Source: Zhaonella formicivorans (GTDB lineage: Bacteria > Bacillota > DUOV01 > Zhaonellaceae). From it: a DNA stretch of 64,000 bases. Under the pieces are notes generated by a model, which saw nothing but the letters and a program-made list of their open reading frames with translations, made no database searches and was not told the DNA's origin. The first letter of the stretch is position 1, and every line of letters begins with the position of its first letter. A program made the position numbers and the translations under genes. The stretch lies in assembly GCF_004353525.1 (NCBI RefSeq), contig NZ_CP085524.1:2080142-2144141 (forward strand), given 5' to 3'. Positions 1 through 64,000 of this stretch are shown one piece after another.

Positions 1-302
1 ACTGCCGCAGCAGCCACACCTACAGTAATGGACTGAGTTGCAATTTGCCTGGCCCGGACCGGATTGCCGGCACCGGTATACTGGGCAACCAGGGCAGTTG
101 TCCCAACCGTTAAAGCCGAAAGCACTCCAATCATGAGTAGCAGCACCCTTTGGGCCAATCCAACTGCCGCCAGGCCTTCGGGGCTGATGTTCCCCACAAA
201 GACCATGGTGATCATCCCTACCGTAGTTTGAAAAGACAGCTGGAGAATAGCCGGCCAGGCTAAAAACCATACTTTTTTATTTAATGTGCTGTTCATCAAC
301 AT
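1..302 (-). CDS. MATE family efflux transporter, N-terminal part (runs off window)
   Basis: The minus-strand frame opens with ATG at 302 (a second in-frame ATG lies at 296) and stays open to the window edge, giving about 100 residues. It begins MLMNSTLNKKVWFLAWPAIL and continues with hydrophobic stretches containing VGLAQRVLLL and ALVAQYTGAG, typical of the first helices of MATE (NorM/DinF-like) multidrug:cation antiporters. A weak ribosome site (AAGGGATG) precedes the start. It lies downstream of rnr in the same direction after a 276-bp gap. Substrate and coupling ion cannot be judged from this fragment. Confidence 0.7.
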   Translation of the reverse strand, partial: MLMNSTLNKKVWFLAWPAILQLSFQTTVGMITMVFVGNISPEGLAAVGLAQRVLLLMIGVLSALTVGTTALVAQYTGAGNPVRARQIATQSITVGVAAAA

Positions 303-578
303 ACAATTCATCCCTTACTCACATGCAACAAATTTTTGTTTTGAAAACTTGAAGCAGGAAATCAGATGCAAAAACTGAGAAGTTTTGCTTACTGCCTCCT
401 GCTTCCTTGCTTGCCCCATGCCACATTTTTCACATATACTTAACTAAGATCAACAATAAAATCATACACCTGAATAATACTTTGAGCAACTTGCAGACAT
501 GCCAGCAATCTCAACAAAACTTACTCTAAAAGAAAAAAACCGCTTAAAAGCAGCGAATACAGCAAAATCCGGTTGTAA

Positions 579-2702
579 TTACGATCCGGCCAACCCTATC
601 AGTTCAAAATCAATTTGCCTGTCTGCTGTATTAACTTGACTCACCTGAACAACTACCCGGTCACCGATTTTATACATTTTCCTGGTGTGCTGCCCCAAAA
701 GGGCCAGCTGTTTTTCCGTAAACTGATAATAGTCGTCAGTTAGTGTGGAGATATGAACCAGCCCTTCCACGGTGTTATCCAACTCCACGAACATTCCGAA
801 AGAGGTTATGCTGCTGATGGTTCCCTCGAAAGTATCACCCAGATGTCGCTCCATATACTCTACTTTTTTCAGGTCAACCGATTCCCTTTCCGCTTCTTCG
901 GCTGCCTTTTCCCTCACAGAGGATTGTTCAGCGTAAGCAGGCATCAGTTTTTCCAGTTTTGCTTTGCGTTGAGGCTTAAGCTTGCCTTTTTCCAGGTATT
1001 CCCTAATCACCCGATGGATGACCAGATCAGGATAACGCCTGATGGGCGAGGTAAAATGACAGTAATACTGAGCTGCCAAGCCAAAATGGCCCAGGCATTC
1101 CGGCGCATACCTGGCGTGCTTCATGGAACGCAGCAGCACTGTGTTGATCACTCTTTCCTCCGGCCTGCCCTGCACTTTGCTGACGATATTTTGAAAAGCC
1201 CGGGGATGAATCTCAGCATCGGTCATCTTGATATGGTAACCAAAACTGTGTAGAAAGTTATTCAACTCTACAATATCTTCGGGATCAGGCTCTTCATGTA
1301 CCCGGTAGACAAAAGGCGCTTCAAGCAAGTACATATGCTGGGCAACCGTCTCATTAGCGCAAAGCATAAACTCTTCAATAATAATCTCGGAAATGGTACG
1401 CGGTCTTTTCACTATTTCTACCGGCTTGCCATGTTCATCCAGGATAACTTTACTTTCGGGGAAGTCAAAATCGATGGCACCCCGAGCCAGGCGTTTATTC
1501 CGCAAAAGCCTGGCCAGCTTCTCCATCAGCTGGAAATCTTCCACCAGTTCAGCGTAGCGCTCCATCAGCTCCGGATCCTTGTCCATTAAAATTTTGCGGA
1601 CGTTTTCATAAGTCATTCTCTCATCAATATGAATTACAGAAGGAAAAATATCGTACTTGACCACTTCACCCCGTAGGTTTATTTCCATCAATGCACTCAT
1701 GGCCAGCCGATCCACCCCGGCATTTAAGCTGCATATGCCGTTTGAAAGTTTAGGGGGAAGCATGGGAATAACCCTGTCTACCAGATAGACGCTGGTGCCC
1801 CGTTTATATGCTTCTTTATCCAGAGCAGTCCCTTCCCTGACATAGTAACCCACGTCGGCGATATGTACACCCAGCTGGTAGTTGCCGTTTTCCAGGATTC
1901 TGAGCGATACAGCATCATCCAAGTCTTTGGCGTCGGCGCCGTCAATGGTCACCATCCTTACATCCCTTAAATCCCGGCGGCCTTCCAGGCTGTCGGCGGT
2001 AACAACCTCCGGGATCTGTTCCGCCTCCGCCAGCACTTCCCTGGGAAAATCCTCCGGCAGCTGGTATTTGCGCACGATTGATAACACATCGACTCCAGGG
2101 GCCCCTGTTTTGCCCAAAATCTCTACTATACGCCCCTCGGGGTTGCGGCGTTTTTCCGGCCAGCGGGTAATTTCCACGACTACTTTATCTCCGTTTTTTG
2201 CCCCATTGGCATCTTCCGCACTAATAAACACATCAAGGCTGATGCGTTTTTCATCGGGTATGACGAAGCCGTATCTTTTAGAACGTTCAAAAATACCGAC
2301 TATCCTTTCATTGGCCCTGCTCAGAATCCTGATTACTTCTCCTTCGGGTTTGGCTTCCGCAGTTAAAGTCTTATTCAGCCTGAGCAGTACCCGGTCATTA
2401 TGCATGGCCCCGTTCAAATCTTCGGGACTGATGAAGACATCGCTCATATGGGGCGCATCGGGAATCAGAAAACCGAAACCCTTGGGATGGCCCTGGACTC
2501 TGCCGGACAAAAGCCCCATTTTCTCGGGCAGGCCGTATTTGTTTTTCCTGGTTAATACAATGGCTCCTTCTGCTTCCAACTCCCGCAGCAGTTTTAAGAA
2601 TGATTTTACGTCTGCAATATTTAATGTTTCCACCAACTCTTCGGCGGTCAACGGCTTATATGTTTTTTCCCGCATATAGGCCAGCAGTTCTTCTCGTTCC
2701 AT
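579..2702 (-). CDS. rnr: Ribonuclease R
   Basis: Processive 3'-5' exoribonuclease that degrades structured RNA and takes part in RNA quality control. The 707 residues match the family length. An N-terminal winged helix (about 1-60) is followed by two cold-shock OB folds (about 63-200), the RNB catalytic domain with the metal-binding motif TIDGADAKDLDDA at 252-264, and a C-terminal S1 domain (about 625-705, SITSFGMFVEL). The start is supported by GGAGTG upstream. In many Firmicutes the order is eno-secG-rnr-smpB. Here hppA and a thioesterase lie between secG and rnr, and no smpB is seen downstream. A terminator at 2776-2797 separates it from the thioesterase. Confidence 0.96.
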   Translation of the reverse strand: MEREELLAYMREKTYKPLTAEELVETLNIADVKSFLKLLRELEAEGAIVLTRKNKYGLPEKMGLLSGRVQGHPKGFGFLIPDAPHMSDVFISPEDLNGAMHNDRVLLRLNKTLTAEAKPEGEVIRILSRANERIVGIFERSKRYGFVIPDEKRISLDVFISAEDANGAKNGDKVVVEITRWPEKRRNPEGRIVEILGKTGAPGVDVLSIVRKYQLPEDFPREVLAEAEQIPEVVTADSLEGRRDLRDVRMVTIDGADAKDLDDAVSLRILENGNYQLGVHIADVGYYVREGTALDKEAYKRGTSVYLVDRVIPMLPPKLSNGICSLNAGVDRLAMSALMEINLRGEVVKYDIFPSVIHIDERMTYENVRKILMDKDPELMERYAELVEDFQLMEKLARLLRNKRLARGAIDFDFPESKVILDEHGKPVEIVKRPRTISEIIIEEFMLCANETVAQHMYLLEAPFVYRVHEEPDPEDIVELNNFLHSFGYHIKMTDAEIHPRAFQNIVSKVQGRPEERVINTVLLRSMKHARYAPECLGHFGLAAQYYCHFTSPIRRYPDLVIHRVIREYLEKGKLKPQRKAKLEKLMPAYAEQSSVREKAAEEAERESVDLKKVEYMERHLGDTFEGTISSITSFGMFVELDNTVEGLVHISTLTDDYYQFTEKQLALLGQHTRKMYKIGDRVVVQVSQVNTADRQIDFELIGLAGS

Positions 2703-2742
2703 TATTTCACTCCAATCAAGTATATATGTATGTAATATGAAT

Positions 2743-2775
2743 AAGTTGTTAGTTGTTGGTTGTTAGTTAATTGCT
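2743..2775. repeat. GTTGTTA heptad array
   Basis: A run of loosely repeated 7-mers, GTTGTTA/GTTGGTT, lies between rnr and its upstream terminator. The same word occurs as an inverted pair at 33889-34005, between gpmI and tpiA. It differs in sequence from the CAGCTAT-type arrays elsewhere in this window but has the same 7-bp period. Confidence 0.5.
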
Positions 2776-2797
2776 AAAAAAGGCAGCATTCGCTGCC
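2776..2797 (-). terminator. Intrinsic terminator after thioesterase copy 1
   Basis: Read on the minus strand, a GGCAGC/GCTGCC stem with a four-base loop is followed by six T. It lies just beyond the thioesterase stop and before rnr, so it should limit read-through into rnr. Confidence 0.8.
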
Positions 2798-2854
2798 GCT
2801 TATATATTGTCCAAAATTGTCTCTAAAAATAAGTATTAGTGGCAACTAAGACTA

Positions 2855-3256
2855 TTATTGCTGGCGACCAACATGCATCATTTTTGCTGTGCCCCGGGCC
2901 AGCACCTGGCCGGAGCCGTCCTCAATCCACCCTTCCATCTGGGAAAGACGACCTTTTGACTCCTTAACTTTGCTCACCACTTTTAACTCCGCATTTACCG
3001 GGACAGGCTTAATAAAACGGACGGACAATTCTGCCGTCACTACAATAAGTCCCCGGCTGAGGAGGTGGTTGGCCATGACCTCATCCAATAAGGTACTGAC
3101 AATACCGCCGTGCACCACTCCGGCATAGCTTTGAAACTCGGGCTTGGGTGTATATTTGGAATAGAACAGGTCACCTTCACTAACAAACCGCAGTTTCAAG
3201 CCAATGGGATTACTTTCACCACAGCCAAAACACATGCCATTACCTCGAAACTCCAT
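2855..3256 (-). CDS. Hotdog-fold acyl-CoA thioesterase (PaaI/4HBT type), copy 1
   Basis: A 133-residue single-domain protein of the 4HBT/PaaI hotdog superfamily, which hydrolyses acyl- or aryl-CoA thioesters. The core motif HGGIVSTLLDE (about 49-59) supplies the HGG turn and the acidic residue normally used in catalysis. An N-terminal CFGCG pair (9-13) is typical of the subgroup. The strong site GGAAGGGGGAGGAG precedes ATG. It follows hppA in the same direction. Copy 2 at 27592-27993 is nearly identical but differs in its last residues (GRQQ here, GGKE there), because the duplication boundary falls inside the last codons. This copy adjoins rnr, so its 3' end is probably the native one. The substrate is unknown. 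Confidence 0.85.
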   Translation of the reverse strand: MEFRGNGMCFGCGESNPIGLKLRFVSEGDLFYSKYTPKPEFQSYAGVVHGGIVSTLLDEVMANHLLSRGLIVVTAELSVRFIKPVPVNAELKVVSKVKESKGRLSQMEGWIEDGSGQVLARGTAKMMHVGRQQ

Positions 3257-3288
3257 ACTCCTCCCCCTTCCGGTCGAAAGCGAACCAG

Positions 3289-3437
3289 CTTTCAGCCATC
3301 AGCTATAAGCTGTCAGCTTTATTTAATATTTAGCCATAGTACATGTACTTAGTCAAGATTAACAGCAATTACCATGCCACTGAAAGGAATATGTTATCTC
3401 AGCTAAAAGCAACGGCTGAAGGCTTACAGCTGAGGCT
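3289..3437. repeat. Heptad-repeat inverted pair between hppA and thioesterase
   Basis: The left arm (3289-3319) reads TCAGCCATCAGCTATAAGC and the right arm (3409-3437) reads CGGCTGAAGGCTTACAGCTG, its approximate reverse complement, about 90 bp apart. The arrangement matches those at 32167-32331, 40681-40834, 57267-57440 and 60319-60443. The element is duplicated with the 2.7-kb repeat, at 28026-28174. Confidence 0.65.
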
Positions 3438-3440
3438 AAA

Positions 3441-3480
3441 AAAATAGAGCGTTGGCCTGCACCAACACTCTATTTTTTTT
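3441..3480 (-). terminator. Intrinsic terminator after hppA copy 1
   Basis: ATAGAG.GTTGG pairs with CCAAC.CTCTAT around a six-base loop, with A/T runs on both sides, so it could act in both directions. It abuts the hppA stop. An identical hairpin follows hppA copy 2 at about 28178-28216. Confidence 0.85.
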
Positions 3481-5498
3481 TACATAAACAGCGGGGCAAA
3501 TACCAAAGCCACGATGGTCATCAACTTGATTAGAATGTTCATGGCAGGCCCTGAAGTATCCTTAAAGGGATCGCCTACGGTATCACCGGTTACGGCCGCT
3601 GCATGGGCTGGTGAACCCTTGCCTCCATGAACGCCGCTTTCAATGTACTTCTTGGCATTGTCCCAAGCGCCTCCTGCATTGGCCATCATAACAGCCATGA
3701 GGAAGCCGGTTATGGTGGCTCCGGCCAGCATCCCGCCTAATGCCTCCTTGCCCAGACCCGGTGTCAAACCGACAATCAAAGGAGCGGCGACGGCGATTAA
3801 GCCAGGTACGATCATTTCTTTTAAGGCAGCCGCTGTACTGATAGATACGCAGTTGGCATAGTCAGGCTTTGCTTTGCCTTCCATCAAGCCGGGAATTTCC
3901 TTAAACTGTCGGCGTACTTCCTCAATCATGTGGCTGGCGGCACGACCTACAGCCTGCATGGTTAAAGCTCCAAACAGGAAGGGCAGCATCCCGCCGATAA
4001 ATGCTCCGCCTACCACTGCCGGGTTTAACAAGTCAATAGCAGATACTTTGGCAGCAGCTGTATAAGCGGAGAACAATGCCAAAGCTGTTAAAGCGGCAGA
4101 ACCAATAGCAAAACCTTTACCGATGGCAGCAGTGGTATTGCCGACAGAGTCAAGGGCATCGGTAATTTTGCGAACCTTAGGATCCAAACCTGACATTTCA
4201 GCAATGCCACCGGCATTGTCTGCAATAGGACCATAAGCATCTACAGCAACGATCATGCCGGTTGTGGATAGCATACCCACCGCAGCTAAAGCTATGCCAT
4301 ATAACCCGGCAAACTTATAGGCTAGAATAATAGCCACTACTACGACGATAATGGGCAAAGCAGTGCTTAACATACCTACGCTGATGCCGGAAATAATATT
4401 GGTTGCCGTACCGGTTTCCGACTGAGCGGCAATTTGTTTAACCGGGTTATAGTCACCTGAGGTGTAGTATTCGGTAATCCTACCGATCAGGTAACCGGCT
4501 ACTAGACCGGCAACGGTAGCGATGAATACTCCCATACCGGTATAAGTATTATTACCAACTGTAAAAGTATCAAGTAAACCGGTTGTAATAAAGTATGTAA
4601 AGATTATGGACAGGACGGAAGCAACTAGAGTACCTGTGTTTAAAGCTTTTTGCGCGTTGGCGCCTTCGTCGGTACGTACAAAGAATGTTCCTATAATTGA
4701 GGCTACAATACCGGCAGCGGCAACCATTAACGGGACGTAGGTACCGTTGTTTATACCAAGGGCTGCAGCCAAAGCCACACCGGAAATGATAGAGCCAACG
4801 TAGGATTCAAACAGGTCTGCGCCCATACCGGCTACGTCACCCACGTTATCGCCAACATTGTCAGCTATAACCGCCGGGTTCCGCGGATCGTCCTCGGGTA
4901 TACCCGCTTCAACTTTACCTACCAGGTCTGCGCCCACGTCGGCAGCTTTGGTGTAGATTCCACCGCCTACCCGGGCAAACAGGGCAATTGAGCTGGCCCC
5001 CAGGGCAAAGCCATTGACCACGTTGGGATTATCAAAAAGCAGGTTGACAATCCCCAATCCCAATAGCCCCAATCCTACCACCGACATGCCCATAACTGCG
5101 CCGCCGGAAAAAGCTACACCTAAAGCTCTGTTGGCGCTGTGACGGGCGGCACTGGCAGTACGGACGTTAGCTTTGGTTGCCACCTGCATGCCGAAAAAGC
5201 CTGCCAGGATGGAAGAAACAGTTCCAATCACATAAGCTATTGCAGTCTGGGGCTGCAGGCTTTCCGCACCATGCGTAGCAAAGCCTAAAATGGCAATCAG
5301 GGCAGCCATTCCCACTACAAAAAATACTAAAACCTTGTATTCCCGCGTCAAAAAGGCCATAGCGCCTTCATGAATGGCGGCGGCAATTTCTTTCATACGG
5401 TCAGTTCCTGCATCGGTGTTATTGATTTTGCCGGCCAAATACCAGGCAAAGAGCAGCGCCAGCAAACCGGCTGCAGGAACTAAATAGTTTAGCTCCAT
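3480..5498 (-). CDS. hppA: K+-dependent membrane ion-translocating pyrophosphatase, intact copy
   Basis: Integral membrane enzyme that hydrolyses PPi and pumps H+ and/or Na+. The 672 residues and about 16 hydrophobic segments match the family. The substrate site [20 protein letters not shown] with [22 protein letters not shown] spans 187-232, and the second conserved loop [19 protein letters not shown] lies near 421-439. [10 protein letters not shown] at 453-462 has Ala where K+-independent forms have Lys, so it should need K+. Which ion is pumped cannot be read safely. This is the only intact hppA here. Its upstream region is cut 77 bp before the start by the island junction, so it now lies in line with the island's third operon. 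Confidence 0.95.
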
Positions 5499-5530
5499 TT
5501 TTAATTGTTCCCTCCTAAAAAACTCTTAGC

Positions 5531-5593
5531 TTATTTGATTATAGATAAGAGCAGCGAAAGCAGTAGAAAAGCTATTCTTGACACAATACCCAT
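5531..5593 (-). CDS. Chimeric 20-residue ORF: island start fused to the secG 3' end
   Basis: The ORF MGIVSRIAFLLLSLLLSIIK ends with the exact C-terminus of SecG encoded at 30266-30490. The first codons come from island DNA. AAGGAG lies nine bases before the ATG, so translation is possible. It marks where the duplicated segment was cut inside secG and is most simply a by-product of the island junction. The peptide would be a lone hydrophobic helix. No function is claimed. Confidence 0.45.
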   Translation of the reverse strand: MGIVSRIAFLLLSLLLSIIK

Positions 5594-5617
5594 TAACAGT
5601 TACTCCTTTTTGAGTAC

Positions 5618-6433
5618 CTATTTTAACCTTAAGACGCGAGCTGCATTATTTCCCAATATTGCCTCTTTGGCGGCATCCGAAATTGGTAATTTTTTGATTT
5701 GATTTATATTTTCTTTAATCATCTTTATCGACGGCCAATCAGAACCGAAAATAACCTTTTGATAAATCCTCTCTAGATCCGGAAAATATTTTAGCAAGTT
5801 TTTTGGAGGTAACCCGGATACCTCCATATAAATGTTGGAATGGTGCTTAGCTAGAAAAAATGCTTCCTGATACCAACATCCTCTGCCACTATGAGCCATA
5901 ATAATGTTTAACTGTGGAAAATCCGAGGCGACATCATCGAGGAAAATTGGCTGACCATATTTGATTCTTGACGCCGAGAATGCTGAGGAACCTGTATGTA
6001 TTAGTACCGGTATGTCAAGCTCTTGTGCTTTAGCATAAATTGGGTACAGCTTAGGATCATTAAGATAAAAATGATGGTAAGTTGGAAGCAATTTCAATCC
6101 TCTACAGCCTAAATCCTTTACTAAATATTCTAAGGTCTCAACTGGGTTAGGTTCCATCGTAGGGTTGATATTGGCAAAGGCCAAAGCTCCATCTACTTTT
6201 TGTGCTAACCCGGCAACAAATTCATTCGTCACTGTCCCAGCAAAATCTATTTCTGCCAGAATAACCAGATAATCCAGCCCCGCACTTTTTTTTAGTTCGA
6301 GTAAGCCTTCGGGAGTTGAGACCTTATCCATTAATTCAAAAATATCTTCCTGATGAAATTGTTGAAACCACTGTAGGAGCCAATCTTTCAATTGTAAAGA
6401 AGTTCCTACATGAACATGAAAATCAATTAGCAC
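5618..6433 (-). CDS. Amidohydrolase-2 family metal-dependent hydrolase or decarboxylase
   Basis: A 271-residue TIM-barrel protein of the amidohydrolase_2 (ACMSD-like) group, which contains hydrolases and aromatic-acid decarboxylases. Visible metal-site motifs are DFHVHVG at the N-terminus, GLKLLPTYHH, LIHTGS, MAHSGRG and FGSDWPS near the C-terminus. The start is taken at GTG 6433 because GGAGG lies eight bases upstream; a TTG at 6448 would overlap that site. It is the last gene of island operon 3, eight to 25 bp after the flavoprotein gene. In this setting it may act on a ring-cleavage product or decarboxylate an aromatic acid, but the sequence does not decide. Confidence 0.8.
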   Translation of the reverse strand: MLIDFHVHVGTSLQLKDWLLQWFQQFHQEDIFELMDKVSTPEGLLELKKSAGLDYLVILAEIDFAGTVTNEFVAGLAQKVDGALAFANINPTMEPNPVETLEYLVKDLGCRGLKLLPTYHHFYLNDPKLYPIYAKAQELDIPVLIHTGSSAFSASRIKYGQPIFLDDVASDFPQLNIIMAHSGRGCWYQEAFFLAKHHSNIYMEVSGLPPKNLLKYFPDLERIYQKVIFGSDWPSIKMIKENINQIKKLPISDAAKEAILGNNAARVLRLK

Positions 6434-6455
6434 CTTTGTGGCCTCCAATACGTGC

Positions 6456-7073
6456 TTATTTACTTCTAATTAACTTTAGAATATTTTTTCCCAGTTGGCG
6501 ACAAGCTTCTAAAGCTACTAAGTCCTCTTCAACTCCCTTTTTCCAGGCGAATCCTTCGACATTATAATCTTGTTGCAAAGTGCCCATCGCTCCATTAGCA
6601 ATAATACCTCGCTCTGGGTCTCGACAATCTGCAACAATAAGTCCTTGGCTTTTTAAATAATTTTCCATAATGCTTAGACATAATTCCTGACCACCATTGC
6701 GTAATGCGGCATGAGTCAAAGCCGCTCCTACCTTACCTTGCAACATGTTTTTGTTCAAATGCATAAAACGTGTACGATCCATAAAATTTTTCATTAAAGT
6801 GCTCACGTTGGCCCAGTAAACCGGTGAGCCTAATATAATAGCATCTGCCTCTTGTAACTTAGTGGCAAGTAGATCCATATCGTCTCCGGTAATGCTACAA
6901 CTTGTATTCTTCATACATTTGTTACAGGAAGTACAAAGTTTAATATCATAATCAACAAGTTCGATCAATTCAGTTTCTACATTATCCTTTGCCACTTCAT
7001 CCAATACGGTCTTTAACATTATTGACGTATTCTTACCCTTCCTATGACTTCCGCTGACTGCTATTACTTTCAC
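6456..7073 (-). CDS. Flavodoxin-fold iron-sulfur flavoprotein (NADPH-dependent FMN reductase family), 1
   Basis: A 205-residue flavodoxin-like protein. The FMN phosphate loop is SGSHRKGKNTS (7-17). The cysteine cluster CTSCNKCMKNTSC (about 47-59) is the compact CX2CX2CX4-7C pattern of archaeal and clostridial iron-sulfur flavoproteins that bind one 4Fe-4S cluster. LGSPVYWANVS contacts the flavin. The start is GTG with a G-rich ribosome site. It lies 30 bp after thiolase 1 and just before the amidohydrolase. A second member of the family (10928-11725) sits in the same gene run. Such proteins carry single electrons or reduce enones; the partner is unknown. Confidence 0.85.
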   Translation of the reverse strand: MKVIAVSGSHRKGKNTSIMLKTVLDEVAKDNVETELIELVDYDIKLCTSCNKCMKNTSCSITGDDMDLLATKLQEADAIILGSPVYWANVSTLMKNFMDRTRFMHLNKNMLQGKVGAALTHAALRNGGQELCLSIMENYLKSQGLIVADCRDPERGIIANGAMGTLQQDYNVEGFAWKKGVEEDLVALEACRQLGKNILKLIRSK

Positions 7074-7103
7074 AAAGGTTTCCCCCCTGATGTTACTTAA
7101 AAG

Positions 7104-8282
7104 TTACCGTTTTACAACTAGTGCCGTACCCATACCTCCACCAATGCATAGTGTAGCTAGCCCAATCTTCAGGTCTCTTCTTTCCATTTCAGATAGCAGT
7201 GTTACCAAAATACGCGTACCGGTGCAGCCGATGGGATGTCCCAGAGCAAGAGCCCCTCCATTTACGTTGACCTTAGCTGTATCCCACTTAAGTGCTCTAT
7301 TAACGGAAATCGCCTGGGCAGCAAATGCCTCATTAGCTTCAATTAAATCTAAATCATCAACAGTTAGATTAGCTTTTTTCAATGCCTTTTTTACAGCTTC
7401 AATGGGCCCTGTTCCCATAATCGAAGGATCCACGCCCGCGGATGCATAGCTAAGGATACTAGCTAGCGGTTTTATACCAAGGCGATCCGCCTTTTCTTTC
7501 GCCATCACTACCACAGCAGCAGCCCCGTCATTGATACCGGAAGAATTTCCAGCAGTTACAGTACCGTCTTTTTTAAAAGCAGGTTTCAATTTACTTAAAC
7601 TTTCTATAGTTGTACCAAACCTTGGGAATTCATCAGTATCGAATATTTTGGGGTCTCCTTTTTTCTGGGGGACCTCTATAGGTACAATTTCTTTTGCAAA
7701 TCTTCCTTCCTTGATAGCGGCTTCTGCTTTTTGTTGGCTAGAAACGGCAAAATAGTCCTGCTCTTCTCGGGAAATATTAAATTGTTCTGCAATATTCTCT
7801 GCTGTAATTCCCATGTGGTAATTATTAAATGCATCCCACAGCCCGTCTTTAATCATGGCATCCACAAGAGCTCTATCACCCATGCGCTGCCCCCACCTGG
7901 CCTCTGGCAACAAATAGGGAGCGGCACTCATGTTTTCCATGCCCCCTGCCACAATAATATCCGAGTCTCCTGACTTAATCGTCTGTGCCGCCAATTGCAC
8001 GGCTTTTAGCCCCGAACCGCAGACTTTGTTAATGGTATAGGCCGGTATTTCTTTGGGAATAGCTGCTTCCATTGCAGCCTGTCTAGCCGGATTCTGTCCC
8101 AGTCCCGCCTGCAACACGTTACCCATAATGACTTCGTCCACCTGCTCAGGTTGAATTCCGGCCCTTTTTAGCGCTTCTTTAATCACTATGGCTCCCAAAG
8201 TAACGGCAGGAATATTCTTTAAACTTCCGTTAAAATTACCAATAGCAGTTCGGCACATCCCAGCAATAACAACTTCTCTCAT
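7104..8282 (-). CDS. Thiolase (acetyl-CoA C-acyltransferase), island copy 1
   Basis: A 392-residue thiolase that would cleave 3-ketoacyl-CoA with CoA, or condense acetyl-CoA in reverse. The acyl-accepting Cys88 lies in [12 protein letters not shown]. The C-terminal [17 protein letters not shown] supplies the catalytic His, and LCIGGGMG the second Cys. The start is ATG 8282 because AAGGGAGGTAACAAA precedes it; the frame is open further upstream to 8339 without such a site. It follows the crotonase by 56 bp in operon 3. It is a close relative of, but distinct from, thiolase 2 at 11840-13021, which suggests different chain lengths or separate steps. Confidence 0.93.
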
Positions 8283-8338
8283 TTTGTTACCTCCCTTAAA
8301 GTGATCTTGCCATCGCTCTTTAAGCATGTATAGGAACA

Positions 8339-9112
8339 TTATTTGCCCGTAAAGTTCGGAGATCTTTTTTCAAAGAAAGCCGCTACGCCTTCCTTAGCAT
8401 CTTCGCTAGCGAATACAATGGCAGAACCTTCTCTTTCAATAGACAGCCCCTGTTCAAAACTAGTATTAAGCCCCTGGGTCACCCCTCTTAAAAATTCTCT
8501 AATGGCGATAGGAGCCCCTTTGGCTAGCTTGGCTGCTAGCGTTTTCGCTTCCTCCAATACCTTTTCAGCCTCTACCACTTTGTTCACAAGGCCGTAATTT
8601 AATGCATTTTCAGGGCTAATGGGATCACCAGTTAATAACATTTCTAACGCTCTTGTTTTTCCAATCAACCTTGGCAACCTCTGGGTACCTCCCCATCCTG
8701 TTGTAATTCCCAATTTTACTTCAGGAAAAGACAAGGAGGCATTGGAAGACAAAATGCGGAGATGACAGCTCATAATGAGCTCATTTCCACCTCCAAAAGC
8801 ACTGCCCTGTATAGCTGCAATAATGGGTTTCGGATAGTTTTCAATTTTATTAAAGAGATTCTGCCCAATCGTCGTAGGAATTTTTCCGGATCTTATATCT
8901 TCAAATTCATTGATGTCCGCACCGGCTGAGAATACTTTTTTACCTGAACCGGTAATAACAATGGCCCTTACATTATCATCATTAACGCATTTGTCCAATA
9001 ACTGTTCCAATTCTAATAAAACAGCAGTACTCAATGCATTAGCAGGTGGGTTATTAATGAAAACTATTATAAACCCCTCTTCTTGTTCTACAATGAGCTT
9101 GGAAAACTCCAT
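8339..9112 (-). CDS. Enoyl-CoA hydratase/isomerase (crotonase family)
   Basis: A 257-residue crotonase-fold protein that hydrates 2-enoyl-CoA to 3-hydroxyacyl-CoA. The oxyanion-hole and acid residues are visible in [20 protein letters not shown] and [19 protein letters not shown], and both catalytic Glu positions of classical hydratases (in GGNEL and FPEV) are present. GAGAGG precedes ATG. It sits between the SDR and thiolase 1, so the run provides hydration, oxidation and thiolysis in order. A ring-opening hydrolase role, as in some aromatic pathways, cannot be excluded from sequence alone. Confidence 0.92.
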
Positions 9113-9153
9113 ACCAATCCTCTCCCCGCATGTGGTATGGGCAGGTACTTTTT

Positions 9154-9894
9154 TTAGGTATAAAGCCCGCCATCTACCCGAATTGTTTCGCCGTTGATAT
9201 AACTAGATTCATCAGAAGCTAAAAATACTGCCACATTCGCAATTTCTTCAGCAGTCCCTAACCTTCCTATAGGTACAGATTTTTTAATTCCATCCAAGAT
9301 ATTCTCCGGTATGGTTTCCACCATTTCTGTACTAATAAAGCCAGGTGCGATGGCATTTGCCCTGATGCCTTTACGCCCAAGTTCCTTAGCCCATGTTTTC
9401 ATCATAGAAATCATGGCTCCTTTAGTTGCAGAATAGTTGGTTTGACCCACGTTTCCGTACAATCCCACGACTGAAGATATATTTATGATGTTACCTGACC
9501 CTTGATTACGCATGATAGCTCCTATTATACTGGTACAATTAAACACACCTGTTAAATTGATATCAATAACTTCCTTCCACTGCTCGGGAGTCATCTTATG
9601 CAGCATAGCATCTCGGGTAATACCGGCATTATTTATCAGGATATCGATGCGACCAAAAGCTTTAATGGCCTCTTCAGCTAGCATCTGTACCTGATCATAA
9701 TCGGCAATGTTCGCTCTAACACTAATTACTTCAGCACCCAGCGCCCGTATCATTTCCACCGTCTCATCAATCGCCTTCTGATTTCCCCCGTTAACAACGA
9801 CCTTTGCACCTTCTTTGGCCATTGCTACTGCAATCGCCCGGCCTATCCCCCTGCTTGAACCGGTAATAACTGCAACTTTATTTGCTAAACGCAT
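9154..9894 (-). CDS. Short-chain dehydrogenase/reductase, FabG-like 3-oxoacyl reductase
   Basis: A 246-residue classical SDR. It has the nucleotide motif TGSSRGIGRAIA (11-22), NNAG near 89, the Ser of SSVVGLYG and YSATK as the Ser-Tyr-Lys catalytic set, and PGFISTEM. It is close to FabG and acetoacetyl-CoA reductases. Because it sits among CoA-handling genes rather than fatty-acid synthesis genes, oxidation of a 3-hydroxy- or ring-hydroxy-acyl-CoA is more likely than a role in lipid synthesis. The strong site GGAGGAGGA lies before the ATG. The gap to the upstream dehydrogenase is 24 bp. Confidence 0.9.
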   Translation of the reverse strand: MRLANKVAVITGSSRGIGRAIAVAMAKEGAKVVVNGGNQKAIDETVEMIRALGAEVISVRANIADYDQVQMLAEEAIKAFGRIDILINNAGITRDAMLHKMTPEQWKEVIDINLTGVFNCTSIIGAIMRNQGSGNIINISSVVGLYGNVGQTNYSATKGAMISMMKTWAKELGRKGIRANAIAPGFISTEMVETIPENILDGIKKSVPIGRLGTAEEIANVAVFLASDESSYINGETIRVDGGLYT

Positions 9895-9918
9895 GTTCCT
9901 CCTCCTCCAAATAAAGAA

Positions 9919-10788
9919 TCAAATTTTTTTCCCGTTTTCATCATAACGGTAAAAACCATGGTTAACTTTTCTTCCTAACCGTCCCGCCTCAACCATTCGT
10001 TTTAGTAAGGACGGAGGAAAATACGCCTCATTGTTCAAATCGTGATAAACATTCTCCAAAGAGTGCAGCAGAACGTCGGTACCGGTAAGGTCTGCTAACT
10101 CCAATGGTCCCATAGGCATGCCATAACCCAAACGCATTCCCTTATCAATATCCTCAGCAGTTCCTATCCCTTCTGTGAGTACATCTATTGCTGCTTTCAT
10201 ATATGCTAAGCCTATTCTATTGACAATAAATCCTCCGAAATCTTTTTGCACCACAATGGTCTCTTTCCCCATCCGGGTACCAATATCTTGAACAGCACGC
10301 ACTGTTTCATCGGAGGTCAATTGCCCCCGAACTATTTCCAGTAATTTCATCATAGGCACCGGGCTGAAGAAATGCATCCCAACTACTTTATCAGGTCGAT
10401 TCGTCACACTGGCAATTTTACTGATGGGAAGCGCTGAGGTATTGGTCGCCAAAATTGTATTAGTTGGGCATATACTCTCCAGCTGCCTAAAAATACGCAA
10501 CTTAAGATCAAGGTCTTCATAAACAGCCTCAATGACTAAATCTACTTCTTCCGCTCTTGCTAATTCTGTTGTGAAGTCAATCCGTGCCAAAATCTCAACT
10601 TTCTCAGAAACAGTAATTTTTTCTTTCTTTACAAAACGTTCAAGTGAGAATTGAATACTTTTTTGCGCTTTTTCCAATGCCTGTAGCGAAATATCTTGTA
10701 ATATTACACTCATTTTTCCTTGTGCCGCTACTTGAGCAATACCACTCCCCATTAGTCCAGCCCCGACAATGAAAATCTTTTCCCCCAT
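9919..10788 (-). CDS. 3-hydroxyacyl-CoA (3-hydroxybutyryl-CoA) dehydrogenase
   Basis: A 289-residue enzyme that oxidises 3-hydroxyacyl-CoA with NAD(P). It has the Rossmann motif IFIVGAGLMGSGIAQ, the catalytic His in GMHFFSPVPMMKLLEIV and the C-terminal domain motif DFGGFIVNRI. Length and motifs match clostridial Hbd. The start is ATG 10788, because the purine-rich AAAGAGGTGAG lies nine bases upstream; the GTG at 10800 overlaps that site. It follows a perfect 13-bp hairpin at 10871-10901, so expression relative to the upstream flavoprotein gene may be reduced. Confidence 0.93.
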   Translation of the reverse strand: MGEKIFIVGAGLMGSGIAQVAAQGKMSVILQDISLQALEKAQKSIQFSLERFVKKEKITVSEKVEILARIDFTTELARAEEVDLVIEAVYEDLDLKLRIFRQLESICPTNTILATNTSALPISKIASVTNRPDKVVGMHFFSPVPMMKLLEIVRGQLTSDETVRAVQDIGTRMGKETIVVQKDFGGFIVNRIGLAYMKAAIDVLTEGIGTAEDIDKGMRLGYGMPMGPLELADLTGTDVLLHSLENVYHDLNNEAYFPPSLLKRMVEAGRLGRKVNHGFYRYDENGKKI

Positions 10789-10870
10789 TTCTTCTCTCAC
10801 CTCTTTATAATTTTTTCTATGAAAGAGTCAACATTTTTTGGTCATAATACTGGGGCACCTGCTGTTATAA

Positions 10871-10901
10871 ACAAGGAAACTCATAGCTTGAGTTTCCTTG
10901 T
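10871..10901 (-). terminator. Perfect 13-bp hairpin between flavoprotein 2 and the dehydrogenase gene
   Basis: ACAAGGAAACTCA pairs perfectly with its reverse complement around a five-base loop. On the minus strand it is followed only by TTATAA, so it is either a weak terminator or an RNA-stability element inside operon 3. Confidence 0.55.
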
Positions 10902-10927
10902 CTCTGATTTTAATTAATGGGTTTATC

Positions 10928-11725
10928 TTAATTAGGAGATTTGACCGATTCCAATTTATCCGAGTGGTATGGTACCTCAGCTAAAGCTTCTCCTTTAGCA
11001 GCCTGGATTTCCCTTGCCACTTTGGAAATGGATAATATATGAGGATCAATCCCATCTTTAACCAGCGCCAGTTTACCAGCTTTTACAATTCGAGCCACTT
11101 CAACCATACGTTTTACAATATCTTGTCCGCCTTTTAAGCCCCATTCATCTTGCAAAACCTGTAATTTATCATTAGGATCAAATTTACTTGTACCACCAAT
11201 ACTGGAGAAAGCATGTGCCCCGAAAAAGGCTCCGGAATGGTGAACGCTTACCGGTATCATTTCATCACATAGATATCCTTCATAAATGCTTAATAATGCA
11301 CTTTCAATTCCACCGGAACGTAGCCAAGCCACTGACAAAGCGCCACCTACCTTATTTTTCATCATTCCCCGATATGTTCCAAACATAAATGCTCTGGTTC
11401 TATCAATCACACATGCTGTATAACCTGATAACCGCGAAATATATACTGGAGTGGCAATTAACAAGGCATCAGCATCAAGGATTTTTTGGAACCATGGTTG
11501 CATATCATCGTTAATGGCACAATATTTTCCTTCTTCTCTATGAGTCATACACCAGTTGCACTGGTTACAGCTTTTAATATTTTTTCCTGCAGTTGTTACC
11601 CATTCATATTCTACATTTTCCAGCTGATCGCATACAGCCAGTGAGTTTTTTAAAAAAGTCTCAGTATTACCTCCTTTAACCGGACTACCACAAATAGCAA
11701 AAATCTTTACCTTTGGAACACTCAT
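10928..11725 (-). CDS. Flavodoxin-fold iron-sulfur flavoprotein, 2
   Basis: A 265-residue member of the NADPH-dependent FMN reductase/iron-sulfur flavoprotein family. It has the FMN loop GSPVKGGNTETF (13-24), the cluster motif SCNQCNWCMTHREEGKYC and the flavin contact ATPVYISRLSG. It is about 60 residues longer than flavoprotein 1, mostly in a C-terminal extension. AAGGAGG precedes ATG. It lies 114 bp after thiolase 2, with a CAATAGA/TCTATTG inverted repeat between them. The presence of two such proteins suggests that one step of the pathway uses a low-potential flavin/Fe-S carrier. The partner is unknown. Confidence 0.83.
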   Translation of the reverse strand: MSVPKVKIFAICGSPVKGGNTETFLKNSLAVCDQLENVEYEWVTTAGKNIKSCNQCNWCMTHREEGKYCAINDDMQPWFQKILDADALLIATPVYISRLSGYTACVIDRTRAFMFGTYRGMMKNKVGGALSVAWLRSGGIESALLSIYEGYLCDEMIPVSVHHSGAFFGAHAFSSIGGTSKFDPNDKLQVLQDEWGLKGGQDIVKRMVEVARIVKAGKLALVKDGIDPHILSISKVAREIQAAKGEALAEVPYHSDKLESVKSPN

Positions 11726-11839
11726 TGATTTTTCCTCCTTTGTAAGTATTAATTATTTTATCGCTCAATAGAAAGTTCTTGACTCTCTATTGGGGCAATA
11801 CAAAAATTGATTGTTAAATCTAAAACAATCCAACACCAA

Positions 11840-13021
11840 CTAAAAAGCCTCTATAATAGTGGCCATTCCTTGGCCTCCGCCAATACACAGAGTGGCAAGA
11901 CCATACTTTAATTCCTGGCGTTGTAATTCATGTATCAAAGTAACCAAAATTCGGGCTCCTGTTGCACCAACAGGGTGACCTAAGGCAATCGCTCCACCGT
12001 TTACATTAGTCTTATCTATATCAAAATCTAACTCTCTCGAAACAGCTAAAGCTTGAGCTGCAAAAGCTTCATTTGATTCGATCAAATCTATTTGTCCTAT
12101 AGACATATTTGCTTTTTCCAGCGCTTTTTTCGTGGCTCCAATCGGCCCTAACCCCATATAAAGAGGATCTACCCCATGAGAGGCGAAAGACACTATACGG
12201 CCTAAAGGTTTTAGTTCATGCTGCTTAACAAATTTTTCCGATGCCAATATCACTGCTGCCGCGGAATCATTAATGCCCGAGGAATTACCAGCAGTCACTG
12301 TACCGTCCTTTTTAAAGACAGGTTTTAAAGCACTAATCTTTTCTAAGCTAACATCTCTTATTGGATGCTCATCTTTATCAAAAATCAAGGTGTCACCCTT
12401 TTTCTGGGGAATTTGTATGGGAACATATTCCCTGTTAAACCGCCCTTCATCAATAGCCTGTATAGCCCTTTTATGGCTTAGAAAAGCAAATTCATCCTGT
12501 TCCAACCTTGTTATTCCATATTTTTCAGCGATATTTTCCGCTGTAACACCCATATGAATATTGTTAATCGCGCAGTGCAAACCATCCCATAACATCCCAT
12601 CCTTAATCTCCGAGTTACCCATGCGGTAACCCCACCGGGAATTCAATAATAAATAAGGAATGTTAGACATGCTTTCTGTCCCTCCGGCAAGAATACAGTC
12701 GGCATCTCCTAACATGATACACTGGGCTCCGAAAGTTATTGCCTTCATTCCAGAGGCACATTGTTTATTAATGGTACTTGCAGGAACTTCATAAGGAACT
12801 CCCGCCCTTATCGCTGCCTGGCGGGCAGGATTTGCTCTGTTCCCGGCCTGAAAAACATTACCTAAAAGTACTTCATCAATTTCTTGTTTCTCTATTCCAG
12901 CTTCACTAATGGCGCTTTTAAAAGCAATTTCAGCCAGCTCGACTGCCGTTAGCTCCTTGAGGGTTCCTCCGTATTTCCCTATGGGCGTTCTTTTGGCGCT
13001 TACTATAAACACTTCATTCAC
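11840..13021 (-). CDS. Thiolase (acetyl-CoA C-acyltransferase), island copy 2
   Basis: Thiolase of about 393 residues with the nucleophile Cys in NKQCASGMKA, GGAIALGHPVGATGARI for the catalytic His, and LCIGGGQGM for the second Cys. GTG 13021 is preferred: AGGAGG lies seven bases upstream, whereas the ATG at 13027 touches that site. The N-terminus then reads MNEVFIVSAKRTPIG, as in relatives. It is the first gene of island operon 3, with a sigma-54-type promoter at 13126-13141 and a palindrome at 13194-13212. It parallels thiolase 1 in the same operon. Confidence 0.93.
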   Translation of the reverse strand: MNEVFIVSAKRTPIGKYGGTLKELTAVELAEIAFKSAISEAGIEKQEIDEVLLGNVFQAGNRANPARQAAIRAGVPYEVPASTINKQCASGMKAITFGAQCIMLGDADCILAGGTESMSNIPYLLLNSRWGYRMGNSEIKDGMLWDGLHCAINNIHMGVTAENIAEKYGITRLEQDEFAFLSHKRAIQAIDEGRFNREYVPIQIPQKKGDTLIFDKDEHPIRDVSLEKISALKPVFKKDGTVTAGNSSGINDSAAAVILASEKFVKQHELKPLGRIVSFASHGVDPLYMGLGPIGATKKALEKANMSIGQIDLIESNEAFAAQALAVSRELDFDIDKTNVNGGAIALGHPVGATGARILVTLIHELQRQELKYGLATLCIGGGQGMATIIEAF

Positions 13022-13125
13022 AATCATTCCTCCTATCTCATAGTTGCACTTACTTTACCGGGCTACCACCGCCAACGCATTTTTTTTATAATTTTTCTGT
13101 TATATCTCATTCGCTATATTCCATA

Positions 13126-13141
13126 AGCAAAAAATATGCCA
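13126..13141 (-). promoter_or_regulatory. Sigma-54 (-24/-12) promoter of island operon 3
   Basis: The minus strand reads TGGCATATTTTTTGCT, matching TGGCAC-N5-TTGC with the required ten bases between GG and GC. It precedes thiolase 2. Transcription would start near 13115. The match and spacing are nearly the same as at 18454-18469. Confidence 0.8.
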
Positions 13142-13193
13142 AGCCAACGATTCTTTTATTTTCCCGATTTGCAGGGCTTTGAGAGATCTAATA

Positions 13194-13212
13194 ATGTTTA
13201 CAATGTATACAT
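13194..13212. promoter_or_regulatory. 19-bp palindrome, probable activator site (UAS) for operon 3
   Basis: ATGTTTACAATGTATACAT is palindromic around a central A with one mismatched pair. Its centre is 63 bp upstream of the -24 GG. A relative with the same core, TTTACAATRTAWACA, lies at the same distance from the operon 2 promoter. Confidence 0.7.
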
Positions 13213-13310
13213 TTTTAATGGATCATCACTAAAGAATCATACAGAGCTGGAAAAAGTTAAAGTGTATTTAAAGTAAACAGCTATATATAATCTTCATACC
13301 CTGGCGTAAA

Positions 13311-13342
13311 GTAAAGAGCGTGATCGAAGTCACGCTCTTTAC
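13311..13342 (-). terminator. Hairpin after mobA (end of operon 2)
   Basis: A perfect 13-bp stem, GTAAAGAGCGTGA and its complement, with a six-base loop lies just beyond the mobA stop and before the operon 3 control region. The following T tract is short (TTTAC). Confidence 0.65.
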
Positions 13343-13355
13343 TCAATGATGATAT

Positions 13356-13931
13356 CTATAGGTTCTGTGCAATTCCAAATTCTTTTGGCGTATTAATATT
13401 TATAAACATTTTTAGCTCTGGATCCATTTTTTTAAATATTGTTTCAGGAATAGTTTTAACTGCTACTTGGTCATAGAAACTAGTAGCTTTAAGCCAATTT
13501 TTAACCAAGCAATCTTTAATAGGTTCAATACAATTCTTTGAATAAATTCCATATAGAGGCTCAATGTATCCTCCAATAACAGGAACAACTGCATCCCAAT
13601 TTGCTTTTTGTTCTATAATAAACCGAATCGCTTTATCACTAACAAAAGGCATATCACAAGCTATGAAAAAATTATGGTGGGAAGGAGAAACCATGAGACC
13701 TGTATAAATCCCAGCAAGAGGCCCTTTATCTTTAAATAAATCACTTTCAAGCTTTACATTCAAAAAGCTGTATAATTCAGGTTCATTGGTAATAACAATA
13801 ATATTATCTTTAAAAATGGGTTTAAGGACATTGATAATAGTTTCAATAAATGTTCGTCCATTTAATCTAAGGAAAGACTTATTTGATTTCATACGAGAAC
13901 TCTTGCCACCAGCTAGAACGATCCCATACAC
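13356..13931 (-). CDS. mobA: Molybdenum cofactor guanylyltransferase
   Basis: A 191-residue nucleotidyltransferase that joins GMP to molybdopterin to form the guanine dinucleotide cofactor used by DMSO-reductase-family enzymes. The N-terminal motif LAGGKSSRMKSNKSFL binds GTP, and ACDMPFVSDK supplies the metal-binding Asp. The start is GTG with AAGGGAG upstream. It lies 52 bp after the molybdopterin oxidoreductase gene and is the last gene of operon 2. A dedicated mobA in this operon supports a bis-MGD cofactor in the neighbouring enzyme. It is more AT-rich than the housekeeping genes. Confidence 0.92.
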   Translation of the reverse strand: MYGIVLAGGKSSRMKSNKSFLRLNGRTFIETIINVLKPIFKDNIIVITNEPELYSFLNVKLESDLFKDKGPLAGIYTGLMVSPSHHNFFIACDMPFVSDKAIRFIIEQKANWDAVVPVIGGYIEPLYGIYSKNCIEPIKDCLVKNWLKATSFYDQVAVKTIPETIFKKMDPELKMFININTPKEFGIAQNL

Positions 13932-13983
13932 CTTTTATTCTCCCTTCTGATTTCTTTTAACCTCTTTATTCCAAAGATTCGCA

Positions 13984-16065
13984 CTAGCCTTTATAAACCC
14001 GGCAAGGTACACCTCTAGTTTCAACTGTACCTGTCGCTGGTTCAACAGGTTCATTATCTAGAAGTATATTTAAATTCGACTTATCCCACTCGAACATATT
14101 ATTAGGTTTTTCCGGGAACCACCAGCCGAAGGATACATAAATAACTCTAGGATCAAGGTCAGGGTCAAACACAAGTTTTTGCCTGATCTTCCCTTTCTTA
14201 GTTTCGATGGTAACCCAGTCCCCTTCGTTAAGCCCTAATTTCTTGGCTGTTTCGGGATGCATTTCCACCTCCGGCTCAGGTTTATAATTACGCAGATACT
14301 CAACATGCTTAAAGCTAGTTAACTTGTAAGCGTCTTCACACCGATTAGTAAGGAGCAGCGGGTATTGCTCTGAAGGTTGCAAATGCAAACTCGATACCTC
14401 TTCCCACATGGGCACAGGGCTATAACCATACACGTCCTGCATTTGTTTGGAATATATTTCAATCTTGCCTGATGGGGTGTCAAAGGAGCCTTCTTGCAGT
14501 TCCCTTTCCTGCTTGGTTACTGGCAATAAGCCCTTTTCTTTAAACTCTTCCCAAGTCAAACCGCTGGGCTCCATCATATATTCCATTCCGCCTTGTTCAT
14601 TAGCCCAAAAGTATTCTTGCAGACCTAGCCTTTTTGCTAACTCGTTAATCCACTTTATATCAGGCCAAGCTTCTCCGGGTGGATCAACCAGTTTGGGAAA
14701 GGCTCTGAGTGCACCATCTTCTCCCCAATAACCTATAGTATCATGCTCCCCACTGGTAGCCGCGGGCAAAATGATGTCGGCTAAGTGAGCCGTAGGTGTC
14801 ATGAATAAGTCAGCAACCACCACAAATTCTAGTTTTTTAAATGCTTCATAGGCTCTCCTTGCATCAGGATAGCTGGAAAGAGGGTTAGAAACAATGACCA
14901 TAGCCGCCTTAATCGGAAATGGTTTTTCCTCCAGAATTCCTTTTAACAGGGCATGGTGAGGTATATACGCTGTCGCCAACGCCCATTTGTATTCACTGCC
15001 AAGAGTTTTCTCCGGCTTTCTGGGAAACTGCTTCAGCAATATAAAACGGCCCATTCTATTATAAGGAGGTCCTGTAAACGTTGCATCCCAAGCTGGTGTA
15101 TTAGGAGGACCGGAAATACCACGCAAGATATCAATACATCTGTTCGTTTGAAAACTCTTCATGCCGTGACTAATCGCATTCCCTTGATGAATAACGGCAG
15201 GTTTATGGTTAGCATACATTCTGGCTACTTGCTGAATCTGTTCTTTTGGTACCCAAGTCACTTTCTCAACATCATCGAGAGTAAACTTCTTAACTTCTTC
15301 CAAAAGCGCATCAAAGCCAACAGTCAACCTAGCAACGAAATCTTTATCGTAAAGGTTTTCCTCAATGGTTACTTTAAGTATTCCCATAGCCAACGCTGCA
15401 TCGCTACCGGGACGGGGCCGGATCCATAAGTCGGCTCGTTTAGCAATATCTATTTTCTTCGGATCGATAACCACAAGTTTGGAACCTTTTAATAAGGATG
15501 CACGTAGCCACTCCCTTACCAGCGGTCCCCGTGTTTGAGCAGAATTGGCTCCCCAAATTATATGCAAATTAGGTAAATGACTCATGTCATGATGATGAGT
15601 CGGATATTTGCTACCAAATGTAACAGCTGAACTGGCAAGCATGGTGGCACCGCACAGACTTGATGGCGTGGCTACATTAGGTGTACCAAATACGCTAGCG
15701 AATCTCTGAGCAAAGGCAAACTCCAACCCCTTAGGCTCCCCCAAAACCAGGGAGACACACTCTGGTCCATATGTTTCTTTAAGCTTCGTTAGTTTTTCAG
15801 CAATAGTGCCCAATGCTTCATCCCAAGAGATACGCTCCCATTTACCTTCACCTTTGGCACCAACTCTTTTCAGCGGGTACTTGAGACGATCTGGGTGTTT
15901 AGCAATCTCCATATTTGCCTTTCCTTTAAAAGGCGGACATGGTTCACAAGGAAAACCACGTTCAAAATCAGGTTCCCAGTTAATAATCTCACCATTTTCA
16001 ACCGTCGCCTTCGCACTGCAATGACCGGCACATAATGGGCAAAACGTAAGTATTTCCTGTCTCAT
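13984..16065 (-). CDS. Molybdopterin (Mo/W-bis-MGD) oxidoreductase, DMSO-reductase superfamily
   Basis: About 693 residues from ATG 16065, chosen because GAGGGG precedes it; an ATG at 16089 has a weaker site. The N-terminal FCPLCAGHC plus a later Cys (RGFPCEPC) fits a 4Fe-4S site. LKRVGAKGEGKWERISWDEAL, VIDPKKIDIAKRADLWI and the C-terminal cofactor domain are typical of the superfamily. Cys in SSLCGATM is the likely metal ligand. The layout resembles the acetylene-hydratase/dehydroxylase branch, whose members also catalyse non-redox hydration or reductive dehydroxylation. No Tat signal is visible, so it is probably cytoplasmic. It is flanked by HdrD-like and dehydratase-like genes. The reaction is not known. 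Confidence 0.88.
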   Translation of the reverse strand: MRQEILTFCPLCAGHCSAKATVENGEIINWEPDFERGFPCEPCPPFKGKANMEIAKHPDRLKYPLKRVGAKGEGKWERISWDEALGTIAEKLTKLKETYGPECVSLVLGEPKGLEFAFAQRFASVFGTPNVATPSSLCGATMLASSAVTFGSKYPTHHHDMSHLPNLHIIWGANSAQTRGPLVREWLRASLLKGSKLVVIDPKKIDIAKRADLWIRPRPGSDAALAMGILKVTIEENLYDKDFVARLTVGFDALLEEVKKFTLDDVEKVTWVPKEQIQQVARMYANHKPAVIHQGNAISHGMKSFQTNRCIDILRGISGPPNTPAWDATFTGPPYNRMGRFILLKQFPRKPEKTLGSEYKWALATAYIPHHALLKGILEEKPFPIKAAMVIVSNPLSSYPDARRAYEAFKKLEFVVVADLFMTPTAHLADIILPAATSGEHDTIGYWGEDGALRAFPKLVDPPGEAWPDIKWINELAKRLGLQEYFWANEQGGMEYMMEPSGLTWEEFKEKGLLPVTKQERELQEGSFDTPSGKIEIYSKQMQDVYGYSPVPMWEEVSSLHLQPSEQYPLLLTNRCEDAYKLTSFKHVEYLRNYKPEPEVEMHPETAKKLGLNEGDWVTIETKKGKIRQKLVFDPDLDPRVIYVSFGWWFPEKPNNMFEWDKSNLNILLDNEPVEPATGTVETRGVPCRVYKG

Positions 16066-16099
16066 TTTCCATCCCCTCTCTCTTTTCATTTCACCGAAT

Positions 16100-17380
16100 C
16101 TACCGTAAAAGTTCCGTGATATGCATGACCTTTACAGGAAGTTTATGTCTGACACAGTTATCCATTATTTGAATCATACAGCCTGGACAATCAGTGACTA
16201 GAATATCAGCTCCGGAATCCTTTATAGATTCAATTTTCTTATCCGCAATCTTCTTGGAAGTTTCATAATATTTAATGCTAAAAGTTCCAGCCATACCGCA
16301 GCACCAATCTGGGCGTGTCATCTCCACGAAATTGATGTCAGGTATTGATTTTAGAATTTGCCTTGGCTGCTTGGTGATACCCATATAGCGGTTGAGATGG
16401 CAAGGATCATGCCAAGTAATTGTTTTGCCCTTAACTTCAGGTGCGACCTTGTAGCTAGATGCAGGCAATTGTAATACATCTACCAAAAACTCGGTAATAT
16501 CTTTTAACTTTGAGGCAAAATTTCGATAAGCCTCTTTTCTTTCCGGTGTATCGGCCAAAAATTTTTCGTAGTCCGATATGGAAGAGATACAAGTAGCGCA
16601 ATTACAGATGATATACTCCACATCAAGGTCAGCAAATGCCCGAATATTAGCATCTGCCAGTTTCCTGCCGGTTTCAAAATCACCGGCTCCCTGATAAACT
16701 GGAGTTCCACAGCAGCCCTGTTCTTTTGGAAATACCACTTCCACCCCATGGTTGTTTAATATTTCAATGATGTTCTTACCAACTTGAGGGAAGACGAAGT
16801 CTGTCATACAACCGGAAAAGTATCCTACTCTCATTTTTTTTGTGCCTGACGACGGCTTACTGACTTCTGGAACTAGTTGCCTAAGAAATTTGGGAGCTAT
16901 GGAAGGTATATTCCGTCCCTTACCCAAAGCAGTAAGAAAAAGTGGCAGATGCCTGATGGTCCCTTCCGTCTTAGGTAGAAAACCCTGAAACCAAGAAGCA
17001 ATCCTGACTGTATTACCAAACAACACACGACGAGGTATAAGCCAGCGATAAATAAAACTGTAAGGGAAAGGCAAACCCTGTGCTTTAGTCTTATCTGCCC
17101 GGCTGGCTATAATGGTAGATTGGGTCTCAGTTGAACCCTGACAATGCTCCGCACAGGTCCCGCATAACATACACCGGTTCAACTTATCTTCGTAATCAGC
17201 ATCGTTTTCACTCTCACCGGCCAGCAAAGCTTTTAACATCTTGATCTTACCTCTGGCAACAGACGACTCCCGAGGATCCTCCTGGTAGATAGGACACCAT
17301 AAGGTACAGTAACCACACCCGGTACATTTGTCCAGTTGACACTTGAATCTTTCTAATTCACTATTGTTCTTACTGATCAT
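16100..17380 (-). CDS. Fe-S protein of the HdrD/GlcF (CCG-domain) family
   Basis: About 426 residues with two 4Fe-4S motifs near the N-terminus (CTGCGYCTLWCP and CMLCGTCAEHC), then two cysteine-rich CCG domains (GYFSGCMTDF…EQGCCGTP…NCATC and DPCHLNR…WCCGMAG…CPGC). This arrangement occurs in heterodisulfide reductase subunit D, glycolate oxidase GlcF and related electron-transfer subunits. ATG 17380 begins one base after the stop of the upstream gene, so translation is probably coupled; a TTG at 17398 is less likely. It probably passes electrons to or from the neighbouring molybdoenzyme or the dehydratase-like subunit. No membrane helices were seen. Confidence 0.88.
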   Translation of the reverse strand: MISKNNSELERFKCQLDKCTGCGYCTLWCPIYQEDPRESSVARGKIKMLKALLAGESENDADYEDKLNRCMLCGTCAEHCQGSTETQSTIIASRADKTKAQGLPFPYSFIYRWLIPRRVLFGNTVRIASWFQGFLPKTEGTIRHLPLFLTALGKGRNIPSIAPKFLRQLVPEVSKPSSGTKKMRVGYFSGCMTDFVFPQVGKNIIEILNNHGVEVVFPKEQGCCGTPVYQGAGDFETGRKLADANIRAFADLDVEYIICNCATCISSISDYEKFLADTPERKEAYRNFASKLKDITEFLVDVLQLPASSYKVAPEVKGKTITWHDPCHLNRYMGITKQPRQILKSIPDINFVEMTRPDWCCGMAGTFSIKYYETSKKIADKKIESIKDSGADILVTDCPGCMIQIMDNCVRHKLPVKVMHITELLR

Positions 17381-17381
17381 C

Positions 17382-18416
17382 CTAAGACTTCCCTTCAAAA
17401 TGTAGTTTTTTCTTATTAATAGCTTCCTTGAACTCCTGAATTTGAGCAGTTATTTGTTCCTGTGAAATACCCGCGTCTTCCCCCGCTAGAAACAACACTG
17501 GAATGCCCATTTCATTAAAGCGTTTTCTTACCTCAGGAGAATCAAAAAGATACGAATCACAGTATTTTTCAAGTAAAACTACAACACCGTCAACTTTGTT
17601 AATCTGTGCTTTCTGACAAAAGTGGTCCATACGAAGATTTTCAGGAAACATGCAAGTACATGGCATACTTTTTAGGTACCTTTCCGCCAGAGCAGTGATA
17701 GGTGGTTTTGTTTCATCAACCAGGTTTTCAAAATACCTTGAACCGGTACATAAGTCGTCACTAACAATTTGCAAGCCATTATTCTCCATCAACCGAATTA
17801 AACCCAGATCTGTCAAAATACTACCGGAAAGATGTACCCTAAACTTATCGATTTTTTGTCCTATTGCAGGCCTGGCGTCGCTCACCAATGCCTCTAAGAG
17901 AGGAATACTTTCTTCCCTACTTATCCCCATTGAACCATGAATAGCTTCATACAGAATTGAGGAATCTAAATTCCCTTGCCGTCTTGCTATGTCAAGTTCG
18001 TGAAAAAGGCTCCGGCTTCGATTGTATATTTGTATAGATTTTAAGAGCGCTTCTTCTGATATAACACAGTTAATTAGCTCTTTTTCCATACTATTAATTA
18101 AAATTTCAATTTCTTTTTCAAAAGTTATAATTGATTCATCAGCCCTTGGATCTGGAATAGAAAGATGATGGTGAAATTTTCCAGAAAAGGTCTCGTAAGG
18201 ATGTGACGACACAACCCCATCCAGAAAATCGCATTCCTTTAGAACTAAATCGATTTTGCTACCAGCAATTATCCTAAAGGGTAACACACCTGCAGCATGA
18301 AGCAGTTCTTCCGGAAGACAACTGCAAAAATATCCAATCACTTTACCTCCGTTTTCATGCCATTTAATTGCAATATCTCTAGCCGATTCATAGACACTAG
18401 CAGCCTCTCTTCCCAT
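17382..18416 (-). CDS. Benzoyl-CoA reductase / 2-hydroxyacyl-CoA dehydratase (HgdB/BcrB/BcrC) family subunit
   Basis: A 344-residue member of the family that includes HgdB/HgdA and the Bcr/Bzd subunits, in which a Fe-S cluster delivers a low-potential electron to an acyl-CoA ring or hydroxyl. Recognisable segments are KVIGYFCSCLPEELLHAAGVLPFRI near 25-49, DDLCTGSRYFE and LEKYCDSY, giving three candidate cluster cysteines. Only one such subunit is present, and no ATP-dependent activase (BcrA/BcrD, HgdC) is in the window. That is unusual, because the known enzymes are heterodimers with an activase. It is the first gene of operon 2, with AAGGAG before the ATG and a sigma-54-type promoter at 18454-18469. 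Substrate unknown. Confidence 0.85.
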   Translation of the reverse strand: MGREAASVYESARDIAIKWHENGGKVIGYFCSCLPEELLHAAGVLPFRIIAGSKIDLVLKECDFLDGVVSSHPYETFSGKFHHHLSIPDPRADESIITFEKEIEILINSMEKELINCVISEEALLKSIQIYNRSRSLFHELDIARRQGNLDSSILYEAIHGSMGISREESIPLLEALVSDARPAIGQKIDKFRVHLSGSILTDLGLIRLMENNGLQIVSDDLCTGSRYFENLVDETKPPITALAERYLKSMPCTCMFPENLRMDHFCQKAQINKVDGVVVLLEKYCDSYLFDSPEVRKRFNEMGIPVLFLAGEDAGISQEQITAQIQEFKEAINKKKLHFEGKS

Positions 18417-18453
18417 GGCGACTTTTCTCCTTAATGTTTTTAACTAGTAGGCT

Positions 18454-18469
18454 AGCAAAATACATGCCA
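18454..18469 (-). promoter_or_regulatory. Sigma-54 (-24/-12) promoter of island operon 2
   Basis: The minus strand reads TGGCATGTATTTTGCT, with GG-N10-GC. The start of transcription would fall near 18443, leaving a leader of about 27 bases that contains the AAGGAG site of the dehydratase-like gene. Confidence 0.82.
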
Positions 18470-18519
18470 AACTTTTTCCCTTTGTTTTTAGGCACTACAG
18501 ACTCTTTGGGTATTAAAAA

Positions 18520-18538
18520 TTGTTTACAATATAAACAA
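18520..18538. promoter_or_regulatory. 19-bp palindrome, probable activator site (UAS) for operon 2
   Basis: TTGTTTACAATATAAACAA is palindromic around a central A with one mismatched pair. Its centre lies 61 bp upstream of the -24 GG, essentially the same placement as the related site at 13194-13212. Confidence 0.7.
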
Positions 18539-18655
18539 CATTGTGCAGCAACATAGAAAAGTCAGTGAGGAGTAGGAAAACTTTTAGATGTATAGATAGT
18601 AGACAGTTATATATTATTTTCTTAGAAATAAGAGAAATGTTTTTTCCAGCAATTT

Positions 18656-18691
18656 AAAAAAAACCCCGGCTCCAAAAAGACCCGGGTGGTT
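18656..18691 (-). terminator. Intrinsic terminator downstream of the benE operon and gene relic
   Basis: On the minus strand a CCCGG/CCGGG stem, extended by AAC/GTT, is followed by eight T. It lies 16 bp after the stop of the decayed frame at 18707-18892 and upstream of the operon 2 control region. Confidence 0.75.
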
Positions 18692-18706
18692 CAATCATCT
18701 TTGTTG

Positions 18707-18892
18707 CTATTCTTTAGCCATATATACAAGGCGACAAGGACATCCAGTGTCTAGCAAATTATCTTCGTGAAAAAACTTCTAGTCGGACTTATACCCTCTG
18801 ATTAATGCTAACCATACCTTATTACTTGCATACTCAGACGCTTCAATGGCGTAAGAGCCCCCGCGCCGACCTCCAACTACTAACACATCTGC
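18707..18892 (-). pseudogene. Relic of a flavoprotein-like gene
   Basis: One minus-strand frame reads ADVLVVGGRRGGSYAIEASE, like the N-terminal FAD-binding loop of fumarate-reductase-type flavoproteins. It meets an in-frame TAG at 18779 and ends 23 codons later with LVYMAKE just before an intrinsic terminator. The interior of the gene appears to be deleted. The rest of 18893-19153 is AT-rich with no readable gene. This suggests that operon 1 once had a third gene after benE. Confidence 0.4.
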
Positions 18893-19153
18893 AGTTAACA
18901 CCGTTTAGTCCGCTATAATTACCCTCACAATGTTAATTATTTTAAAATATTAGATTTTTTAATATTAATATTTGTATAAATTTGTACAGCTCAAGTCGCA
19001 TGTTTTTCCACTACCTGAGATTAAACTCACTTAGACCCTGAACTGCGCCGAACAAAAAACAGCGCCGGTCCTTGACAATCATGCCACTGGGCCGAAAGTT
19101 ACCGTTACCTAACTGAAAAAGGTTTTTATAAAACAACCGATTTTTTTGACTAG

Positions 19154-19907
19154 TTATAGGGAAGCAGTCTGTTGCTTCCTGAATTCTGCATAGTCCTTAC
19201 CTTCCAAAAGCAAGGAGACAAGACACCCTCCCAGCAAAGCCCAGAAGGCGGCACTTATTTGTAGTACGGTGATATTAGAGGCTCCAATAATAAAGGCAAA
19301 GAATCCACCCATTAAAAACTTTCCTTCAGCAAATGTATCAATTAAGGAACTGCTGACAACCCTTAACATAGCTAACCCAGCGACAATGGTCACTAAGGGT
19401 TTTGGGATAACTGCTAAAAAGGCAACCAAAGGAATTACAAAAGGCCCTGCAATACCGTAAAAGAAGTCGTTTAAAAAGCTGGCTCCGTATCTAAGTTCCT
19501 TTTTACCCACTTCCGGGGAACAAGTCATCACCGTCATTGGGCCAGCAATGTTCACGTTATGAATCCCCAAAAAAGGTCCCAAGGTACCAAAAATGCCGCT
19601 ATAAATAGTCATGGCATTAACTGGGGGATCATAACCAAGTGCTTTAAGAACTCCGATAGACTGGGCATTTTCTGCTCCAATAACCAGAATTGCTAAAGGT
19701 ATTCCTACAGAAATAGCTGCCATCAAGTTGAACTGAGGCTTAACAAACATGGGACCAGTCAAAGTAAAATGAACTCCGGAGAAATCGGGAGAACCGGTAA
19801 CTATAAAAGCGATTACTCCAAAAACTAATGCGCCTAAAGCTCCAGGGATATTTTTCATAAAGCGGGCAACTAATAAATAACCACCCATGCCTGGAAGGCA
19901 CAACCAA
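19154..19907 (-). pseudogene. benE: benE, 3' part (separated by IS110 insertion)
   Basis: C-terminal 250 residues of a BenE-family benzoate/H+ symporter, a multi-span membrane importer. It resumes at WLCLPGMGGYLLVARF and includes LVIGAENAQSIGVLKALGY and GIHNVNIAGPMTVMTCSPEVG, conserved in BenE. Removing bases 19908-21529 joins this part in frame to the 5' part (…GAAFIG + WLCLPG…), giving a 423-residue protein of normal length. An internal ATG at 19903 would permit only a truncated product. Confidence 0.88.
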
Positions 19908-19924
19908 TCATGAAAATTAGCTAA

Positions 19925-20144
19925 GTTATTGCAAAGGTTGGATTTTTTGCTACATTGAAATTATCAGGGACAAAGGTTGATTTTATTTTGATGGTATAAC
20001 CTCGTTAAATAACCTAACTTGATTGCTTTTGAGCACAGCCAATTGTCGCCCCTTGTTCTTAAGGACTTGGGAACAGCACGGGTACTAAAATCTTTATTTC
20101 TCGAGCAATCATCCCTGAAATTCTTTGGAGCAGGAGTGAGTTAC
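19925..20144 (+). ncRNA. Candidate IS110 bridge RNA region
   Basis: A non-coding left end before the transposase ATG. It contains short inverted segments such as GGTATAACC and AAGTTA/TAACTT-like pairs and has no ORF. The assignment rests on its position in the element (known for IS110-group transposons) rather than on a folded structure that I could verify. Confidence 0.35.
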
Positions 20145-21389
20145 ATGCAAGACATCCTGGAAATATGTTGTGGTCTTGATGTCCACAAAGAAACGGTTGT
20201 AGCCTGCCTATTAAAAGGCAATGTTGACGGGGAACCGGTTAAAACCATCCGCACCTTTTCCACCCTTCTTGCCGGGCTAGATGAAATGAAAGTTTGGCTA
20301 GAAAATGAGAACTGTCGGCATGTTGCAATGGAAAGCACCGGCATCTATTGGCAGCCTGTATATAACGTGTTGGAAGAAGCCTTTGACGGCAGTATGGTTT
20401 TGATTGTTGCCAATGCCCGGCATATGAAAAATGTACCCGGTAAAAAGACCGACATGAAGGACGCCGAATGGATAGCTACCCTTTGCGTGCCGGATTATTA
20501 GAAGGAAGTTTTGTTCCTCCAAACCAATCCGGGAACTCCGTAATCTGACCCGGTACCGCAAAAGTATCATCGAGGAAATTACGTCACAGAAAAACCGGAT
20601 CGAAAAACACTTACAAAGCTGCGGCTTTAAGCTCTCTACCTTCCTGACCGATATCTTCGGCGTATCGGGCCGGGCGATTATGGATCATCTTAGCCACCAT
20701 GGGAAAATATCCGCCCGGGAAGTAGAGAATTTTGTAAAGGGGCGTGCTAAGAATAAGCTCCATGAGATCAAACAGGCTGTCAATGGCAAAATGGATGTTC
20801 ATCAAAGAGAGTTTCTAAAGCTATTGTTAGGTTGGCTAGATCAGCATTACGAGCATCTCCGTCAAGTAGAGCAAAACTTAGAAGAAAAACTGGCTCAGTA
20901 TCAAAGACAACTAGAGCAACTAGACGGCATACCGGGCATTGATAAAACTGCAGCAGCAGCCATTTTGGCGGAAATCGGAATTGATATGAGTCGTTTTAAA
21001 ACCGCTGAACATATCTGTTCCTGGGCGGGCTTAAGCCCCGGTAACAATGAAAGTGCAGGAAAAAAAAGTCCACTCGTACCACCAACGGTAACACCTATTT
21101 AAAACGGATCCTATGTGAAGTTGCTTGGTGCATCACCCGAATACGTCAAAGCTACTTATCATCCTGGTATTGGAAAATCAAACAACGCCGTGGCGCCAAA
21201 AAAGCTCTTGTTGCATTAGCCAGAAAAGTTCTCGTAATAATATACAACCTGTTAAAAAATGATGCTGATTACGATGAAACATCCTTTGAAAAAGCCAAAC
21301 AAAAACAGGAAAAGTTCCGAGTTAAAAGGATTATTGCTGAAGCTAAGAAACTAGGTCTGGAGGTGATAGAACCCCACGAGGTTGCTTAA
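20145..21389 (+). pseudogene. IS110 transposase, three frameshifts
   Basis: DEDD-type IS110 transposase. The N-terminal RuvC-like domain shows CCGLDVHKETVVAC, MESTGIYWQPVYNVLEE and KTDMKDAEWIATL. The C-terminal transposase_20 domain shows DGIPGIDKTAAAAILAEIG and FKTAEHICSWAGLSPGNNESAGKK. GGAGCAGGAGTGAG precedes ATG 20145. Restoring one base near 20487 (after ACCCTT), one near 20520 (CCTCCAAA) and one in the A run near 21067 gives a single frame of about 415 residues ending EVIEPHEVA. All three losses are in short homopolymers, so sequencing error is a real alternative. Confidence 0.85.
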
Positions 21390-21529
21390 CAGCTACAATG
21401 GTTTTTCCAAAAGAATTAATTTCACTGATGCAAGATCTGCATTGGCTAGTTAATTATTACCTTTTTACGGGTTATCCTGGTTGCCATATGCAGTTGTTAA
21501 AGAATATTTCAAATTTATTTTCGTACTAA

Positions 21530-22047
21530 CCTATAAACGCGGCTCCGGCCACAACAGGTGCATCCTGTATGGCCCCCGGAATACCGGTTACAAACCTTAA
21601 AAGCACTCCGGCAGTCATACCCAGTACAACAGGCATGGGTAAGATCGCCATTACTTTTTTTATAGTACCTGTTACTCCAAGAAGAAAGACGATAATACCT
21701 GCCACGACGGCAGCTCCATATAATTCATTGATAGTAAAACTAGTTGCAGCTGTAGCAAACATTACACCCCCCGTGATAGACGATGCTCCTGCAATTGGTT
21801 TTTTATAATATAAATTTAGAAACCAACATAAAAAGCCCCCTAAAACATGAACAGCGAACAACCAGCCAACAATTGCTCCATTTGGCCAACCACCTTCTTG
21901 TGCAGATTTAATAAAAATTACATCCACACTTATCCCAAAAATTGCCGCTATTAATGCTTGACTAATCGCGGGAGTTGTAAAAGTTTTTGGCAAATCTTTA
22001 ATACCAGAGGCATAACCTGGTCCTTTTTCAAACCAGTGAAAGTTCAT
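21530..22047 (-). pseudogene. benE: benE, 5' part (separated by IS110 insertion)
   Basis: The first 172-173 codons of the BenE-type benzoate transporter, up to VVAGAAFIG. After that the frame runs into the IS and stops within a codon. It starts MNFHWFEKGPG after GAGGAGGTAG and carries about five hydrophobic segments. It lies 43 bp downstream of the acyl-CoA ligase gene in operon 1, pairing uptake with CoA activation. The unbroken protein would give aromatic-acid uptake. In this strain uptake must be passive or use another carrier. Confidence 0.87.
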
Positions 22048-22089
22048 ATAACTACCTCCTCGTTTCTCACTATAGATGTTGGGCAGCCA

Positions 22090-23736
22090 TCAACCTACAT
22101 TCTTTTTTTTCTTCATTTCTTCTTGTTTTCTTAATACGTTTCTTTGGATTTTTCCAGTAGAAGTTCTTGGAAGCTCATCTGCTTTCGCAAATTCGATCTC
22201 CCGGGGGTATTTATATTCAGCCAAGTGTTTTTTCGTATACTCCTGTAATTCAACTATCAGCTCCTCAGATGGTTCATAACCTTCCTTAAGGACTACGAAT
22301 GCTTTGACGATATTTTGTCTAATTGGGTCAGGCGAAGCTACAACTGCAGATTCCAAGACGGCTGGATGCTCATTAAGAACAGCCTCTACTTCACCTCCAG
22401 GAATCTTATAGCCTGAAGTGACAATCATATCATCAGTACGACCTTTGTACCAAAAATACCCATCTTCATCTTGAACAAAAGTTAACCCTGGGCGACTCCA
22501 ACCATTCCATACCCCTTTCATCTGTGCCTCTGGTTTTTTCCAGTAAACTTGACCGAAGGGGCCACGAACAACAAGTTCACCCTCCGTCCCCCTGGGAACT
22601 TCATTAAAATTTTCATCGACAACTTTGTTTTCCACACCCGGAACAGATATCCCAGTGGAGCCAATCTTATTTTCCGGCACACCTTCCCGTGTTGATAACC
22701 AATACATCAAATCCCCTGAACCTAATGAATCAAGAATCTCCACACCAAGTACTTTCTTGCAATCCCGCATGGTACTAGCCGGCAACCATTCACCAGCACT
22801 CTGGCACAGTCTTAAAGAACTAACGTCATATTTTACATCGCTTTTTTCGTAATAATCAATCATCATTCTAAAAGCAGTTGGAACACATGCACATACAGTT
22901 ATCTTATGCTTTTCAATGATTTCAAACATTTTATCCGGTTTGAACCGATCTATAATTGAAAGTGTACATCCAACACGCCATGGCTCAAAGGTAAAGTTTA
23001 CCGAACCAAATGCAAATGTAAAAAATGGGTGACCGCCTACTATGTCATTTTCCGTCAACTTTAAAACATATTTGCCATGGGTATCACAAACCGCCAAAAT
23101 GTCAGAATAATTACAGACAATGCCTTTAGGCTTCCCGGTGGTACCCGAACTGTAAATGAGCCGTCCAATATTGAATTTGGTTGTTGCCGCCGACTCACAT
23201 ACATCTGATTCTCCTGCCATTAATTCTTCCATACTCAGATGACCTTCATGGCTTCCCCCAAAAACAACAAAGTGTTTCACCGTTTCAAGCTCATTTTTTA
23301 CAGCATCTACGTCTTCTACAACATCTTTTCGGGATAGAACCACCAAAGCTTCCGAATTATTTGCCCGGTATGAAATTTCTTCCCCTTTGACTAAATGATT
23401 ACATAATACTGGGATAGCACCAATCCTCCAGCAGGCAAAATTTGCAATAATATATTCCGGGGTATTAGGTGCGCGCAACATTACCCGATCATTTTCTTTA
23501 ACACCCAATTTTATGAGGGCATTTGCGAAACGATTCACTTTATTTTGCAGGTCTAAGTAAGTAATTTTTTGGTCTTCAAAAAGAATCGCATTTTTGCTTG
23601 GGTTCTTTTGTACATGATTATCCAGTAATTCAACTGCTAGATTAATTTTTTCAGGATAGTTTAGTTCCGGCAAAGCAAAAATTTTATCCGGTAGATATTC
23701 TTTGGGACCAATATAATTCCCCGGAAAGTTAAACAA
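22090..23736 (-). CDS. Aryl/acyl-CoA ligase (benzoate-CoA ligase-like, AMP-forming)
   Basis: Activates a carboxylic acid to its CoA thioester with ATP, forming an acyl-AMP intermediate. It has the P-loop YSSGTTGKPKGI, the A5-like motif LDSLGSGDLMYW, the hinge region YKGRTDDMIVTSGYKIPGGEVE and the C-terminal catalytic Lys in PRTSTGKIQR. The segment around PFFTFAFGSVNFTFEPWRVG resembles benzoate and aminobenzoate ligases. The start is taken at TTG 23736, behind AAGGAGGAGG, giving 548 residues; the frame is open to 23775 but that includes the ribosome site. It is the first gene of operon 1, ahead of benE, which supports a benzoate-like substrate. The exact acid is inferred, not shown. Confidence 0.88.
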   Translation of the reverse strand: MFNFPGNYIGPKEYLPDKIFALPELNYPEKINLAVELLDNHVQKNPSKNAILFEDQKITYLDLQNKVNRFANALIKLGVKENDRVMLRAPNTPEYIIANFACWRIGAIPVLCNHLVKGEEISYRANNSEALVVLSRKDVVEDVDAVKNELETVKHFVVFGGSHEGHLSMEELMAGESDVCESAATTKFNIGRLIYSSGTTGKPKGIVCNYSDILAVCDTHGKYVLKLTENDIVGGHPFFTFAFGSVNFTFEPWRVGCTLSIIDRFKPDKMFEIIEKHKITVCACVPTAFRMMIDYYEKSDVKYDVSSLRLCQSAGEWLPASTMRDCKKVLGVEILDSLGSGDLMYWLSTREGVPENKIGSTGISVPGVENKVVDENFNEVPRGTEGELVVRGPFGQVYWKKPEAQMKGVWNGWSRPGLTFVQDEDGYFWYKGRTDDMIVTSGYKIPGGEVEAVLNEHPAVLESAVVASPDPIRQNIVKAFVVLKEGYEPSEELIVELQEYTKKHLAEYKYPREIEFAKADELPRTSTGKIQRNVLRKQEEMKKKKNVG

Positions 23737-23790
23737 ATTAACCTCCTCCTTTTCATAATCTACGCAGTTGGCCAACCACTATTATATCCA

Positions 23791-23806
23791 AGCAAAATTT
23801 ATACCA
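23791..23806 (-). promoter_or_regulatory. Sigma-54 (-24/-12) promoter of island operon 1
   Basis: The minus strand reads TGGTATAAATTTTGCT, with GG-N10-GC and a full TTGC -12 element. The -24 element is weaker than in operons 2 and 3 (TAT in place of CAC). The start would be near 23779, ahead of the ribosome site used by the ligase. Confidence 0.72.
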
Positions 23807-24023
23807 ATATTTTCTTAAAAGAGATAAATTGTTAAAAAAAGCATAAAAAAAAAATTAACAAAAAACCGGTATTCGATTATAAGCATTGCTTTACTTTAAA
23901 ATTTTGAAATTTATTTTGTTCTTTCAAACGTTTCTTAATTTTATTTAATTTAAAAAGTATACAAACTTTTTTTTAAAGCATAACGTGATCCAATATCAAG
24001 TTATAATTTAAGAATTATATACT

Positions 24024-24042
24024 TTTCAAACACTGTATACAT
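24024..24042. promoter_or_regulatory. Possible activator half-site upstream of operon 1
   Basis: The right-hand 13 bases, ACACTGTATACAT, match the operon 3 palindrome at 12 of 13 positions, but the left half is degenerate. It is about 230 bp upstream of the operon 1 promoter. The rest of 23807-24118 is very AT-rich with no ORF, and includes a TTGTTAA/TTAACAA pair at 23829-23861. Confidence 0.4.
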
Positions 24043-24392
24043 CTTAGATGATAAATCTTGCACAAATACACTATCTTTAAATGAACCTTACCGACATATA
24101 ATTTGGTCAAAATCCCAGGTGTTGCCGACAGATAAATTGGGCATTAACACTCAAACTTAAAAAAATAGCTTTCGCCCCTTCTACCTTATAAGGGTGCATG
24201 TAGCTCATAATAACACGGAATAGCAGGAAGAAAACGAATATTAGAAGAATATGTATTTTAAAAATATCCCTAAGCTGTGTATGGCGTAATGTAGGTGGAG
24301 TTCCAACGAGAATATAGTTTGATAATCTGTCGGCTGCTGTTGCAGGGATTGAGAAAAACGGCGAGCGCAACCTGGGGGACTGTTTATGCGGT

Positions 24393-25295
24393 TTGATTGT
24401 CACTACCCTTTCGAAGCAATATTCTGTAATCCGGATAGCGGGAATGAGAAGGGACATGTTGAAAACAACTGCGGCTACGGTCGCCGAAACTGGTGTGTTC
24501 CCATCCCTCTTCGAAACACAGGAAAAGTTCGCAGATGAACTGGACAGGCTGGTAACAAAGGATATGGATCGCCTTTACTACGTGAAGGAAAAGCTTACCC
24601 GGGAACTTTGGAGTGAAGAAAAAAACAAGCTCAACAAGCTGCTTGATCAGGAATTCCAGGTGTACCGGCTTAAAAGTACACAAGTGAACAAGTATGGCGA
24701 AATTACGATCGACAAGATACTCATCACGGTATTCAACGTTAAACCAGGAGATAAAGTACTGATTCCGATGTAATGGGATAAAATGGACATTACCGGCTGC
24801 CACTTCAAAGTCCTCAATGGTTACCACCATTCTGCCGCTTGTCAGTGGGATCACGTCAGCTACAGCAAGGCTTTGAAGAACATTACACCCCACCGGAGGT
24901 CAAAGGAGCGATTCCTGAACTTGCCAAGTACAATACGCTCACGAAAGGAGGTGCGACTGCATGAATACAGCACTGTCAGATATCTGCAGACAGCTGCGGC
25001 TCGCCTACATCGTAGAGACTAAAAATGAATGGAACAACAGCAACCCGACAGAGCTCATTGAAAGTATTCTCTCTGCAGACCTTGAGGGCCGCAGACGTGC
25101 CAAACTGGGAAAATCGGAGCAAGCTTAGGAAGCATAGTCACCACCAATCTGGAATTCGGGCAGTGGACGACGGTATTCGGCGATAACAAACTGACGGCAG
25201 CACTAGTTGATAGTCTTGTCCATCATGCCCATATTCTAACCTTTACAGCCGAGAGTTTCCGACTGAAAGAGGCTATGCAGAGGATCCAAAACTAA
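24393..25295 (+). mobile_element. IS21-family remnant (istA 3' part and deleted istB)
   Basis: The frame 24393-24773 resembles the C-terminal part of IstA (LTRELWSEEKNKLNKLL…QVNKYGEITIDK…VKPGDKVLI); its sequence then drifts out of frame to 24960. From ATG 24961, ALSDICRQLRLAYIVE matches the IstB start and stops at 25126. A shifted frame then gives NLEFGQWTTVFGDNKLTAALVD and HAHILTFTAESFRLKEAM, the IstB C-terminus, so the ATPase core is deleted. TGTTGCCGACAG near 24119 may be an old end; no matching right end was found. The remnant lies in the divergent control region between operon 1 and its activator. Confidence 0.75.
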
Positions 25296-25383
25296 GCATT
25301 AGGCTGGCAAGTGCCGTATGCATAAAAAAGCTGCATCTTTCTGCATTTTTTACTTGCAAAAAACATCCTTTGGAGGAATGTGG

Positions 25384-26799
25384 ATGAAAAAGCATGGGCA
25401 GAACAGTCTGGATCTCAACTTGGAAAATATGTTTAGAAATAATCCTGTTTTGACATCGGTTTTAGAGACTATTTCTGACGGAATTATCATTGTCTCAGCC
25501 AGAAGCGAAATTATTTTTGTTAATAAAGCCTATGAGGATATAATAGGTGTAAAACGCGAAAAGATTGTTAAGAAACCACTTTCCTTAATTGAACCCGAAT
25601 CGCCCTTGCTAGAAGTTTTGGAGAAGGGAATTTGCTTGAGTAACCAAAAAACTTTACTTAAGGCTGCTGGAGCCTTTATTTTAGCTAGCTCGTCTCCAAT
25701 AAATATAAATGGAGTTACCATTGGAGCGATATCCGTATTTAAAGATATGAAAGATGTTGTTTTATTAAAAGAAGCATTAGAAAGAACTCAGAGTTTTGCC
25801 CATTACTTGCAAAATGAATTGTTTAAAGAACAAGCAGTTACTAATGAATTTCAGTTTCATGGGATCGTCGGTCGTAATCCAAAGCTTCTAGATACTATTG
25901 AGGTAGTAAAGCAAGCAGCTAAATACGATTATACAGTTCTTTTGCTAGGCGAGAGTGGAGTGGGCAAGGAATTGTTTGCTAATGCAATTCATTTGGAAAG
26001 TAACCGTAAGAATGGGCCCTTTGTAAAAGTAAACTGCCCGTCAATACCAGAGACTTTGATAGAGAGTGAGCTTTTTGGGTATGAAGAAGGTGCATTTACC
26101 GGTGCTAGTAAACGTGGGAAATTGGGGAAATTTGAAATTGCACAGGGTGGTACATTGTTTTTAGATGAAATAGGGGAAATTGACTTAAAAGTCCAAGCTA
26201 AGTTACTACGTGCGTTACAAGAAAATGAGATTGAAAGGATCGGCAGCAACGTTTCTAAAAAAATAGATGTAAGGGTAGTTGCTGCGACTAATAAGGACCT
26301 TGAGGCCATGGTCAAACAAGGAAAGTTTAGGGAAGACCTTTTTTTCCGGCTAAATGTAATTCCCATCAAAATTCCACCTTTAAGAGAACGAAAGGATGAT
26401 ATAGTTTTATTAATTACTGAGTTGTTAAAAAAAATTGGAACTAAAAATAACAAAGAAATATCTATTTCAGAGGAGGCCGTGGACATTTTAGTTTCCCATT
26501 CGTGGCCGGGTAATGTCAGAGAACTTTATCATGTGCTCGAATATGCAACTGTTCTGGCCAAAGACGGAGAAATTACTCCAAAACAACTCCCCAAATATTT
26601 ATTGCGTTCTAATACTGAAAGGGCTTATTTGAATAGCAAGAAACTAAATTTGAAAAATTTGATCGCTTCAGCTGAAGAATCTGCCATCAAAGAAGCCTTA
26701 AAAATGGCGAAAAACAACAAATCAAAAGCAATAGAGCTATTAGGTATTAGTAGAAGAACTTTTTACGAAAAAATTAAGCTTTATAACATTAAAATTTAA
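25384..26799 (+). CDS. Sigma-54-dependent transcriptional activator (PAS-AAA+-Fis)
   Basis: A 471-residue enhancer-binding protein from ATG 25384 (GGAGG seven bases upstream). A PAS sensor domain (about 15-125) is followed by a short linker and the AAA+ domain: Walker A GESGVGKE 189-196, the sigma-54 contact loop GAFTGA 236-241, Walker B FLDEIGEI 259-266 and the arginine-finger region FREDLFFRLNVIPI. A Fis-type helix-turn-helix (NNKSKAIELLGISRRTFYEKI) ends the protein. The intact GAFTGA loop means it should activate sigma-54 RNA polymerase. It is the only plus-strand gene of the island and is divergent from operon 1, so it is the likely regulator of all three operons. The effector, possibly the acid or its CoA ester, is unknown. 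Confidence 0.92.
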   Translation: MKKHGQNSLDLNLENMFRNNPVLTSVLETISDGIIIVSARSEIIFVNKAYEDIIGVKREKIVKKPLSLIEPESPLLEVLEKGICLSNQKTLLKAAGAFILASSSPININGVTIGAISVFKDMKDVVLLKEALERTQSFAHYLQNELFKEQAVTNEFQFHGIVGRNPKLLDTIEVVKQAAKYDYTVLLLGESGVGKELFANAIHLESNRKNGPFVKVNCPSIPETLIESELFGYEEGAFTGASKRGKLGKFEIAQGGTLFLDEIGEIDLKVQAKLLRALQENEIERIGSNVSKKIDVRVVAATNKDLEAMVKQGKFREDLFFRLNVIPIKIPPLRERKDDIVLLITELLKKIGTKNNKEISISEEAVDILVSHSWPGNVRELYHVLEYATVLAKDGEITPKQLPKYLLRSNTERAYLNSKKLNLKNLIASAEESAIKEALKMAKNNKSKAIELLGISRRTFYEKIKLYNIKI

Positions 26800-26902
26800 C
26801 AGAAAATAGAAAGTCCTTAGTCCTTAGCTTTTTTAGCCGTTAATTAAAAACTTTGGCTGGATATGAAAAAAGTGCCGGGAGACTATACCTAACACTTTAT
26901 GC

Positions 26903-27570
26903 TTAATTTGACATAAACAGCGGAGCAAATACTAAGGGCACGACGGTCATCAACTTGCTCAGAATGTTCATGGCAGGACCTGAAGTATCCTTAAAGGGAT
27001 CACCTACGGTATCATCGGTTGTAATGAAATATGAAATGATTATGGAAAGGACGGAAGCAACTAAAGTACCCGTATTCAAAGCTTTTTGGGCGTTGGCCCC
27101 TTCGTCGGTACGTACAAGGAATGTGCCTATAATTGCTGCTACGCTACCAGCAGCAACCATTAACGGTATATAGGTACCGTAGTTAATACCTATAGCTGCA
27201 GCCAAAGCCACTCCGGAAATAATAGAGCCAACGTACGCTTCAAACAGGTCAGCGCCCATACCGGCCACGTCGCCACGTTATCGCCCACATTGTTAGCAAT
27301 AACCGCCGGGTTCAGCGGATCGTCCTACGGAATACCCGCTTCCAGTTTACCTACATATCTGCGCACGTCGACCACTTTGGTGTAGATTCCGCTACCAACC
27401 CAGGCAATCCTGTGTCAAAAAGGCTATAGCGCCTTCATGAATGGCCGCGGAATTTTCTTCATGCGCTCTGTTCCTGCATTAGTGCCATTAATCCTGCCGG
27501 TCAAGTATAAAGCAAACGCAAATGCCAAAAGGCCAGCTAAATGCACCAAATAATGCAATTCAATTTAAAT
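26903..27570 (-). pseudogene. hppA: Decayed, diverged third copy of hppA
   Basis: The C-terminal frame (26903-27268) joins …[10 protein letters not shown] directly to [19 protein letters not shown], so about 300 residues are deleted. Upstream, fragments of the [10 protein letters not shown] region and of the N-terminus (up to a start just before 27570, with TTGTTCCCTCC as in the intact gene) are out of frame. It differs from the other two hppA copies at many sites, so it is an older paralogue. It directly follows thioesterase copy 2 and lies on the island side of the junction. Confidence 0.85.
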
Positions 27571-27591
27571 TGTTCCCTCCCTCTTCATAAT

Positions 27592-27993
27592 TTACTCCTT
27601 TCCACCAACATGCATCATTTTTGCTGTGCCCCGGACCAGCACCTGGCCGGAGCCGTCCTCAATCCACCCTTCCATCTGGGAAAGACGACCTTTTGACTCC
27701 TTAACTTTGCTCACCACTTTTAACTCCGCATTTACCGGGACAGGCTTAATAAAACGGACGGACAATTCTGCCGTCACTACAATAAGTCCCCGGCTGAGGA
27801 GGTGGTTGGCCATGACCTCATCCAATAAGGTACTGACAATACCGCCGTGCACCACTCCGGCATAGCTTTGAAACTCGGGCTTGGGTGTATATTTGGAATA
27901 GAACAGGTCACCTTCACTAACAAACCGCAGTTTCAAGCCAATGGGATTACTTTCACCACAGCCAAAACACATGCCATTACCTCGAAACTCCAT
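27592..27993 (-). CDS. Hotdog-fold acyl-CoA thioesterase, copy 2
   Basis: 133 residues, identical to copy 1 except one internal change (ARG to VRG near the end) and a different C-terminus, GGKE. The change coincides with the left edge of the 2.7-kb repeat, so this copy's last codons come from island DNA. The HGGIVSTLLDE motif is intact and it should be functional. It follows the frameshifted hppA copy 2 and precedes the decayed hppA. Confidence 0.85.
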   Translation of the reverse strand: MEFRGNGMCFGCGESNPIGLKLRFVSEGDLFYSKYTPKPEFQSYAGVVHGGIVSTLLDEVMANHLLSRGLIVVTAELSVRFIKPVPVNAELKVVSKVKESKGRLSQMEGWIEDGSGQVLVRGTAKMMHVGGKE

Positions 27994-28177
27994 ACTCCTC
28001 CCCCTTCCGGTCGAAAGCGAACCAGCTTTCAGCCATCAGCTATAAGCTGTCAGCTTTATTTTATATTTAGCCATAGTACATGTACTTAGTCAAGATTAAC
28101 AGCAATTACCATGCCACTGAAAGGAATATGTTATCTCAGCTAAAAGCAACGGCTGAAGGCTTACAGCTGAGGCTAAA

Positions 28178-28216
28178 AAAATAGAGCGTTGGCCTGCACC
28201 AACACTCTATTTTTTT
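28178..28216 (-). terminator. Intrinsic terminator after hppA copy 2
   Basis: Same hairpin as at 3441-3480, with one T fewer in the flanking run. Confidence 0.8.
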
Positions 28217-30233
28217 TACATAAACAGCGGGGCAAATACCAAAGCCACGATGGTCATCAACTTGATTAGAATGTTCATGGCAGGCCCTGAAGTATCCTTA
28301 AAGGGATCGCCTACGGTATCACCGGTTACGGCCGCTGCATGGGCTGGTGAACCCTTGCCTCCATGAACGCCGCTTTCAATGTACTTCTTGGCATTGTCCC
28401 AAGCGCCTCCTGCATTGGCCATCATAACAGCCATGAGGAAGCCGGTTATGGTGGCTCCGGCCAGCATCCCGCCTAATGCCTCCTTGCCCAGACCCGGTGT
28501 CAAACCGACAATCAAAGGAGCGGCGACGGCGATTAAGCCAGGTACGATCATTTCTTTTAAGGCAGCCGCTGTACTGATAGATACGCAGTTGGCATAGTCA
28601 GGCTTTGCTTTGCCTTCCATCAAGCCGGGAATTTCCTTAAACTGTCGGCGTACTTCCTCAATCATGTGGCTGGCGGCACGACCTACAGCCTGCATGGTTA
28701 AAGCTCCAAACAGGAAGGGCAGCATCCCGCCGATAAATGCTCCGCCTACCACTGCCGGGTTTAACAAGTCAATAGCAGATACTTTGGCAGCAGCTGTATA
28801 AGCGGAGAACAATGCCAAAGCTGTTAAAGCGGCAGAACCAATAGCAAAACCTTTACCGATGGCAGCAGTGGTATTGCCGACAGAGTCAAGGGCATCGGTA
28901 ATTTTGCGAACCTTAGGATCCAAACCTGACATTTCAGCAATGCCACCGGCATTGTCTGCAATAGGACCATAAGCATCTACAGCAACGATCATGCCGGTTG
29001 TGGATAGCATACCCACCGCAGCTAAAGCTATGCCATATAACTCGGCAAACTATAGGCTAGAATAATAGCCACTACTACGACGATAATGGGCAAAGCAGTG
29101 CTTAACATACCTACGCTGATGCCGGAAATAATATTGGTTGCCGTACCGGTTTCCGACTGAGCGGCAATTTGTTTAACCGGGTTATAGTCACCTGAGGTGT
29201 AGTATTCGGTAATCCTACCGATCAGGTAACCGGCTACTAGACCGGCAACGGTAGCGATGAATACTCCCATACCGGTATAAGTATTATTACCAACTGTAAA
29301 AGTATCAAGTAAACCGGTTGTAATAAAGTATGTAAAGATTATGGACAGGACGGAAGCAACTAGAGTACCTGTGTTTAAAGCTTTTTGCGCGTTGGCGCCT
29401 TCGTCGGTACGTACAAAGAATGTTCCTATAATTGAGGCTACAATACCGGCAGCGGCAACCATTAACGGGACGTAGGTACCGTTGTTTATACCAAGGGCTG
29501 CAGCCAAAGCCACACCGGAAATGATAGAGCCAACGTAGGATTCAAACAGGTCTGCGCCCATACCGGCTACGTCACCCACGTTATCGCCAACATTGTCAGC
29601 TATAACCGCCGGGTTCCGCGGATCGTCCTCGGGTATACCCGCTTCAACTTTACCTACCAGGTCTGCGCCCACGTCGGCAGCTTTGGTGTAGATTCCACCG
29701 CCTACCCGGGCAAACAGGGCAATTGAGCTGGCCCCCAGGGCAAAGCCATTGACCACGTTGGGATTATCAAAAAGCAGGTTGACAATCCCCAATCCCAATA
29801 GCCCCAATCCTACCACCGACATACCCATAACTGCGCCGCCGGAAAAAGCTACACCTAAAGCTCTGTTGGCGCTGTGACGGGCGGCACTGGCAGTACGGAC
29901 GTTAGCTTTGGTTGCCACCTGCATGCCGAAAAAGCCTGCCAGGATGGAAGAAACAGTTCCAATCACATAAGCTATTGCAGTCTGGGGCTGCAGGCTTTCC
30001 GCACCATGCGTAGCAAAGCCTAAAATGGCAATCAGGGCAGCCATTCCCACTACAAAAAATACTAAAACCTTGTATTCCCGCGTCAAAAAGGCCATAGCGC
30101 CTTCATGAATGGCGGCGGCAATTTCTTTCATACGGTCAGTTCCTGCATCGGTGTTATTGATTTTGCCGGCCAAATACCAGGCAAAGAGCAGCGCCAGCAA
30201 ACCGGCTGCAGGAACTAAATAGTTTAGCTCCAT
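28216..30233 (-). pseudogene. hppA: hppA copy 2, single-base frameshift
   Basis: Nearly identical to the intact gene at 3480-5498. It reads as 401 residues from ATG 30233, ending [11 protein letters not shown] at 29028, then as a 266-residue frame from 29016 down to 28216. Compared with copy 1, AAACTTATAG has become AAACTATAG near 29051 and ACCCGG has become ACTCGG beside it. The C-terminal half, including [11 protein letters not shown] and GNTTAA, is lost from the main product, so it should be inactive. This copy keeps the native arrangement with secG upstream. A sequencing or assembly error is possible. Confidence 0.85.
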
Positions 30234-30265
30234 TTTTAATTGTTCCCTCCTAAAAAACTCTTAGC

Positions 30266-30490
30266 TTATTTGATTATAGATAAGAGCAGCGAAAGCAGTA
30301 GAAAAGCTATAGCCATAATAGCTGAAACCCTATTTAAGAGTTCATCCAAACCTTTTTTCTTGCCAAAAAGCTGTTCTGCCCCACCGGCGATAGCCCCGGA
30401 AAGGCCCGCGCTTTTACCGGACTGCAGCAGTACGGAACTTATTACGCCCAGAGCGGATATAACCTGGAGAATTGTCAGAAACGTTTTCAA
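30266..30490 (-). CDS. secG: Protein translocase subunit SecG
   Basis: A 74-residue SecYEG subunit with two membrane helices (about 3-22 and 53-73) separated by the conserved loop LLQSGKSAGLSGAIAGGAEQLFGKKKG. The start is taken at TTG 30490 because AGGAGGTG lies eight bases upstream and the resulting length is normal; the frame is open to 30586 without a site. It sits between eno and hppA copy 2. Its last 15 codons are duplicated at the island's other end (5531-5575). Confidence 0.92.
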   Translation of the reverse strand: MKTFLTILQVISALGVISSVLLQSGKSAGLSGAIAGGAEQLFGKKKGLDELLNRVSAIMAIAFLLLSLLLSIIK

Positions 30491-30660
30491 CCCCTTCACC
30501 TCCTGTCTTGAATCAAACAAATATATTCTAGCATAAGCGGAATTGGAATACAACATTCTACCAATTATGTCACTATATTTTGCCATATTTTAGATTAATA
30601 AAACAAGAAACTGCTCATCAGCCTTGTTCCACTAGTGCGCACCGCCGTAAATCGCGTGCG

Positions 30661-30800
30661 ATATTAGTCACCAGTCGCCAGTCATCAGTCACCAGAATAG
30701 GCTTAAAGCCGCGTCCTTAGCCCTTAGTTGCATTTATGGTTTTTGCAGAAAAAGCCAGCAGCTAATTGCTGATACTGGCGGCTGAAAGCTGAAAGCTAAC
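30661..30800. repeat. Heptad-repeat inverted pair (CAGTCAC variant) between secG and eno
   Basis: The left arm is about four units of CAGTCRC (around 30665-30695). The right arm (30752-30800) is GGCTGAAAGCTGAAAGC-type. The space between contains TCCTTAG/CCCTTAG. It is a variant of the same element layout as at 32167-32331. Confidence 0.5.
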
Positions 30801-30813
30801 CAACTAATGACTA

Positions 30814-30844
30814 CAACTAAACCCGGTAAACCCGGGTTTAGTTG
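30814..30844 (-). terminator. Hairpin after eno
   Basis: CAACTAAACCCGG pairs with its complement around a four- to five-base loop, immediately after the eno stop. It lacks a T tract on the minus strand, so termination strength is uncertain. Confidence 0.55.
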
Positions 30845-30852
30845 TATAGCTT

Positions 30853-32321
<1,469 letters not shown>

Positions 32322-32331
<10 letters not shown>

Positions 32332-33866
32332 ATGAGTAAGCTTTCCCCTGTCATCTCCGGCGGCTTTGCGATGCCCAAAATGTCCAGAACCGTGGGAGCT
32401 ATGTCCTGAAGCGATCCTGCGCGCAACTTGGCATTTTTGAAACAATCGCAAACCAGTATAAACGGTACGCTGTTGCTGGTATGAGCCGTGTGGGGTTCCT
32501 CGGTTTCCGGGTCAATCATTTCTTCGGCATTGCCGTGGTCAGCAGTAACCAGCACAACACCGCCCATGGGCAGGATTGTATTTATTACCTGCTCCAAACA
32601 GCTGTCAACCGTTTCACAGGCTTTGACAGTAGCATCCATTATGCCCGTATGTCCCACCATGTCAGGGTTGGCATAATTCACAATGCCAACCTGGTACATT
32701 CCGGAAGACATTTTCTCTCTTACCTCGCGAGTCACTTCCCAGGCGCTCATTTCCGGTTTTAAATTGTATGTCGCTACCTTTGGGGAAGGTACCAGCACCC
32801 GGTCTTCACCGGGATAGGGTTCTTCCACGCCGCCGTTAAAGAAGAAGGTCACATGGGCGTATTTTTCAGTTTCCGCAATCCGAATCTGCCTGATGTTATT
32901 TTTGCTTAGCACTTCGCCCAAGGTGTTTTCAAGGTTCTGGGGTGGGAAAGCAACCGGAGTATCAAAGGTCAAGTCATACTGGGTCATGGATACAAATTTG
33001 ACCGGCAACAACCCTTCAGGCCTGACAAATCCTTGGAAATCATCTTCGATAAAAGCCCGGGTCAATTGCCTGGCCCGGTCAGCCCGGAAGTTAAAAAAGA
33101 TTAAAGTATCGCCCGGGGAAACCAGCCCCTTAGGGCTCCCCTTTTCATCCACAATAACCGTAGGAGGCACAAATTCATCAGTAACCCTTTCCCCGTAGGC
33201 CTGTTCAACAGCTGCCAACGCCAGGGTAGCTTTCCTGCCTTCTCCCTGCACCATGGCTTTGTAACTCTGGGCAGTTCTTTCCCACCGCCGGTCACGGTCC
33301 ATGGCATAATACCTGCCCATTACAGTGGCAATGGCGCCATAGCCCAATTCATTGAATTTCCGTTCCAACTGCACAATATATTCTTTGGCGCTGGCCGGGG
33401 CAACATCTCTCCCGTCTAAAAATGCATGAACAAACACTTTGTCCACCTTGAGCTTCTCGGTCATGTCCAGCATGGCCATGAGATGGTCTATATGGCTGTG
33501 TACCCCGCCATCAGATAAAAGTCCCATGAAGTGGACAGCCTTTCCCTTTTCTTTGGCATGCTGCATAGCGTCAACCAGCGCTGCATTTTCGTAAAACTCA
33601 CCCTGTTTAATAGCGCGGTTGATCCGGGTCAACTCCTGGTACACCACCCGTCCGGCTCCTATATTTAAATGTCCTACTTCCGAATTGCCCATTTGCCCGG
33701 GAGGCAAACCAACCGCTTCCCCCGAGGCAGCTAAAGTGGTAAAAGGGTACTCTTGTTTCAACTGCAGGTAACAGGGTAACTTAGCCATTGCTAAGGCGTT
33801 GCCTTCAGTATTGTCACTTAAACCCCACCCGTCTAAAATCACCAGTACCACAGGCTTATGCCCCAA
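32322..33866 (-). CDS. gpmI: 2,3-bisphosphoglycerate-independent phosphoglycerate mutase
   Basis: A 514-residue Mn2+-dependent enzyme that interconverts 3- and 2-phosphoglycerate. It has the N-terminal VILDGWGLSDNTEGNA, the phospho-acceptor Ser in GQMGNSEVGHLNIGAGRVV (about residue 61), FLDGRDVAPASAKEY, YYAMDRDRRWER and the C-terminal metal motifs TADHGNAEEM and PHTAHTSNSVPF. The start is a TTG with AAGGAG ten bases upstream. It belongs to the same-direction gap-pgk-tpiA-gpmI-eno run. Confidence 0.96.
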
Positions 33867-33888
33867 GATTAAAACACTCCTTATCAGG

Positions 33889-34005
33889 TCAGTTGTTGGT
33901 TGTTAGTTTTTAGTTGTTAGTTTTCCAGAACTGCAACAAAGCCGGTTTGAGTGGTTAAACCTGTTTTTAACCAACAACCAGCAACTAACAACTATCAACT
34001 GTTTT
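33889..34005. repeat. GTTGTTA inverted pair between tpiA and gpmI
   Basis: The left arm (about 33889-33921) is CAGTTGTTGGTTGTTAG-like. The right arm (about 33970-34005) is AACCAACAACCAGCAACTAA-like, its approximate reverse complement. The layout is the same as for the CAGCTAT arrays but with a different heptad. Confidence 0.55.
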
Positions 34006-34750
34006 TATAGTTGACTATTTCCGCAAAATCCTTGGCTTTTAGGCTGGCACCGCCCACCAAAGCTCCGTCAATATCCGGCTCTGCCATAAGCTCCTGAATA
34101 TTATCAGGCTTAACACTTCCTCCGTATAGAATGCGGATTTGCCCGGCAGATTCCTTGCCAAACCGGGCAGCCAGAACTTCTCTGATATAACCGATAACCT
34201 CCTGAGCATCGCCGGCAGAAGCGGTTTTGCCGGTGCCAATAGCCCAAACAGGTTCATAGGCAATAACCAACCGGGCCGCTTCCTCCGGCTTGAGCCCCGC
34301 TAACCCCTGCTCAATTTGGAGGCGGCAGACTTCTTTGGTTATGCCTTCTTCCCGCTGGGCTAAAGTTTCCCCTACGCACACAATGGGAATTAGCTTTTGT
34401 TTCAAAAGCGCTTTAACTTTTTTATTTACAGATGTATCGGTTTCGCCAAAATACTGCCGGCGTTCAGAGTGGCCTACAATGCAGTATGTACAGCCCATAT
34501 CAAAGAGCATAACAGGAGAAATTTCCCCTGTATAAGCTCCTTCCTCTTCCCAGAAAACATCCTGGGCGCCCACCCGGAGCACTGTATCTGCGGTCAGCTT
34601 CAGCACAGTCTCCAGGGAAGTAAAGGGCGGGCATACGGCCACATCGATATCTGCCTTTTTGAGTAACGGCAGTAGTTGGCTAATCAAAGTCTTGGCCTCT
34701 GCCGGAGTCTTATACATCTTCCAGTTCCCGGCAATGAAGGGCCTCCTCAT
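33995..34750 (-). CDS. tpiA: Triosephosphate isomerase
   Basis: A 251-residue TIM barrel interconverting DHAP and glyceraldehyde-3-phosphate. It has NWKMYKT with the catalytic Lys (11-17), CIVGHSERRQYFGE with the catalytic His, the catalytic Glu in VIAYEPVWAIGTGKTA, and the phosphate loop YGGSVKPDN…LVGGASLK. AAAGGAGG precedes ATG. It is followed 128 bp later by gpmI and preceded by a long repeat-rich gap. Confidence 0.97.
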   Translation of the reverse strand: MRRPFIAGNWKMYKTPAEAKTLISQLLPLLKKADIDVAVCPPFTSLETVLKLTADTVLRVGAQDVFWEEEGAYTGEISPVMLFDMGCTYCIVGHSERRQYFGETDTSVNKKVKALLKQKLIPIVCVGETLAQREEGITKEVCRLQIEQGLAGLKPEEAARLVIAYEPVWAIGTGKTASAGDAQEVIGYIREVLAARFGKESAGQIRILYGGSVKPDNIQELMAEPDIDGALVGGASLKAKDFAEIVNYKNS

Positions 34751-35218
34751 GGCTTTTCAGACCTCCTTTGTGCTTTGTATTGGCTATCAACTGTCAGCTA
34801 CCCTCAAAATGTTAACCCTTGTGTCCGCTGCTCCGGGATGACTTCGCCAAGAGCGCTGCTCCTGCTCATCGTTTGACTTCCAGCGGCACGCGCTGATGCG
34901 GCGTCCATGCCGCTCCAGCGCTCTCGCAGCGTCCATGCTGCTCGGCCGCTTACAGTCAAACTCTTCACAGAGCGCTCTATGGCTTGTCATATGTCGCAGC
35001 TACGCCACAATGGGTTACAATTTTTCATTCTTCTGATGGCGCTGCGACAGCAGCATGGGTGTCTGTCAGCAAATAGCTATCAGTCACCAGCAATCAGCTG
35101 TCAGCTTAAAAATATTACAGTTTTTCCAGCCGACGATTATCGCATGCATTATATACTTAAAAGAAATACAGCAAAAGCTGAAGGCTTAGGGCTGCCGGCT
35201 GATGGCCGGCGTGCAGGC
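34751..35218. repeat. Gene-free, repeat-rich gap between pgk and tpiA
   Basis: No credible ORF. It contains heptad arms around 35046-35107 (TCAGC/ATCAGTC words) and 35170-35205 (GGCTGAAGG type). A GC-rich block at 34840-34990 has GCGTCCATGCCGCTC and GCGTCCATGCTGCTC as near repeats. The segment 34806-34855 (ATGTTAACCCTTGTGTCCGC…CTTCGCCAAGAGCGC) recurs in reverse complement at 40725-40772. Confidence 0.65.
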
Positions 35219-36403
35219 CTACTTATCAGCTAACGCCGCTACGCCCGGCAGCTCCTTCCCTTCGAGAAATTCCAGGGAAGCGCCGCCGCCGGTGGAGATA
35301 TGGGTGATTTTTTCGGCCACCCCTGCTTTTTCCACAGCAGCTACGGAATCTCCGCCGCCAATAATGGTTGTCCCTTGCACTTCAGTCATAGCCTGGGCAA
35401 CTGCCATCGTGCCGCCGGCAAAGGGTTCAATCTCAAAGACCCCCATGGGGCCGTTCCAGACTACGGTTTTAGCTTGTTTCACGGCTTCCGCATATTTTTG
35501 AGCAGTTTTGCTGCCGATATCAACTATCATCCAGTCCGCAGGTATGTCTTTAACACTTACTTCCTTATAGGCGGCATCTGCTTTAACTGCCTCAGCCACT
35601 ATAACATCCTCCGGCAGGTACAGCTCTACCCCTTTGCTCTCAGCCCTGGAAATTAGTTCCCGAGCCAGTTCAACCTTGTCTTCTTCTACCAGGGATTTAC
35701 CGATCTCCATTCCTTTTGCCTTTAAAAAGGTATTAGCCATACCCCCGCCAATGATTAAACTATCCACTTTGCCGAGCAGGTTTTCAATTACCCCGATTTT
35801 ATCCGACACCTTGGCCCCACCCAAAACAGCGGCAAAAGGCCGTTCCGGCTGGGAAAGGGCTTTACCCATTACAGCGATCTCTTTTTCCATCAACAAACCG
35901 GCAACAGCCGGCAAATGGGCAGCCACCCCGGCGGTGGAAGCATGAGCCCGGTGGGCAGCCCCGAAAGCATCGTTGACGTAAATGTCGGCAAGCTCTGCCA
36001 AGGCCTTGCTGAGCTCAGGGTCGTTCTTCTCTTCGCCGGGATAAAAGCGGATATTTTCCAAGAGAAGGACTTTGCCTACCTTCAGGTCTGCCACCAGCTT
36101 CTTGGTCTCTTCTCCTACAGCGGCATTAGCCAATTCCACTTTCTGCCCTAAGAGCTGGCCTAGCCTTTCCGCCACAGGGGCCAGGCTATACTTGGGATCC
36201 GCCTTGCCCTTAGGCCGTCCCAGGTGGGAGGTTAAAATCACCTTTGCCCCTTCCTTCAGCAGGTATTTAATTGTCGGCAGTGCTGCCTGAATCCGGGTAT
36301 CATCGGTAATCTGCCCTTTTTCGTCCATTGGGACGTTAAAGTCCACCCGGACTAAAACCCTTTTTCCTTTGACATCTATATCCCGTACAGTCTTTTTATC
36401 CAT
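35219..36403 (-). CDS. pgk: Phosphoglycerate kinase
   Basis: 394 residues; transfers phosphate from 1,3-bisphosphoglycerate to ADP. It has the substrate-binding [19 protein letters not shown] (19-37), [15 protein letters not shown], the Arg-containing [13 protein letters not shown] and [13 protein letters not shown] motifs, and the nucleotide loop NGPMGVFE with [14 protein letters not shown] precedes the start. It is 200 bp downstream of gap; that gap carries a heptad arm at 36572-36604. Confidence 0.97.
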
Positions 36404-36603
36404 GCACCATACTCCTTCTTCTAACCGAAAAATCTATTGCAACTGCCTGCGCCGCGCCCCTTTTTAATCCCCGGTCACCTGTAGGCTAACGCCGTCGTCG
36501 ATCCTTAGTTGCGCGTATTCTTCTGTGGACTTATGGAACCGTCAGCCCCACGGGTAATTAGGCAGCGACGAACAATGGCTGACGGCTGAAAGCTAACGAC
36601 TAA

Positions 36604-38010
<1,407 letters not shown>

Positions 38011-38043
38011 AAAAAAAACGAATGCTTTTAAAGCACTCGTTTT
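38011..38043 (-). terminator. Intrinsic terminator after rpoN
   Basis: On the minus strand an ACGAGTGCTTT/AAAGCATTCGT stem is followed by a run of eight T. It ends the rpoN transcript before gap. Confidence 0.82.
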
Positions 38044-38088
38044 ATAAATCTAACGTTCTCAAAGCGGTATCCAGATATTGTCTTCATT

Positions 38089-39465
38089 TTAAAATCTCTT
38101 CCTCTTGGCAGCCGCCGGTATCCCTTGCTCATCCCGGTATTTGGTCACCGTCCGGCGGGAAATGGATATTCCCCGCTGAGTAAGAAGTTCCGCCAACTGC
38201 TGGTCAGTATAGGGCCTGCGCGGGTCTTCAGAATCGACTAATTCCTGGATTGTAGCTTTCACACTTTGGGCAGAGGTGGAAGTCCCCTGACTGCTTTCTA
38301 CGCCGTTGGCAAAAAAGAATTTTAGTTCAAAAACACCTAAGGGGGTCTGCACATATTTATGGGCGGTAGCCCGGCTAACGGTGGATTCATGAATTCCCAA
38401 AACATCTGCTACCTGTTTTAATGTCAAAGGTTTTAAAGCCTTGAGCCCCCGTTCAAAAAATTCCCTTTGAAAAGAAATTATGCAGTTGACAACTTTATAT
38501 AGGGTTAGCCTGCGCTGCTCAATGCTTTTAATAACCCATAGCGCCGAATTCAATTTTTGTTCCACGAATTTGACTGTTTCTTCATCATAATTTTTTTCTC
38601 TCTTCATCAGGGCCTGATAAACCGGATTCACTCCCAACCGCGGGGTGGAACTGTCATTCACTAAAACCACATACTCTCCTTCCACTTTTTCCACCACTAC
38701 ATCAGGAATGATATACCTTGGTTCCAACGAATTACCATATTTACTGCCGGGTTTGGGGTCCAGCGTTTTAATCAAATCGGCAGCAGCTTGAACCTCCAGG
38801 GGAGATACGGCCAGAGCCTTCGCAATTTTCTGCCATTTACCCTCAGCCAAATCCACCAGATGATTCTTAATTATGGCTTCAGCTACCGGGTCTGCCCATT
38901 CTTTGGCTCTCAGCTGAAGCAACAAACACTCGGCCAAATCCCTGGCTCCCACCCCTGTAGGTTCAAAACCCTGAATCAGCGCCAGCACTTTTTCCACCTC
39001 TGCCAGTTCGCACCCGCATTTTTCCGCTGCTTCCTGCAGTTCTATTTCCAAATAACCGTTGCCGTTAATATTGCCCAGCAAAAAGTGGCCTATTTCCTCC
39101 TCCTTGGGACTTAACCTCAGGAGTTCGAGCTGAATAGTCAAATGCTCCAAAAGCGTAGGAGCCTGCGTTAAGAAGTTTTCTATGGAATGGGGAGCAGTTG
39201 CCTCTTTCGGCCCGTTTGGCAAACCTAAATCGCTTTTGTCGGCAAAATATTCCTGCCAGTCTATTTCGTGCTCTTCAACCGGCTCTACCTGTTCCTTTTC
39301 TTCCTCTTCTTTAAGTTCCAGCATGGGATTCTCCAGGAGCTCCTGTTGGATGTATTCCGCCAGTTCCAAAGTAGATAACTGCAGTATATTGATAGCCTGC
39401 TTTAATTCAGGAGTTATGATTAATTTCTGAGTTTGTTCTAAATTGAGCCCATAACTCATGCGCAT
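38089..39465 (-). CDS. rpoN: RNA polymerase sigma-54 factor
   Basis: 458 residues from ATG 39465 (GGAG eight bases upstream). Region I is Gln/Leu-rich (LNLEQTQKLIITPELKQAINILQLS). An acidic region II follows, then the core-binding and HTH domains (LKQVADVLGIHESTVSRA). The RpoN box SRRTVTKYR is near the C-terminus, so it recognises -24/-12 promoters and needs AAA+ activators. The window holds two such activators (25384-26799 and 51062-53902) and at least four matching promoters. It is transcribed towards gap and has its own terminator. Confidence 0.96.
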   Translation of the reverse strand: MRMSYGLNLEQTQKLIITPELKQAINILQLSTLELAEYIQQELLENPMLELKEEEEKEQVEPVEEHEIDWQEYFADKSDLGLPNGPKEATAPHSIENFLTQAPTLLEHLTIQLELLRLSPKEEEIGHFLLGNINGNGYLEIELQEAAEKCGCELAEVEKVLALIQGFEPTGVGARDLAECLLLQLRAKEWADPVAEAIIKNHLVDLAEGKWQKIAKALAVSPLEVQAAADLIKTLDPKPGSKYGNSLEPRYIIPDVVVEKVEGEYVVLVNDSSTPRLGVNPVYQALMKREKNYDEETVKFVEQKLNSALWVIKSIEQRRLTLYKVVNCIISFQREFFERGLKALKPLTLKQVADVLGIHESTVSRATAHKYVQTPLGVFELKFFFANGVESSQGTSTSAQSVKATIQELVDSEDPRRPYTDQQLAELLTQRGISISRRTVTKYRDEQGIPAAAKRKRF

Positions 39466-39570
39466 CGCTATCACTCCAGTTTAAAATATTCCCTATCCTA
39501 ATATTCTTTTTTGTTAAACTAATCTCCTGCCTGGTTTCGAAAATGCTAATTATTTCTGTCGAAATTTTGC

Positions 39571-40152
39571 TTAGGATTTCCGCAAGGCAACAAGAGGATA
39601 AACACTTAAAGTGATGCTAAGCGCCACAGCGCTAAACAGCGCTATACCCCACTGGTAATCAGCATAAAAATAGGGATGAAAGCCCAAGCCATAATCGATG
39701 TAATCATTTAAAAACATCCAGCCGGCCTGGACAGCAACTTGCCATAGCTTCACCCTTAAATGCCTTAAATAAATAAAACCTTCGGCAGCCATTCCCATAT
39801 GGGAAAACCAAAGCATCCAAATCTCCGGTGAAATATCACCTCCGGACAACCCGAAGTGGCTGATTAGAACTACCGCCCAGATCCCGTACTTGATAATAGC
39901 AGTATATGCAACAAGCTTAAAAGTACTCCAGTTTTTTCGCAGCAAAGTCAACACTAAGGCAATCCCCGTTATAGTCGTGGAAAGAGGGCTGTCGGGAACG
40001 AAAAGCCACCACCCCACAGGCGTTTCGGCCAGTTGATACCTGTACCAATAGTAGCCGTAAATTGAGCCTAAGAAATCAATAATGACCATTGTCCATAAAA
40101 GTGAGCTGCGAAAAGGGTTGTCCCATAACAGCTCACGAATTTTCCGCCACAT
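39571..40152 (-). CDS. DUF1405 membrane protein (YpjA-like)
   Basis: A 193-residue protein with about five or six hydrophobic helices, including DFLGSIYGYYWYRYQL near the N-terminus, IKYGIWAVVLI in the middle and ADYQWGIALFSAVALSITLSVYPLV at the end. Length and aromatic-rich motifs match the DUF1405 family found in Bacillus and Clostridia, whose function is not known. Its start overlaps the end of the upstream acyltransferase gene by 20 bp, so the two are probably co-transcribed. Confidence 0.75.
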   Translation of the reverse strand: MWRKIRELLWDNPFRSSLLWTMVIIDFLGSIYGYYWYRYQLAETPVGWWLFVPDSPLSTTITGIALVLTLLRKNWSTFKLVAYTAIIKYGIWAVVLISHFGLSGGDISPEIWMLWFSHMGMAAEGFIYLRHLRVKLWQVAVQAGWMFLNDYIDYGLGFHPYFYADYQWGIALFSAVALSITLSVYPLVALRKS

Positions 40153-40660
40153 GGATTGTTGTCACCTCTTGAGGGTTTTTAAGCCGTTTGACAAATTTCA
40201 CCGGTACTCCCACTGCTAACGTATATGGCGGCACATCCCTGTTCACCAACGAGCCCGCCGAAACAAGGGCGCCATCACCTATTTTTACCCCCGCCAACAC
40301 CGTTGTATTAGCCCCGATTAACACGTTGGCCCCAATCTCCACAGGCCCCAGGCGGTACTCATTGGGTAGGAACTCATGACAAAGAATAGTGCTGTTGTAT
40401 CCCAAGACACTGTTATCCCCGATAGTGATCCTTTCAGGGTGAAAGATGTCAAACATGGCCATCAGCCCTATGCCCACATCTTTCCCGATCTTCATCCCCA
40501 AAAAAGTGCGGTAAAGAAAATTCTTAACCCGGATAGAAGGAATAAAGCGGCCAATTTGGATGATGATAAAATTTTTCATGGTCTTAAGCGGATGGGCGAT
40601 GCGTTTCCAATAGTGCATGGCATTTTCATGGGGCGAAGGATAATATTCTAACCTGCGCAT
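40133..40660 (-). CDS. Hexapeptide-repeat (left-handed beta-helix) acyltransferase
   Basis: A 175-residue protein with an N-terminal helical part (about 1-60) and a left-handed beta-helix built from hexapeptides such as VEIGANVLIGANTTVLAGVKIGDGALVSAGSLV, ending with the typical VGVPVKFVKRL. It is related to acetyltransferases of sugar or lipid-linked acceptors; the acceptor is unknown. AAAGGAGG precedes the start at 12 bases. It overlaps the DUF1405 gene and may act with it at the membrane. Confidence 0.82.
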   Translation of the reverse strand: MRRLEYYPSPHENAMHYWKRIAHPLKTMKNFIIIQIGRFIPSIRVKNFLYRTFLGMKIGKDVGIGLMAMFDIFHPERITIGDNSVLGYNSTILCHEFLPNEYRLGPVEIGANVLIGANTTVLAGVKIGDGALVSAGSLVNRDVPPYTLAVGVPVKFVKRLKNPQEVTTIHVAENS

Positions 40661-40680
40661 TTGGCTTACATACCTCCTTT

Positions 40681-40834
40681 CCTGTCAGCTATCAGTTGTC
40701 AGCCGCCAGCCAAAAGACTGGGCGCTCTTGGCGAAGTCAACCTAGAGCAGCGGACACAAGGGTTACATTTTTAGTGTAGTCCCAGCAAACCTGAACAAAC
40801 ATGGCTGATGGCTGTCGGCTGATAGCTAATAGCT
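40681..40834. repeat. Heptad-repeat inverted pair with a core shared with 34806-34855
   Basis: Left arm 40681-40712 (TCAGCTATCAGTTGTCAGCC); right arm 40802-40834 (GGCTGATGGCTGTCGGCTG). Between them, the reverse complement of 40725-40772 reads ATGTAACCCTTGTGTCCGC…TTGACTTCGCCAAGAGCGC, nearly the same as 34806-34855. The two elements therefore share more than their arms. Confidence 0.7.
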
Positions 40835-41768
40835 AACCTCTTAATTTTTCCGCCATCTTCTCCAGGCGCCGCAGGCGGTGGTTGACTCCTGACTTGCTGA
40901 CCGGTGGCTCCAGCAGTTCTCCCAACTCTTTCAGGCTGGCATCAGGGAATTCTAACCTCAGCCGGGCCACTTCCTTCAAACTGGCAGGCAGTTGTTCGTA
41001 CCCAATCCTACTTAACAAAAACTGGATATTTTCCACCTGGCGCATTCCCGCGTCAATAGTCTTGTTGAGATTGGCGGTTTCACAATTGACCAGCCTGTTC
41101 ACTCTATTGCGCATTTCTTTCAAAATCCTGGTGTTTTCAAAATCGAGAAGTGCCGTATGGGCCCCAATAATATTTAAGAACCGGATAATCTGCTCACTTT
41201 CTTTCAGATAAACAACATACCAGTTCTTCCGCTGGCTGACCCTTGGTTCCAGCTGCAGTTTTCGCATCATTTGACAAAGGAGCTGGGCGTGATAGTTGTC
41301 CCGGGTAATCAGCTCCAGGTGATAAGTCCCCTCCGGGTCGCTTACCGATCCTCCGCCCAGAAAAGCGCCACGCAAATAGGCCCGGCGACAGCACTGGCTG
41401 GCAGGCACTACTGCATTCCAGTCTATTGTCAGTCCTTCTTCACCAATTTTAATGTGCAAAGCATCAAGGATAACCTGCACTCCTTGCTGGGGTGGGATCT
41501 TCACTACATAGATATTGTTCTTTTTCAGGCGAACTTTACGCCGGACGGAAGTATCCACGCTCAGGTCAAAAAGCTGCTTGAGCAACTTAATTACCTTTCG
41601 AGCTACAGCAGCGTTTTCAGAGACAAGCTGGATGGCAATGTTCTCCCTGGAACTGATCTGGATGGAACCATCCATCCTGATTAATGCCGAAAGCTCCGCC
41701 AACTGGCAACAGCGGCGTTCCGGCAAAATTCGGGCTAAATCATTTTTAGCCTTAGAGGAAAAGGACAC
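40833..41768 (-). CDS. whiA: DNA-binding protein WhiA
   Basis: A 311-residue protein with an N-terminal LAGLIDADG-like fold (AYLRGAFLGGGSVSDPEGTYHLEL near 127-150) that has lost nuclease activity in the family, and a C-terminal helix-turn-helix (LKELGELLEPPVSKSGVNHRLRRLEKMAEKL). It is conserved in Gram-positive bacteria and linked to division or growth control. The start is GTG with GGAGGG seven bases upstream. It follows yvcK by 29 bp in the usual rapZ-yvcK-whiA order. Confidence 0.95.
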   Translation of the reverse strand: MSFSSKAKNDLARILPERRCCQLAELSALIRMDGSIQISSRENIAIQLVSENAAVARKVIKLLKQLFDLSVDTSVRRKVRLKKNNIYVVKIPPQQGVQVILDALHIKIGEEGLTIDWNAVVPASQCCRRAYLRGAFLGGGSVSDPEGTYHLELITRDNYHAQLLCQMMRKLQLEPRVSQRKNWYVVYLKESEQIIRFLNIIGAHTALLDFENTRILKEMRNRVNRLVNCETANLNKTIDAGMRQVENIQFLLSRIGYEQLPASLKEVARLRLEFPDASLKELGELLEPPVSKSGVNHRLRRLEKMAEKLRG

Positions 41769-41797
41769 TGGTGAACCCTCCGTACTTAAACTTTCTT

Positions 41798-43081
41798 TTA
41801 CTTTCTTTTGCGGAAAGATTGCCGAATAATTAATCTGGCTAGCTGGTCAGGGTCATGCCTGGCTAACTCTTGAGTATGGAGCAATCTGTCACCGATTACT
41901 TTTACCCCTAATTTATCTATAGCCTTTCTGTCCACAGGCACAGGGCAAGCCCCTTCTTCCCGATACTTTTTAAAAAGTTGGCCGGAAACAGTGCCTGTAT
42001 TCACCACCATGTAATCAACCGCATTCTCCCCGCCATGTTTGAGGATCGCCCGCAAATGGTCGGAAGCAGTGTAGTCATCGGTTTCACCAGGTTGAGTCAT
42101 AATGTTGCAAATATAAATAACAGGAGCTTTAGTTTCCTGCAAAGCCTGCGCAATACCTTCCACCAGCAGGTTAGGTATGATGCTGGTATACAAGCTACCC
42201 GGACCTAAAACAACCACATCCGCCTCCCGGATAGCGCGAATTGCCTCAGGGTGGGCGGGACAACCAGTGGGCTCTAAAAAAACCTTCTTAATCCGCTTCC
42301 CCGTTTTGGGTATTTTGCTTTCACCCTTAACTACCGTTCCATCGGTAAATTCCGCACACAGAGTAGTATGTTCCAGGGTTGAAGGGACCACTTTCCCCCT
42401 TATGGCCAAGACTTTACTCAATTCTTGTACCGCCTGGTCAAGGTTTCCGGTAAGCTCAGTCAAACCGGCTAAAAGCAAGTTGCCCAGGCTATGGCCGGCC
42501 AGCCCTTCGCCCTGTTCAAACCTATAGTTTAAGACATCGTCCATCAATGTTTCCGTATCAGCCAGGGCTACCAAGCAGTTTCTGGAATCGCCCGGTGGCA
42601 GGACGCCCAGTTCACCCCTGAGCCTCCCGGAGCTTCCTCCGTCATCTGCTACCGTAACGATAGCAGTTATATTGCTGGTAAAGCTCTTTAGTCCCCTCAG
42701 TAACGTGGGTAAGCCCGTTCCTCCCCCGATAGCAACGATCCGCGGCCCCCGCTTTAAACTGCGGCGCTGGTACAATACCTCCACCAGTCGTTCGGCATTT
42801 TCAGGGAGCAAAGTGTTAAAAAGTGAGTTCATCACTTCTTTGAACCCAATGGCAATAAAGGCAATTCCCACAGCCACCAGCAAGAGGCCCAACCACCAGG
42901 AAAAGGAACTGCCCCAATAACTGTAAGTAAGCTGTACCACTGTTTTCAATAGAATCCCTAAGAGCACCGCATCATCCAACACCGACAAACCGGCGCCCAA
43001 GAGCAGGAGTCCCATAAAAGCAAGAAATAACCAGCGTTTGATTTTCAACCCCGGATAGAGCCATTTTAACCAGCTCAGCAT
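41798..43081 (-). CDS. yvcK: YvcK/CofD-like gluconeogenesis factor
   Basis: 427 residues. Two N-terminal membrane helices (about 16-85) precede a CofD-like domain with RIVAIGGGTGLPTLLRGLK, VTVADDGGSSGRLRGELGVLPPGDSRNCL and LEPTGCPAHPEAIRAI. B. subtilis YvcK is soluble, binds UDP-sugars and is needed for growth on gluconeogenic substrates and for cell shape. The N-terminal helices suggest a membrane-bound variant. Its start overlaps the rapZ stop by 7 bp. Confidence 0.93.
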   Translation of the reverse strand: MLSWLKWLYPGLKIKRWLFLAFMGLLLLGAGLSVLDDAVLLGILLKTVVQLTYSYWGSSFSWWLGLLLVAVGIAFIAIGFKEVMNSLFNTLLPENAERLVEVLYQRRSLKRGPRIVAIGGGTGLPTLLRGLKSFTSNITAIVTVADDGGSSGRLRGELGVLPPGDSRNCLVALADTETLMDDVLNYRFEQGEGLAGHSLGNLLLAGLTELTGNLDQAVQELSKVLAIRGKVVPSTLEHTTLCAEFTDGTVVKGESKIPKTGKRIKKVFLEPTGCPAHPEAIRAIREADVVVLGPGSLYTSIIPNLLVEGIAQALQETKAPVIYICNIMTQPGETDDYTASDHLRAILKHGGENAVDYMVVNTGTVSGQLFKKYREEGACPVPVDRKAIDKLGVKVIGDRLLHTQELARHDPDQLARLIIRQSFRKRK

Positions 43082-43965
43082 GATTTTTTCCCCATATTGC
43101 GCTCCACATCCCTGTGGGTCACAATTATTTTATAATCAGGGTTATTAAGTAAGTCCCTGATCTGGTTGGCAAGAGTCACTGAACGGTGCTGCCCCCCGGT
43201 GCAGCCAATGGCCACCACCAGATGGGTTTTTCCTTCCCGGATATAGTAGGGAACCAGGTAGTTCAGCATTTCAGCAAACTTTTCGATAAAAACGTTTGTC
43301 TCCGGGGAAGCCATTACATATTCCTGCACTTTGGGATCTTCCCCGCTTAAATCCCGCAATTCCTTGACGTAAAATGGATTAGGCAAAAAACGGACATCCA
43401 TTACCAGATCAGCATCCAAAGGTATGCCGTATTTATACCCGAAAGATACAACGGTAACCACCAGCTTATAATCCCTTTTGCTGCCGAATAATTCTGCCAC
43501 CTGCTGCTTGAGCTGCCTGGGCGAAAGCTCGGAAGTGTCGATAATCTTTGTAGCCCGCCCCCGTAGTGGTTCCAGTCTCTTGCGTTCCTCTATGATGCCT
43601 TCCAGAACCCGTCCTTGACTTGACAGGGGGTGCCTGCGCCTTGTTTCCTTGAACCTCCTAACCAAAGCTTCATCCGAGGCCTCTAAGAACAGCAATTCAT
43701 ATTTTAAGCCGTGGTCATCCAGGTAACCTAAAGCATCCTGTAGGCTGCCGAAGAATTTCCCTCCCCGGATATCCATGACCAGGCCCACCTTGTGCAAACG
43801 GTCTTCCGGTTCGCTCAAGAGCTCGGTAAATTTTGGAATCAGGGTAGGAGGAAGGTTGTCGACACAAAAAAAGCCTAAATCTTCCAAGCAGCGAATTGCC
43901 TGAGTCTTTCCTGCTCCGGACATGCCTGTTACTACTACAAGCTGTGTTTTATGTTTGGTGGTCAT
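43075..43965 (-). CDS. rapZ: RNase adapter / nucleotide-binding protein RapZ (YvcJ)
   Basis: 296 residues from ATG 43965 behind GAGGTGA. It has the Walker A motif VTGMSGAGKTQAIRCLEDLGFFCVDNLPP, LVMDIRGGKF, and the C-terminal signature GCTGGQHRSVTLANQI…HRDVERN. In Firmicutes this NTP-binding protein (YvcJ) is linked to competence and metabolism; in enterobacteria RapZ adapts RNase E to sRNAs. It is the first gene of the rapZ-yvcK-whiA group. The HPr-type gene that often follows this cluster is absent here, and HPr lies upstream in the PTS operon. Confidence 0.93.
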   Translation of the reverse strand: MTTKHKTQLVVVTGMSGAGKTQAIRCLEDLGFFCVDNLPPTLIPKFTELLSEPEDRLHKVGLVMDIRGGKFFGSLQDALGYLDDHGLKYELLFLEASDEALVRRFKETRRRHPLSSQGRVLEGIIEERKRLEPLRGRATKIIDTSELSPRQLKQQVAELFGSKRDYKLVVTVVSFGYKYGIPLDADLVMDVRFLPNPFYVKELRDLSGEDPKVQEYVMASPETNVFIEKFAEMLNYLVPYYIREGKTHLVVAIGCTGGQHRSVTLANQIRDLLNNPDYKIIVTHRDVERNMGKKSC

Positions 43966-44176
43966 CCCTATCACCTCGTTTCGCAGTTGCAATATCTATA
44001 CGTGTTTATTCGTAAATTTTAATTTGCACTGAAACACCGACAAACTGAGGAATACAAACCGCTTTATTTATAGATAAGTATATATTTTCTTAATAAAAAA
44101 AACAAACGAAACAGAAGAACCTTATATTTTTTGTGCATATTAGGTAGCCTTGTATCCAACGGCGCATGGAATACGC

Positions 44177-44210
44177 AAAAAATTACCCCCAACAAAGTCA
44201 GGGGCAATTT
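44177..44210 (-). terminator. Intrinsic terminator after ptsI
   Basis: The minus strand reads ATTGCCCC…GGGGGTAATTTTTT: an eight-to-nine-pair stem with one mismatch followed by six T. It ends the PTS operon. Confidence 0.82.
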
Positions 44211-44225
44211 CATAGTATTATGTTA

Positions 44226-45962
44226 CTATTTTACCAACCAATGAAAACGACTCTTTAGCAATTTCTTAATCTCGTCAACCGTTTCAAGCCTTAAAGCTTC
44301 CTCAGCAATAACCGCAGCTTCTTTTTTTGATACAGCTCTGACAATACTTTTAACAGAATTCAGATTGCTAACTGTTACTGACAATTCATCAAAACCTAAT
44401 CCAATTAATAAAGGTACTGCCAAGGGGTCTCCCGCCATTTCTCCACAGATGCCGACCCATTTTTTTGCCTGCGTTATACGTTCAACAACATACTTTAATT
44501 GCCTTAAGACAGCAGGGTGAAAGTAATCATACAGGTAAGCAACCTTTGCATTCATCCTATCCGTAGCCAAAGTATACTGGGTCAAATCGTTGGTACCTAT
44601 ACTGACAAAGTCAACTTCTTGTAATAGTGCATCGATCAATAGTACGGCAGCGGGTGTCTCGATCATTATTCCAATTTTAACTGTCGAATTAAATGGTTTA
44701 CCCGATTGTACGAGCTCACCCATCGCTTCTAAAAAAACTGCCTTAGCTTGCCTGATTTCTTCAACGGAAGTGATCATGGGAAACATTACCCAGACATTAC
44801 CAAAATTTGCAGCCCTGAGAATAGCCTTCAGCTGGTTTTTTAAAATGTCCGGCTCTGCCAGGCAAATCCTGATTGCGCGCCACCCCAAGAAGGGGTTTGC
44901 CTCGTGCGGAATGTTCAAACCAGGCGGTTTCTTGTCTCCTCCCGCATCCAAGGTTCTTATGATTACCGGCTTTCCTTGCATGCTCAAGGCAACAGCCTTG
45001 TATACTTCGAACTGCTCATCTTCGTTGGGTAAATGCGGGGTATCCATGAATAAAAACTCAGTCCGAAATAATCCTATACCGTCAGCATTGTGGGCAAATG
45101 CGTGATTTGCCTCTGCCACTGAACTAATATTTGCCGCCAACTCAACCTTACACCCGTCAGTTGTCACAGCCGGCAGATCCTTTAGCATATCATGCTCTTT
45201 TAATTCCTTTTGCTGTTTTATTAATTGGTTATAATATTTTTCCAAGTTATGAGTTTCCGGGTTGACAATAGCTAATCCAGCACTGCCATCTACAATTATC
45301 TGCCAACCATCTTCCAGTTCTTGCATTATACCGGAAGCGCCGAAAACCGCAGGCAAAGCTAAAGATTTTACCAGGATGGCAGCATGAGATGTACTGCCAC
45401 CCTTTTCAGTTACTATTCCTTTAACCTTGTCCTTATCGATTTGGACGATGGAAGTGGGTGTTAACTCATCTGTCACTAAGATACTATTTGCCGAAAACTC
45501 GATTTTTGACCTTTTTTTACCGGACAAAGATATTACCAAGCGCCTTTGAAGATCTTCTAGGTCGCTAGCCCTCTGGCGCATATAGTCGTCTTCCAACTGA
45601 GCCATATTCCTTTTCTTAGTCTCAAGTACTGTTTTTACGGCTGACTCAGCGTTTACATGCTGTGTGCGAATCAGCTTAATAACTTCATCATATATTTCCG
45701 GATCATCAATTAAAAGCAACTGAATCGACCAGATAGCAGCTTCCGCTTCCCCTATTTCCTCCGCAATTTTTTGTTGCTCTGAAGCAAGGTCCTTCTTAAC
45801 TTGTTCTACAGCCCTTTGGAAACGCAAGATTTCCTCTTGGAGTAGATCCGCGTCTATTTTTTTTGTCTCGAAGTTATAGTCTTCAGTACAGTTTATTATA
45901 GCTGATCCGATAGCAATTCCGGGAGAGGTTGCTATACCATGGAAAACCTTCTCTTCCTGCAT
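44226..45962 (-). CDS. ptsI: PTS enzyme I (PEP-protein phosphotransferase)
   Basis: 578 residues from ATG 45962 behind GAAGGTGAG. Enzyme I takes phosphate from PEP and passes it to HPr. It has the active-site His in GGSTSHAAILVKSLALPAVFG, the PEP-binding barrel motifs IGLFRTEFLFMD, MFPMITSVEEIRQAK and IGTNDLTQYTLATDR, and the C-terminal ICGEMAGDPLAVPLLIGLG with the catalytic Cys. It overlaps no other gene after start correction and is the last gene of the PTS operon, so one transcript encodes the whole phosphorelay. Confidence 0.95.
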   Translation of the reverse strand: MQEEKVFHGIATSPGIAIGSAIINCTEDYNFETKKIDADLLQEEILRFQRAVEQVKKDLASEQQKIAEEIGEAEAAIWSIQLLLIDDPEIYDEVIKLIRTQHVNAESAVKTVLETKKRNMAQLEDDYMRQRASDLEDLQRRLVISLSGKKRSKIEFSANSILVTDELTPTSIVQIDKDKVKGIVTEKGGSTSHAAILVKSLALPAVFGASGIMQELEDGWQIIVDGSAGLAIVNPETHNLEKYYNQLIKQQKELKEHDMLKDLPAVTTDGCKVELAANISSVAEANHAFAHNADGIGLFRTEFLFMDTPHLPNEDEQFEVYKAVALSMQGKPVIIRTLDAGGDKKPPGLNIPHEANPFLGWRAIRICLAEPDILKNQLKAILRAANFGNVWVMFPMITSVEEIRQAKAVFLEAMGELVQSGKPFNSTVKIGIMIETPAAVLLIDALLQEVDFVSIGTNDLTQYTLATDRMNAKVAYLYDYFHPAVLRQLKYVVERITQAKKWVGICGEMAGDPLAVPLLIGLGFDELSVTVSNLNSVKSIVRAVSKKEAAVIAEEALRLETVDEIKKLLKSRFHWLVK

Positions 45963-45978
45963 CCCGTGCTCACCTTCT

Positions 45979-46245
45979 TTACGCTTCGCCAAATTTATTT
46001 TCCACTAGCTCCGTTAAGGCCTTTAAGGCATCCTCCTCGTCAGCACCTTGGGCTATCAATTTGACTTCGTCTAGATATTTTGCAGCCAGCTGCATTATTG
46101 CGGTAATGCTTTTAGCATTTATCCTCTTACCATTCTTTTCTAACCAAATTTCTGATTGATATTGTTGGGCCATTTTCACCATTAAGGCAGCCGGTCTGGC
46201 ATGCAAGCCAATTTCATTTCTTATCGTAAAAAGTTTCTCTTGCAT
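45979..46245 (-). CDS. ptsH: Phosphocarrier protein HPr
   Basis: 88 residues from ATG 46245 (AAGGATG upstream; the GTG at 46254 lies inside that site). The phospho-accepting His is in GLHARPAAL (about residue 15) and the regulatory Ser in NAKSITAIMQLA (about 46), so HPr kinase control is possible. It lies between the zinc dehydrogenase and ptsI. No other HPr gene is seen in the window. Confidence 0.93.
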   Translation of the reverse strand: MQEKLFTIRNEIGLHARPAALMVKMAQQYQSEIWLEKNGKRINAKSITAIMQLAAKYLDEVKLIAQGADEEDALKALTELVENKFGEA

Positions 46246-46275
46246 AAGTGACACATCCTTAAGTTTCTTATTAAC

Positions 46276-47319
46276 TCAAAAGCTGACTATTACTCTAAAA
46301 GTATCAGGCTTCGAAGCCAGTTGGAAAGCTTCCTGGATGTCTGCCAAGGGAAATACTGCCTGGATAAAGGGAGCAGGATTAATAATCCCATAGTTTAGAA
46401 GCCTGGTTGCCTTTAAGAAATCTTCCGTAGACGGACTTACTGCACCCGTAATTACTATTTGGGAATTATGAATATAATTGGGACTTACACTAATGGGTTT
46501 GTCAGGATAAAATGAACCATACATAATTACCCTGCCCATTTTGCCAGCCATTTCTATTGCTTCGGCGGCAACTTCGGCTATAGCGGTTGTATGGATAACA
46601 GCATCGGCTCCCCGTCCGTCGGTCAAGCTCTTAACTACTTCCACAGCATTTTCTTCTGCCGAATTGATTACAAAATCAGCCCCCAATTCTTTTGCCAGCT
46701 GACGCCGTTTGGCATTAACCTCACAGACTATTACTCTGGTAGCAAGTTTTTTCGCCAAAAGGAGATGTAAAAGTCCCATTATGCCGGCACCGACTATGAC
46801 CACATCGTTGCCTATCTTCAAATGTGCCTTCTCAATGCTGTGAATAACGCAGGCTAAAGGTTCGCTGAAAGCACCAATCGTAAAATCAAGTTCAGGGCTG
46901 AGCCTGAAGAGCTGGCTCGGCCTGGCAATTAGATATTCACTCAAGCCGCCTATGCCATCCATTTCCAGCACGGGTCTTGGTAGCTTACCGATTTGTTCGC
47001 ATAAGTTGTCCTCCCCTTGCTGGCAGTAGTAGCACTCCCCGCAGTGAGCGAGAGTCCTGATAGCAACTTTATTCCCTACCTTCCATCGGCTGTGTACGCC
47101 ATTACCAAGTTCAGCTATTTCACCTACCACTTCATGTCCTCCAAGGTAAGGCAGCGGCACCTGCTTTGCTCCTGAAAAAACTCTCTGTTCCCAGGTGCAG
47201 AGGGCACAAGCCTTGACCTTTACCAGTACTTCGCCCACGCCCGGTTTAGGCTTATTAACTTGGACCACTTTTACTTTGCCGGGAGATATAATAGCACCTA
47301 CTTTCATGGTTCCAGTCAT
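46276..47319 (-). CDS. Zinc-dependent medium-chain alcohol/polyol dehydrogenase
   Basis: A 347-residue MDR-family enzyme. The catalytic zinc ligands are suggested by CALCTWEQR and GGHEVVGE; the structural zinc by CGECYYCQQGEDNLC. The NAD-binding fold contains VVIVGAGIMGLLHLLLAKKL. GGAGG lies eight bases before ATG 47319. It is related to sorbitol and galactitol-phosphate dehydrogenases. Because it lies between a PTS and an aldolase, oxidation of a phosphorylated sugar alcohol is a reasonable inference. The substrate is not fixed by sequence. Confidence 0.87.
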   Translation of the reverse strand: MTGTMKVGAIISPGKVKVVQVNKPKPGVGEVLVKVKACALCTWEQRVFSGAKQVPLPYLGGHEVVGEIAELGNGVHSRWKVGNKVAIRTLAHCGECYYCQQGEDNLCEQIGKLPRPVLEMDGIGGLSEYLIARPSQLFRLSPELDFTIGAFSEPLACVIHSIEKAHLKIGNDVVIVGAGIMGLLHLLLAKKLATRVIVCEVNAKRRQLAKELGADFVINSAEENAVEVVKSLTDGRGADAVIHTTAIAEVAAEAIEMAGKMGRVIMYGSFYPDKPISVSPNYIHNSQIVITGAVSPSTEDFLKATRLLNYGIINPAPFIQAVFPLADIQEAFQLASKPDTFRVIVSF

Positions 47320-47330
47320 ATATTATCCTC

Positions 47331-48107
47331 CTAAGCCAGTTCCTGTAAAGCTTCTTCGACAGACGCATCTTCATGGATAATCATAGAAATTGCACGGCAG
47401 TATTTGCCTGGGTTGGGGTGTTTCCAAATGCTTCGGCCAATAGCTACGCCAGCCCCGCCTGCTTCCAATGAATCTTTAATTGTTCGCAACAGTTCCTCCT
47501 CCGAATTGCCACCCGGCCCACCCAAAATGACCACCGGCTTATAGCATCCTGCAGTAACTTTTTTAAAGCTTTCCAAATCGCCGGTGTATTGTGTTTTAAC
47601 AAAATCAACTCCATATTCCGCCCCCAACCGGCATGCAAAGGCTATATTCTCCGGTGTCCAGTGCTGGGTGTCCCAGCCCATGGGAAGCATTTCCGCCAGG
47701 AGGGGCATACCCCAATGGTAAGCCTCACTTACAAAATGGGCCAGCTCTTTTAATGAAACATCTTCGCTCGAAGCACCAGGAAATCCCATGCAAACTACGC
47801 CGTCAGCACCGAGTTTTACTGCATCTTCCACGGTAAAAATACGGCCTGCTACTCCTCCCTTAGGGCCTAATTGTGAGGTACCGCCATCAATTCTTAAGAT
47901 TAACCCCGCCTCCCCGATCTCTTTCTGATAAGTAACAGCTAAGCCAAAAGTAGTCAACAAGGCATCGACACCGTTCTCAACCGCCACTTTTATTAATACG
48001 CCTGGGTCATTTAATTCCGGTAGCACCTTTAAGCCGGTGCCGTGATCCATGGCCAGAATAAAAATTCTCCCATCCTTTTTAAATAGTCTGTGCATTCTTC
48101 GTTTCAT
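47331..48107 (-). CDS. Class I aldolase of the DhnA/DeoC-LacD type
   Basis: A 258-residue TIM-barrel aldolase. ILAMDHGTG (17-25), the Schiff-base Lys in GVDFVKTQYTGD and the phosphate loop VILGGPGGNSEEE…GVAIGRSIW are typical of DhnA-type fructose-bisphosphate and LsrF/tagatose-type aldolases. It would split a ketose (bis)phosphate into three-carbon units. It lies 11 bp before the dehydrogenase. A perfect 11-bp hairpin at 48141-48165 separates it from the PTS IID gene. Confidence 0.87.
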   Translation of the reverse strand: MKRRMHRLFKKDGRIFILAMDHGTGLKVLPELNDPGVLIKVAVENGVDALLTTFGLAVTYQKEIGEAGLILRIDGGTSQLGPKGGVAGRIFTVEDAVKLGADGVVCMGFPGASSEDVSLKELAHFVSEAYHWGMPLLAEMLPMGWDTQHWTPENIAFACRLGAEYGVDFVKTQYTGDLESFKKVTAGCYKPVVILGGPGGNSEEELLRTIKDSLEAGGAGVAIGRSIWKHPNPGKYCRAISMIIHEDASVEEALQELA

Positions 48108-48140
48108 ATGTCAAACACCCCGTTTTTCGTAGTTAGGGAA

Positions 48141-48165
48141 GGAAAGGGAGCAGAGCTCCCTTTCC
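48141..48165. other. Perfect hairpin upstream of the aldolase gene
   Basis: GGAAAGGGAGC and its complement form an 11-bp stem with a three-base loop, in the 296-bp gap between the PTS IID gene and the aldolase. No T tract follows, so it more likely sets RNA stability or partial read-through than full termination. Confidence 0.5.
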
Positions 48166-48403
48166 GTTCAAAAAGTAACTTAGTATCACAGCAAAACCTA
48201 CTGCCTAATTTCTTAAGATGAAATAGTCGGCAAGAGTACTGCAAGGAGAGTCGACCCGGACTAGACCAGCAGCACCTATATGCCACCGGGAATATAATGC
48301 CGGATAAATCATTTAATTTTCTTGAAGATCAATAAAAACTTATAAAATGGGCATCTTTTTAAACAACCTTTACTTTCTTGCCAATCTCCGCGGGTACAGC
48401 ACT

Positions 48404-49222
48404 TTAGAATATTTTGATAAAACTGCCTACTGCACCAAAGATCATAAGATACACCATGATAGTGATAGGACTTTTACCTTTTTTTAGCAGCCAGAATACA
48501 AGCAGTGTCAAACCCAGCGGAAGTAGACCGGGCATGAGCTTATCCAACAGGTCAGCCTGAATTTTGACTACTGTCTTACCAATGGTAACGGTCAGCGGGG
48601 TTGTTAAAGTAACGAATTTGCCGGCCAAAGCACCAATCACCGTACAACCAAGGACTCCAGCTGCCGCGATGATATCCTTGACAATTCCTCCTTCAAGTAA
48701 TTTTTCAACTGCAACCCGACCCAATTTATATCCCTGCATCCACATGCTGTACGTAATTCCTACCAGACAGCAGGTTAAAACTAACGCAAACATGATGGGG
48801 CCGAAAACATTGCCCTGGACACCGAAACTGATGCCCAATGCTAAAAGGATAGGAATCAAAGCACCTTGAACAATAGTGTCGCCAATACCAGCCAACGGAC
48901 CCATTAAACCTGTTTTTACCGAGTTTATAGCCTCATCAGTAATAGGAGCGCCATTTGCCCTTTCTTCCTCCATAGCAATGGTAATGCCATGAATCACAGC
49001 TCCGAAATCGGGCTCTGTGTTAAAGAACACTAAGTGTCTTTTTAACGCTGCACTTATTTCTTCTTTGGTTTGATAAAGCTTTTTAATAACAGGACCCATG
49101 CACTGGGCAAAGGCAGTGGCCTGCAGCCGCTCATAGTTATAGTTGGCATGGGAGAAAAATTGCCACAGCAGCATGGATTTGACAATATCGCCTTTGGTTA
49201 ACTTTTTAGGCCGAGATTCCAC
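48404..49222 (-). CDS. PTS mannose-family EIID component
   Basis: 272 residues from GTG 49222 (GAGGGGGAG upstream; the frame extends to 49276 without a site). With EIIC it forms the membrane channel. The soluble N-terminal part has WQFFSHANYNYERLQATAFAQCM and HLVFFNTEPDFGAVIHGITIAMEEE, and GLMGPLAGIGDTIVQGALIPI is the family signature. One or two helices lie at the C-terminus. It overlaps the EIIC gene by 17 bp. Confidence 0.93.
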   Translation of the reverse strand: MESRPKKLTKGDIVKSMLLWQFFSHANYNYERLQATAFAQCMGPVIKKLYQTKEEISAALKRHLVFFNTEPDFGAVIHGITIAMEEERANGAPITDEAINSVKTGLMGPLAGIGDTIVQGALIPILLALGISFGVQGNVFGPIMFALVLTCCLVGITYSMWMQGYKLGRVAVEKLLEGGIVKDIIAAAGVLGCTVIGALAGKFVTLTTPLTVTIGKTVVKIQADLLDKLMPGLLPLGLTLLVFWLLKKGKSPITIMVYLMIFGAVGSFIKIF

Positions 49223-49964
49223 GATTTTCTCCCCCTCTCGTGAATTGGATATGCAGGAATGCCAGTATAGCTCCAAAAATACTTACCGCTACGATGTCAA
49301 GTTTCAGATAAACACTCAGGGCAAATCCCAGGAAAAAGTATGGTATAGTTGAACCTTTTAAAATAGCGCGCAAGTTTAAAGCAATACCTAGCGCCGGCAA
49401 TATTCCACCAATTACCATCAGGGCATGCAGGATGTCGGCTCCCAGAAAATCAAGCACTCCTTTAACCAGGTCCGGTCCGTACAAACATGCAATTAACAAG
49501 GTAGGAACCTTGATAACAAATAACAATATCTGCGCAGGTACAAAATTCATCAGCATTACGCCCCGGATGTTTCCTTCTTCTGCATATTTATCGGCCCAAT
49601 GTACAAAGATAGAACTTATACTCATTCTGGTAAACCACACTACAGTTCCTAAAAGGCCTAGAGGAACCGCCAGAGCTAGAGCCGCCTGTGCATCCAACCC
49701 TGAAGTAATAGCCAGTGCAGTACCGAGGTATCCTGCCAGGGCCATGTCGCCGGGCATTGTACCACCTGCTGTAATATGCCCAAGATAGATGAGGTTCATT
49801 GTTGCCCCGATTATGGTTCCGGTTACAGGATCACCAAGGATCACACCTGCAATAAAACCTGCAACCAATGGCCGCTGCAAAACCCAATAGCCCATACCAA
49901 TTGGCCAAGGGCTGTCAGAAATATAATACATTAAAGCAATGGCAATAGCTTGCCATAGTTCCAT
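49206..49964 (-). CDS. PTS mannose-family EIIC component
   Basis: A 252-residue polytopic membrane protein with GYWVLQRPLVAGFIAGVILGD and GATMNLIYLGHITAGGTMPGD, the EIIC signatures of the mannose/fructose/sorbose family. It forms the sugar-translocating unit with EIID. GGGAGGG precedes ATG. It sits 12 bp after EIIB, in the conserved A-B-C-D order. Confidence 0.94.
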   Translation of the reverse strand: MELWQAIAIALMYYISDSPWPIGMGYWVLQRPLVAGFIAGVILGDPVTGTIIGATMNLIYLGHITAGGTMPGDMALAGYLGTALAITSGLDAQAALALAVPLGLLGTVVWFTRMSISSIFVHWADKYAEEGNIRGVMLMNFVPAQILLFVIKVPTLLIACLYGPDLVKGVLDFLGADILHALMVIGGILPALGIALNLRAILKGSTIPYFFLGFALSVYLKLDIVAVSIFGAILAFLHIQFTRGGENRGISA

Positions 49965-49976
49965 AGCATACCCTCC

Positions 49977-50453
49977 CTACTTTTTTATAACCTTATCAAA
50001 TGGAATAGATTTGTCATCGGGCACAATCCTGAACTCTATTTTAGTACCTAACGAATCTATTTTCTTCAATGTCTCAATTTCTGCAGGAGAGGCCGAAATA
50101 TTTTTAAACAATGGTTTTCTGCCAGGTGCTGCCCCCATACCGCCTACATTAAGATTGCTGATCTTGATTCCTGCTTCAATTAGCTTTAGAACTACTTGGG
50201 GAACTTTAAACAAAACTATTACTCGTGTACCCTCACCAGGTCCTTTTAATCTTTTTATACCGTCGTCAACATTTAAAATTTCTACTTTCATCCCACTTGG
50301 TGCAGCCATACTCAGAATTTTGCACATAAAAGGATCCGCTACAACACTGTCGTCAACTATAATTACATGGTTGGCGCTTGTTAACTTTGACCAGGCCGTC
50401 ATCACTTGACCGTGAATCAGCCTGTCATCAATTCGGTATAAGACAACATCCAT
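49977..50453 (-). CDS. PTS mannose-family EIIB component
   Basis: 158 residues; a cytoplasmic subunit that passes phosphate from EIIA to the sugar. The active-site His is in RIDDRLIHGQV (about residue 14), and VDDSVVADPFMCKILSMAAP is typical. GGGAGGG precedes the start. It is separate from EIIA, unlike the E. coli ManX fusion. Confidence 0.94.
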   Translation of the reverse strand: MDVVLYRIDDRLIHGQVMTAWSKLTSANHVIIVDDSVVADPFMCKILSMAAPSGMKVEILNVDDGIKRLKGPGEGTRVIVLFKVPQVVLKLIEAGIKISNLNVGGMGAAPGRKPLFKNISASPAEIETLKKIDSLGTKIEFRIVPDDKSIPFDKVIKK

Positions 50454-50479
50454 TCTACTACCCTCCCATTTTTCTGTTC

Positions 50480-50890
50480 TTATACCGTCTCTTCCTTTGT
50501 TATCGCCTCAACTAGGTCTTTGATACCCTCTTTGCCTGCGGCAAGGCATTTTTGGGTCAATTCGGGTAAAGTACAACTGTCCGCGTTCAGTGCAGCCTCA
50601 ATAAGGATTGGCAGGTTAACCCCTGTAAGACAGCTGTACTTATGTTTGCGCAGCGCCAGGGCCACCGAGTTGGATGTGCTGCCCCCAAAAATATCTGTCA
50701 GGATAATTACACCTTCTCCCTCATCCAGAGTGGTCACTTTCTCCAAAATGGCTTTTTGCAGGTCGGCAACCGAATTATTCGGGTGCAACCCAAGGGCTGC
50801 TATACGGGGTTGTTTACCGATGATAATTTCCGCCGACTTGATTAATTCGGCTCCAAAGTCCCCATGGGTAACTACAAGCACTCCAATCAA
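50480..50890 (-). CDS. PTS mannose-family EIIA component
   Basis: 136 residues from TTG 50890 behind AAAGGTGG, giving the usual start (M)IGVLVVTHGDFGAEL with the phosphorylated His near residue 9. The longer frame to 50965 crosses the sigma-54 promoter and so cannot be the start. IILTDIFGGSTSNSVALAL is the second family motif. It is the first gene of the PTS operon. Confidence 0.92.
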   Translation of the reverse strand: MIGVLVVTHGDFGAELIKSAEIIIGKQPRIAALGLHPNNSVADLQKAILEKVTTLDEGEGVIILTDIFGGSTSNSVALALRKHKYSCLTGVNLPILIEAALNADSCTLPELTQKCLAAGKEGIKDLVEAITKEETV

Positions 50891-50935
50891 ACAACCGCCA
50901 CCTTTCGTCATTTTTTTGCCGGCGCTAACCACTAT

Positions 50936-50951
50936 AGCAAGATTGTTGCCA
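50936..50951 (-). promoter_or_regulatory. Sigma-54 (-24/-12) promoter of the PTS operon
   Basis: The minus strand reads TGGCAACAATCTTGCT, with GG-N10-GC. Transcription would start near 50925, ahead of the EIIA TTG start. It lies just downstream of a LevR-type activator gene, as in known levanase-type operons. Confidence 0.85.
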
Positions 50952-50996
50952 AAAATGAGTATCAAAATGTGTATTCTTAATTGCGCAAAAAAATAT

Positions 50997-51027
50997 AGCT
51001 GTATTAAAATCTACAGCTGTATTTTAA
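50997..51027. promoter_or_regulatory. Direct repeat, possible LevR-type activator site
   Basis: AGCTGTATTAAAA and AGCTGTATTTTAA occur 18 bp apart, about 50-75 bp upstream of the -24 element. The second copy overlaps the palindrome ACAGCTGT. Confidence 0.5.
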
Positions 51028-51061
51028 AAATTACTTAATCTGATTTATTAGTAGACTTTCA

Positions 51062-53902
51062 TCAGACAGGTTTTGAGACACTTAGCGTTTCTGTTTCCAG
51101 AAGCAATTCCACTATATAAGCAAGCTCTTCTGGAGGGATTTGTATCGCTAGGCTTTCCTCCAAAAATCTAAAACTTTGCTTCAAGCTGCCATAGATAGTT
51201 TCATTTACTTTTAATACCCTTTTATGTTTTTTATGTGCCAGCATGTTTCCCTTTAATACTCTTTCAACCATGCACCCGCAGTGAATCATAAAGCGCAAAT
51301 AGATATTTTTTGAAAACTTGTATTGAATGTCCTCCTCAAGGTATTTGGTTGCGTAATCCAACATCCTGAAAATTTTTATGGGATCCATAAACTCCAGGAA
51401 CCTGTCTAAGGCAGATAATACAATCTCTTCAAATCCTTCACCAATTTTAAATTCCTGTTCGGGAATAGCGTTTACAAGAGCTGAAATCCGTTTTAAACCA
51501 GTTCCTGTTATAATCTCTTCCAAAGGAACAAATGGAACACCCGGCAATTTTAAATCCACAGTACCCACAACAGCAATGACATTAATGTTATCTTCCGGCA
51601 GGTATTTCTCACTGCCATTGACTGCAACCACCTCAATATTTTGTTTTTTTAAGGTTTCTATGCTTTTTAACAGATTGGCTAATTTGGCAGCAGTTCCTTG
51701 GCCGGTAATGCATGTTACCAAAATAACCTGTGAAGTAGATGCTGAATTTTTCCTTCGTACCTCGGTAAAAAAATACTTATAAGGATTAACAAACTCCAAC
51801 TCCCTTACCAAATCTTCTAAGGTCTTTGATGGAAGCTGGGACTTAGTTATGGCTTCGATCACTGTAGAGGTGCTAATCATCTCCACGGCTTTTGTAGAAA
51901 TGCCTGTCTTTTTGGTAATAATTTCTGCAAAGGTAATTAAGTAGCCCATATCAACCAATAGCAGTACACCTTTACCTGTATTTAACTCCCGTACTTTATG
52001 GCAAGCCTGTTCAAGAAAGTCAGCAATACTTAATCCAAGAGGCATATCCAAAGCTTCACCATGTTCGGTTTGCAGCATAGAATGGGCAGTTTTAAGAATA
52101 CTGCTGGCAGTGGATGTACCATGAGCCAGAACTAAAATTCCAACAGGTCTATCTATAAGGTCAAGTTTGTGCTCATCAATTTTCAAAAACAAAGCAATTA
52201 GTGCTTCTACCGGAGCAGGTATTTCCCTGCCTAATTCCTCAGAAATAATCCTCCTGAAAAAGGCAGCAACTTTCCTTTCCCCCACTTCATATTCCAATTG
52301 CTGTAAAAAAGTAAAAGTATACTTTAAGAAATCGTCGCTCTGCTCCAAATAATAATAAAGATGCAAGCAAAGCCCGTATACCACTCTTTTCCCTACTGGC
52401 CTTTTTAACTGCTTTTGCAGCAAGTCAGCTGCTATAGTTACCGCGTTCAACATTTTTGATGAGGATTGTTCAGATACTAAAATTTCCGCCAAAGTACCTG
52501 GGTTAACCTTCTCCCAAAAACGGTGCAAAAGTCTGCCGACATCCTGGAGAACTCGTTCGTTAATACATTTTTTCCATAAGGACTCATTAAAAATCTTTTT
52601 TAGATTTAAGCAGAGATCTTTATAAAACTCGGCCAAATGTTCTTTGAATTCATTTACTGCCGCCAAATCCTCTTCTTCCTGGCTTATTATTAGTTCATAA
52701 TTATATTTAAATAGAGGCTCTTTGACAGCTTTACGATAATCATCGGTAAGCAGGGCTTCCCTTATATAAACCGGCAAAGAGTCATATTTAATTTCTAAAC
52801 AGCTTTGTTTTTTAAGATGAAATTCAAGGAAGGCACCGGCACAAATAAGCTGGATGTCACCTCTCAGCTGCCCTACATTTCCTGGGCACTCGTAAAGTAG
52901 CAAACTGTACAGAGCTTCAGGAGCTATTTTTATGTCAGCCTTAATCCTTTTGGCTTCATCTTTGAAAAATTTTCTTACCAAACGAAATCTTTCCTCTAAA
53001 GGCCTGTCTTTGAGGGGTGGAAGGGAAATTACCATTGGGATACGCCTTGTAAAAGTCTTGAGCATGCGTACTTGAGGATCTTCGGTGGTGGCTGCAATAA
53101 TGAGAACGTTTGCTTTCCGGGTAGTTTCGGTTTCGCCCAGTCGCCTGTAAATTCCTTTGTCAAGAATGTGAAAAAGCATCTCTTGTCCTTCAGGAGGCAA
53201 CCGATGTACCTCATCGAGAAGTAAGACTCCTTGATCTGCATTGTCAATCATACCTGTTTTTTCTCTTTCCGCACCTGTAAAAGCACCTTTAACATACCCG
53301 AAGAGTTGGGATAAGAGCAACTGGGTGTTTTCCGCATAATCGGCGCAATTGAAAATAACGAAGGGAGCATTGGGGTTCAATCTGCCTGTTTCTATTGCAA
53401 ACTGGTACATCTTTTCTGCAATCATTGTTTTGCCCACACCGGTTGGCCCAACTAAAAAAGTATGCAACCCATTGGGCGGGTATAAGATCGCGGCTTTTGC
53501 CTGCTCAATTTGTTTTTTCAGACTGCCCTGTCCACCTATAATGCCATCTAAAGCGGAGATTTGAGCACCTTTCCTACGGGGTTGATTATTAACCTGCTGC
53601 TTTTGCCGGATTAAAATAGAAATTGCGGGCCAGTTTCTTTCCTCTTTCTGTAACTTTCTTCCCAGGATCATTTCCAAGCTTTTGACTTCCAGATACAGCA
53701 CAGGCTTTCCTTTTACCCTTATAAGCATACCTTCACGGGTTAAAGCGGCCAGTTCCTTGCTCACATTGTTTCGGCTAACCCCAATCATCCTGCCAATGTT
53801 AGTCGCGTCTAAGCCTACAGGTTTATCTTGGGCCAAATCTTGCAAACTTAATCCCATAGTGTATTCTTTAACTTTTTGCAGCACCTTTTCTTTTCGCGTC
53901 AT
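51062..53902 (-). CDS. LevR-type sigma-54 activator with PTS regulation domains
   Basis: About 946 residues from ATG 53902. An N-terminal winged helix (about 10-75) is followed by the AAA+ domain with Walker A GPTGVGKT (about 152-159), the GAFTGA loop and Walker B LLLDEVHRL. A PRD, an EIIA-Man-like domain (GILVLAHGTSTASSILK), an EIIB-Gat-like domain with a Cys (VTCITGQGTAAKLANLL) and a C-terminal PRD follow. Phosphorylation by HPr and EII components sets activity in relatives such as LevR. It is encoded directly upstream of the PTS operon, which has a matching promoter. Confidence 0.92.
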   Translation of the reverse strand: MTRKEKVLQKVKEYTMGLSLQDLAQDKPVGLDATNIGRMIGVSRNNVSKELAALTREGMLIRVKGKPVLYLEVKSLEMILGRKLQKEERNWPAISILIRQKQQVNNQPRRKGAQISALDGIIGGQGSLKKQIEQAKAAILYPPNGLHTFLVGPTGVGKTMIAEKMYQFAIETGRLNPNAPFVIFNCADYAENTQLLLSQLFGYVKGAFTGAEREKTGMIDNADQGVLLLDEVHRLPPEGQEMLFHILDKGIYRRLGETETTRKANVLIIAATTEDPQVRMLKTFTRRIPMVISLPPLKDRPLEERFRLVRKFFKDEAKRIKADIKIAPEALYSLLLYECPGNVGQLRGDIQLICAGAFLEFHLKKQSCLEIKYDSLPVYIREALLTDDYRKAVKEPLFKYNYELIISQEEEDLAAVNEFKEHLAEFYKDLCLNLKKIFNESLWKKCINERVLQDVGRLLHRFWEKVNPGTLAEILVSEQSSSKMLNAVTIAADLLQKQLKRPVGKRVVYGLCLHLYYYLEQSDDFLKYTFTFLQQLEYEVGERKVAAFFRRIISEELGREIPAPVEALIALFLKIDEHKLDLIDRPVGILVLAHGTSTASSILKTAHSMLQTEHGEALDMPLGLSIADFLEQACHKVRELNTGKGVLLLVDMGYLITFAEIITKKTGISTKAVEMISTSTVIEAITKSQLPSKTLEDLVRELEFVNPYKYFFTEVRRKNSASTSQVILVTCITGQGTAAKLANLLKSIETLKKQNIEVVAVNGSEKYLPEDNINVIAVVGTVDLKLPGVPFVPLEEIITGTGLKRISALVNAIPEQEFKIGEGFEEIVLSALDRFLEFMDPIKIFRMLDYATKYLEEDIQYKFSKNIYLRFMIHCGCMVERVLKGNMLAHKKHKRVLKVNETIYGSLKQSFRFLEESLAIQIPPEELAYIVELLLETETLSVSKPV

Positions 53903-53991
53903 CCTTCTCCCCACTCCCCGTCAACAACGATCTTAGCTCATTTCTCTTTTAAAGATATTTCAGATATTCGCTTAAAAAAAAGTATTCCCTG

Positions 53992-54726
53992 CTATGGCTT
54001 GGCGTTCAGTACCTGCTCGGGGGGCACTTTTGCTTGGGTCAAGAGGGCTAGACCCTTGTCCAGTTTGCCAACGGTTTCTGTAAAATGGGCATCGCTGTCA
54101 ACCACAAATTTAACCCCGTGTCTTGCCACTTGCACAATATCTGCTGGATTTTGATAATTATGGCCTACATTAATTTCATAAGCAGTGTCAGTGGCTGCAC
54201 AAGCCCTTGCCACTTCCTCCAAATTCAAGGGCATTTCCAATCCCGGGTGGGAAATAATATCAACGTCATGTTTATACATTGCTTCAACCAGCGTCTTGGT
54301 ATTGGTGTTAACTACTTTCCGTCTTATTCCTCCCAGGTGTTTATGCAGCCTGTTTTTTAAAACATACTCCCAGGCTGTTTCCAGATCGTTTGGGAGTATA
54401 TAAGGATGTAAACCAACTAAGAGCAAATCCAGCTCCTGGTAAATTTTTTTGGGGACATCAATTCCGCCTTCCAGATCAACAATATTGGCTTCGGCGCCGC
54501 ATAACACTTTAAAATCGCCCAGTTCCTCGCTAACCTTCCGTGCCTCTGTCCTAATTTTCAGGTACTGCTCCGTATTTTTAACGCCGGTCCCAATGTTTCT
54601 GGGACCGTGGTCGGTTATGGCTATTTCCTCCAAACCTTGCTTACGGGCTGCTTTAGCCATTTCGGAAATTGTAGCGCGCCCGTCGCTATACTTGCTGTGG
54701 GTATGATAATCAGCAAAAAAACGCAT
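53992..54726 (-). CDS. PHP-domain phosphoesterase, 1
   Basis: 244 residues of the PHP (polymerase and histidinol phosphatase) superfamily. The metal motifs are DYHTHSKYSDGRAT, AITDHGP, GAEANI, HPGLEMP and DSDAHF. It is a stand-alone PHP hydrolase of the YcdX type, likely acting on a phosphate ester of unknown identity. GGGAGG precedes ATG. A paralogue of about the same size is at 56496-57251, on the far side of the BMP lipoprotein gene. Confidence 0.88.
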   Translation of the reverse strand: MRFFADYHTHSKYSDGRATISEMAKAARKQGLEEIAITDHGPRNIGTGVKNTEQYLKIRTEARKVSEELGDFKVLCGAEANIVDLEGGIDVPKKIYQELDLLLVGLHPYILPNDLETAWEYVLKNRLHKHLGGIRRKVVNTNTKTLVEAMYKHDVDIISHPGLEMPLNLEEVARACAATDTAYEINVGHNYQNPADIVQVARHGVKFVVDSDAHFTETVGKLDKGLALLTQAKVPPEQVLNAKP

Positions 54727-54753
54727 CCTTTTTCCTCCCGTGCTTTCTTATTA

Positions 54754-54938
54754 ATCAGCTATCAGCTATCAGCTATCAGCTATCAGCTATCAGCTATCAG
54801 CTATCAGCTATCAGCTATCAGCTATCAGCTATCAGCTATCAGCGCATTTTACTGAGTACGGTTATAACCTGTCAAGTACAAAAAACGCTTAATTTTAGTT
54901 TTTAAGCCGACGCTACTGGCTGAAAGCTGATGGCTAAT
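54754..54938. repeat. Perfect ATCAGCT tandem array with inverted partner
   Basis: Bases 54754-54843 are 12.9 perfect tandem copies of the 7-mer ATCAGCT. A right arm at about 54916-54938 reads GGCTGAAAGCTGATGGC. The core between, beginning CATTTTACTGAGTAC and containing TTATAACCTGTCAAGTAC, is also present between the arms of the element at 60319-60443. Confidence 0.92.
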
Positions 54939-54982
54939 TTATACGCCTTCAGAATTATTATTGACTTTCCGGCCATAAAAAA

Positions 54983-55170
54983 ACCGGTGCGTCACCGCAC
55001 CGGTCAGACCGTCGACAAACTATTAAGCCCGCATGTATTATTTCGCTCTGGACAAGCTCCTACGCCGTTACCGGCAGCATAGCTGCCGACGGCTGGGGAA
55101 ACCAGTCCCGCTCCATAATACATGCGGGCTGGTTTTGTCTACAAGTTAACCGGTGCGTCACCGCACCGGT
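54983..55170 (-). terminator. Compound 3' structure of the BMP gene: two identical hairpins around a 16-bp inverted repeat
   Basis: A 22-base perfect hairpin (stem ACCGGTGCG, loop of four) occurs identically at 54983-55004 and 55149-55170. Between them, AGCCCGCATGTATTAT (55026-55041) pairs with 55115-55130. Inside that lie GGCAGC…GCTGCC and CCGT…ACGG stems. The copy farther from the gene is followed on the minus strand by a T run and should terminate transcription. Confidence 0.8.
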
Positions 55171-55179
55171 TTGTCCTGC

Positions 55180-56211
55180 TTATTCGGGTAAACTCTCCAG
55201 ATCAATTTTGCCTTCTTTTAAATCACTTACAATTTGTTCGATCTTGGCTTTAGCTTCCGCCGGCACTTTATCTTCCAGCTGCGGGTTCCAAATGAGTCCC
55301 ACAACATCCTGCTTAACTCCCAGCGGGTAGAATTGTGGTTTAAACTGTCCATCCTTCACTTGCTTGACGATGTAGAGAACACCTTCGGGAATATTACGGA
55401 AAGCGCTCACTAATACGGTGTCCGGAGCTAACCCGCTTTGGTCCTTGATTACGCCAATGGCCGGTATTTTATGCTCTTTGGCTGCCTCGATTACCCCCAG
55501 ACCTGCCTGGTCAGCCTGGTGCATAATAATGTCTGCTCCCTGTTGGATAAATACTTTAGCCATTTCCTTTGCTTTGGCCACATCTTCGAAGCTGCCGGTT
55601 ATAGTGGTTAAAGCTTCAACTTCAGGGTTAGTATATTTTACGCCTTTTTTGAAACCTTCGATCATGCCTGTAACGGGAGGAATGGAAAGTCCCCCGACAA
55701 TCGCAACTTTATTCGACTTGGTATAAGCAGCTGCCACAACCCCGCCCAGGAAACCGGCTTCTTTAGCCAACACACTGTAAGAACCCACGTTGGGCTCCTG
55801 GAACTCCTGGCTGTCAGTCATTAGAAACGTTGTATTTGGAAATTCCTTAGCAACTTTTTTGGCCGCATCGGCGAATTGGAAGCCGTGGCCGATAATCACA
55901 TTATAGCCTTGAGAAGCGTACCCGCGGAAAGATTCTTCAAAGTCCGACTGGGGGACGCTTTCCTGGTAAGCAATTTCAGCCCCCAGTTCCTTTTCAACCA
56001 GTTTTAAACCTTCATAAGCCGAAGCATTCCAGCCGTTGTCGTTAATCGGACCGGGCAATAAAGCGGCAACTTTAAATGGGGTTTCCTCCTTCTGCTCACT
56101 GGGCTGAGCAGCATCCCCGCTCTGCTTTTCCTGTCCGCCGCAGCCGACTACCAAACTTCCTGCCAAAACAAATACCAATAGAAGCGCCAAAAATTTCTTT
56201 CCTTTTTTCAT
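55180..56211 (-). CDS. BMP-family substrate-binding lipoprotein (nucleoside type)
   Basis: A 343-residue exported lipoprotein. It has a hydrophobic signal followed by the lipobox VVGC, a Gly/Gln/Lys-rich linker and a periplasmic-binding fold with ALLPGPINDNGWNASAYEGLKLVE and FAIGHG-like YNVIIGHGFQFADAA. Members (PnrA/TmpC, Med) bind purine nucleosides for ABC import. No permease or ATPase gene is adjacent, so it may serve a remote transporter or act as a sensor. GGGAGG precedes ATG. It is flanked by PHP genes in the same direction. Confidence 0.9.
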   Translation of the reverse strand: MKKGKKFLALLLVFVLAGSLVVGCGGQEKQSGDAAQPSEQKEETPFKVAALLPGPINDNGWNASAYEGLKLVEKELGAEIAYQESVPQSDFEESFRGYASQGYNVIIGHGFQFADAAKKVAKEFPNTTFLMTDSQEFQEPNVGSYSVLAKEAGFLGGVVAAAYTKSNKVAIVGGLSIPPVTGMIEGFKKGVKYTNPEVEALTTITGSFEDVAKAKEMAKVFIQQGADIIMHQADQAGLGVIEAAKEHKIPAIGVIKDQSGLAPDTVLVSAFRNIPEGVLYIVKQVKDGQFKPQFYPLGVKQDVVGLIWNPQLEDKVPAEAKAKIEQIVSDLKEGKIDLESLPE

Positions 56212-56289
56212 GAAATATTACCTCCCATTGTAAAATTTGTATAGCATCCAAACCCTGTTTACCCCCTTATGGACCACCACCTTGGTTAT

Positions 56290-56334
56290 ATAAAATAAAA
56301 CAAGCCCAAACCAAAAATAAAATGGCTTGGGCTT
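56290..56334 (-). terminator. Hairpin with T-rich tail between PHP 2 and the BMP gene
   Basis: An AAGCCCAAgCCA/TGGtTTGGGCTT stem is followed on the minus strand by GTTTTATTTTATA. It could end the PHP 2 transcript or act as a leader terminator for the BMP gene. A CTTGAG/CTCAAG pair lies just upstream at 56343-56394. Confidence 0.6.
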
Positions 56335-56495
56335 AAGTGGGACTTGAGCTAAAACTACCCTACTTTAATAGTATTTAAAATTGGTTTAACTCAAGAGGAT
56401 GTATTTACCTAGCTTACTGAGCTTAATTATACTTAATTATACTTTTATTTATTACTTCTACTTTTTTACAAAAATTCCTCCCGCCGACACAAATT

Positions 56496-57251
56496 TTATG
56501 CCTGGCCCTTTTCCACATCTGCCAGCGCTTGCCTGCGTAATTGACCGCGTTTTTCCAGGTAAGACTTAATTTTTTCCACTGACGTGTTTAAAACCTGCTC
56601 AGGCTTTACACCTGCTTCCAGCAGCAGTTCCAATGCCAACCCGAATTCACCCACGTCTTCCGCCCAGTGGGCGTCGCTGCCAACCACCACCATAATGCCT
56701 GCTTCGGCGGCTAATCGGGCTATTTTCAAACAATTGCCGCGGCTGCCGCGACGAAAACTGCCTGCAGTCAGAGAGCTGTTATTTATCTCTAAGACTACAC
56801 CGTATTTCTGGGCTGCTTCCACAACCCGAACCGGATCTATGGCAAATCTCGGGTTTCCGGGGTGTACGATTATATCCACCAGTCCCCCAGCCATGGCTTT
56901 AATCATAGTATGCGTATTTTCTTCAACGCTGCCGGTCTCGCGGGTGTGAAAACCGGCAGCCACCAGGTCCAGCCGGCTCAGCGTTTCCAAATCCAAATCA
57001 AGCTCGCCTTCCCAGCCTATAATATTCGCCTCTACGCCCTTTAAAACCTCCACCCCCGCTATCCGCTTAGGCACCACCGGCAGGTTGTCGAAATAATACC
57101 AATGGGGTGCACCTGGCTCGTTGGGGCCATGGTCGGTTATGGCTACCAGTTCCAACCCTTTTTGCTGCGCTGCTTCAGCTATTTCCTTAATAGTGCTGTA
57201 AGCGTGCCCACTGGCAATGGTGTGGGTATGCAGATCCGCCACCAGTCTCAC
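56496..57251 (-). CDS. PHP-domain phosphoesterase, 2
   Basis: 251 residues with PHP metal motifs DLHTHTIASGHAYST, AITDHGP, GVEANI, HPGNPRF and GSDAHW. It is a paralogue of the protein at 53992-54726, with a longer C-terminal tail (RGQLRRQALADVEKGQA). The start is GTG behind AGGAGGG. The function is probably hydrolysis of an unknown phosphoester. It is followed by a hairpin and then the BMP gene. Confidence 0.88.
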   Translation of the reverse strand: MRLVADLHTHTIASGHAYSTIKEIAEAAQQKGLELVAITDHGPNEPGAPHWYYFDNLPVVPKRIAGVEVLKGVEANIIGWEGELDLDLETLSRLDLVAAGFHTRETGSVEENTHTMIKAMAGGLVDIIVHPGNPRFAIDPVRVVEAAQKYGVVLEINNSSLTAGSFRRGSRGNCLKIARLAAEAGIMVVVGSDAHWAEDVGEFGLALELLLEAGVKPEQVLNTSVEKIKSYLEKRGQLRRQALADVEKGQA

Positions 57252-57266
57252 GGGTATTCCCTCCTG

Positions 57267-57440
57267 TCAGCTTTCAATCTTCAGCTATCAGCTTATCTCA
57301 GCTTATAATCCAAACACTTATAGAATAACCCAAGAGCAAATATTAATAAATATAGTTTTAATTAATCTATGCTATCATTTCAGAAATAACAATCTCATAC
57401 CAAATAAAGGCTGAAAACTGATGGCTGATAGCTGATAGCT
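57267..57440. repeat. Heptad-repeat inverted pair between P-II and PHP 2
   Basis: Left arm 57267-57301 (TCAGCTATCAGCTTATC words); right arm 57408-57440 (GATGGCTGATAGCTGATAGC). The spacer is about 105 bp of AT-rich sequence without an ORF. Confidence 0.65.
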
Positions 57441-57443
57441 TTT

Positions 57444-57782
57444 TTAAATGGCGCTTTCTCCCGACTCCCCTGTGCGGATACGGATAGCATTTTCCACGTT
57501 ATAGATAAATATCTTGCCGTCTCCTATTTCCCCGGTTCGGGCTTCTCTCCTGATGATAGTAACTATTTTTTCCACCATCTCATCAGCTACCACAATTTCA
57601 ATTTTTACTTTAGGAAGCAAGTTCACTGTGTAACTGTTGCCACGGTAGTATTCGGTTTTGCCCTGCTGCAAACCACATCCAATGACATTGGTCACTGTCA
57701 TTCCATTGACCCAGGTCTTACCCAAAGCCTCTTTAACGTCCTCCAACTTGGAAGAGCGGATAATGCATTCTATTTTTTTCAC
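57444..57782 (-). CDS. glnB: Nitrogen regulatory protein P-II
   Basis: 112 residues from GTG 57782 behind GAGGTG, the standard P-II length. It has the N-terminal KKIECIIRSSKLEDVKEAL, the T-loop GKTEYYRGNSYTVNLLPKVKIEIVV and the C-terminal signature TGEIGDGKIFIYNVENAIRIRTGE. It senses 2-oxoglutarate and ATP/ADP and would bind and close the ammonium channel. Encoded 18 bp after amtB, it is of the GlnK type by context. Confidence 0.94.
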   Translation of the reverse strand: MKKIECIIRSSKLEDVKEALGKTWVNGMTVTNVIGCGLQQGKTEYYRGNSYTVNLLPKVKIEIVVADEMVEKIVTIIRREARTGEIGDGKIFIYNVENAIRIRTGESGESAI

Positions 57783-57799
57783 CAAGTTCACCTCGCTGT

Positions 57800-59140
57800 T
57801 TATAAGACATCGACTGAGCTATTCATTGTAAAACCTGCATAAGCCTGAATTCCATGTTCCCCAATATCCAAGCCTATTTCTTCCTCTTCCTGCTTAACAC
57901 GTAAACCAATAGTAGCCTTGATGATTCCAAAAAGTACTGCTGAAGTTACTACCGTCCAAACAAATACTGCTATAACACCGGTAAGTTGAATTACCAACAG
58001 GCTAATGCCACCGCCGTAAAGCAATCCACCCTCGCTGGCAAACAAACCTACCATTGCCGTACCATAAGCGCCGCACACGGCGTGCACGGATATAGCGCCT
58101 ACGGGATCATCAATCTTTAAAACCTTATCAATAAATTCAACGGCCAGAACAACCAGTATGCCCGCACCCAAGCCTATGGTAACCGCGCCAAGCGGAGTTA
58201 CAGATGCGGTGCCTGCAGTAATGGCTACCAGGCCAGCCAGCGCACCGTTTAAGGTAAGAGAAACATCCGGCTTTTTATATCTTAGCCAGGTAAAAATCAT
58301 AGTCATTGTTGCACCTGCGGCCGCTGCCAGATTAGTGGTTACAGCAATTAAAGCAATGGAAGGATTTGTACCGGATAAGGTGCTGCCGGGATTGAAGCCA
58401 AACCAGCCAAACCAAAGTATGAATACGCCAAGAGCCCCTAAAGTTATGCTATGCCCTGGAATGACATTTACCTTGCCGTCTTTGCCGTACTTACCTAAAC
58501 GGGGCCCGAGCAAAAAAGCACCGACCAGAGCTGCCCAACCTCCTACCGAGTGCACAACTGTGGAACCGGCAAAATCGATAAAACCAATTTCAGCCAGCCA
58601 ACCGCCACCCCAGGCCCAGTGTCCTACAACCGGGTAAATAATGGCGCTAATTACTACGCTGTAAATGATATAGCTAATAAATTTTGTCCTTTCAGCCATG
58701 GCCCCAGAGACGATGGTAGCAGCAGTGGCGGCAAAAACGGTTTGAAAGATCAAAAAAGCCCAGATGGGAATTGATAAGCCCAAATGTTCAAAACTGCTGG
58801 TTGCTAAAAAACCTGTAGTTCCTATCAGGCCGCCTTTATCCAGCCCGAACATGAGACCAAAGCCCACCAGCCAGAATACCAATGACCCAACAGCAAAGTC
58901 CATTAAGTTTTTCATCACAATGTTCCCTGCATTTTTAGCCTGGGTGAAACCTGCCTCAACCATCGCAAAACCCGCTTGCATAAAGAAGACTAAAAAAGTT
59001 GCCAACAAAGTCCAGACTGTATCAATGGCTACAGCATTATTTTCCGGTGTAATTTCACCCTCTGCCAAAGCAACCCCGGGAATAGCTAACACAAATAATA
59101 CAATCAGTGCCAGCAACAAAACATTTTTAAGCATCATCAC
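57800..59140 (-). CDS. amtB: Ammonium transporter
   Basis: 446 residues with a cleavable-looking N-terminal segment (to GVALAEG) and about 11 helices. It has DTVWTLLATFLVFFMQAGFAMVEAGFTQAKNAGNIVMKNLMDF, VHSVGGWAALVGAFLLGPRLGKYG with one pore His, FGWFGFNPGS, and AVCGAYGTAMVGLF with the second conserved His. It precedes glnB. The 5' leader (59141-59381) has a sigma-A-type promoter and two hairpins that look like attenuators. Confidence 0.95.
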   Translation of the reverse strand: MMMLKNVLLLALIVLFVLAIPGVALAEGEITPENNAVAIDTVWTLLATFLVFFMQAGFAMVEAGFTQAKNAGNIVMKNLMDFAVGSLVFWLVGFGLMFGLDKGGLIGTTGFLATSSFEHLGLSIPIWAFLIFQTVFAATAATIVSGAMAERTKFISYIIYSVVISAIIYPVVGHWAWGGGWLAEIGFIDFAGSTVVHSVGGWAALVGAFLLGPRLGKYGKDGKVNVIPGHSITLGALGVFILWFGWFGFNPGSTLSGTNPSIALIAVTTNLAAAAGATMTMIFTWLRYKKPDVSLTLNGALAGLVAITAGTASVTPLGAVTIGLGAGILVVLAVEFIDKVLKIDDPVGAISVHAVCGAYGTAMVGLFASEGGLLYGGGISLLVIQLTGVIAVFVWTVVTSAVLFGIIKATIGLRVKQEEEEIGLDIGEHGIQAYAGFTMNSSVDVL

Positions 59141-59249
59141 GCTCTCCTTTCTTTTTGTTTTTTAGATTTGCAAAAATTCTTCCGGTTACAAAAGCTGCTT
59201 TTCAATCCCAACCCCCTTTCTTCGTGTTTTATAGCCAAAACTGCCCAAA

Positions 59250-59296
59250 AAACGCAAAACGCCTTTTGGTTACTTTTCCCAAAAGGCGCCGTTGCC
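59250..59296 (-). promoter_or_regulatory. amtB leader hairpin 2 (possible attenuator)
   Basis: CGCCTTTTGG (59260-59269) pairs with CCAAAAGGCG (59279-59288) around nine bases and is followed on the minus strand by a T-rich stretch. It is preceded by GGCAACGGCG, the same 10-mer that precedes hairpin 1. Confidence 0.6.
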
Positions 59297-59317
59297 AAAA
59301 CAGTAAGATAGATTAAT

Positions 59318-59356
59318 AAAAAAACGTCCCCAGATATCCTGAGGACGCCGTTGCCC
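59318..59356 (-). promoter_or_regulatory. amtB leader hairpin 1 (intrinsic terminator)
   Basis: CGTCC/GGACG, extended by CAG/CTG inside, is followed on the minus strand by seven T. It lies only 25-60 bases after the predicted transcription start, so it should stop transcription before amtB unless prevented. GGGCAACGGCG precedes it. Confidence 0.7.
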
Positions 59357-59388
59357 TTAAAACTTAAAAATTCATTTATTGATTTTTT

Positions 59389-59416
59389 ATTATAGCATGC
59401 TATCAAATAATTGCAA
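59389..59416 (-). promoter_or_regulatory. Sigma-A-type promoter of amtB-glnB
   Basis: TTGCAA and a perfect TATAAT are separated by 16 bases on the minus strand, between the HAD gene and the amtB leader. The predicted start is near 59381. Confidence 0.68.
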
Positions 59417-59459
59417 GTACTTTTAAACATTTTTTATGACCATAATTCACAGACAGCCT

Positions 59460-60260
59460 CTATACCAGGACTAATTTTTCCAGCGCTTCCGCCACACCGT
59501 CATCATCGTTGCAGCAGGTGATGTAGTCTGCAAAGCTCTTAATCTCCGGTTCGGCGTTCTCCATGACTACCGCAAAACCGGCGTACTTGAACATTTCCAA
59601 GTCGTTAAAACTGTCACCAATCCCCATAATGGATTCCCTGGGCACATTCAGGTACCTGGCTACCGCCTGCAAACCCCTGCCTTTGGTGGCTTCAGGATGT
59701 AAAATTTCCAGGAATGTGGACGATGATTTGGTAATATACAGTTTATCTCCAAATTCCGCACCCAATTCCCCCTCAAGATCCTTCAACTGTCCAGGCTCGG
59801 CCAACACTACAATTTTAATCGGATCTTCCCGTAAGAATTCCAGCATGTCATCCACCACATGAATAGGCACCCGTACCGTCCTGGCGTAGATCTTTCCTCT
59901 TTCCGTCAGCTGTTCTACATACAGGCGGTCCTGGTAATAGACGTTAACATGGAAACCGTATGATTTAGCTTTTAAAAAAACTTCCCTGGCATGCTCCACA
60001 GGCAGGTTTCTGTTGTAAAGGATCTCCCCCGTCCCGGAATGCTTCACATAAGCCCCGTTATAAGTGACCAGAGGCAGGTCAAGCCCCATCTTCCGGGCAT
60101 AGGGCAAGGCAGAAGCGTACATTCGGCCCGTGCAGAGAGTAACATGGATATCCCGCTCCCTGACACGGCGAATGGCCTCCTCCACCCGCGGCGATATTTC
60201 CAAATCATTGTTTAAAAGAGTACCATCCATGTCAATTGCTATCAACTTAAAACGAGACAT
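59460..60260 (-). CDS. Cof-type HAD phosphatase
   Basis: 266 residues of the HAD-IIB (Cof) group. The nucleophile motif is IAIDMDGTLLNNDLEISPR (7-25), LCTGRMYASALPYARKM is motif II, and GIGDSFNDLEMFKYAGFAVVMENA carries the metal-binding aspartates. It has a C2-type cap. Such enzymes dephosphorylate small sugar phosphates or nucleotides; the substrate is unknown. GGGGAG precedes ATG. Confidence 0.92.
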   Translation of the reverse strand: MSRFKLIAIDMDGTLLNNDLEISPRVEEAIRRVRERDIHVTLCTGRMYASALPYARKMGLDLPLVTYNGAYVKHSGTGEILYNRNLPVEHAREVFLKAKSYGFHVNVYYQDRLYVEQLTERGKIYARTVRVPIHVVDDMLEFLREDPIKIVVLAEPGQLKDLEGELGAEFGDKLYITKSSSTFLEILHPEATKGRGLQAVARYLNVPRESIMGIGDSFNDLEMFKYAGFAVVMENAEPEIKSFADYITCCNDDDGVAEALEKLVLV

Positions 60261-60318
60261 ATTTTTCTCCCCTATCTGACTACCCTAGCAGATCAACGTT
60301 ACTATTTGGTCATAAGTC

Positions 60319-60443
60319 CTATCAGCTATCAGCTATCAGCTATCAGCACATTTTACTGAGTACTGTTATAACCTGTCAAGTACAAAAAAACGTTCAATTT
60401 TCGGTTTTAAGCTGAAGGCTGACGGCTGAAAGCTGATGGCTAG
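60319..60443. repeat. Heptad-repeat element with conserved core (second copy)
   Basis: The left arm (60319-60346) is about four units of TATCAGC. The right arm (60409-60443) reads GCTGAAGGCTGACGGCTG and continues into the uvrC stop region. The core 60346-60408 matches 54844-54912 closely (CATTTTACTGAGTACtGTTA…CCTGTCAAGTACAAAAAA…), so the two are copies of one element. Confidence 0.85.
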
Positions 60444-62311
60444 CTTTCATTTTTCCCCAGATGGTCGAGGACTGCTGCTGCTGCCGCCTGATTCATGCCT
60501 TCCACCTGGGCCAGTTCCTCCAGTGTAGCCTCCCTGATGCGCTTGACGGATCCAAAAGCTTTGAGCAGCTCTTTTTTCCTTTTGGGCCCAATGCCAGGGA
60601 TTTCATCCAAAACGGAACGATAAGCCCTCTTTTCCCTGAGCAGGCGGTGGTAGCTTACGGCAAAGCGATGGGCCTCATCCCGGATCCGCTGCACCAGGTA
60701 GAGAGCAGGCGAATTCCTGGGCAGGACAATGGGCTCCGGATCTCCCTCCCGAAAAAGCAACTCTTCCTCCTTGGCCAAACCGAAGGTAGGGATGTGGCCA
60801 ACGCCTAAGGCTTTCATTGCTTCCCGGGCGGCGCTGAGCTGGCCTTTGCCCCCGTCGATAATCACCAGGTCAGGCAGGTTGGAAAACTTAGCTTTCACAT
60901 TGCCCCCCTGCTCCAGTTCATTCAATTCTTCCTGAGCGCGCTTAAAGCGCCTGGTTAAAACCTCCTGCATGGAGGCAAAGTCATTAGGTCCCTGGACGGT
61001 TTTGATCTGGAACCGGCGGTAATCCCCGGTCTTGGGTTCGCCGTTTTCAAAGACCACCATAGAACCCACCGAGTTGGTGCCCTGGATGTTGGAAATATCG
61101 TAACACTCCATGCGGAAAGGAGGTTTAGGCAGCTGCAGTTCCCGCTGCAGTTCCAGCACCGCTTCTTTGGTCATCACTTGCTTCTTGCGGCGGGTTAACT
61201 CTTCCTCCTCCAGGCTCATCAGCGCATTCTTTGCTACCATTTCTACCAGTTTCAGCTTTTCTCCTCTTTTCGGGACGCGTAAATTCACTTTTCTGCCCTT
61301 CTGGGCCGAAAGCCATTCCTCGATTAATTCCCTGTCCTCTACTTCTTCCTGCAGCAGGATTTTTTGGGGATATTCCACGGCATTGCTGTAGTACTGCTTC
61401 ACAAAAGCCGTCATAATTTCCTGCCTGGACATGTCATCGGTGCCTTGCATAAAAAAATGTTCCCGACCGTTTAATTTCCCTTCCCGGATGAAAAAGATCT
61501 GCATGCAGGTTTCACCCTTCCCCCGGGCCATGGCAATTACATCCTGGTCCTCCAAGTCGGCGGAAATAATCTTCTGCTTGGCCATAACCTGGTGGATGGA
61601 CTGGATCTGGTCCCGCAATTCCGCCGCCTTTTCAAACTCAAGGTTCTCGGCCGCCTGTTTCATCCTCTCCTCCAACGCTTTCACCAGGTCCTCCTGCTTG
61701 CCTTCCAAAAAGAGGATTACCTGCCGGGTCAGCTCCCGGTAATTCTCCTTGCTCACCTTACCTGTACAAGGACCCAGGCAGCGTTTGATATGGGCATTAA
61801 GGCAGGGTCTGGTTTGCCTGGCCAAGGTTTCGTTGGAACAGGTGCGCAGGGGAAAGATCTTCCGTAAAAGCCTTAAGGTTTCATTCATAGCCCCTGAACG
61901 GGTATAGGGGCCGAAATACCTGGCCCCGTCCTTTTTAATGGAACGGGTAACCACAATGCGGGGATAATCCTCATTGGTGGTTAGCTTCAAATAAGGATAA
62001 TGCTTGTCATCGGCCAGCCTGATATTGTATTTGGGACGGTGCTTCTTGATGAGGTTGCACTCCAGAATCAGAGCCTCTACTTCCGAATCGGTGATAATCC
62101 ACTCCAAGTCGGCAATATGCCTGACCATAGCCTGAACTTTGGGGGCATTACTTAAGCTCGAGCGGAAATAGGAACGCACCCTGTTTTTTAAAGACGAGGC
62201 CTTGCCCACATAGATAATCTCTCCCGCCTCATCCCGCATCAGGTAGACACCGGGTTTATCCGGCAGTAATTTCAATTTCTCTTTGATTATACTCTTCCGG
62301 GTAGCTGTCAT
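60440..62311 (-). CDS. uvrC: UvrABC system protein C
   Basis: 623 residues from ATG 62311 (GGAAGGTGAG upstream). UvrC makes both incisions in nucleotide excision repair. A GIY-YIG domain ([23 protein letters not shown]) is followed by the UvrB-binding UVR motif ([13 protein letters not shown]), an RNase H-like 5' nuclease domain with [11 protein letters not shown]…[11 protein letters not shown] and [12 protein letters not shown], and C-terminal HhH repeats ([20 protein letters not shown]). Its start overlaps the uvrA 3' end by 56 bp, so the pair is co-transcribed. Confidence 0.96.
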
Positions 62312-64000
62312 CCCGCTCACCTTCCAACACTTTGCGCAAGAAACGGCCTGTGTGGGATTCTTCCACCTCTGCCACTTCTTCCGGAGTGCCGGTGGCTACA
62401 ACCCTTCCGCCTCCGGCACCCCCTTCCGGTCCTAAATCAATGATATAGTCAGCTGTTTTAATTACATCTAAATTATGCTCGATGACCAGCACTGTATCGC
62501 CGCCATCGGTTAGCCGCTGCAAGACCTGCAGCAGTTTGTGGATGTCGGCCACATGGAGACCGGTAGTCGGTTCATCCAAAATATACAATGTTTTTCCGTT
62601 AGTCCTGCGGGACAGCTCCGTGGCCAGCTTAACCCGCTGGGCTTCACCCCCTGACAAGGTGGTGGCCGGCTGCCCCAGCTTGATGTAGCCCAAGCCCACA
62701 TCCTGCAGGGTCTTCAGCTTGCGGTGGATCCTGGGGATGTTAGCAAAGAAATCCACTGCCTCATCCACCGTCATTTCTAAAACATCAGCAATGCTCTTGC
62801 CTTTGTATTTTACCTCCAGCGTTTCCCGGTTGTACCGCTTGCCTTTGCATACTTCGCAAGGAACATAGACATCGGGCAAAAAGTGCATTTCAATTTTGAT
62901 GATGCCGTCACCCCGACAGGCTTCACAGCGCCCGCCTTTGACGTTAAAACTGAAGCGCCCGGCCTTATATCCCCTGACCTTGGCCTCGTTAGTCATGGCA
63001 AAGGTACTGCGGATATCATCGAACACTCCTGTATAAGTTGCCGGATTAGAACGGGGCGTCCTGCCGATAGGTGACTGGTCGATATCGATTACCTTGTCCA
63101 GGTACTCTATGCCCCGGATTTCATCGTGTTCACCGGGTTTTGTTTTGGCGCCGTGCAATTCAGCCGCCAGTTTCTTATACAGAATTTCGTTGATTAGAGT
63201 ACTTTTACCGGAACCGGAGACTCCCGTGACGCAGTTAAACAATCCCAAAGGAATACTTACGTTCAGGTTTTGCAAATTATTCTCCCGGGCCCCTACAATC
63301 TCCAACCATTTGCCGTTTCCGGGACGGCGGTACTTGGGCACCGGAATCCGCTTCCTGCCGCTCAAATACTGGCCGGTAATGGAATTGGGGTTGGCCTTGA
63401 TTTCCTCCAGAGTACCCGCTGCCACTACCTGTCCACCGCCCGCTCCCGCCCCCGGGCCGATGTCGATGATGTAATCGGCAGCACGCATTGTATCCTCATC
63501 GTGTTCCACCACAATAAGGGTGTTGCCGATATCCCGCAAGTGCTTCAGGGTGGCAATCAAACGTTCATTATCCCGCTGGTGCAGTCCAATACTGGGCTCA
63601 TCCAGGATATACAGCACTCCCACCAGGCTTGAGCCAATCTGAGTTGCCAGGCGGATCCGCTGAGCCTCACCGCCGGACAATGTGCCCGCTGCCCTGTTCA
63701 GGGTAAGGTAGTTTAAACCCACATCCACCAGAAAGCCCAAACGGGCATTGATTTCTTTCAGGATCTGCCTGGCTATAAGCCGTTCCCGTTCTGTCAGCTG
63801 CAGACCGTTAAAAAACTTTAGCGCTGCATCGATGGACATCCTGGTGACTTCATCGATATTTTTACCCCCTATTTTTACGGCCAGGGCTTCCGGGCGGAGT
63901 CTGGCGCCTTTGCAGGCAGGGCAGGGTGTGGTGCTCATATATTCCTCAATCTCACCCCTGGACCAATCGGACTGGGTCTCCTTATAGCGGCGTTCCAGGT
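62256..64000 (-). CDS. uvrA: UvrABC system protein A, C-terminal part (runs off window)
   Basis: Damage-recognition ABC ATPase. The frame is open to the window edge, so about 581 C-terminal residues are seen. The first ABC signature [18 protein letters not shown] with Walker [16 protein letters not shown] and the second Walker [16 protein letters not shown] are present. The zinc module [31 protein letters not shown] follows, then the second signature [17 protein letters not shown] with [10 protein letters not shown]. The N-terminal Walker A lies outside the window. It is encoded directly upstream of uvrC. Confidence 0.97.

Follow-up and report, generated by a model that had tools for sequence, protein, structure and literature searches.

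A four-gene operon of Zhaonella formicivorans that joins a putative redox molybdoenzyme to a BzdN-type subunit lacking two cluster ligands

Introduction

What reaction could be served by an operon that joins a single subunit of the benzoyl-CoA reductase (BCR) type to an Fe-S protein, a molybdoenzyme and a MobA-like protein? The operon lies in a 64,000-nt stretch of the one-contig genome of Zhaonella formicivorans, referred to here as the window. The open reading frames of all four genes were verified on the minus strand, and are listed below in the order of transcription together with the signals that surround them.

17382..18416, minus strand: BzdN/HgdD-type subunit, 344 aa (PF06050 (HGD-D), 188 bits; phmmer; alignments; AF2 model)
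16100..17398, likely start ATG 17380, minus strand: GlcF/LdhH-type Fe-S protein (PF02754, 143 bits)
13984..16089, minus strand: Mo/W-bis-MGD enzyme of the DMSO-reductase superfamily, 701 aa (Pfam, PDB match, alignments)
13356..13931, minus strand: MobA-like nucleotidyltransferase, MGD cofactor assembly (PF12804, 116 bits)
18454..18469, minus strand: sigma-54-type promoter motif TGGCATGTATTTTGCT (motif scan)
18660..18690, minus strand: terminator-like inverted repeat with T-run, between benE and the operon (by eye)
13310..13343, no strand assigned: perfect 14-bp inverted repeat 3' of mobA, possible terminator (sequence inspection)

Operon and genomic island

The longest open reading frame of the Fe-S protein starts at a TTG and overlaps the gene of the 344-aa protein; with the ATG at 17380 as its start the two genes are one base apart, as the initial annotation had it. 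The spacing to the molybdoenzyme gene is about 10 nt and that to mobA about 52 nt. Sigma-54 sites were defined by the motif TGGCAY-N5-TTGCW, of which a scan across the 64,000 nt found five copies against 0.31 expected, and the copy at 18454-18469 ends 38 nt upstream of the first start codon of the operon. Coordinates, small gaps and the position of this motif bear out the description of the four genes as a packed unit behind one sigma-54 site. Both inverted repeats are absent from the terminator scan listing, the loop of the one at 18660..18690 exceeding the limit of the scan.

The operon is part of a low-GC island of about 22 kb (GC 0.40-0.41 inside versus 0.465-0.49 outside) that is flanked by 2.7-kb direct repeats of 99.8% identity and is best read, from its sequence, as a recent horizontal acquisition. 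The following features belong to the repeats and to the neighbourhood of the operon.

2867..5575, no strand assigned: left repeat copy with H+-PPase and thioesterase (99.8% identity to the right copy)
27604..30310, no strand assigned: right repeat copy, H+-PPase frameshifted (repeat comparison)
5618..13027, minus strand: CoA-linked catabolic genes (domain searches)
19154..22047, minus strand: benE, benzoate-type transporter, split (N part 21526-22047, C part 19154-19903)
22090..23775, minus strand: acyl/aryl-CoA ligase (domain search; closest fetched relative 49%)
25318..26799, plus strand: PAS-containing sigma-54 activator, PrdR-like (sequence analysis)

It is an IS110-like element at 20019-21390 that splits benE. 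The catabolic genes encode an amidohydrolase_2 protein, an FMN reductase, a thiolase, an enoyl-CoA hydratase, an SDR protein, a 3-hydroxyacyl-CoA dehydrogenase, an Fe-S flavoprotein and a second thiolase. The second thiolase, the flavoprotein and the 3-hydroxyacyl-CoA dehydrogenase are 65%, 76% and 63% identical, respectively, to proteins encoded at L020. This locus comes nearest to the island in gene content, and there the counterparts adjoin a complete two-subunit class-I-like set of alpha subunit, beta subunit and activase.

The BzdN-type subunit

The best phmmer match of the 344-aa protein is BzdN of the class I enzyme BzdNO (97.9 bits), and its AF2 model (pLDDT 90.2) has the intact three-domain fold common to the BCR/HAD proteins, with chain B of the BzdNO structure (8s02_B, BzdN) as best PDB match at a TM score of 0.88. 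In the tree the protein lies inside the N-type clade (100/100), apart from the alpha subunits and from DCCP; no other end branch in that clade is as long. Judged by sequence, it belongs to the electron-storing, double-cubane BzdN branch and not to the catalytic BzdO branch.

The likeness ends at the metal cluster. When the published ligand assignment for the double-cubane [8Fe-9S] cluster of BzdN is applied (PMC11971306), the equivalents of Cys36, Cys263, Cys293 and Cys327 are kept as C31, C223, C253 and C286, but those of Cys73 and Cys100, two of the six ligands, are absent. None of the other 82 full-length relatives in the alignment lacks either of them, and where their flanks can be read nearly all adjoin an alpha subunit. 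The equivalents of Arg53 and Arg267 are also retained and those of Arg290 and His330 are lost, and the protein is some 30 residues shorter than BzdN around the proximal cluster. Overall it retains 30 of 35 near-invariant positions, with four of the five lost ones in the proximal-cluster region. Since the proximal cysteine columns of the alignment are shared with alpha subunits and the distal ones are not, the half that has been lost is identified as the proximal one; the protein may still bind a cluster. DCCP (PDB 6eno, 7yzm) has the fold and the distal cysteine set in common with the 344-aa protein, but possesses all six ligands and its own ATPase partner and forms a separate clade. A frameshift behind the missing cysteines was considered and rejected, as the deletions preserve the reading frame and the sequence on either side of them can be aligned.

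It is possible that the gene is decaying, left over from a class-I-like reductase that arrived with the island, and that the other three genes encode a separate enzyme which took over its promoter. Two universally conserved cysteines and the partner gene have gone, no other member of the clade has so long an end branch, benE is interrupted alongside and one H+-PPase copy is frameshifted. L020, which has the same thiolase, flavoprotein and dehydrogenase, retains alpha subunit, beta subunit and activase next to them. A relic fits less well with an intact reading frame and fold model, with losses that cluster in one pocket instead of being scattered, and with the place of the gene at the head of the predicted sigma-54 transcript, a single base before the gene of the Fe-S protein.

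Benzoyl-CoA reductases in the host genome

A PF06050 search of the one-contig genome returned only DCCP, the 344-aa protein and three weak activase-associated matches, with no BzdO-type partner, so that the subunit, the only one of BCR type in the window, is indeed a lone one. The initial annotation also noted the lack of an activase, which is true of the island and the window but not of the genome, where BcrAD/BadFG-type activases occur beside other PF06050 proteins at L010, L011 and L009, the last being the locus of a genuine DCCP with its activase. Unlike BzdN, the 344-aa protein has neither a BzdO partner nor a dedicated activase gene, and the locus lacks the features of a class I BCR, namely a BzdO-type subunit with the [4Fe-4S]-OH2 site, the six cysteines and an activase encoded alongside.

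A class II BCR elsewhere in the genome was likewise rejected: there are six AOR-family genes, the five that were tested all score higher against aldehyde oxidoreductases than against BamB, inspection by eye showed nothing BamD-I-like beside these genes, and BamC-I genes were not found. The class II Bam complex is like the operon in outline, in that it combines a Cys-ligated pterin metal enzyme with Fe-S carriers and has no ATP-driven activase, but BamB has the AOR fold whereas the molybdoenzyme has the DMSO-reductase fold and is not accompanied by BamC-I genes. Neither class of BCR was found in the one-contig genome, and the ring hydrolase 6-oxocyclohex-1-ene-1-carbonyl-CoA hydrolase (Oah, TIGR03200) was below detection there (best score 54 bits, cut-off 464).

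These searches bear on the model first put forward for the locus, in which the BCR-like subunit is the catalyst of a dearomatising or dehydroxylating complex and the molybdoenzyme or the Fe-S protein takes the place of the ATP-driven activase. A CoA ligase and a BenE-type transporter close by, an electron carrier within the operon and a genome without a detected class I or II BCR or Oah all speak for it, even if the absence of Oah also counts against the standard benzoyl-CoA route. In BzdNO, however, the benzoyl head and the catalytic [4Fe-4S]-OH2 are located in BzdO (PMC11971306), and here the subunit is of the N type, the BzdO type is missing and two of six cluster ligands are gone that every other full-length relative in the alignment keeps. 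Such a complex is not supported and is regarded as highly unlikely.

The molybdoenzyme and the Fe-S protein

The 701-aa molybdoenzyme comprises Molybdopterin (PF00384, 146 bits) and Molydop_binding (PF01568, 71 bits) domains, and its closest solved relative is acetylene hydratase (PDB 2e7z; 302 bits, next match 214), which it resembles in length, in the N-terminal [4Fe-4S] motif and in the cysteine metal ligand (Cys146, Cys141 in acetylene hydratase). Cysteine or a TGA-encoded residue occupies this position in nearly all relatives. The resemblance noted initially thus holds at the level of the family, but the catalytic Asp13 aligns with Ala21, and is replaced by other residues in the near relatives of L242, L243, L244 and L253 too. 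As acetylene hydratase is inactive when Asp13 is changed to Ala (PMC12096430), annotation as acetylene hydratase was rejected.

The closest relative found (48% identity) carries an in-frame TGA exactly at the codon of the Mo ligand. This TGA might be an assembly error. In the same genome, G790, the closest relative of the island's ligase among the fetched loci (49%) is encoded directly upstream of this gene; CoA ligases adjoin the molybdoenzyme relatives of L242, L244, L216 and L217, and the relative in L253 adjoins electron-transfer genes (AsrA/AsrB-like, by eye). Electron-transfer and CoA-ligase genes are likewise the neighbours in the island, in contrast to acetylene hydratase. Taken together, the TGA and these neighbours suggest redox chemistry, and the enzyme is probably redox-active. 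That it is instead a non-redox hydratase, with the Fe-S protein as a bystander, would agree with the best PDB match and the shared cysteine ligand, but sits so poorly with the missing Asp13, the electron-transfer partners of its relatives and the TGA at the metal-ligand codon that it is very improbable. The MobA-like protein scores below the cut-offs of the NCBIfam MobA models.

The Fe-S protein contains two [4Fe-4S] motifs (Fer4_8) and two complete CCG domains (PF02754, in two stretches). It had been described as HdrD-like, but HdrD proper was rejected since LdhH and GlcF match better (354 bits against the C-terminal half of LdhH). Its relatives adjoin a putative FAD-linked oxidase of 459-485 aa, and in the GlcDF and LdhH dehydrogenases of glycolate and lactate a protein of this GlcF or LdhH C-half type works with a FAD-linked GlcD-type partner. 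The operon has no such partner and the molybdoenzyme stands in its position, which suggests that the Fe-S protein serves the molybdoenzyme.

Occurrence in other genomes

Scanned on its own against 84,980 species genomes, the 344-aa protein had no close relatives; an alignment-based scan yielded 238 relatives (80 kept), with none adjoining the other operon genes. Three of the operon proteins, searched individually against 399 genomes of the same phylum, gave no match above 40% identity; searches at family and class level covered three genomes only, and a plasmid collection yielded distant matches only. The combination, rightly regarded as unusual at the outset, is present in no other neighbourhood examined, and no description of it was found in open-licence papers. 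As far as sampled, the four genes are nowhere else together, an outcome that the initial annotation had named as one that would refute its model, and it is synteny within a single genome that ties the 344-aa protein functionally to the others. A molybdoenzyme of this kind adjoining a CoA ligase, by contrast, is seen in other genomes as well.

Proposed function

It is tentatively proposed, with a probability of about 0.45, that the operon encodes a redox Mo/W enzyme of an acquired CoA-linked acid pathway together with a GlcF-type carrier and a remodelled or decaying BzdN-type subunit. The operon would provide the redox step in the degradation of an organic acid, probably aromatic or alicyclic, via its CoA ester. 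The 701-aa Mo/W-bis-MGD enzyme would be the catalyst, with MobA assisting cofactor synthesis, and the GlcF-type CCG protein would shuttle electrons to or from it in place of its usual FAD-linked dehydrogenase. The preferred guess for the reaction is a reductive dehydroxylation, or the reduction of a ring or double bond, of an acid or acyl-CoA. The 344-aa protein would descend from the electron-storing subunit of a class-I-like enzyme whose catalytic partner was lost, its proximal [4Fe-4S] sub-cluster having lost two of three ligands and its distal one having kept all three; with partner and proximal ligands gone, it would be no more than an accessory protein for electron transfer or docking. 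The IS-split benE and the long branch count against this proposal, as they would also fit a subunit that is in decay.

In a bolder and unlikely version, the operon would reduce or dehydroxylate an aryl- or acyl-CoA without ATP, by means of a DMSO-reductase-superfamily enzyme that receives its electrons from the GlcF-type protein and in this island replaces the two-subunit ATP-dependent reductase; the BzdN-type piece would keep only its distal [4Fe-4S] half, for electron transfer, as a mirror image of BzdO.

Significance

New functions in this enzyme family have been attributed to the loss of half of the double cubane (PMC11971306). BzdO kept the proximal half; the 344-aa protein has lost proximal ligands and kept the distal ones. 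Single-cluster variants of BzdNO could not be made by its authors, the Cys-to-Ala mutants being unstable (PMC11971306), and if the 344-aa protein is functional it would be a natural version of these variants. For the organism, a one-contig genome with an apparent aromatic-acid-type cluster but no detected dearomatising enzyme turns the role of the molybdoenzyme into a testable question.

Operon layout and control sites

The four genes at 13356-18416 have the coordinates reported in the initial annotation and lie on the minus strand; they are listed here in operon order together with the putative control elements of the window.

Operon gene 1, minus strand, 344 aa: HGD-D family protein
Operon gene 2, minus strand, 432 aa: Fe-S protein, two CCG domains plus two [4Fe-4S] motifs
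Operon gene 3, minus strand, 701 aa: bis-MGD Mo/W enzyme
Operon gene 4, minus strand, 191 aa: MobA-like protein
3364, 13126, 18454, 28101 and 48974, minus strand: sigma-54-type sites (TGGCAY-N5-TTGCW)
25318-26799: PAS-containing sigma-54 activator

A sigma-54-type motif is located 38 nt upstream of gene 1; the window contains five copies of it against 0.31 expected. Two of the five sites stand before transcription units of the island. A terminator-like repeat between the operon and the upstream benE and a 14-bp inverted repeat after mobA were recognised by eye and are not listed by the inverted-repeat scan.

Genomic island

The operon is embedded in a 22-kb island that also encodes an acyl/aryl-CoA ligase, a BenE-type transporter, two thiolases, an enoyl-CoA hydratase, two dehydrogenases, two flavoproteins and an amidohydrolase. 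Its GC content is 0.40-0.41 vs 0.465-0.49 on either flank, with a clearly different GC3, and it is bordered by direct repeats carrying a H+-pyrophosphatase and a 133-aa thioesterase.

2867-5575 and 27604-30310: direct repeat copies, 2.7 kb, 99.8% identical

An arrangement of this kind would be expected if a foreign element had integrated through homologous recombination. The right-hand H+-pyrophosphatase copy has a frameshift near 29050; a third, degraded remnant (26907-27459, ~83-90% identical to the others) adjoins the right repeat. An IS110-like element at 20019-21390 interrupts benE (19154-22047), which means that the island is no longer intact throughout. Amidohydrolase_2 proteins 46-48% identical to the 5618-6448 product are encoded next to class-I-like reductase genes at four other loci (L081, L113, L143 and L139), and thus this hydrolase may have a role in ring or acid degradation.

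The BzdN-type protein

BzdN is the best solved relative of the 344-aa protein. In a published BzdNO structure, Cys36/73/100/263/293/327 of BzdN bind an [8Fe-9S] double cubane; the catalytic [4Fe-4S]-OH2 cluster and the benzoyl head are located in BzdO (PMC11971306). In phmmer alignments C31, C223, C253 and C286 correspond to BzdN Cys36, 263, 293 and 327, whereas a deletion covers the position of Cys73 and Tyr occupies that of Cys100; both columns are Cys in 82/82 other full-length relatives. The lost pair belongs to the proximal sub-cluster and the kept trio to the distal one, because the Cys73/100/327 columns are exactly those common to the alpha subunits, which are without the other ligand cysteines, and because the proximal position is the one that the BzdO cluster occupies (PMC11971306).

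Outside the cluster pocket the protein is well conserved at the sequence level, keeping 30 of 35 near-invariant positions, with four of the five lost ones in the cluster region. The AlphaFold2 model (pLDDT 90, pTM 0.90) has BzdN as its top Foldseek match (TM 0.88). Phylogenetically the protein falls within the N-type clade (100/100), separate from DCCP and the alpha subunits, and no other member of that clade has so long an end branch (1.39, compared with a median end branch of 0.34 for the whole tree).

Partner subunits and other reductases

In the one-contig genome, PF06050 matched nothing beyond the 344-aa protein, a genuine DCCP accompanied by its activase, and, weakly, three activase-associated genes. 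Oah was not found (best 54 bits vs a cut-off of 464), and the five tested of six AOR-family proteins are all nearer aldehyde oxidoreductases than BamB. These searches therefore gave no benzoyl-CoA reductase of either class. Activases are encoded elsewhere in the genome, next to DCCP and at two further PF06050 loci.

Across 80 loci kept from other genomes, homologues of the 344-aa protein have an adjacent alpha subunit in nearly all cases with readable flanks, and often activases too. The most similar set of genes is that of L020, which encodes alpha, beta and activase and shares with the window a flavoprotein (76%), a thiolase (65%) and a dehydrogenase (63%). It would seem, then, that the window cluster is related to such clusters and has lost the ATP-driven enzyme. 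The L020 genome, G004, of the same phylum, carries four BzdN-type genes (L020, L021, L023 and L026), with a BzdO-type gene nearby in L020 and L023; L023 also has a gene that by eye resembles a ThDP-dependent dione hydrolase.

The molybdoenzyme and the Fe-S protein

Acetylene hydratase is the best solved relative of the molybdoenzyme (302 bits, next 214). Replacement of its Asp13 by Ala abolishes activity (PMC12096430), whereas the matching residue of the window enzyme is Ala21. The closest relatives found, at most 48% identical, are in genomes from the phylum of a deltaproteobacterial MAG. The best of these, in genome G790, lies directly behind a CoA ligase that is the best match of the window ligase among 2,534 fetched ORFs (49% identity), and its metal-ligand codon itself is an in-frame TGA.

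L242, 7926-10097: molybdoenzyme of the acetylene-hydratase-like branch, in-frame TGA at the Mo-ligand codon

The codon suggests selenocysteine and hence a candidate selenoprotein, an assembly error being the other possible origin. A second relative in G790 (L253) adjoins electron-transfer genes that by eye look AsrA- and AsrB-type. Ala21, the CoA-ligase neighbour, the TGA codon and the AsrA/AsrB-like neighbours favour the molybdoenzyme as a putative redox enzyme serving CoA-ligase-dependent pathways.

Relatives of the Fe-S protein occur in 72 of 399 genomes (E below 1e-75, mostly 33-40% identity) and adjoin a 459-485 aa protein resembling, by eye, the GlcD-type FAD-linked oxidase. This partner is absent at the window operon.

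Function of the operon

The subunit belongs to the electron-storing type and part of its cluster site is gone, which makes it unlikely that, as proposed, a lone benzoyl-CoA reductase subunit works with the molybdoenzyme in place of the activase. No second genome was found to carry the four-gene set, and functional links within it therefore rest on synteny in this one. Most likely, the operon encodes a Mo/W redox enzyme, a carrier of the GlcF type and a BzdN-type subunit that has been remodelled or is decaying, all within an acquired island for acid degradation.
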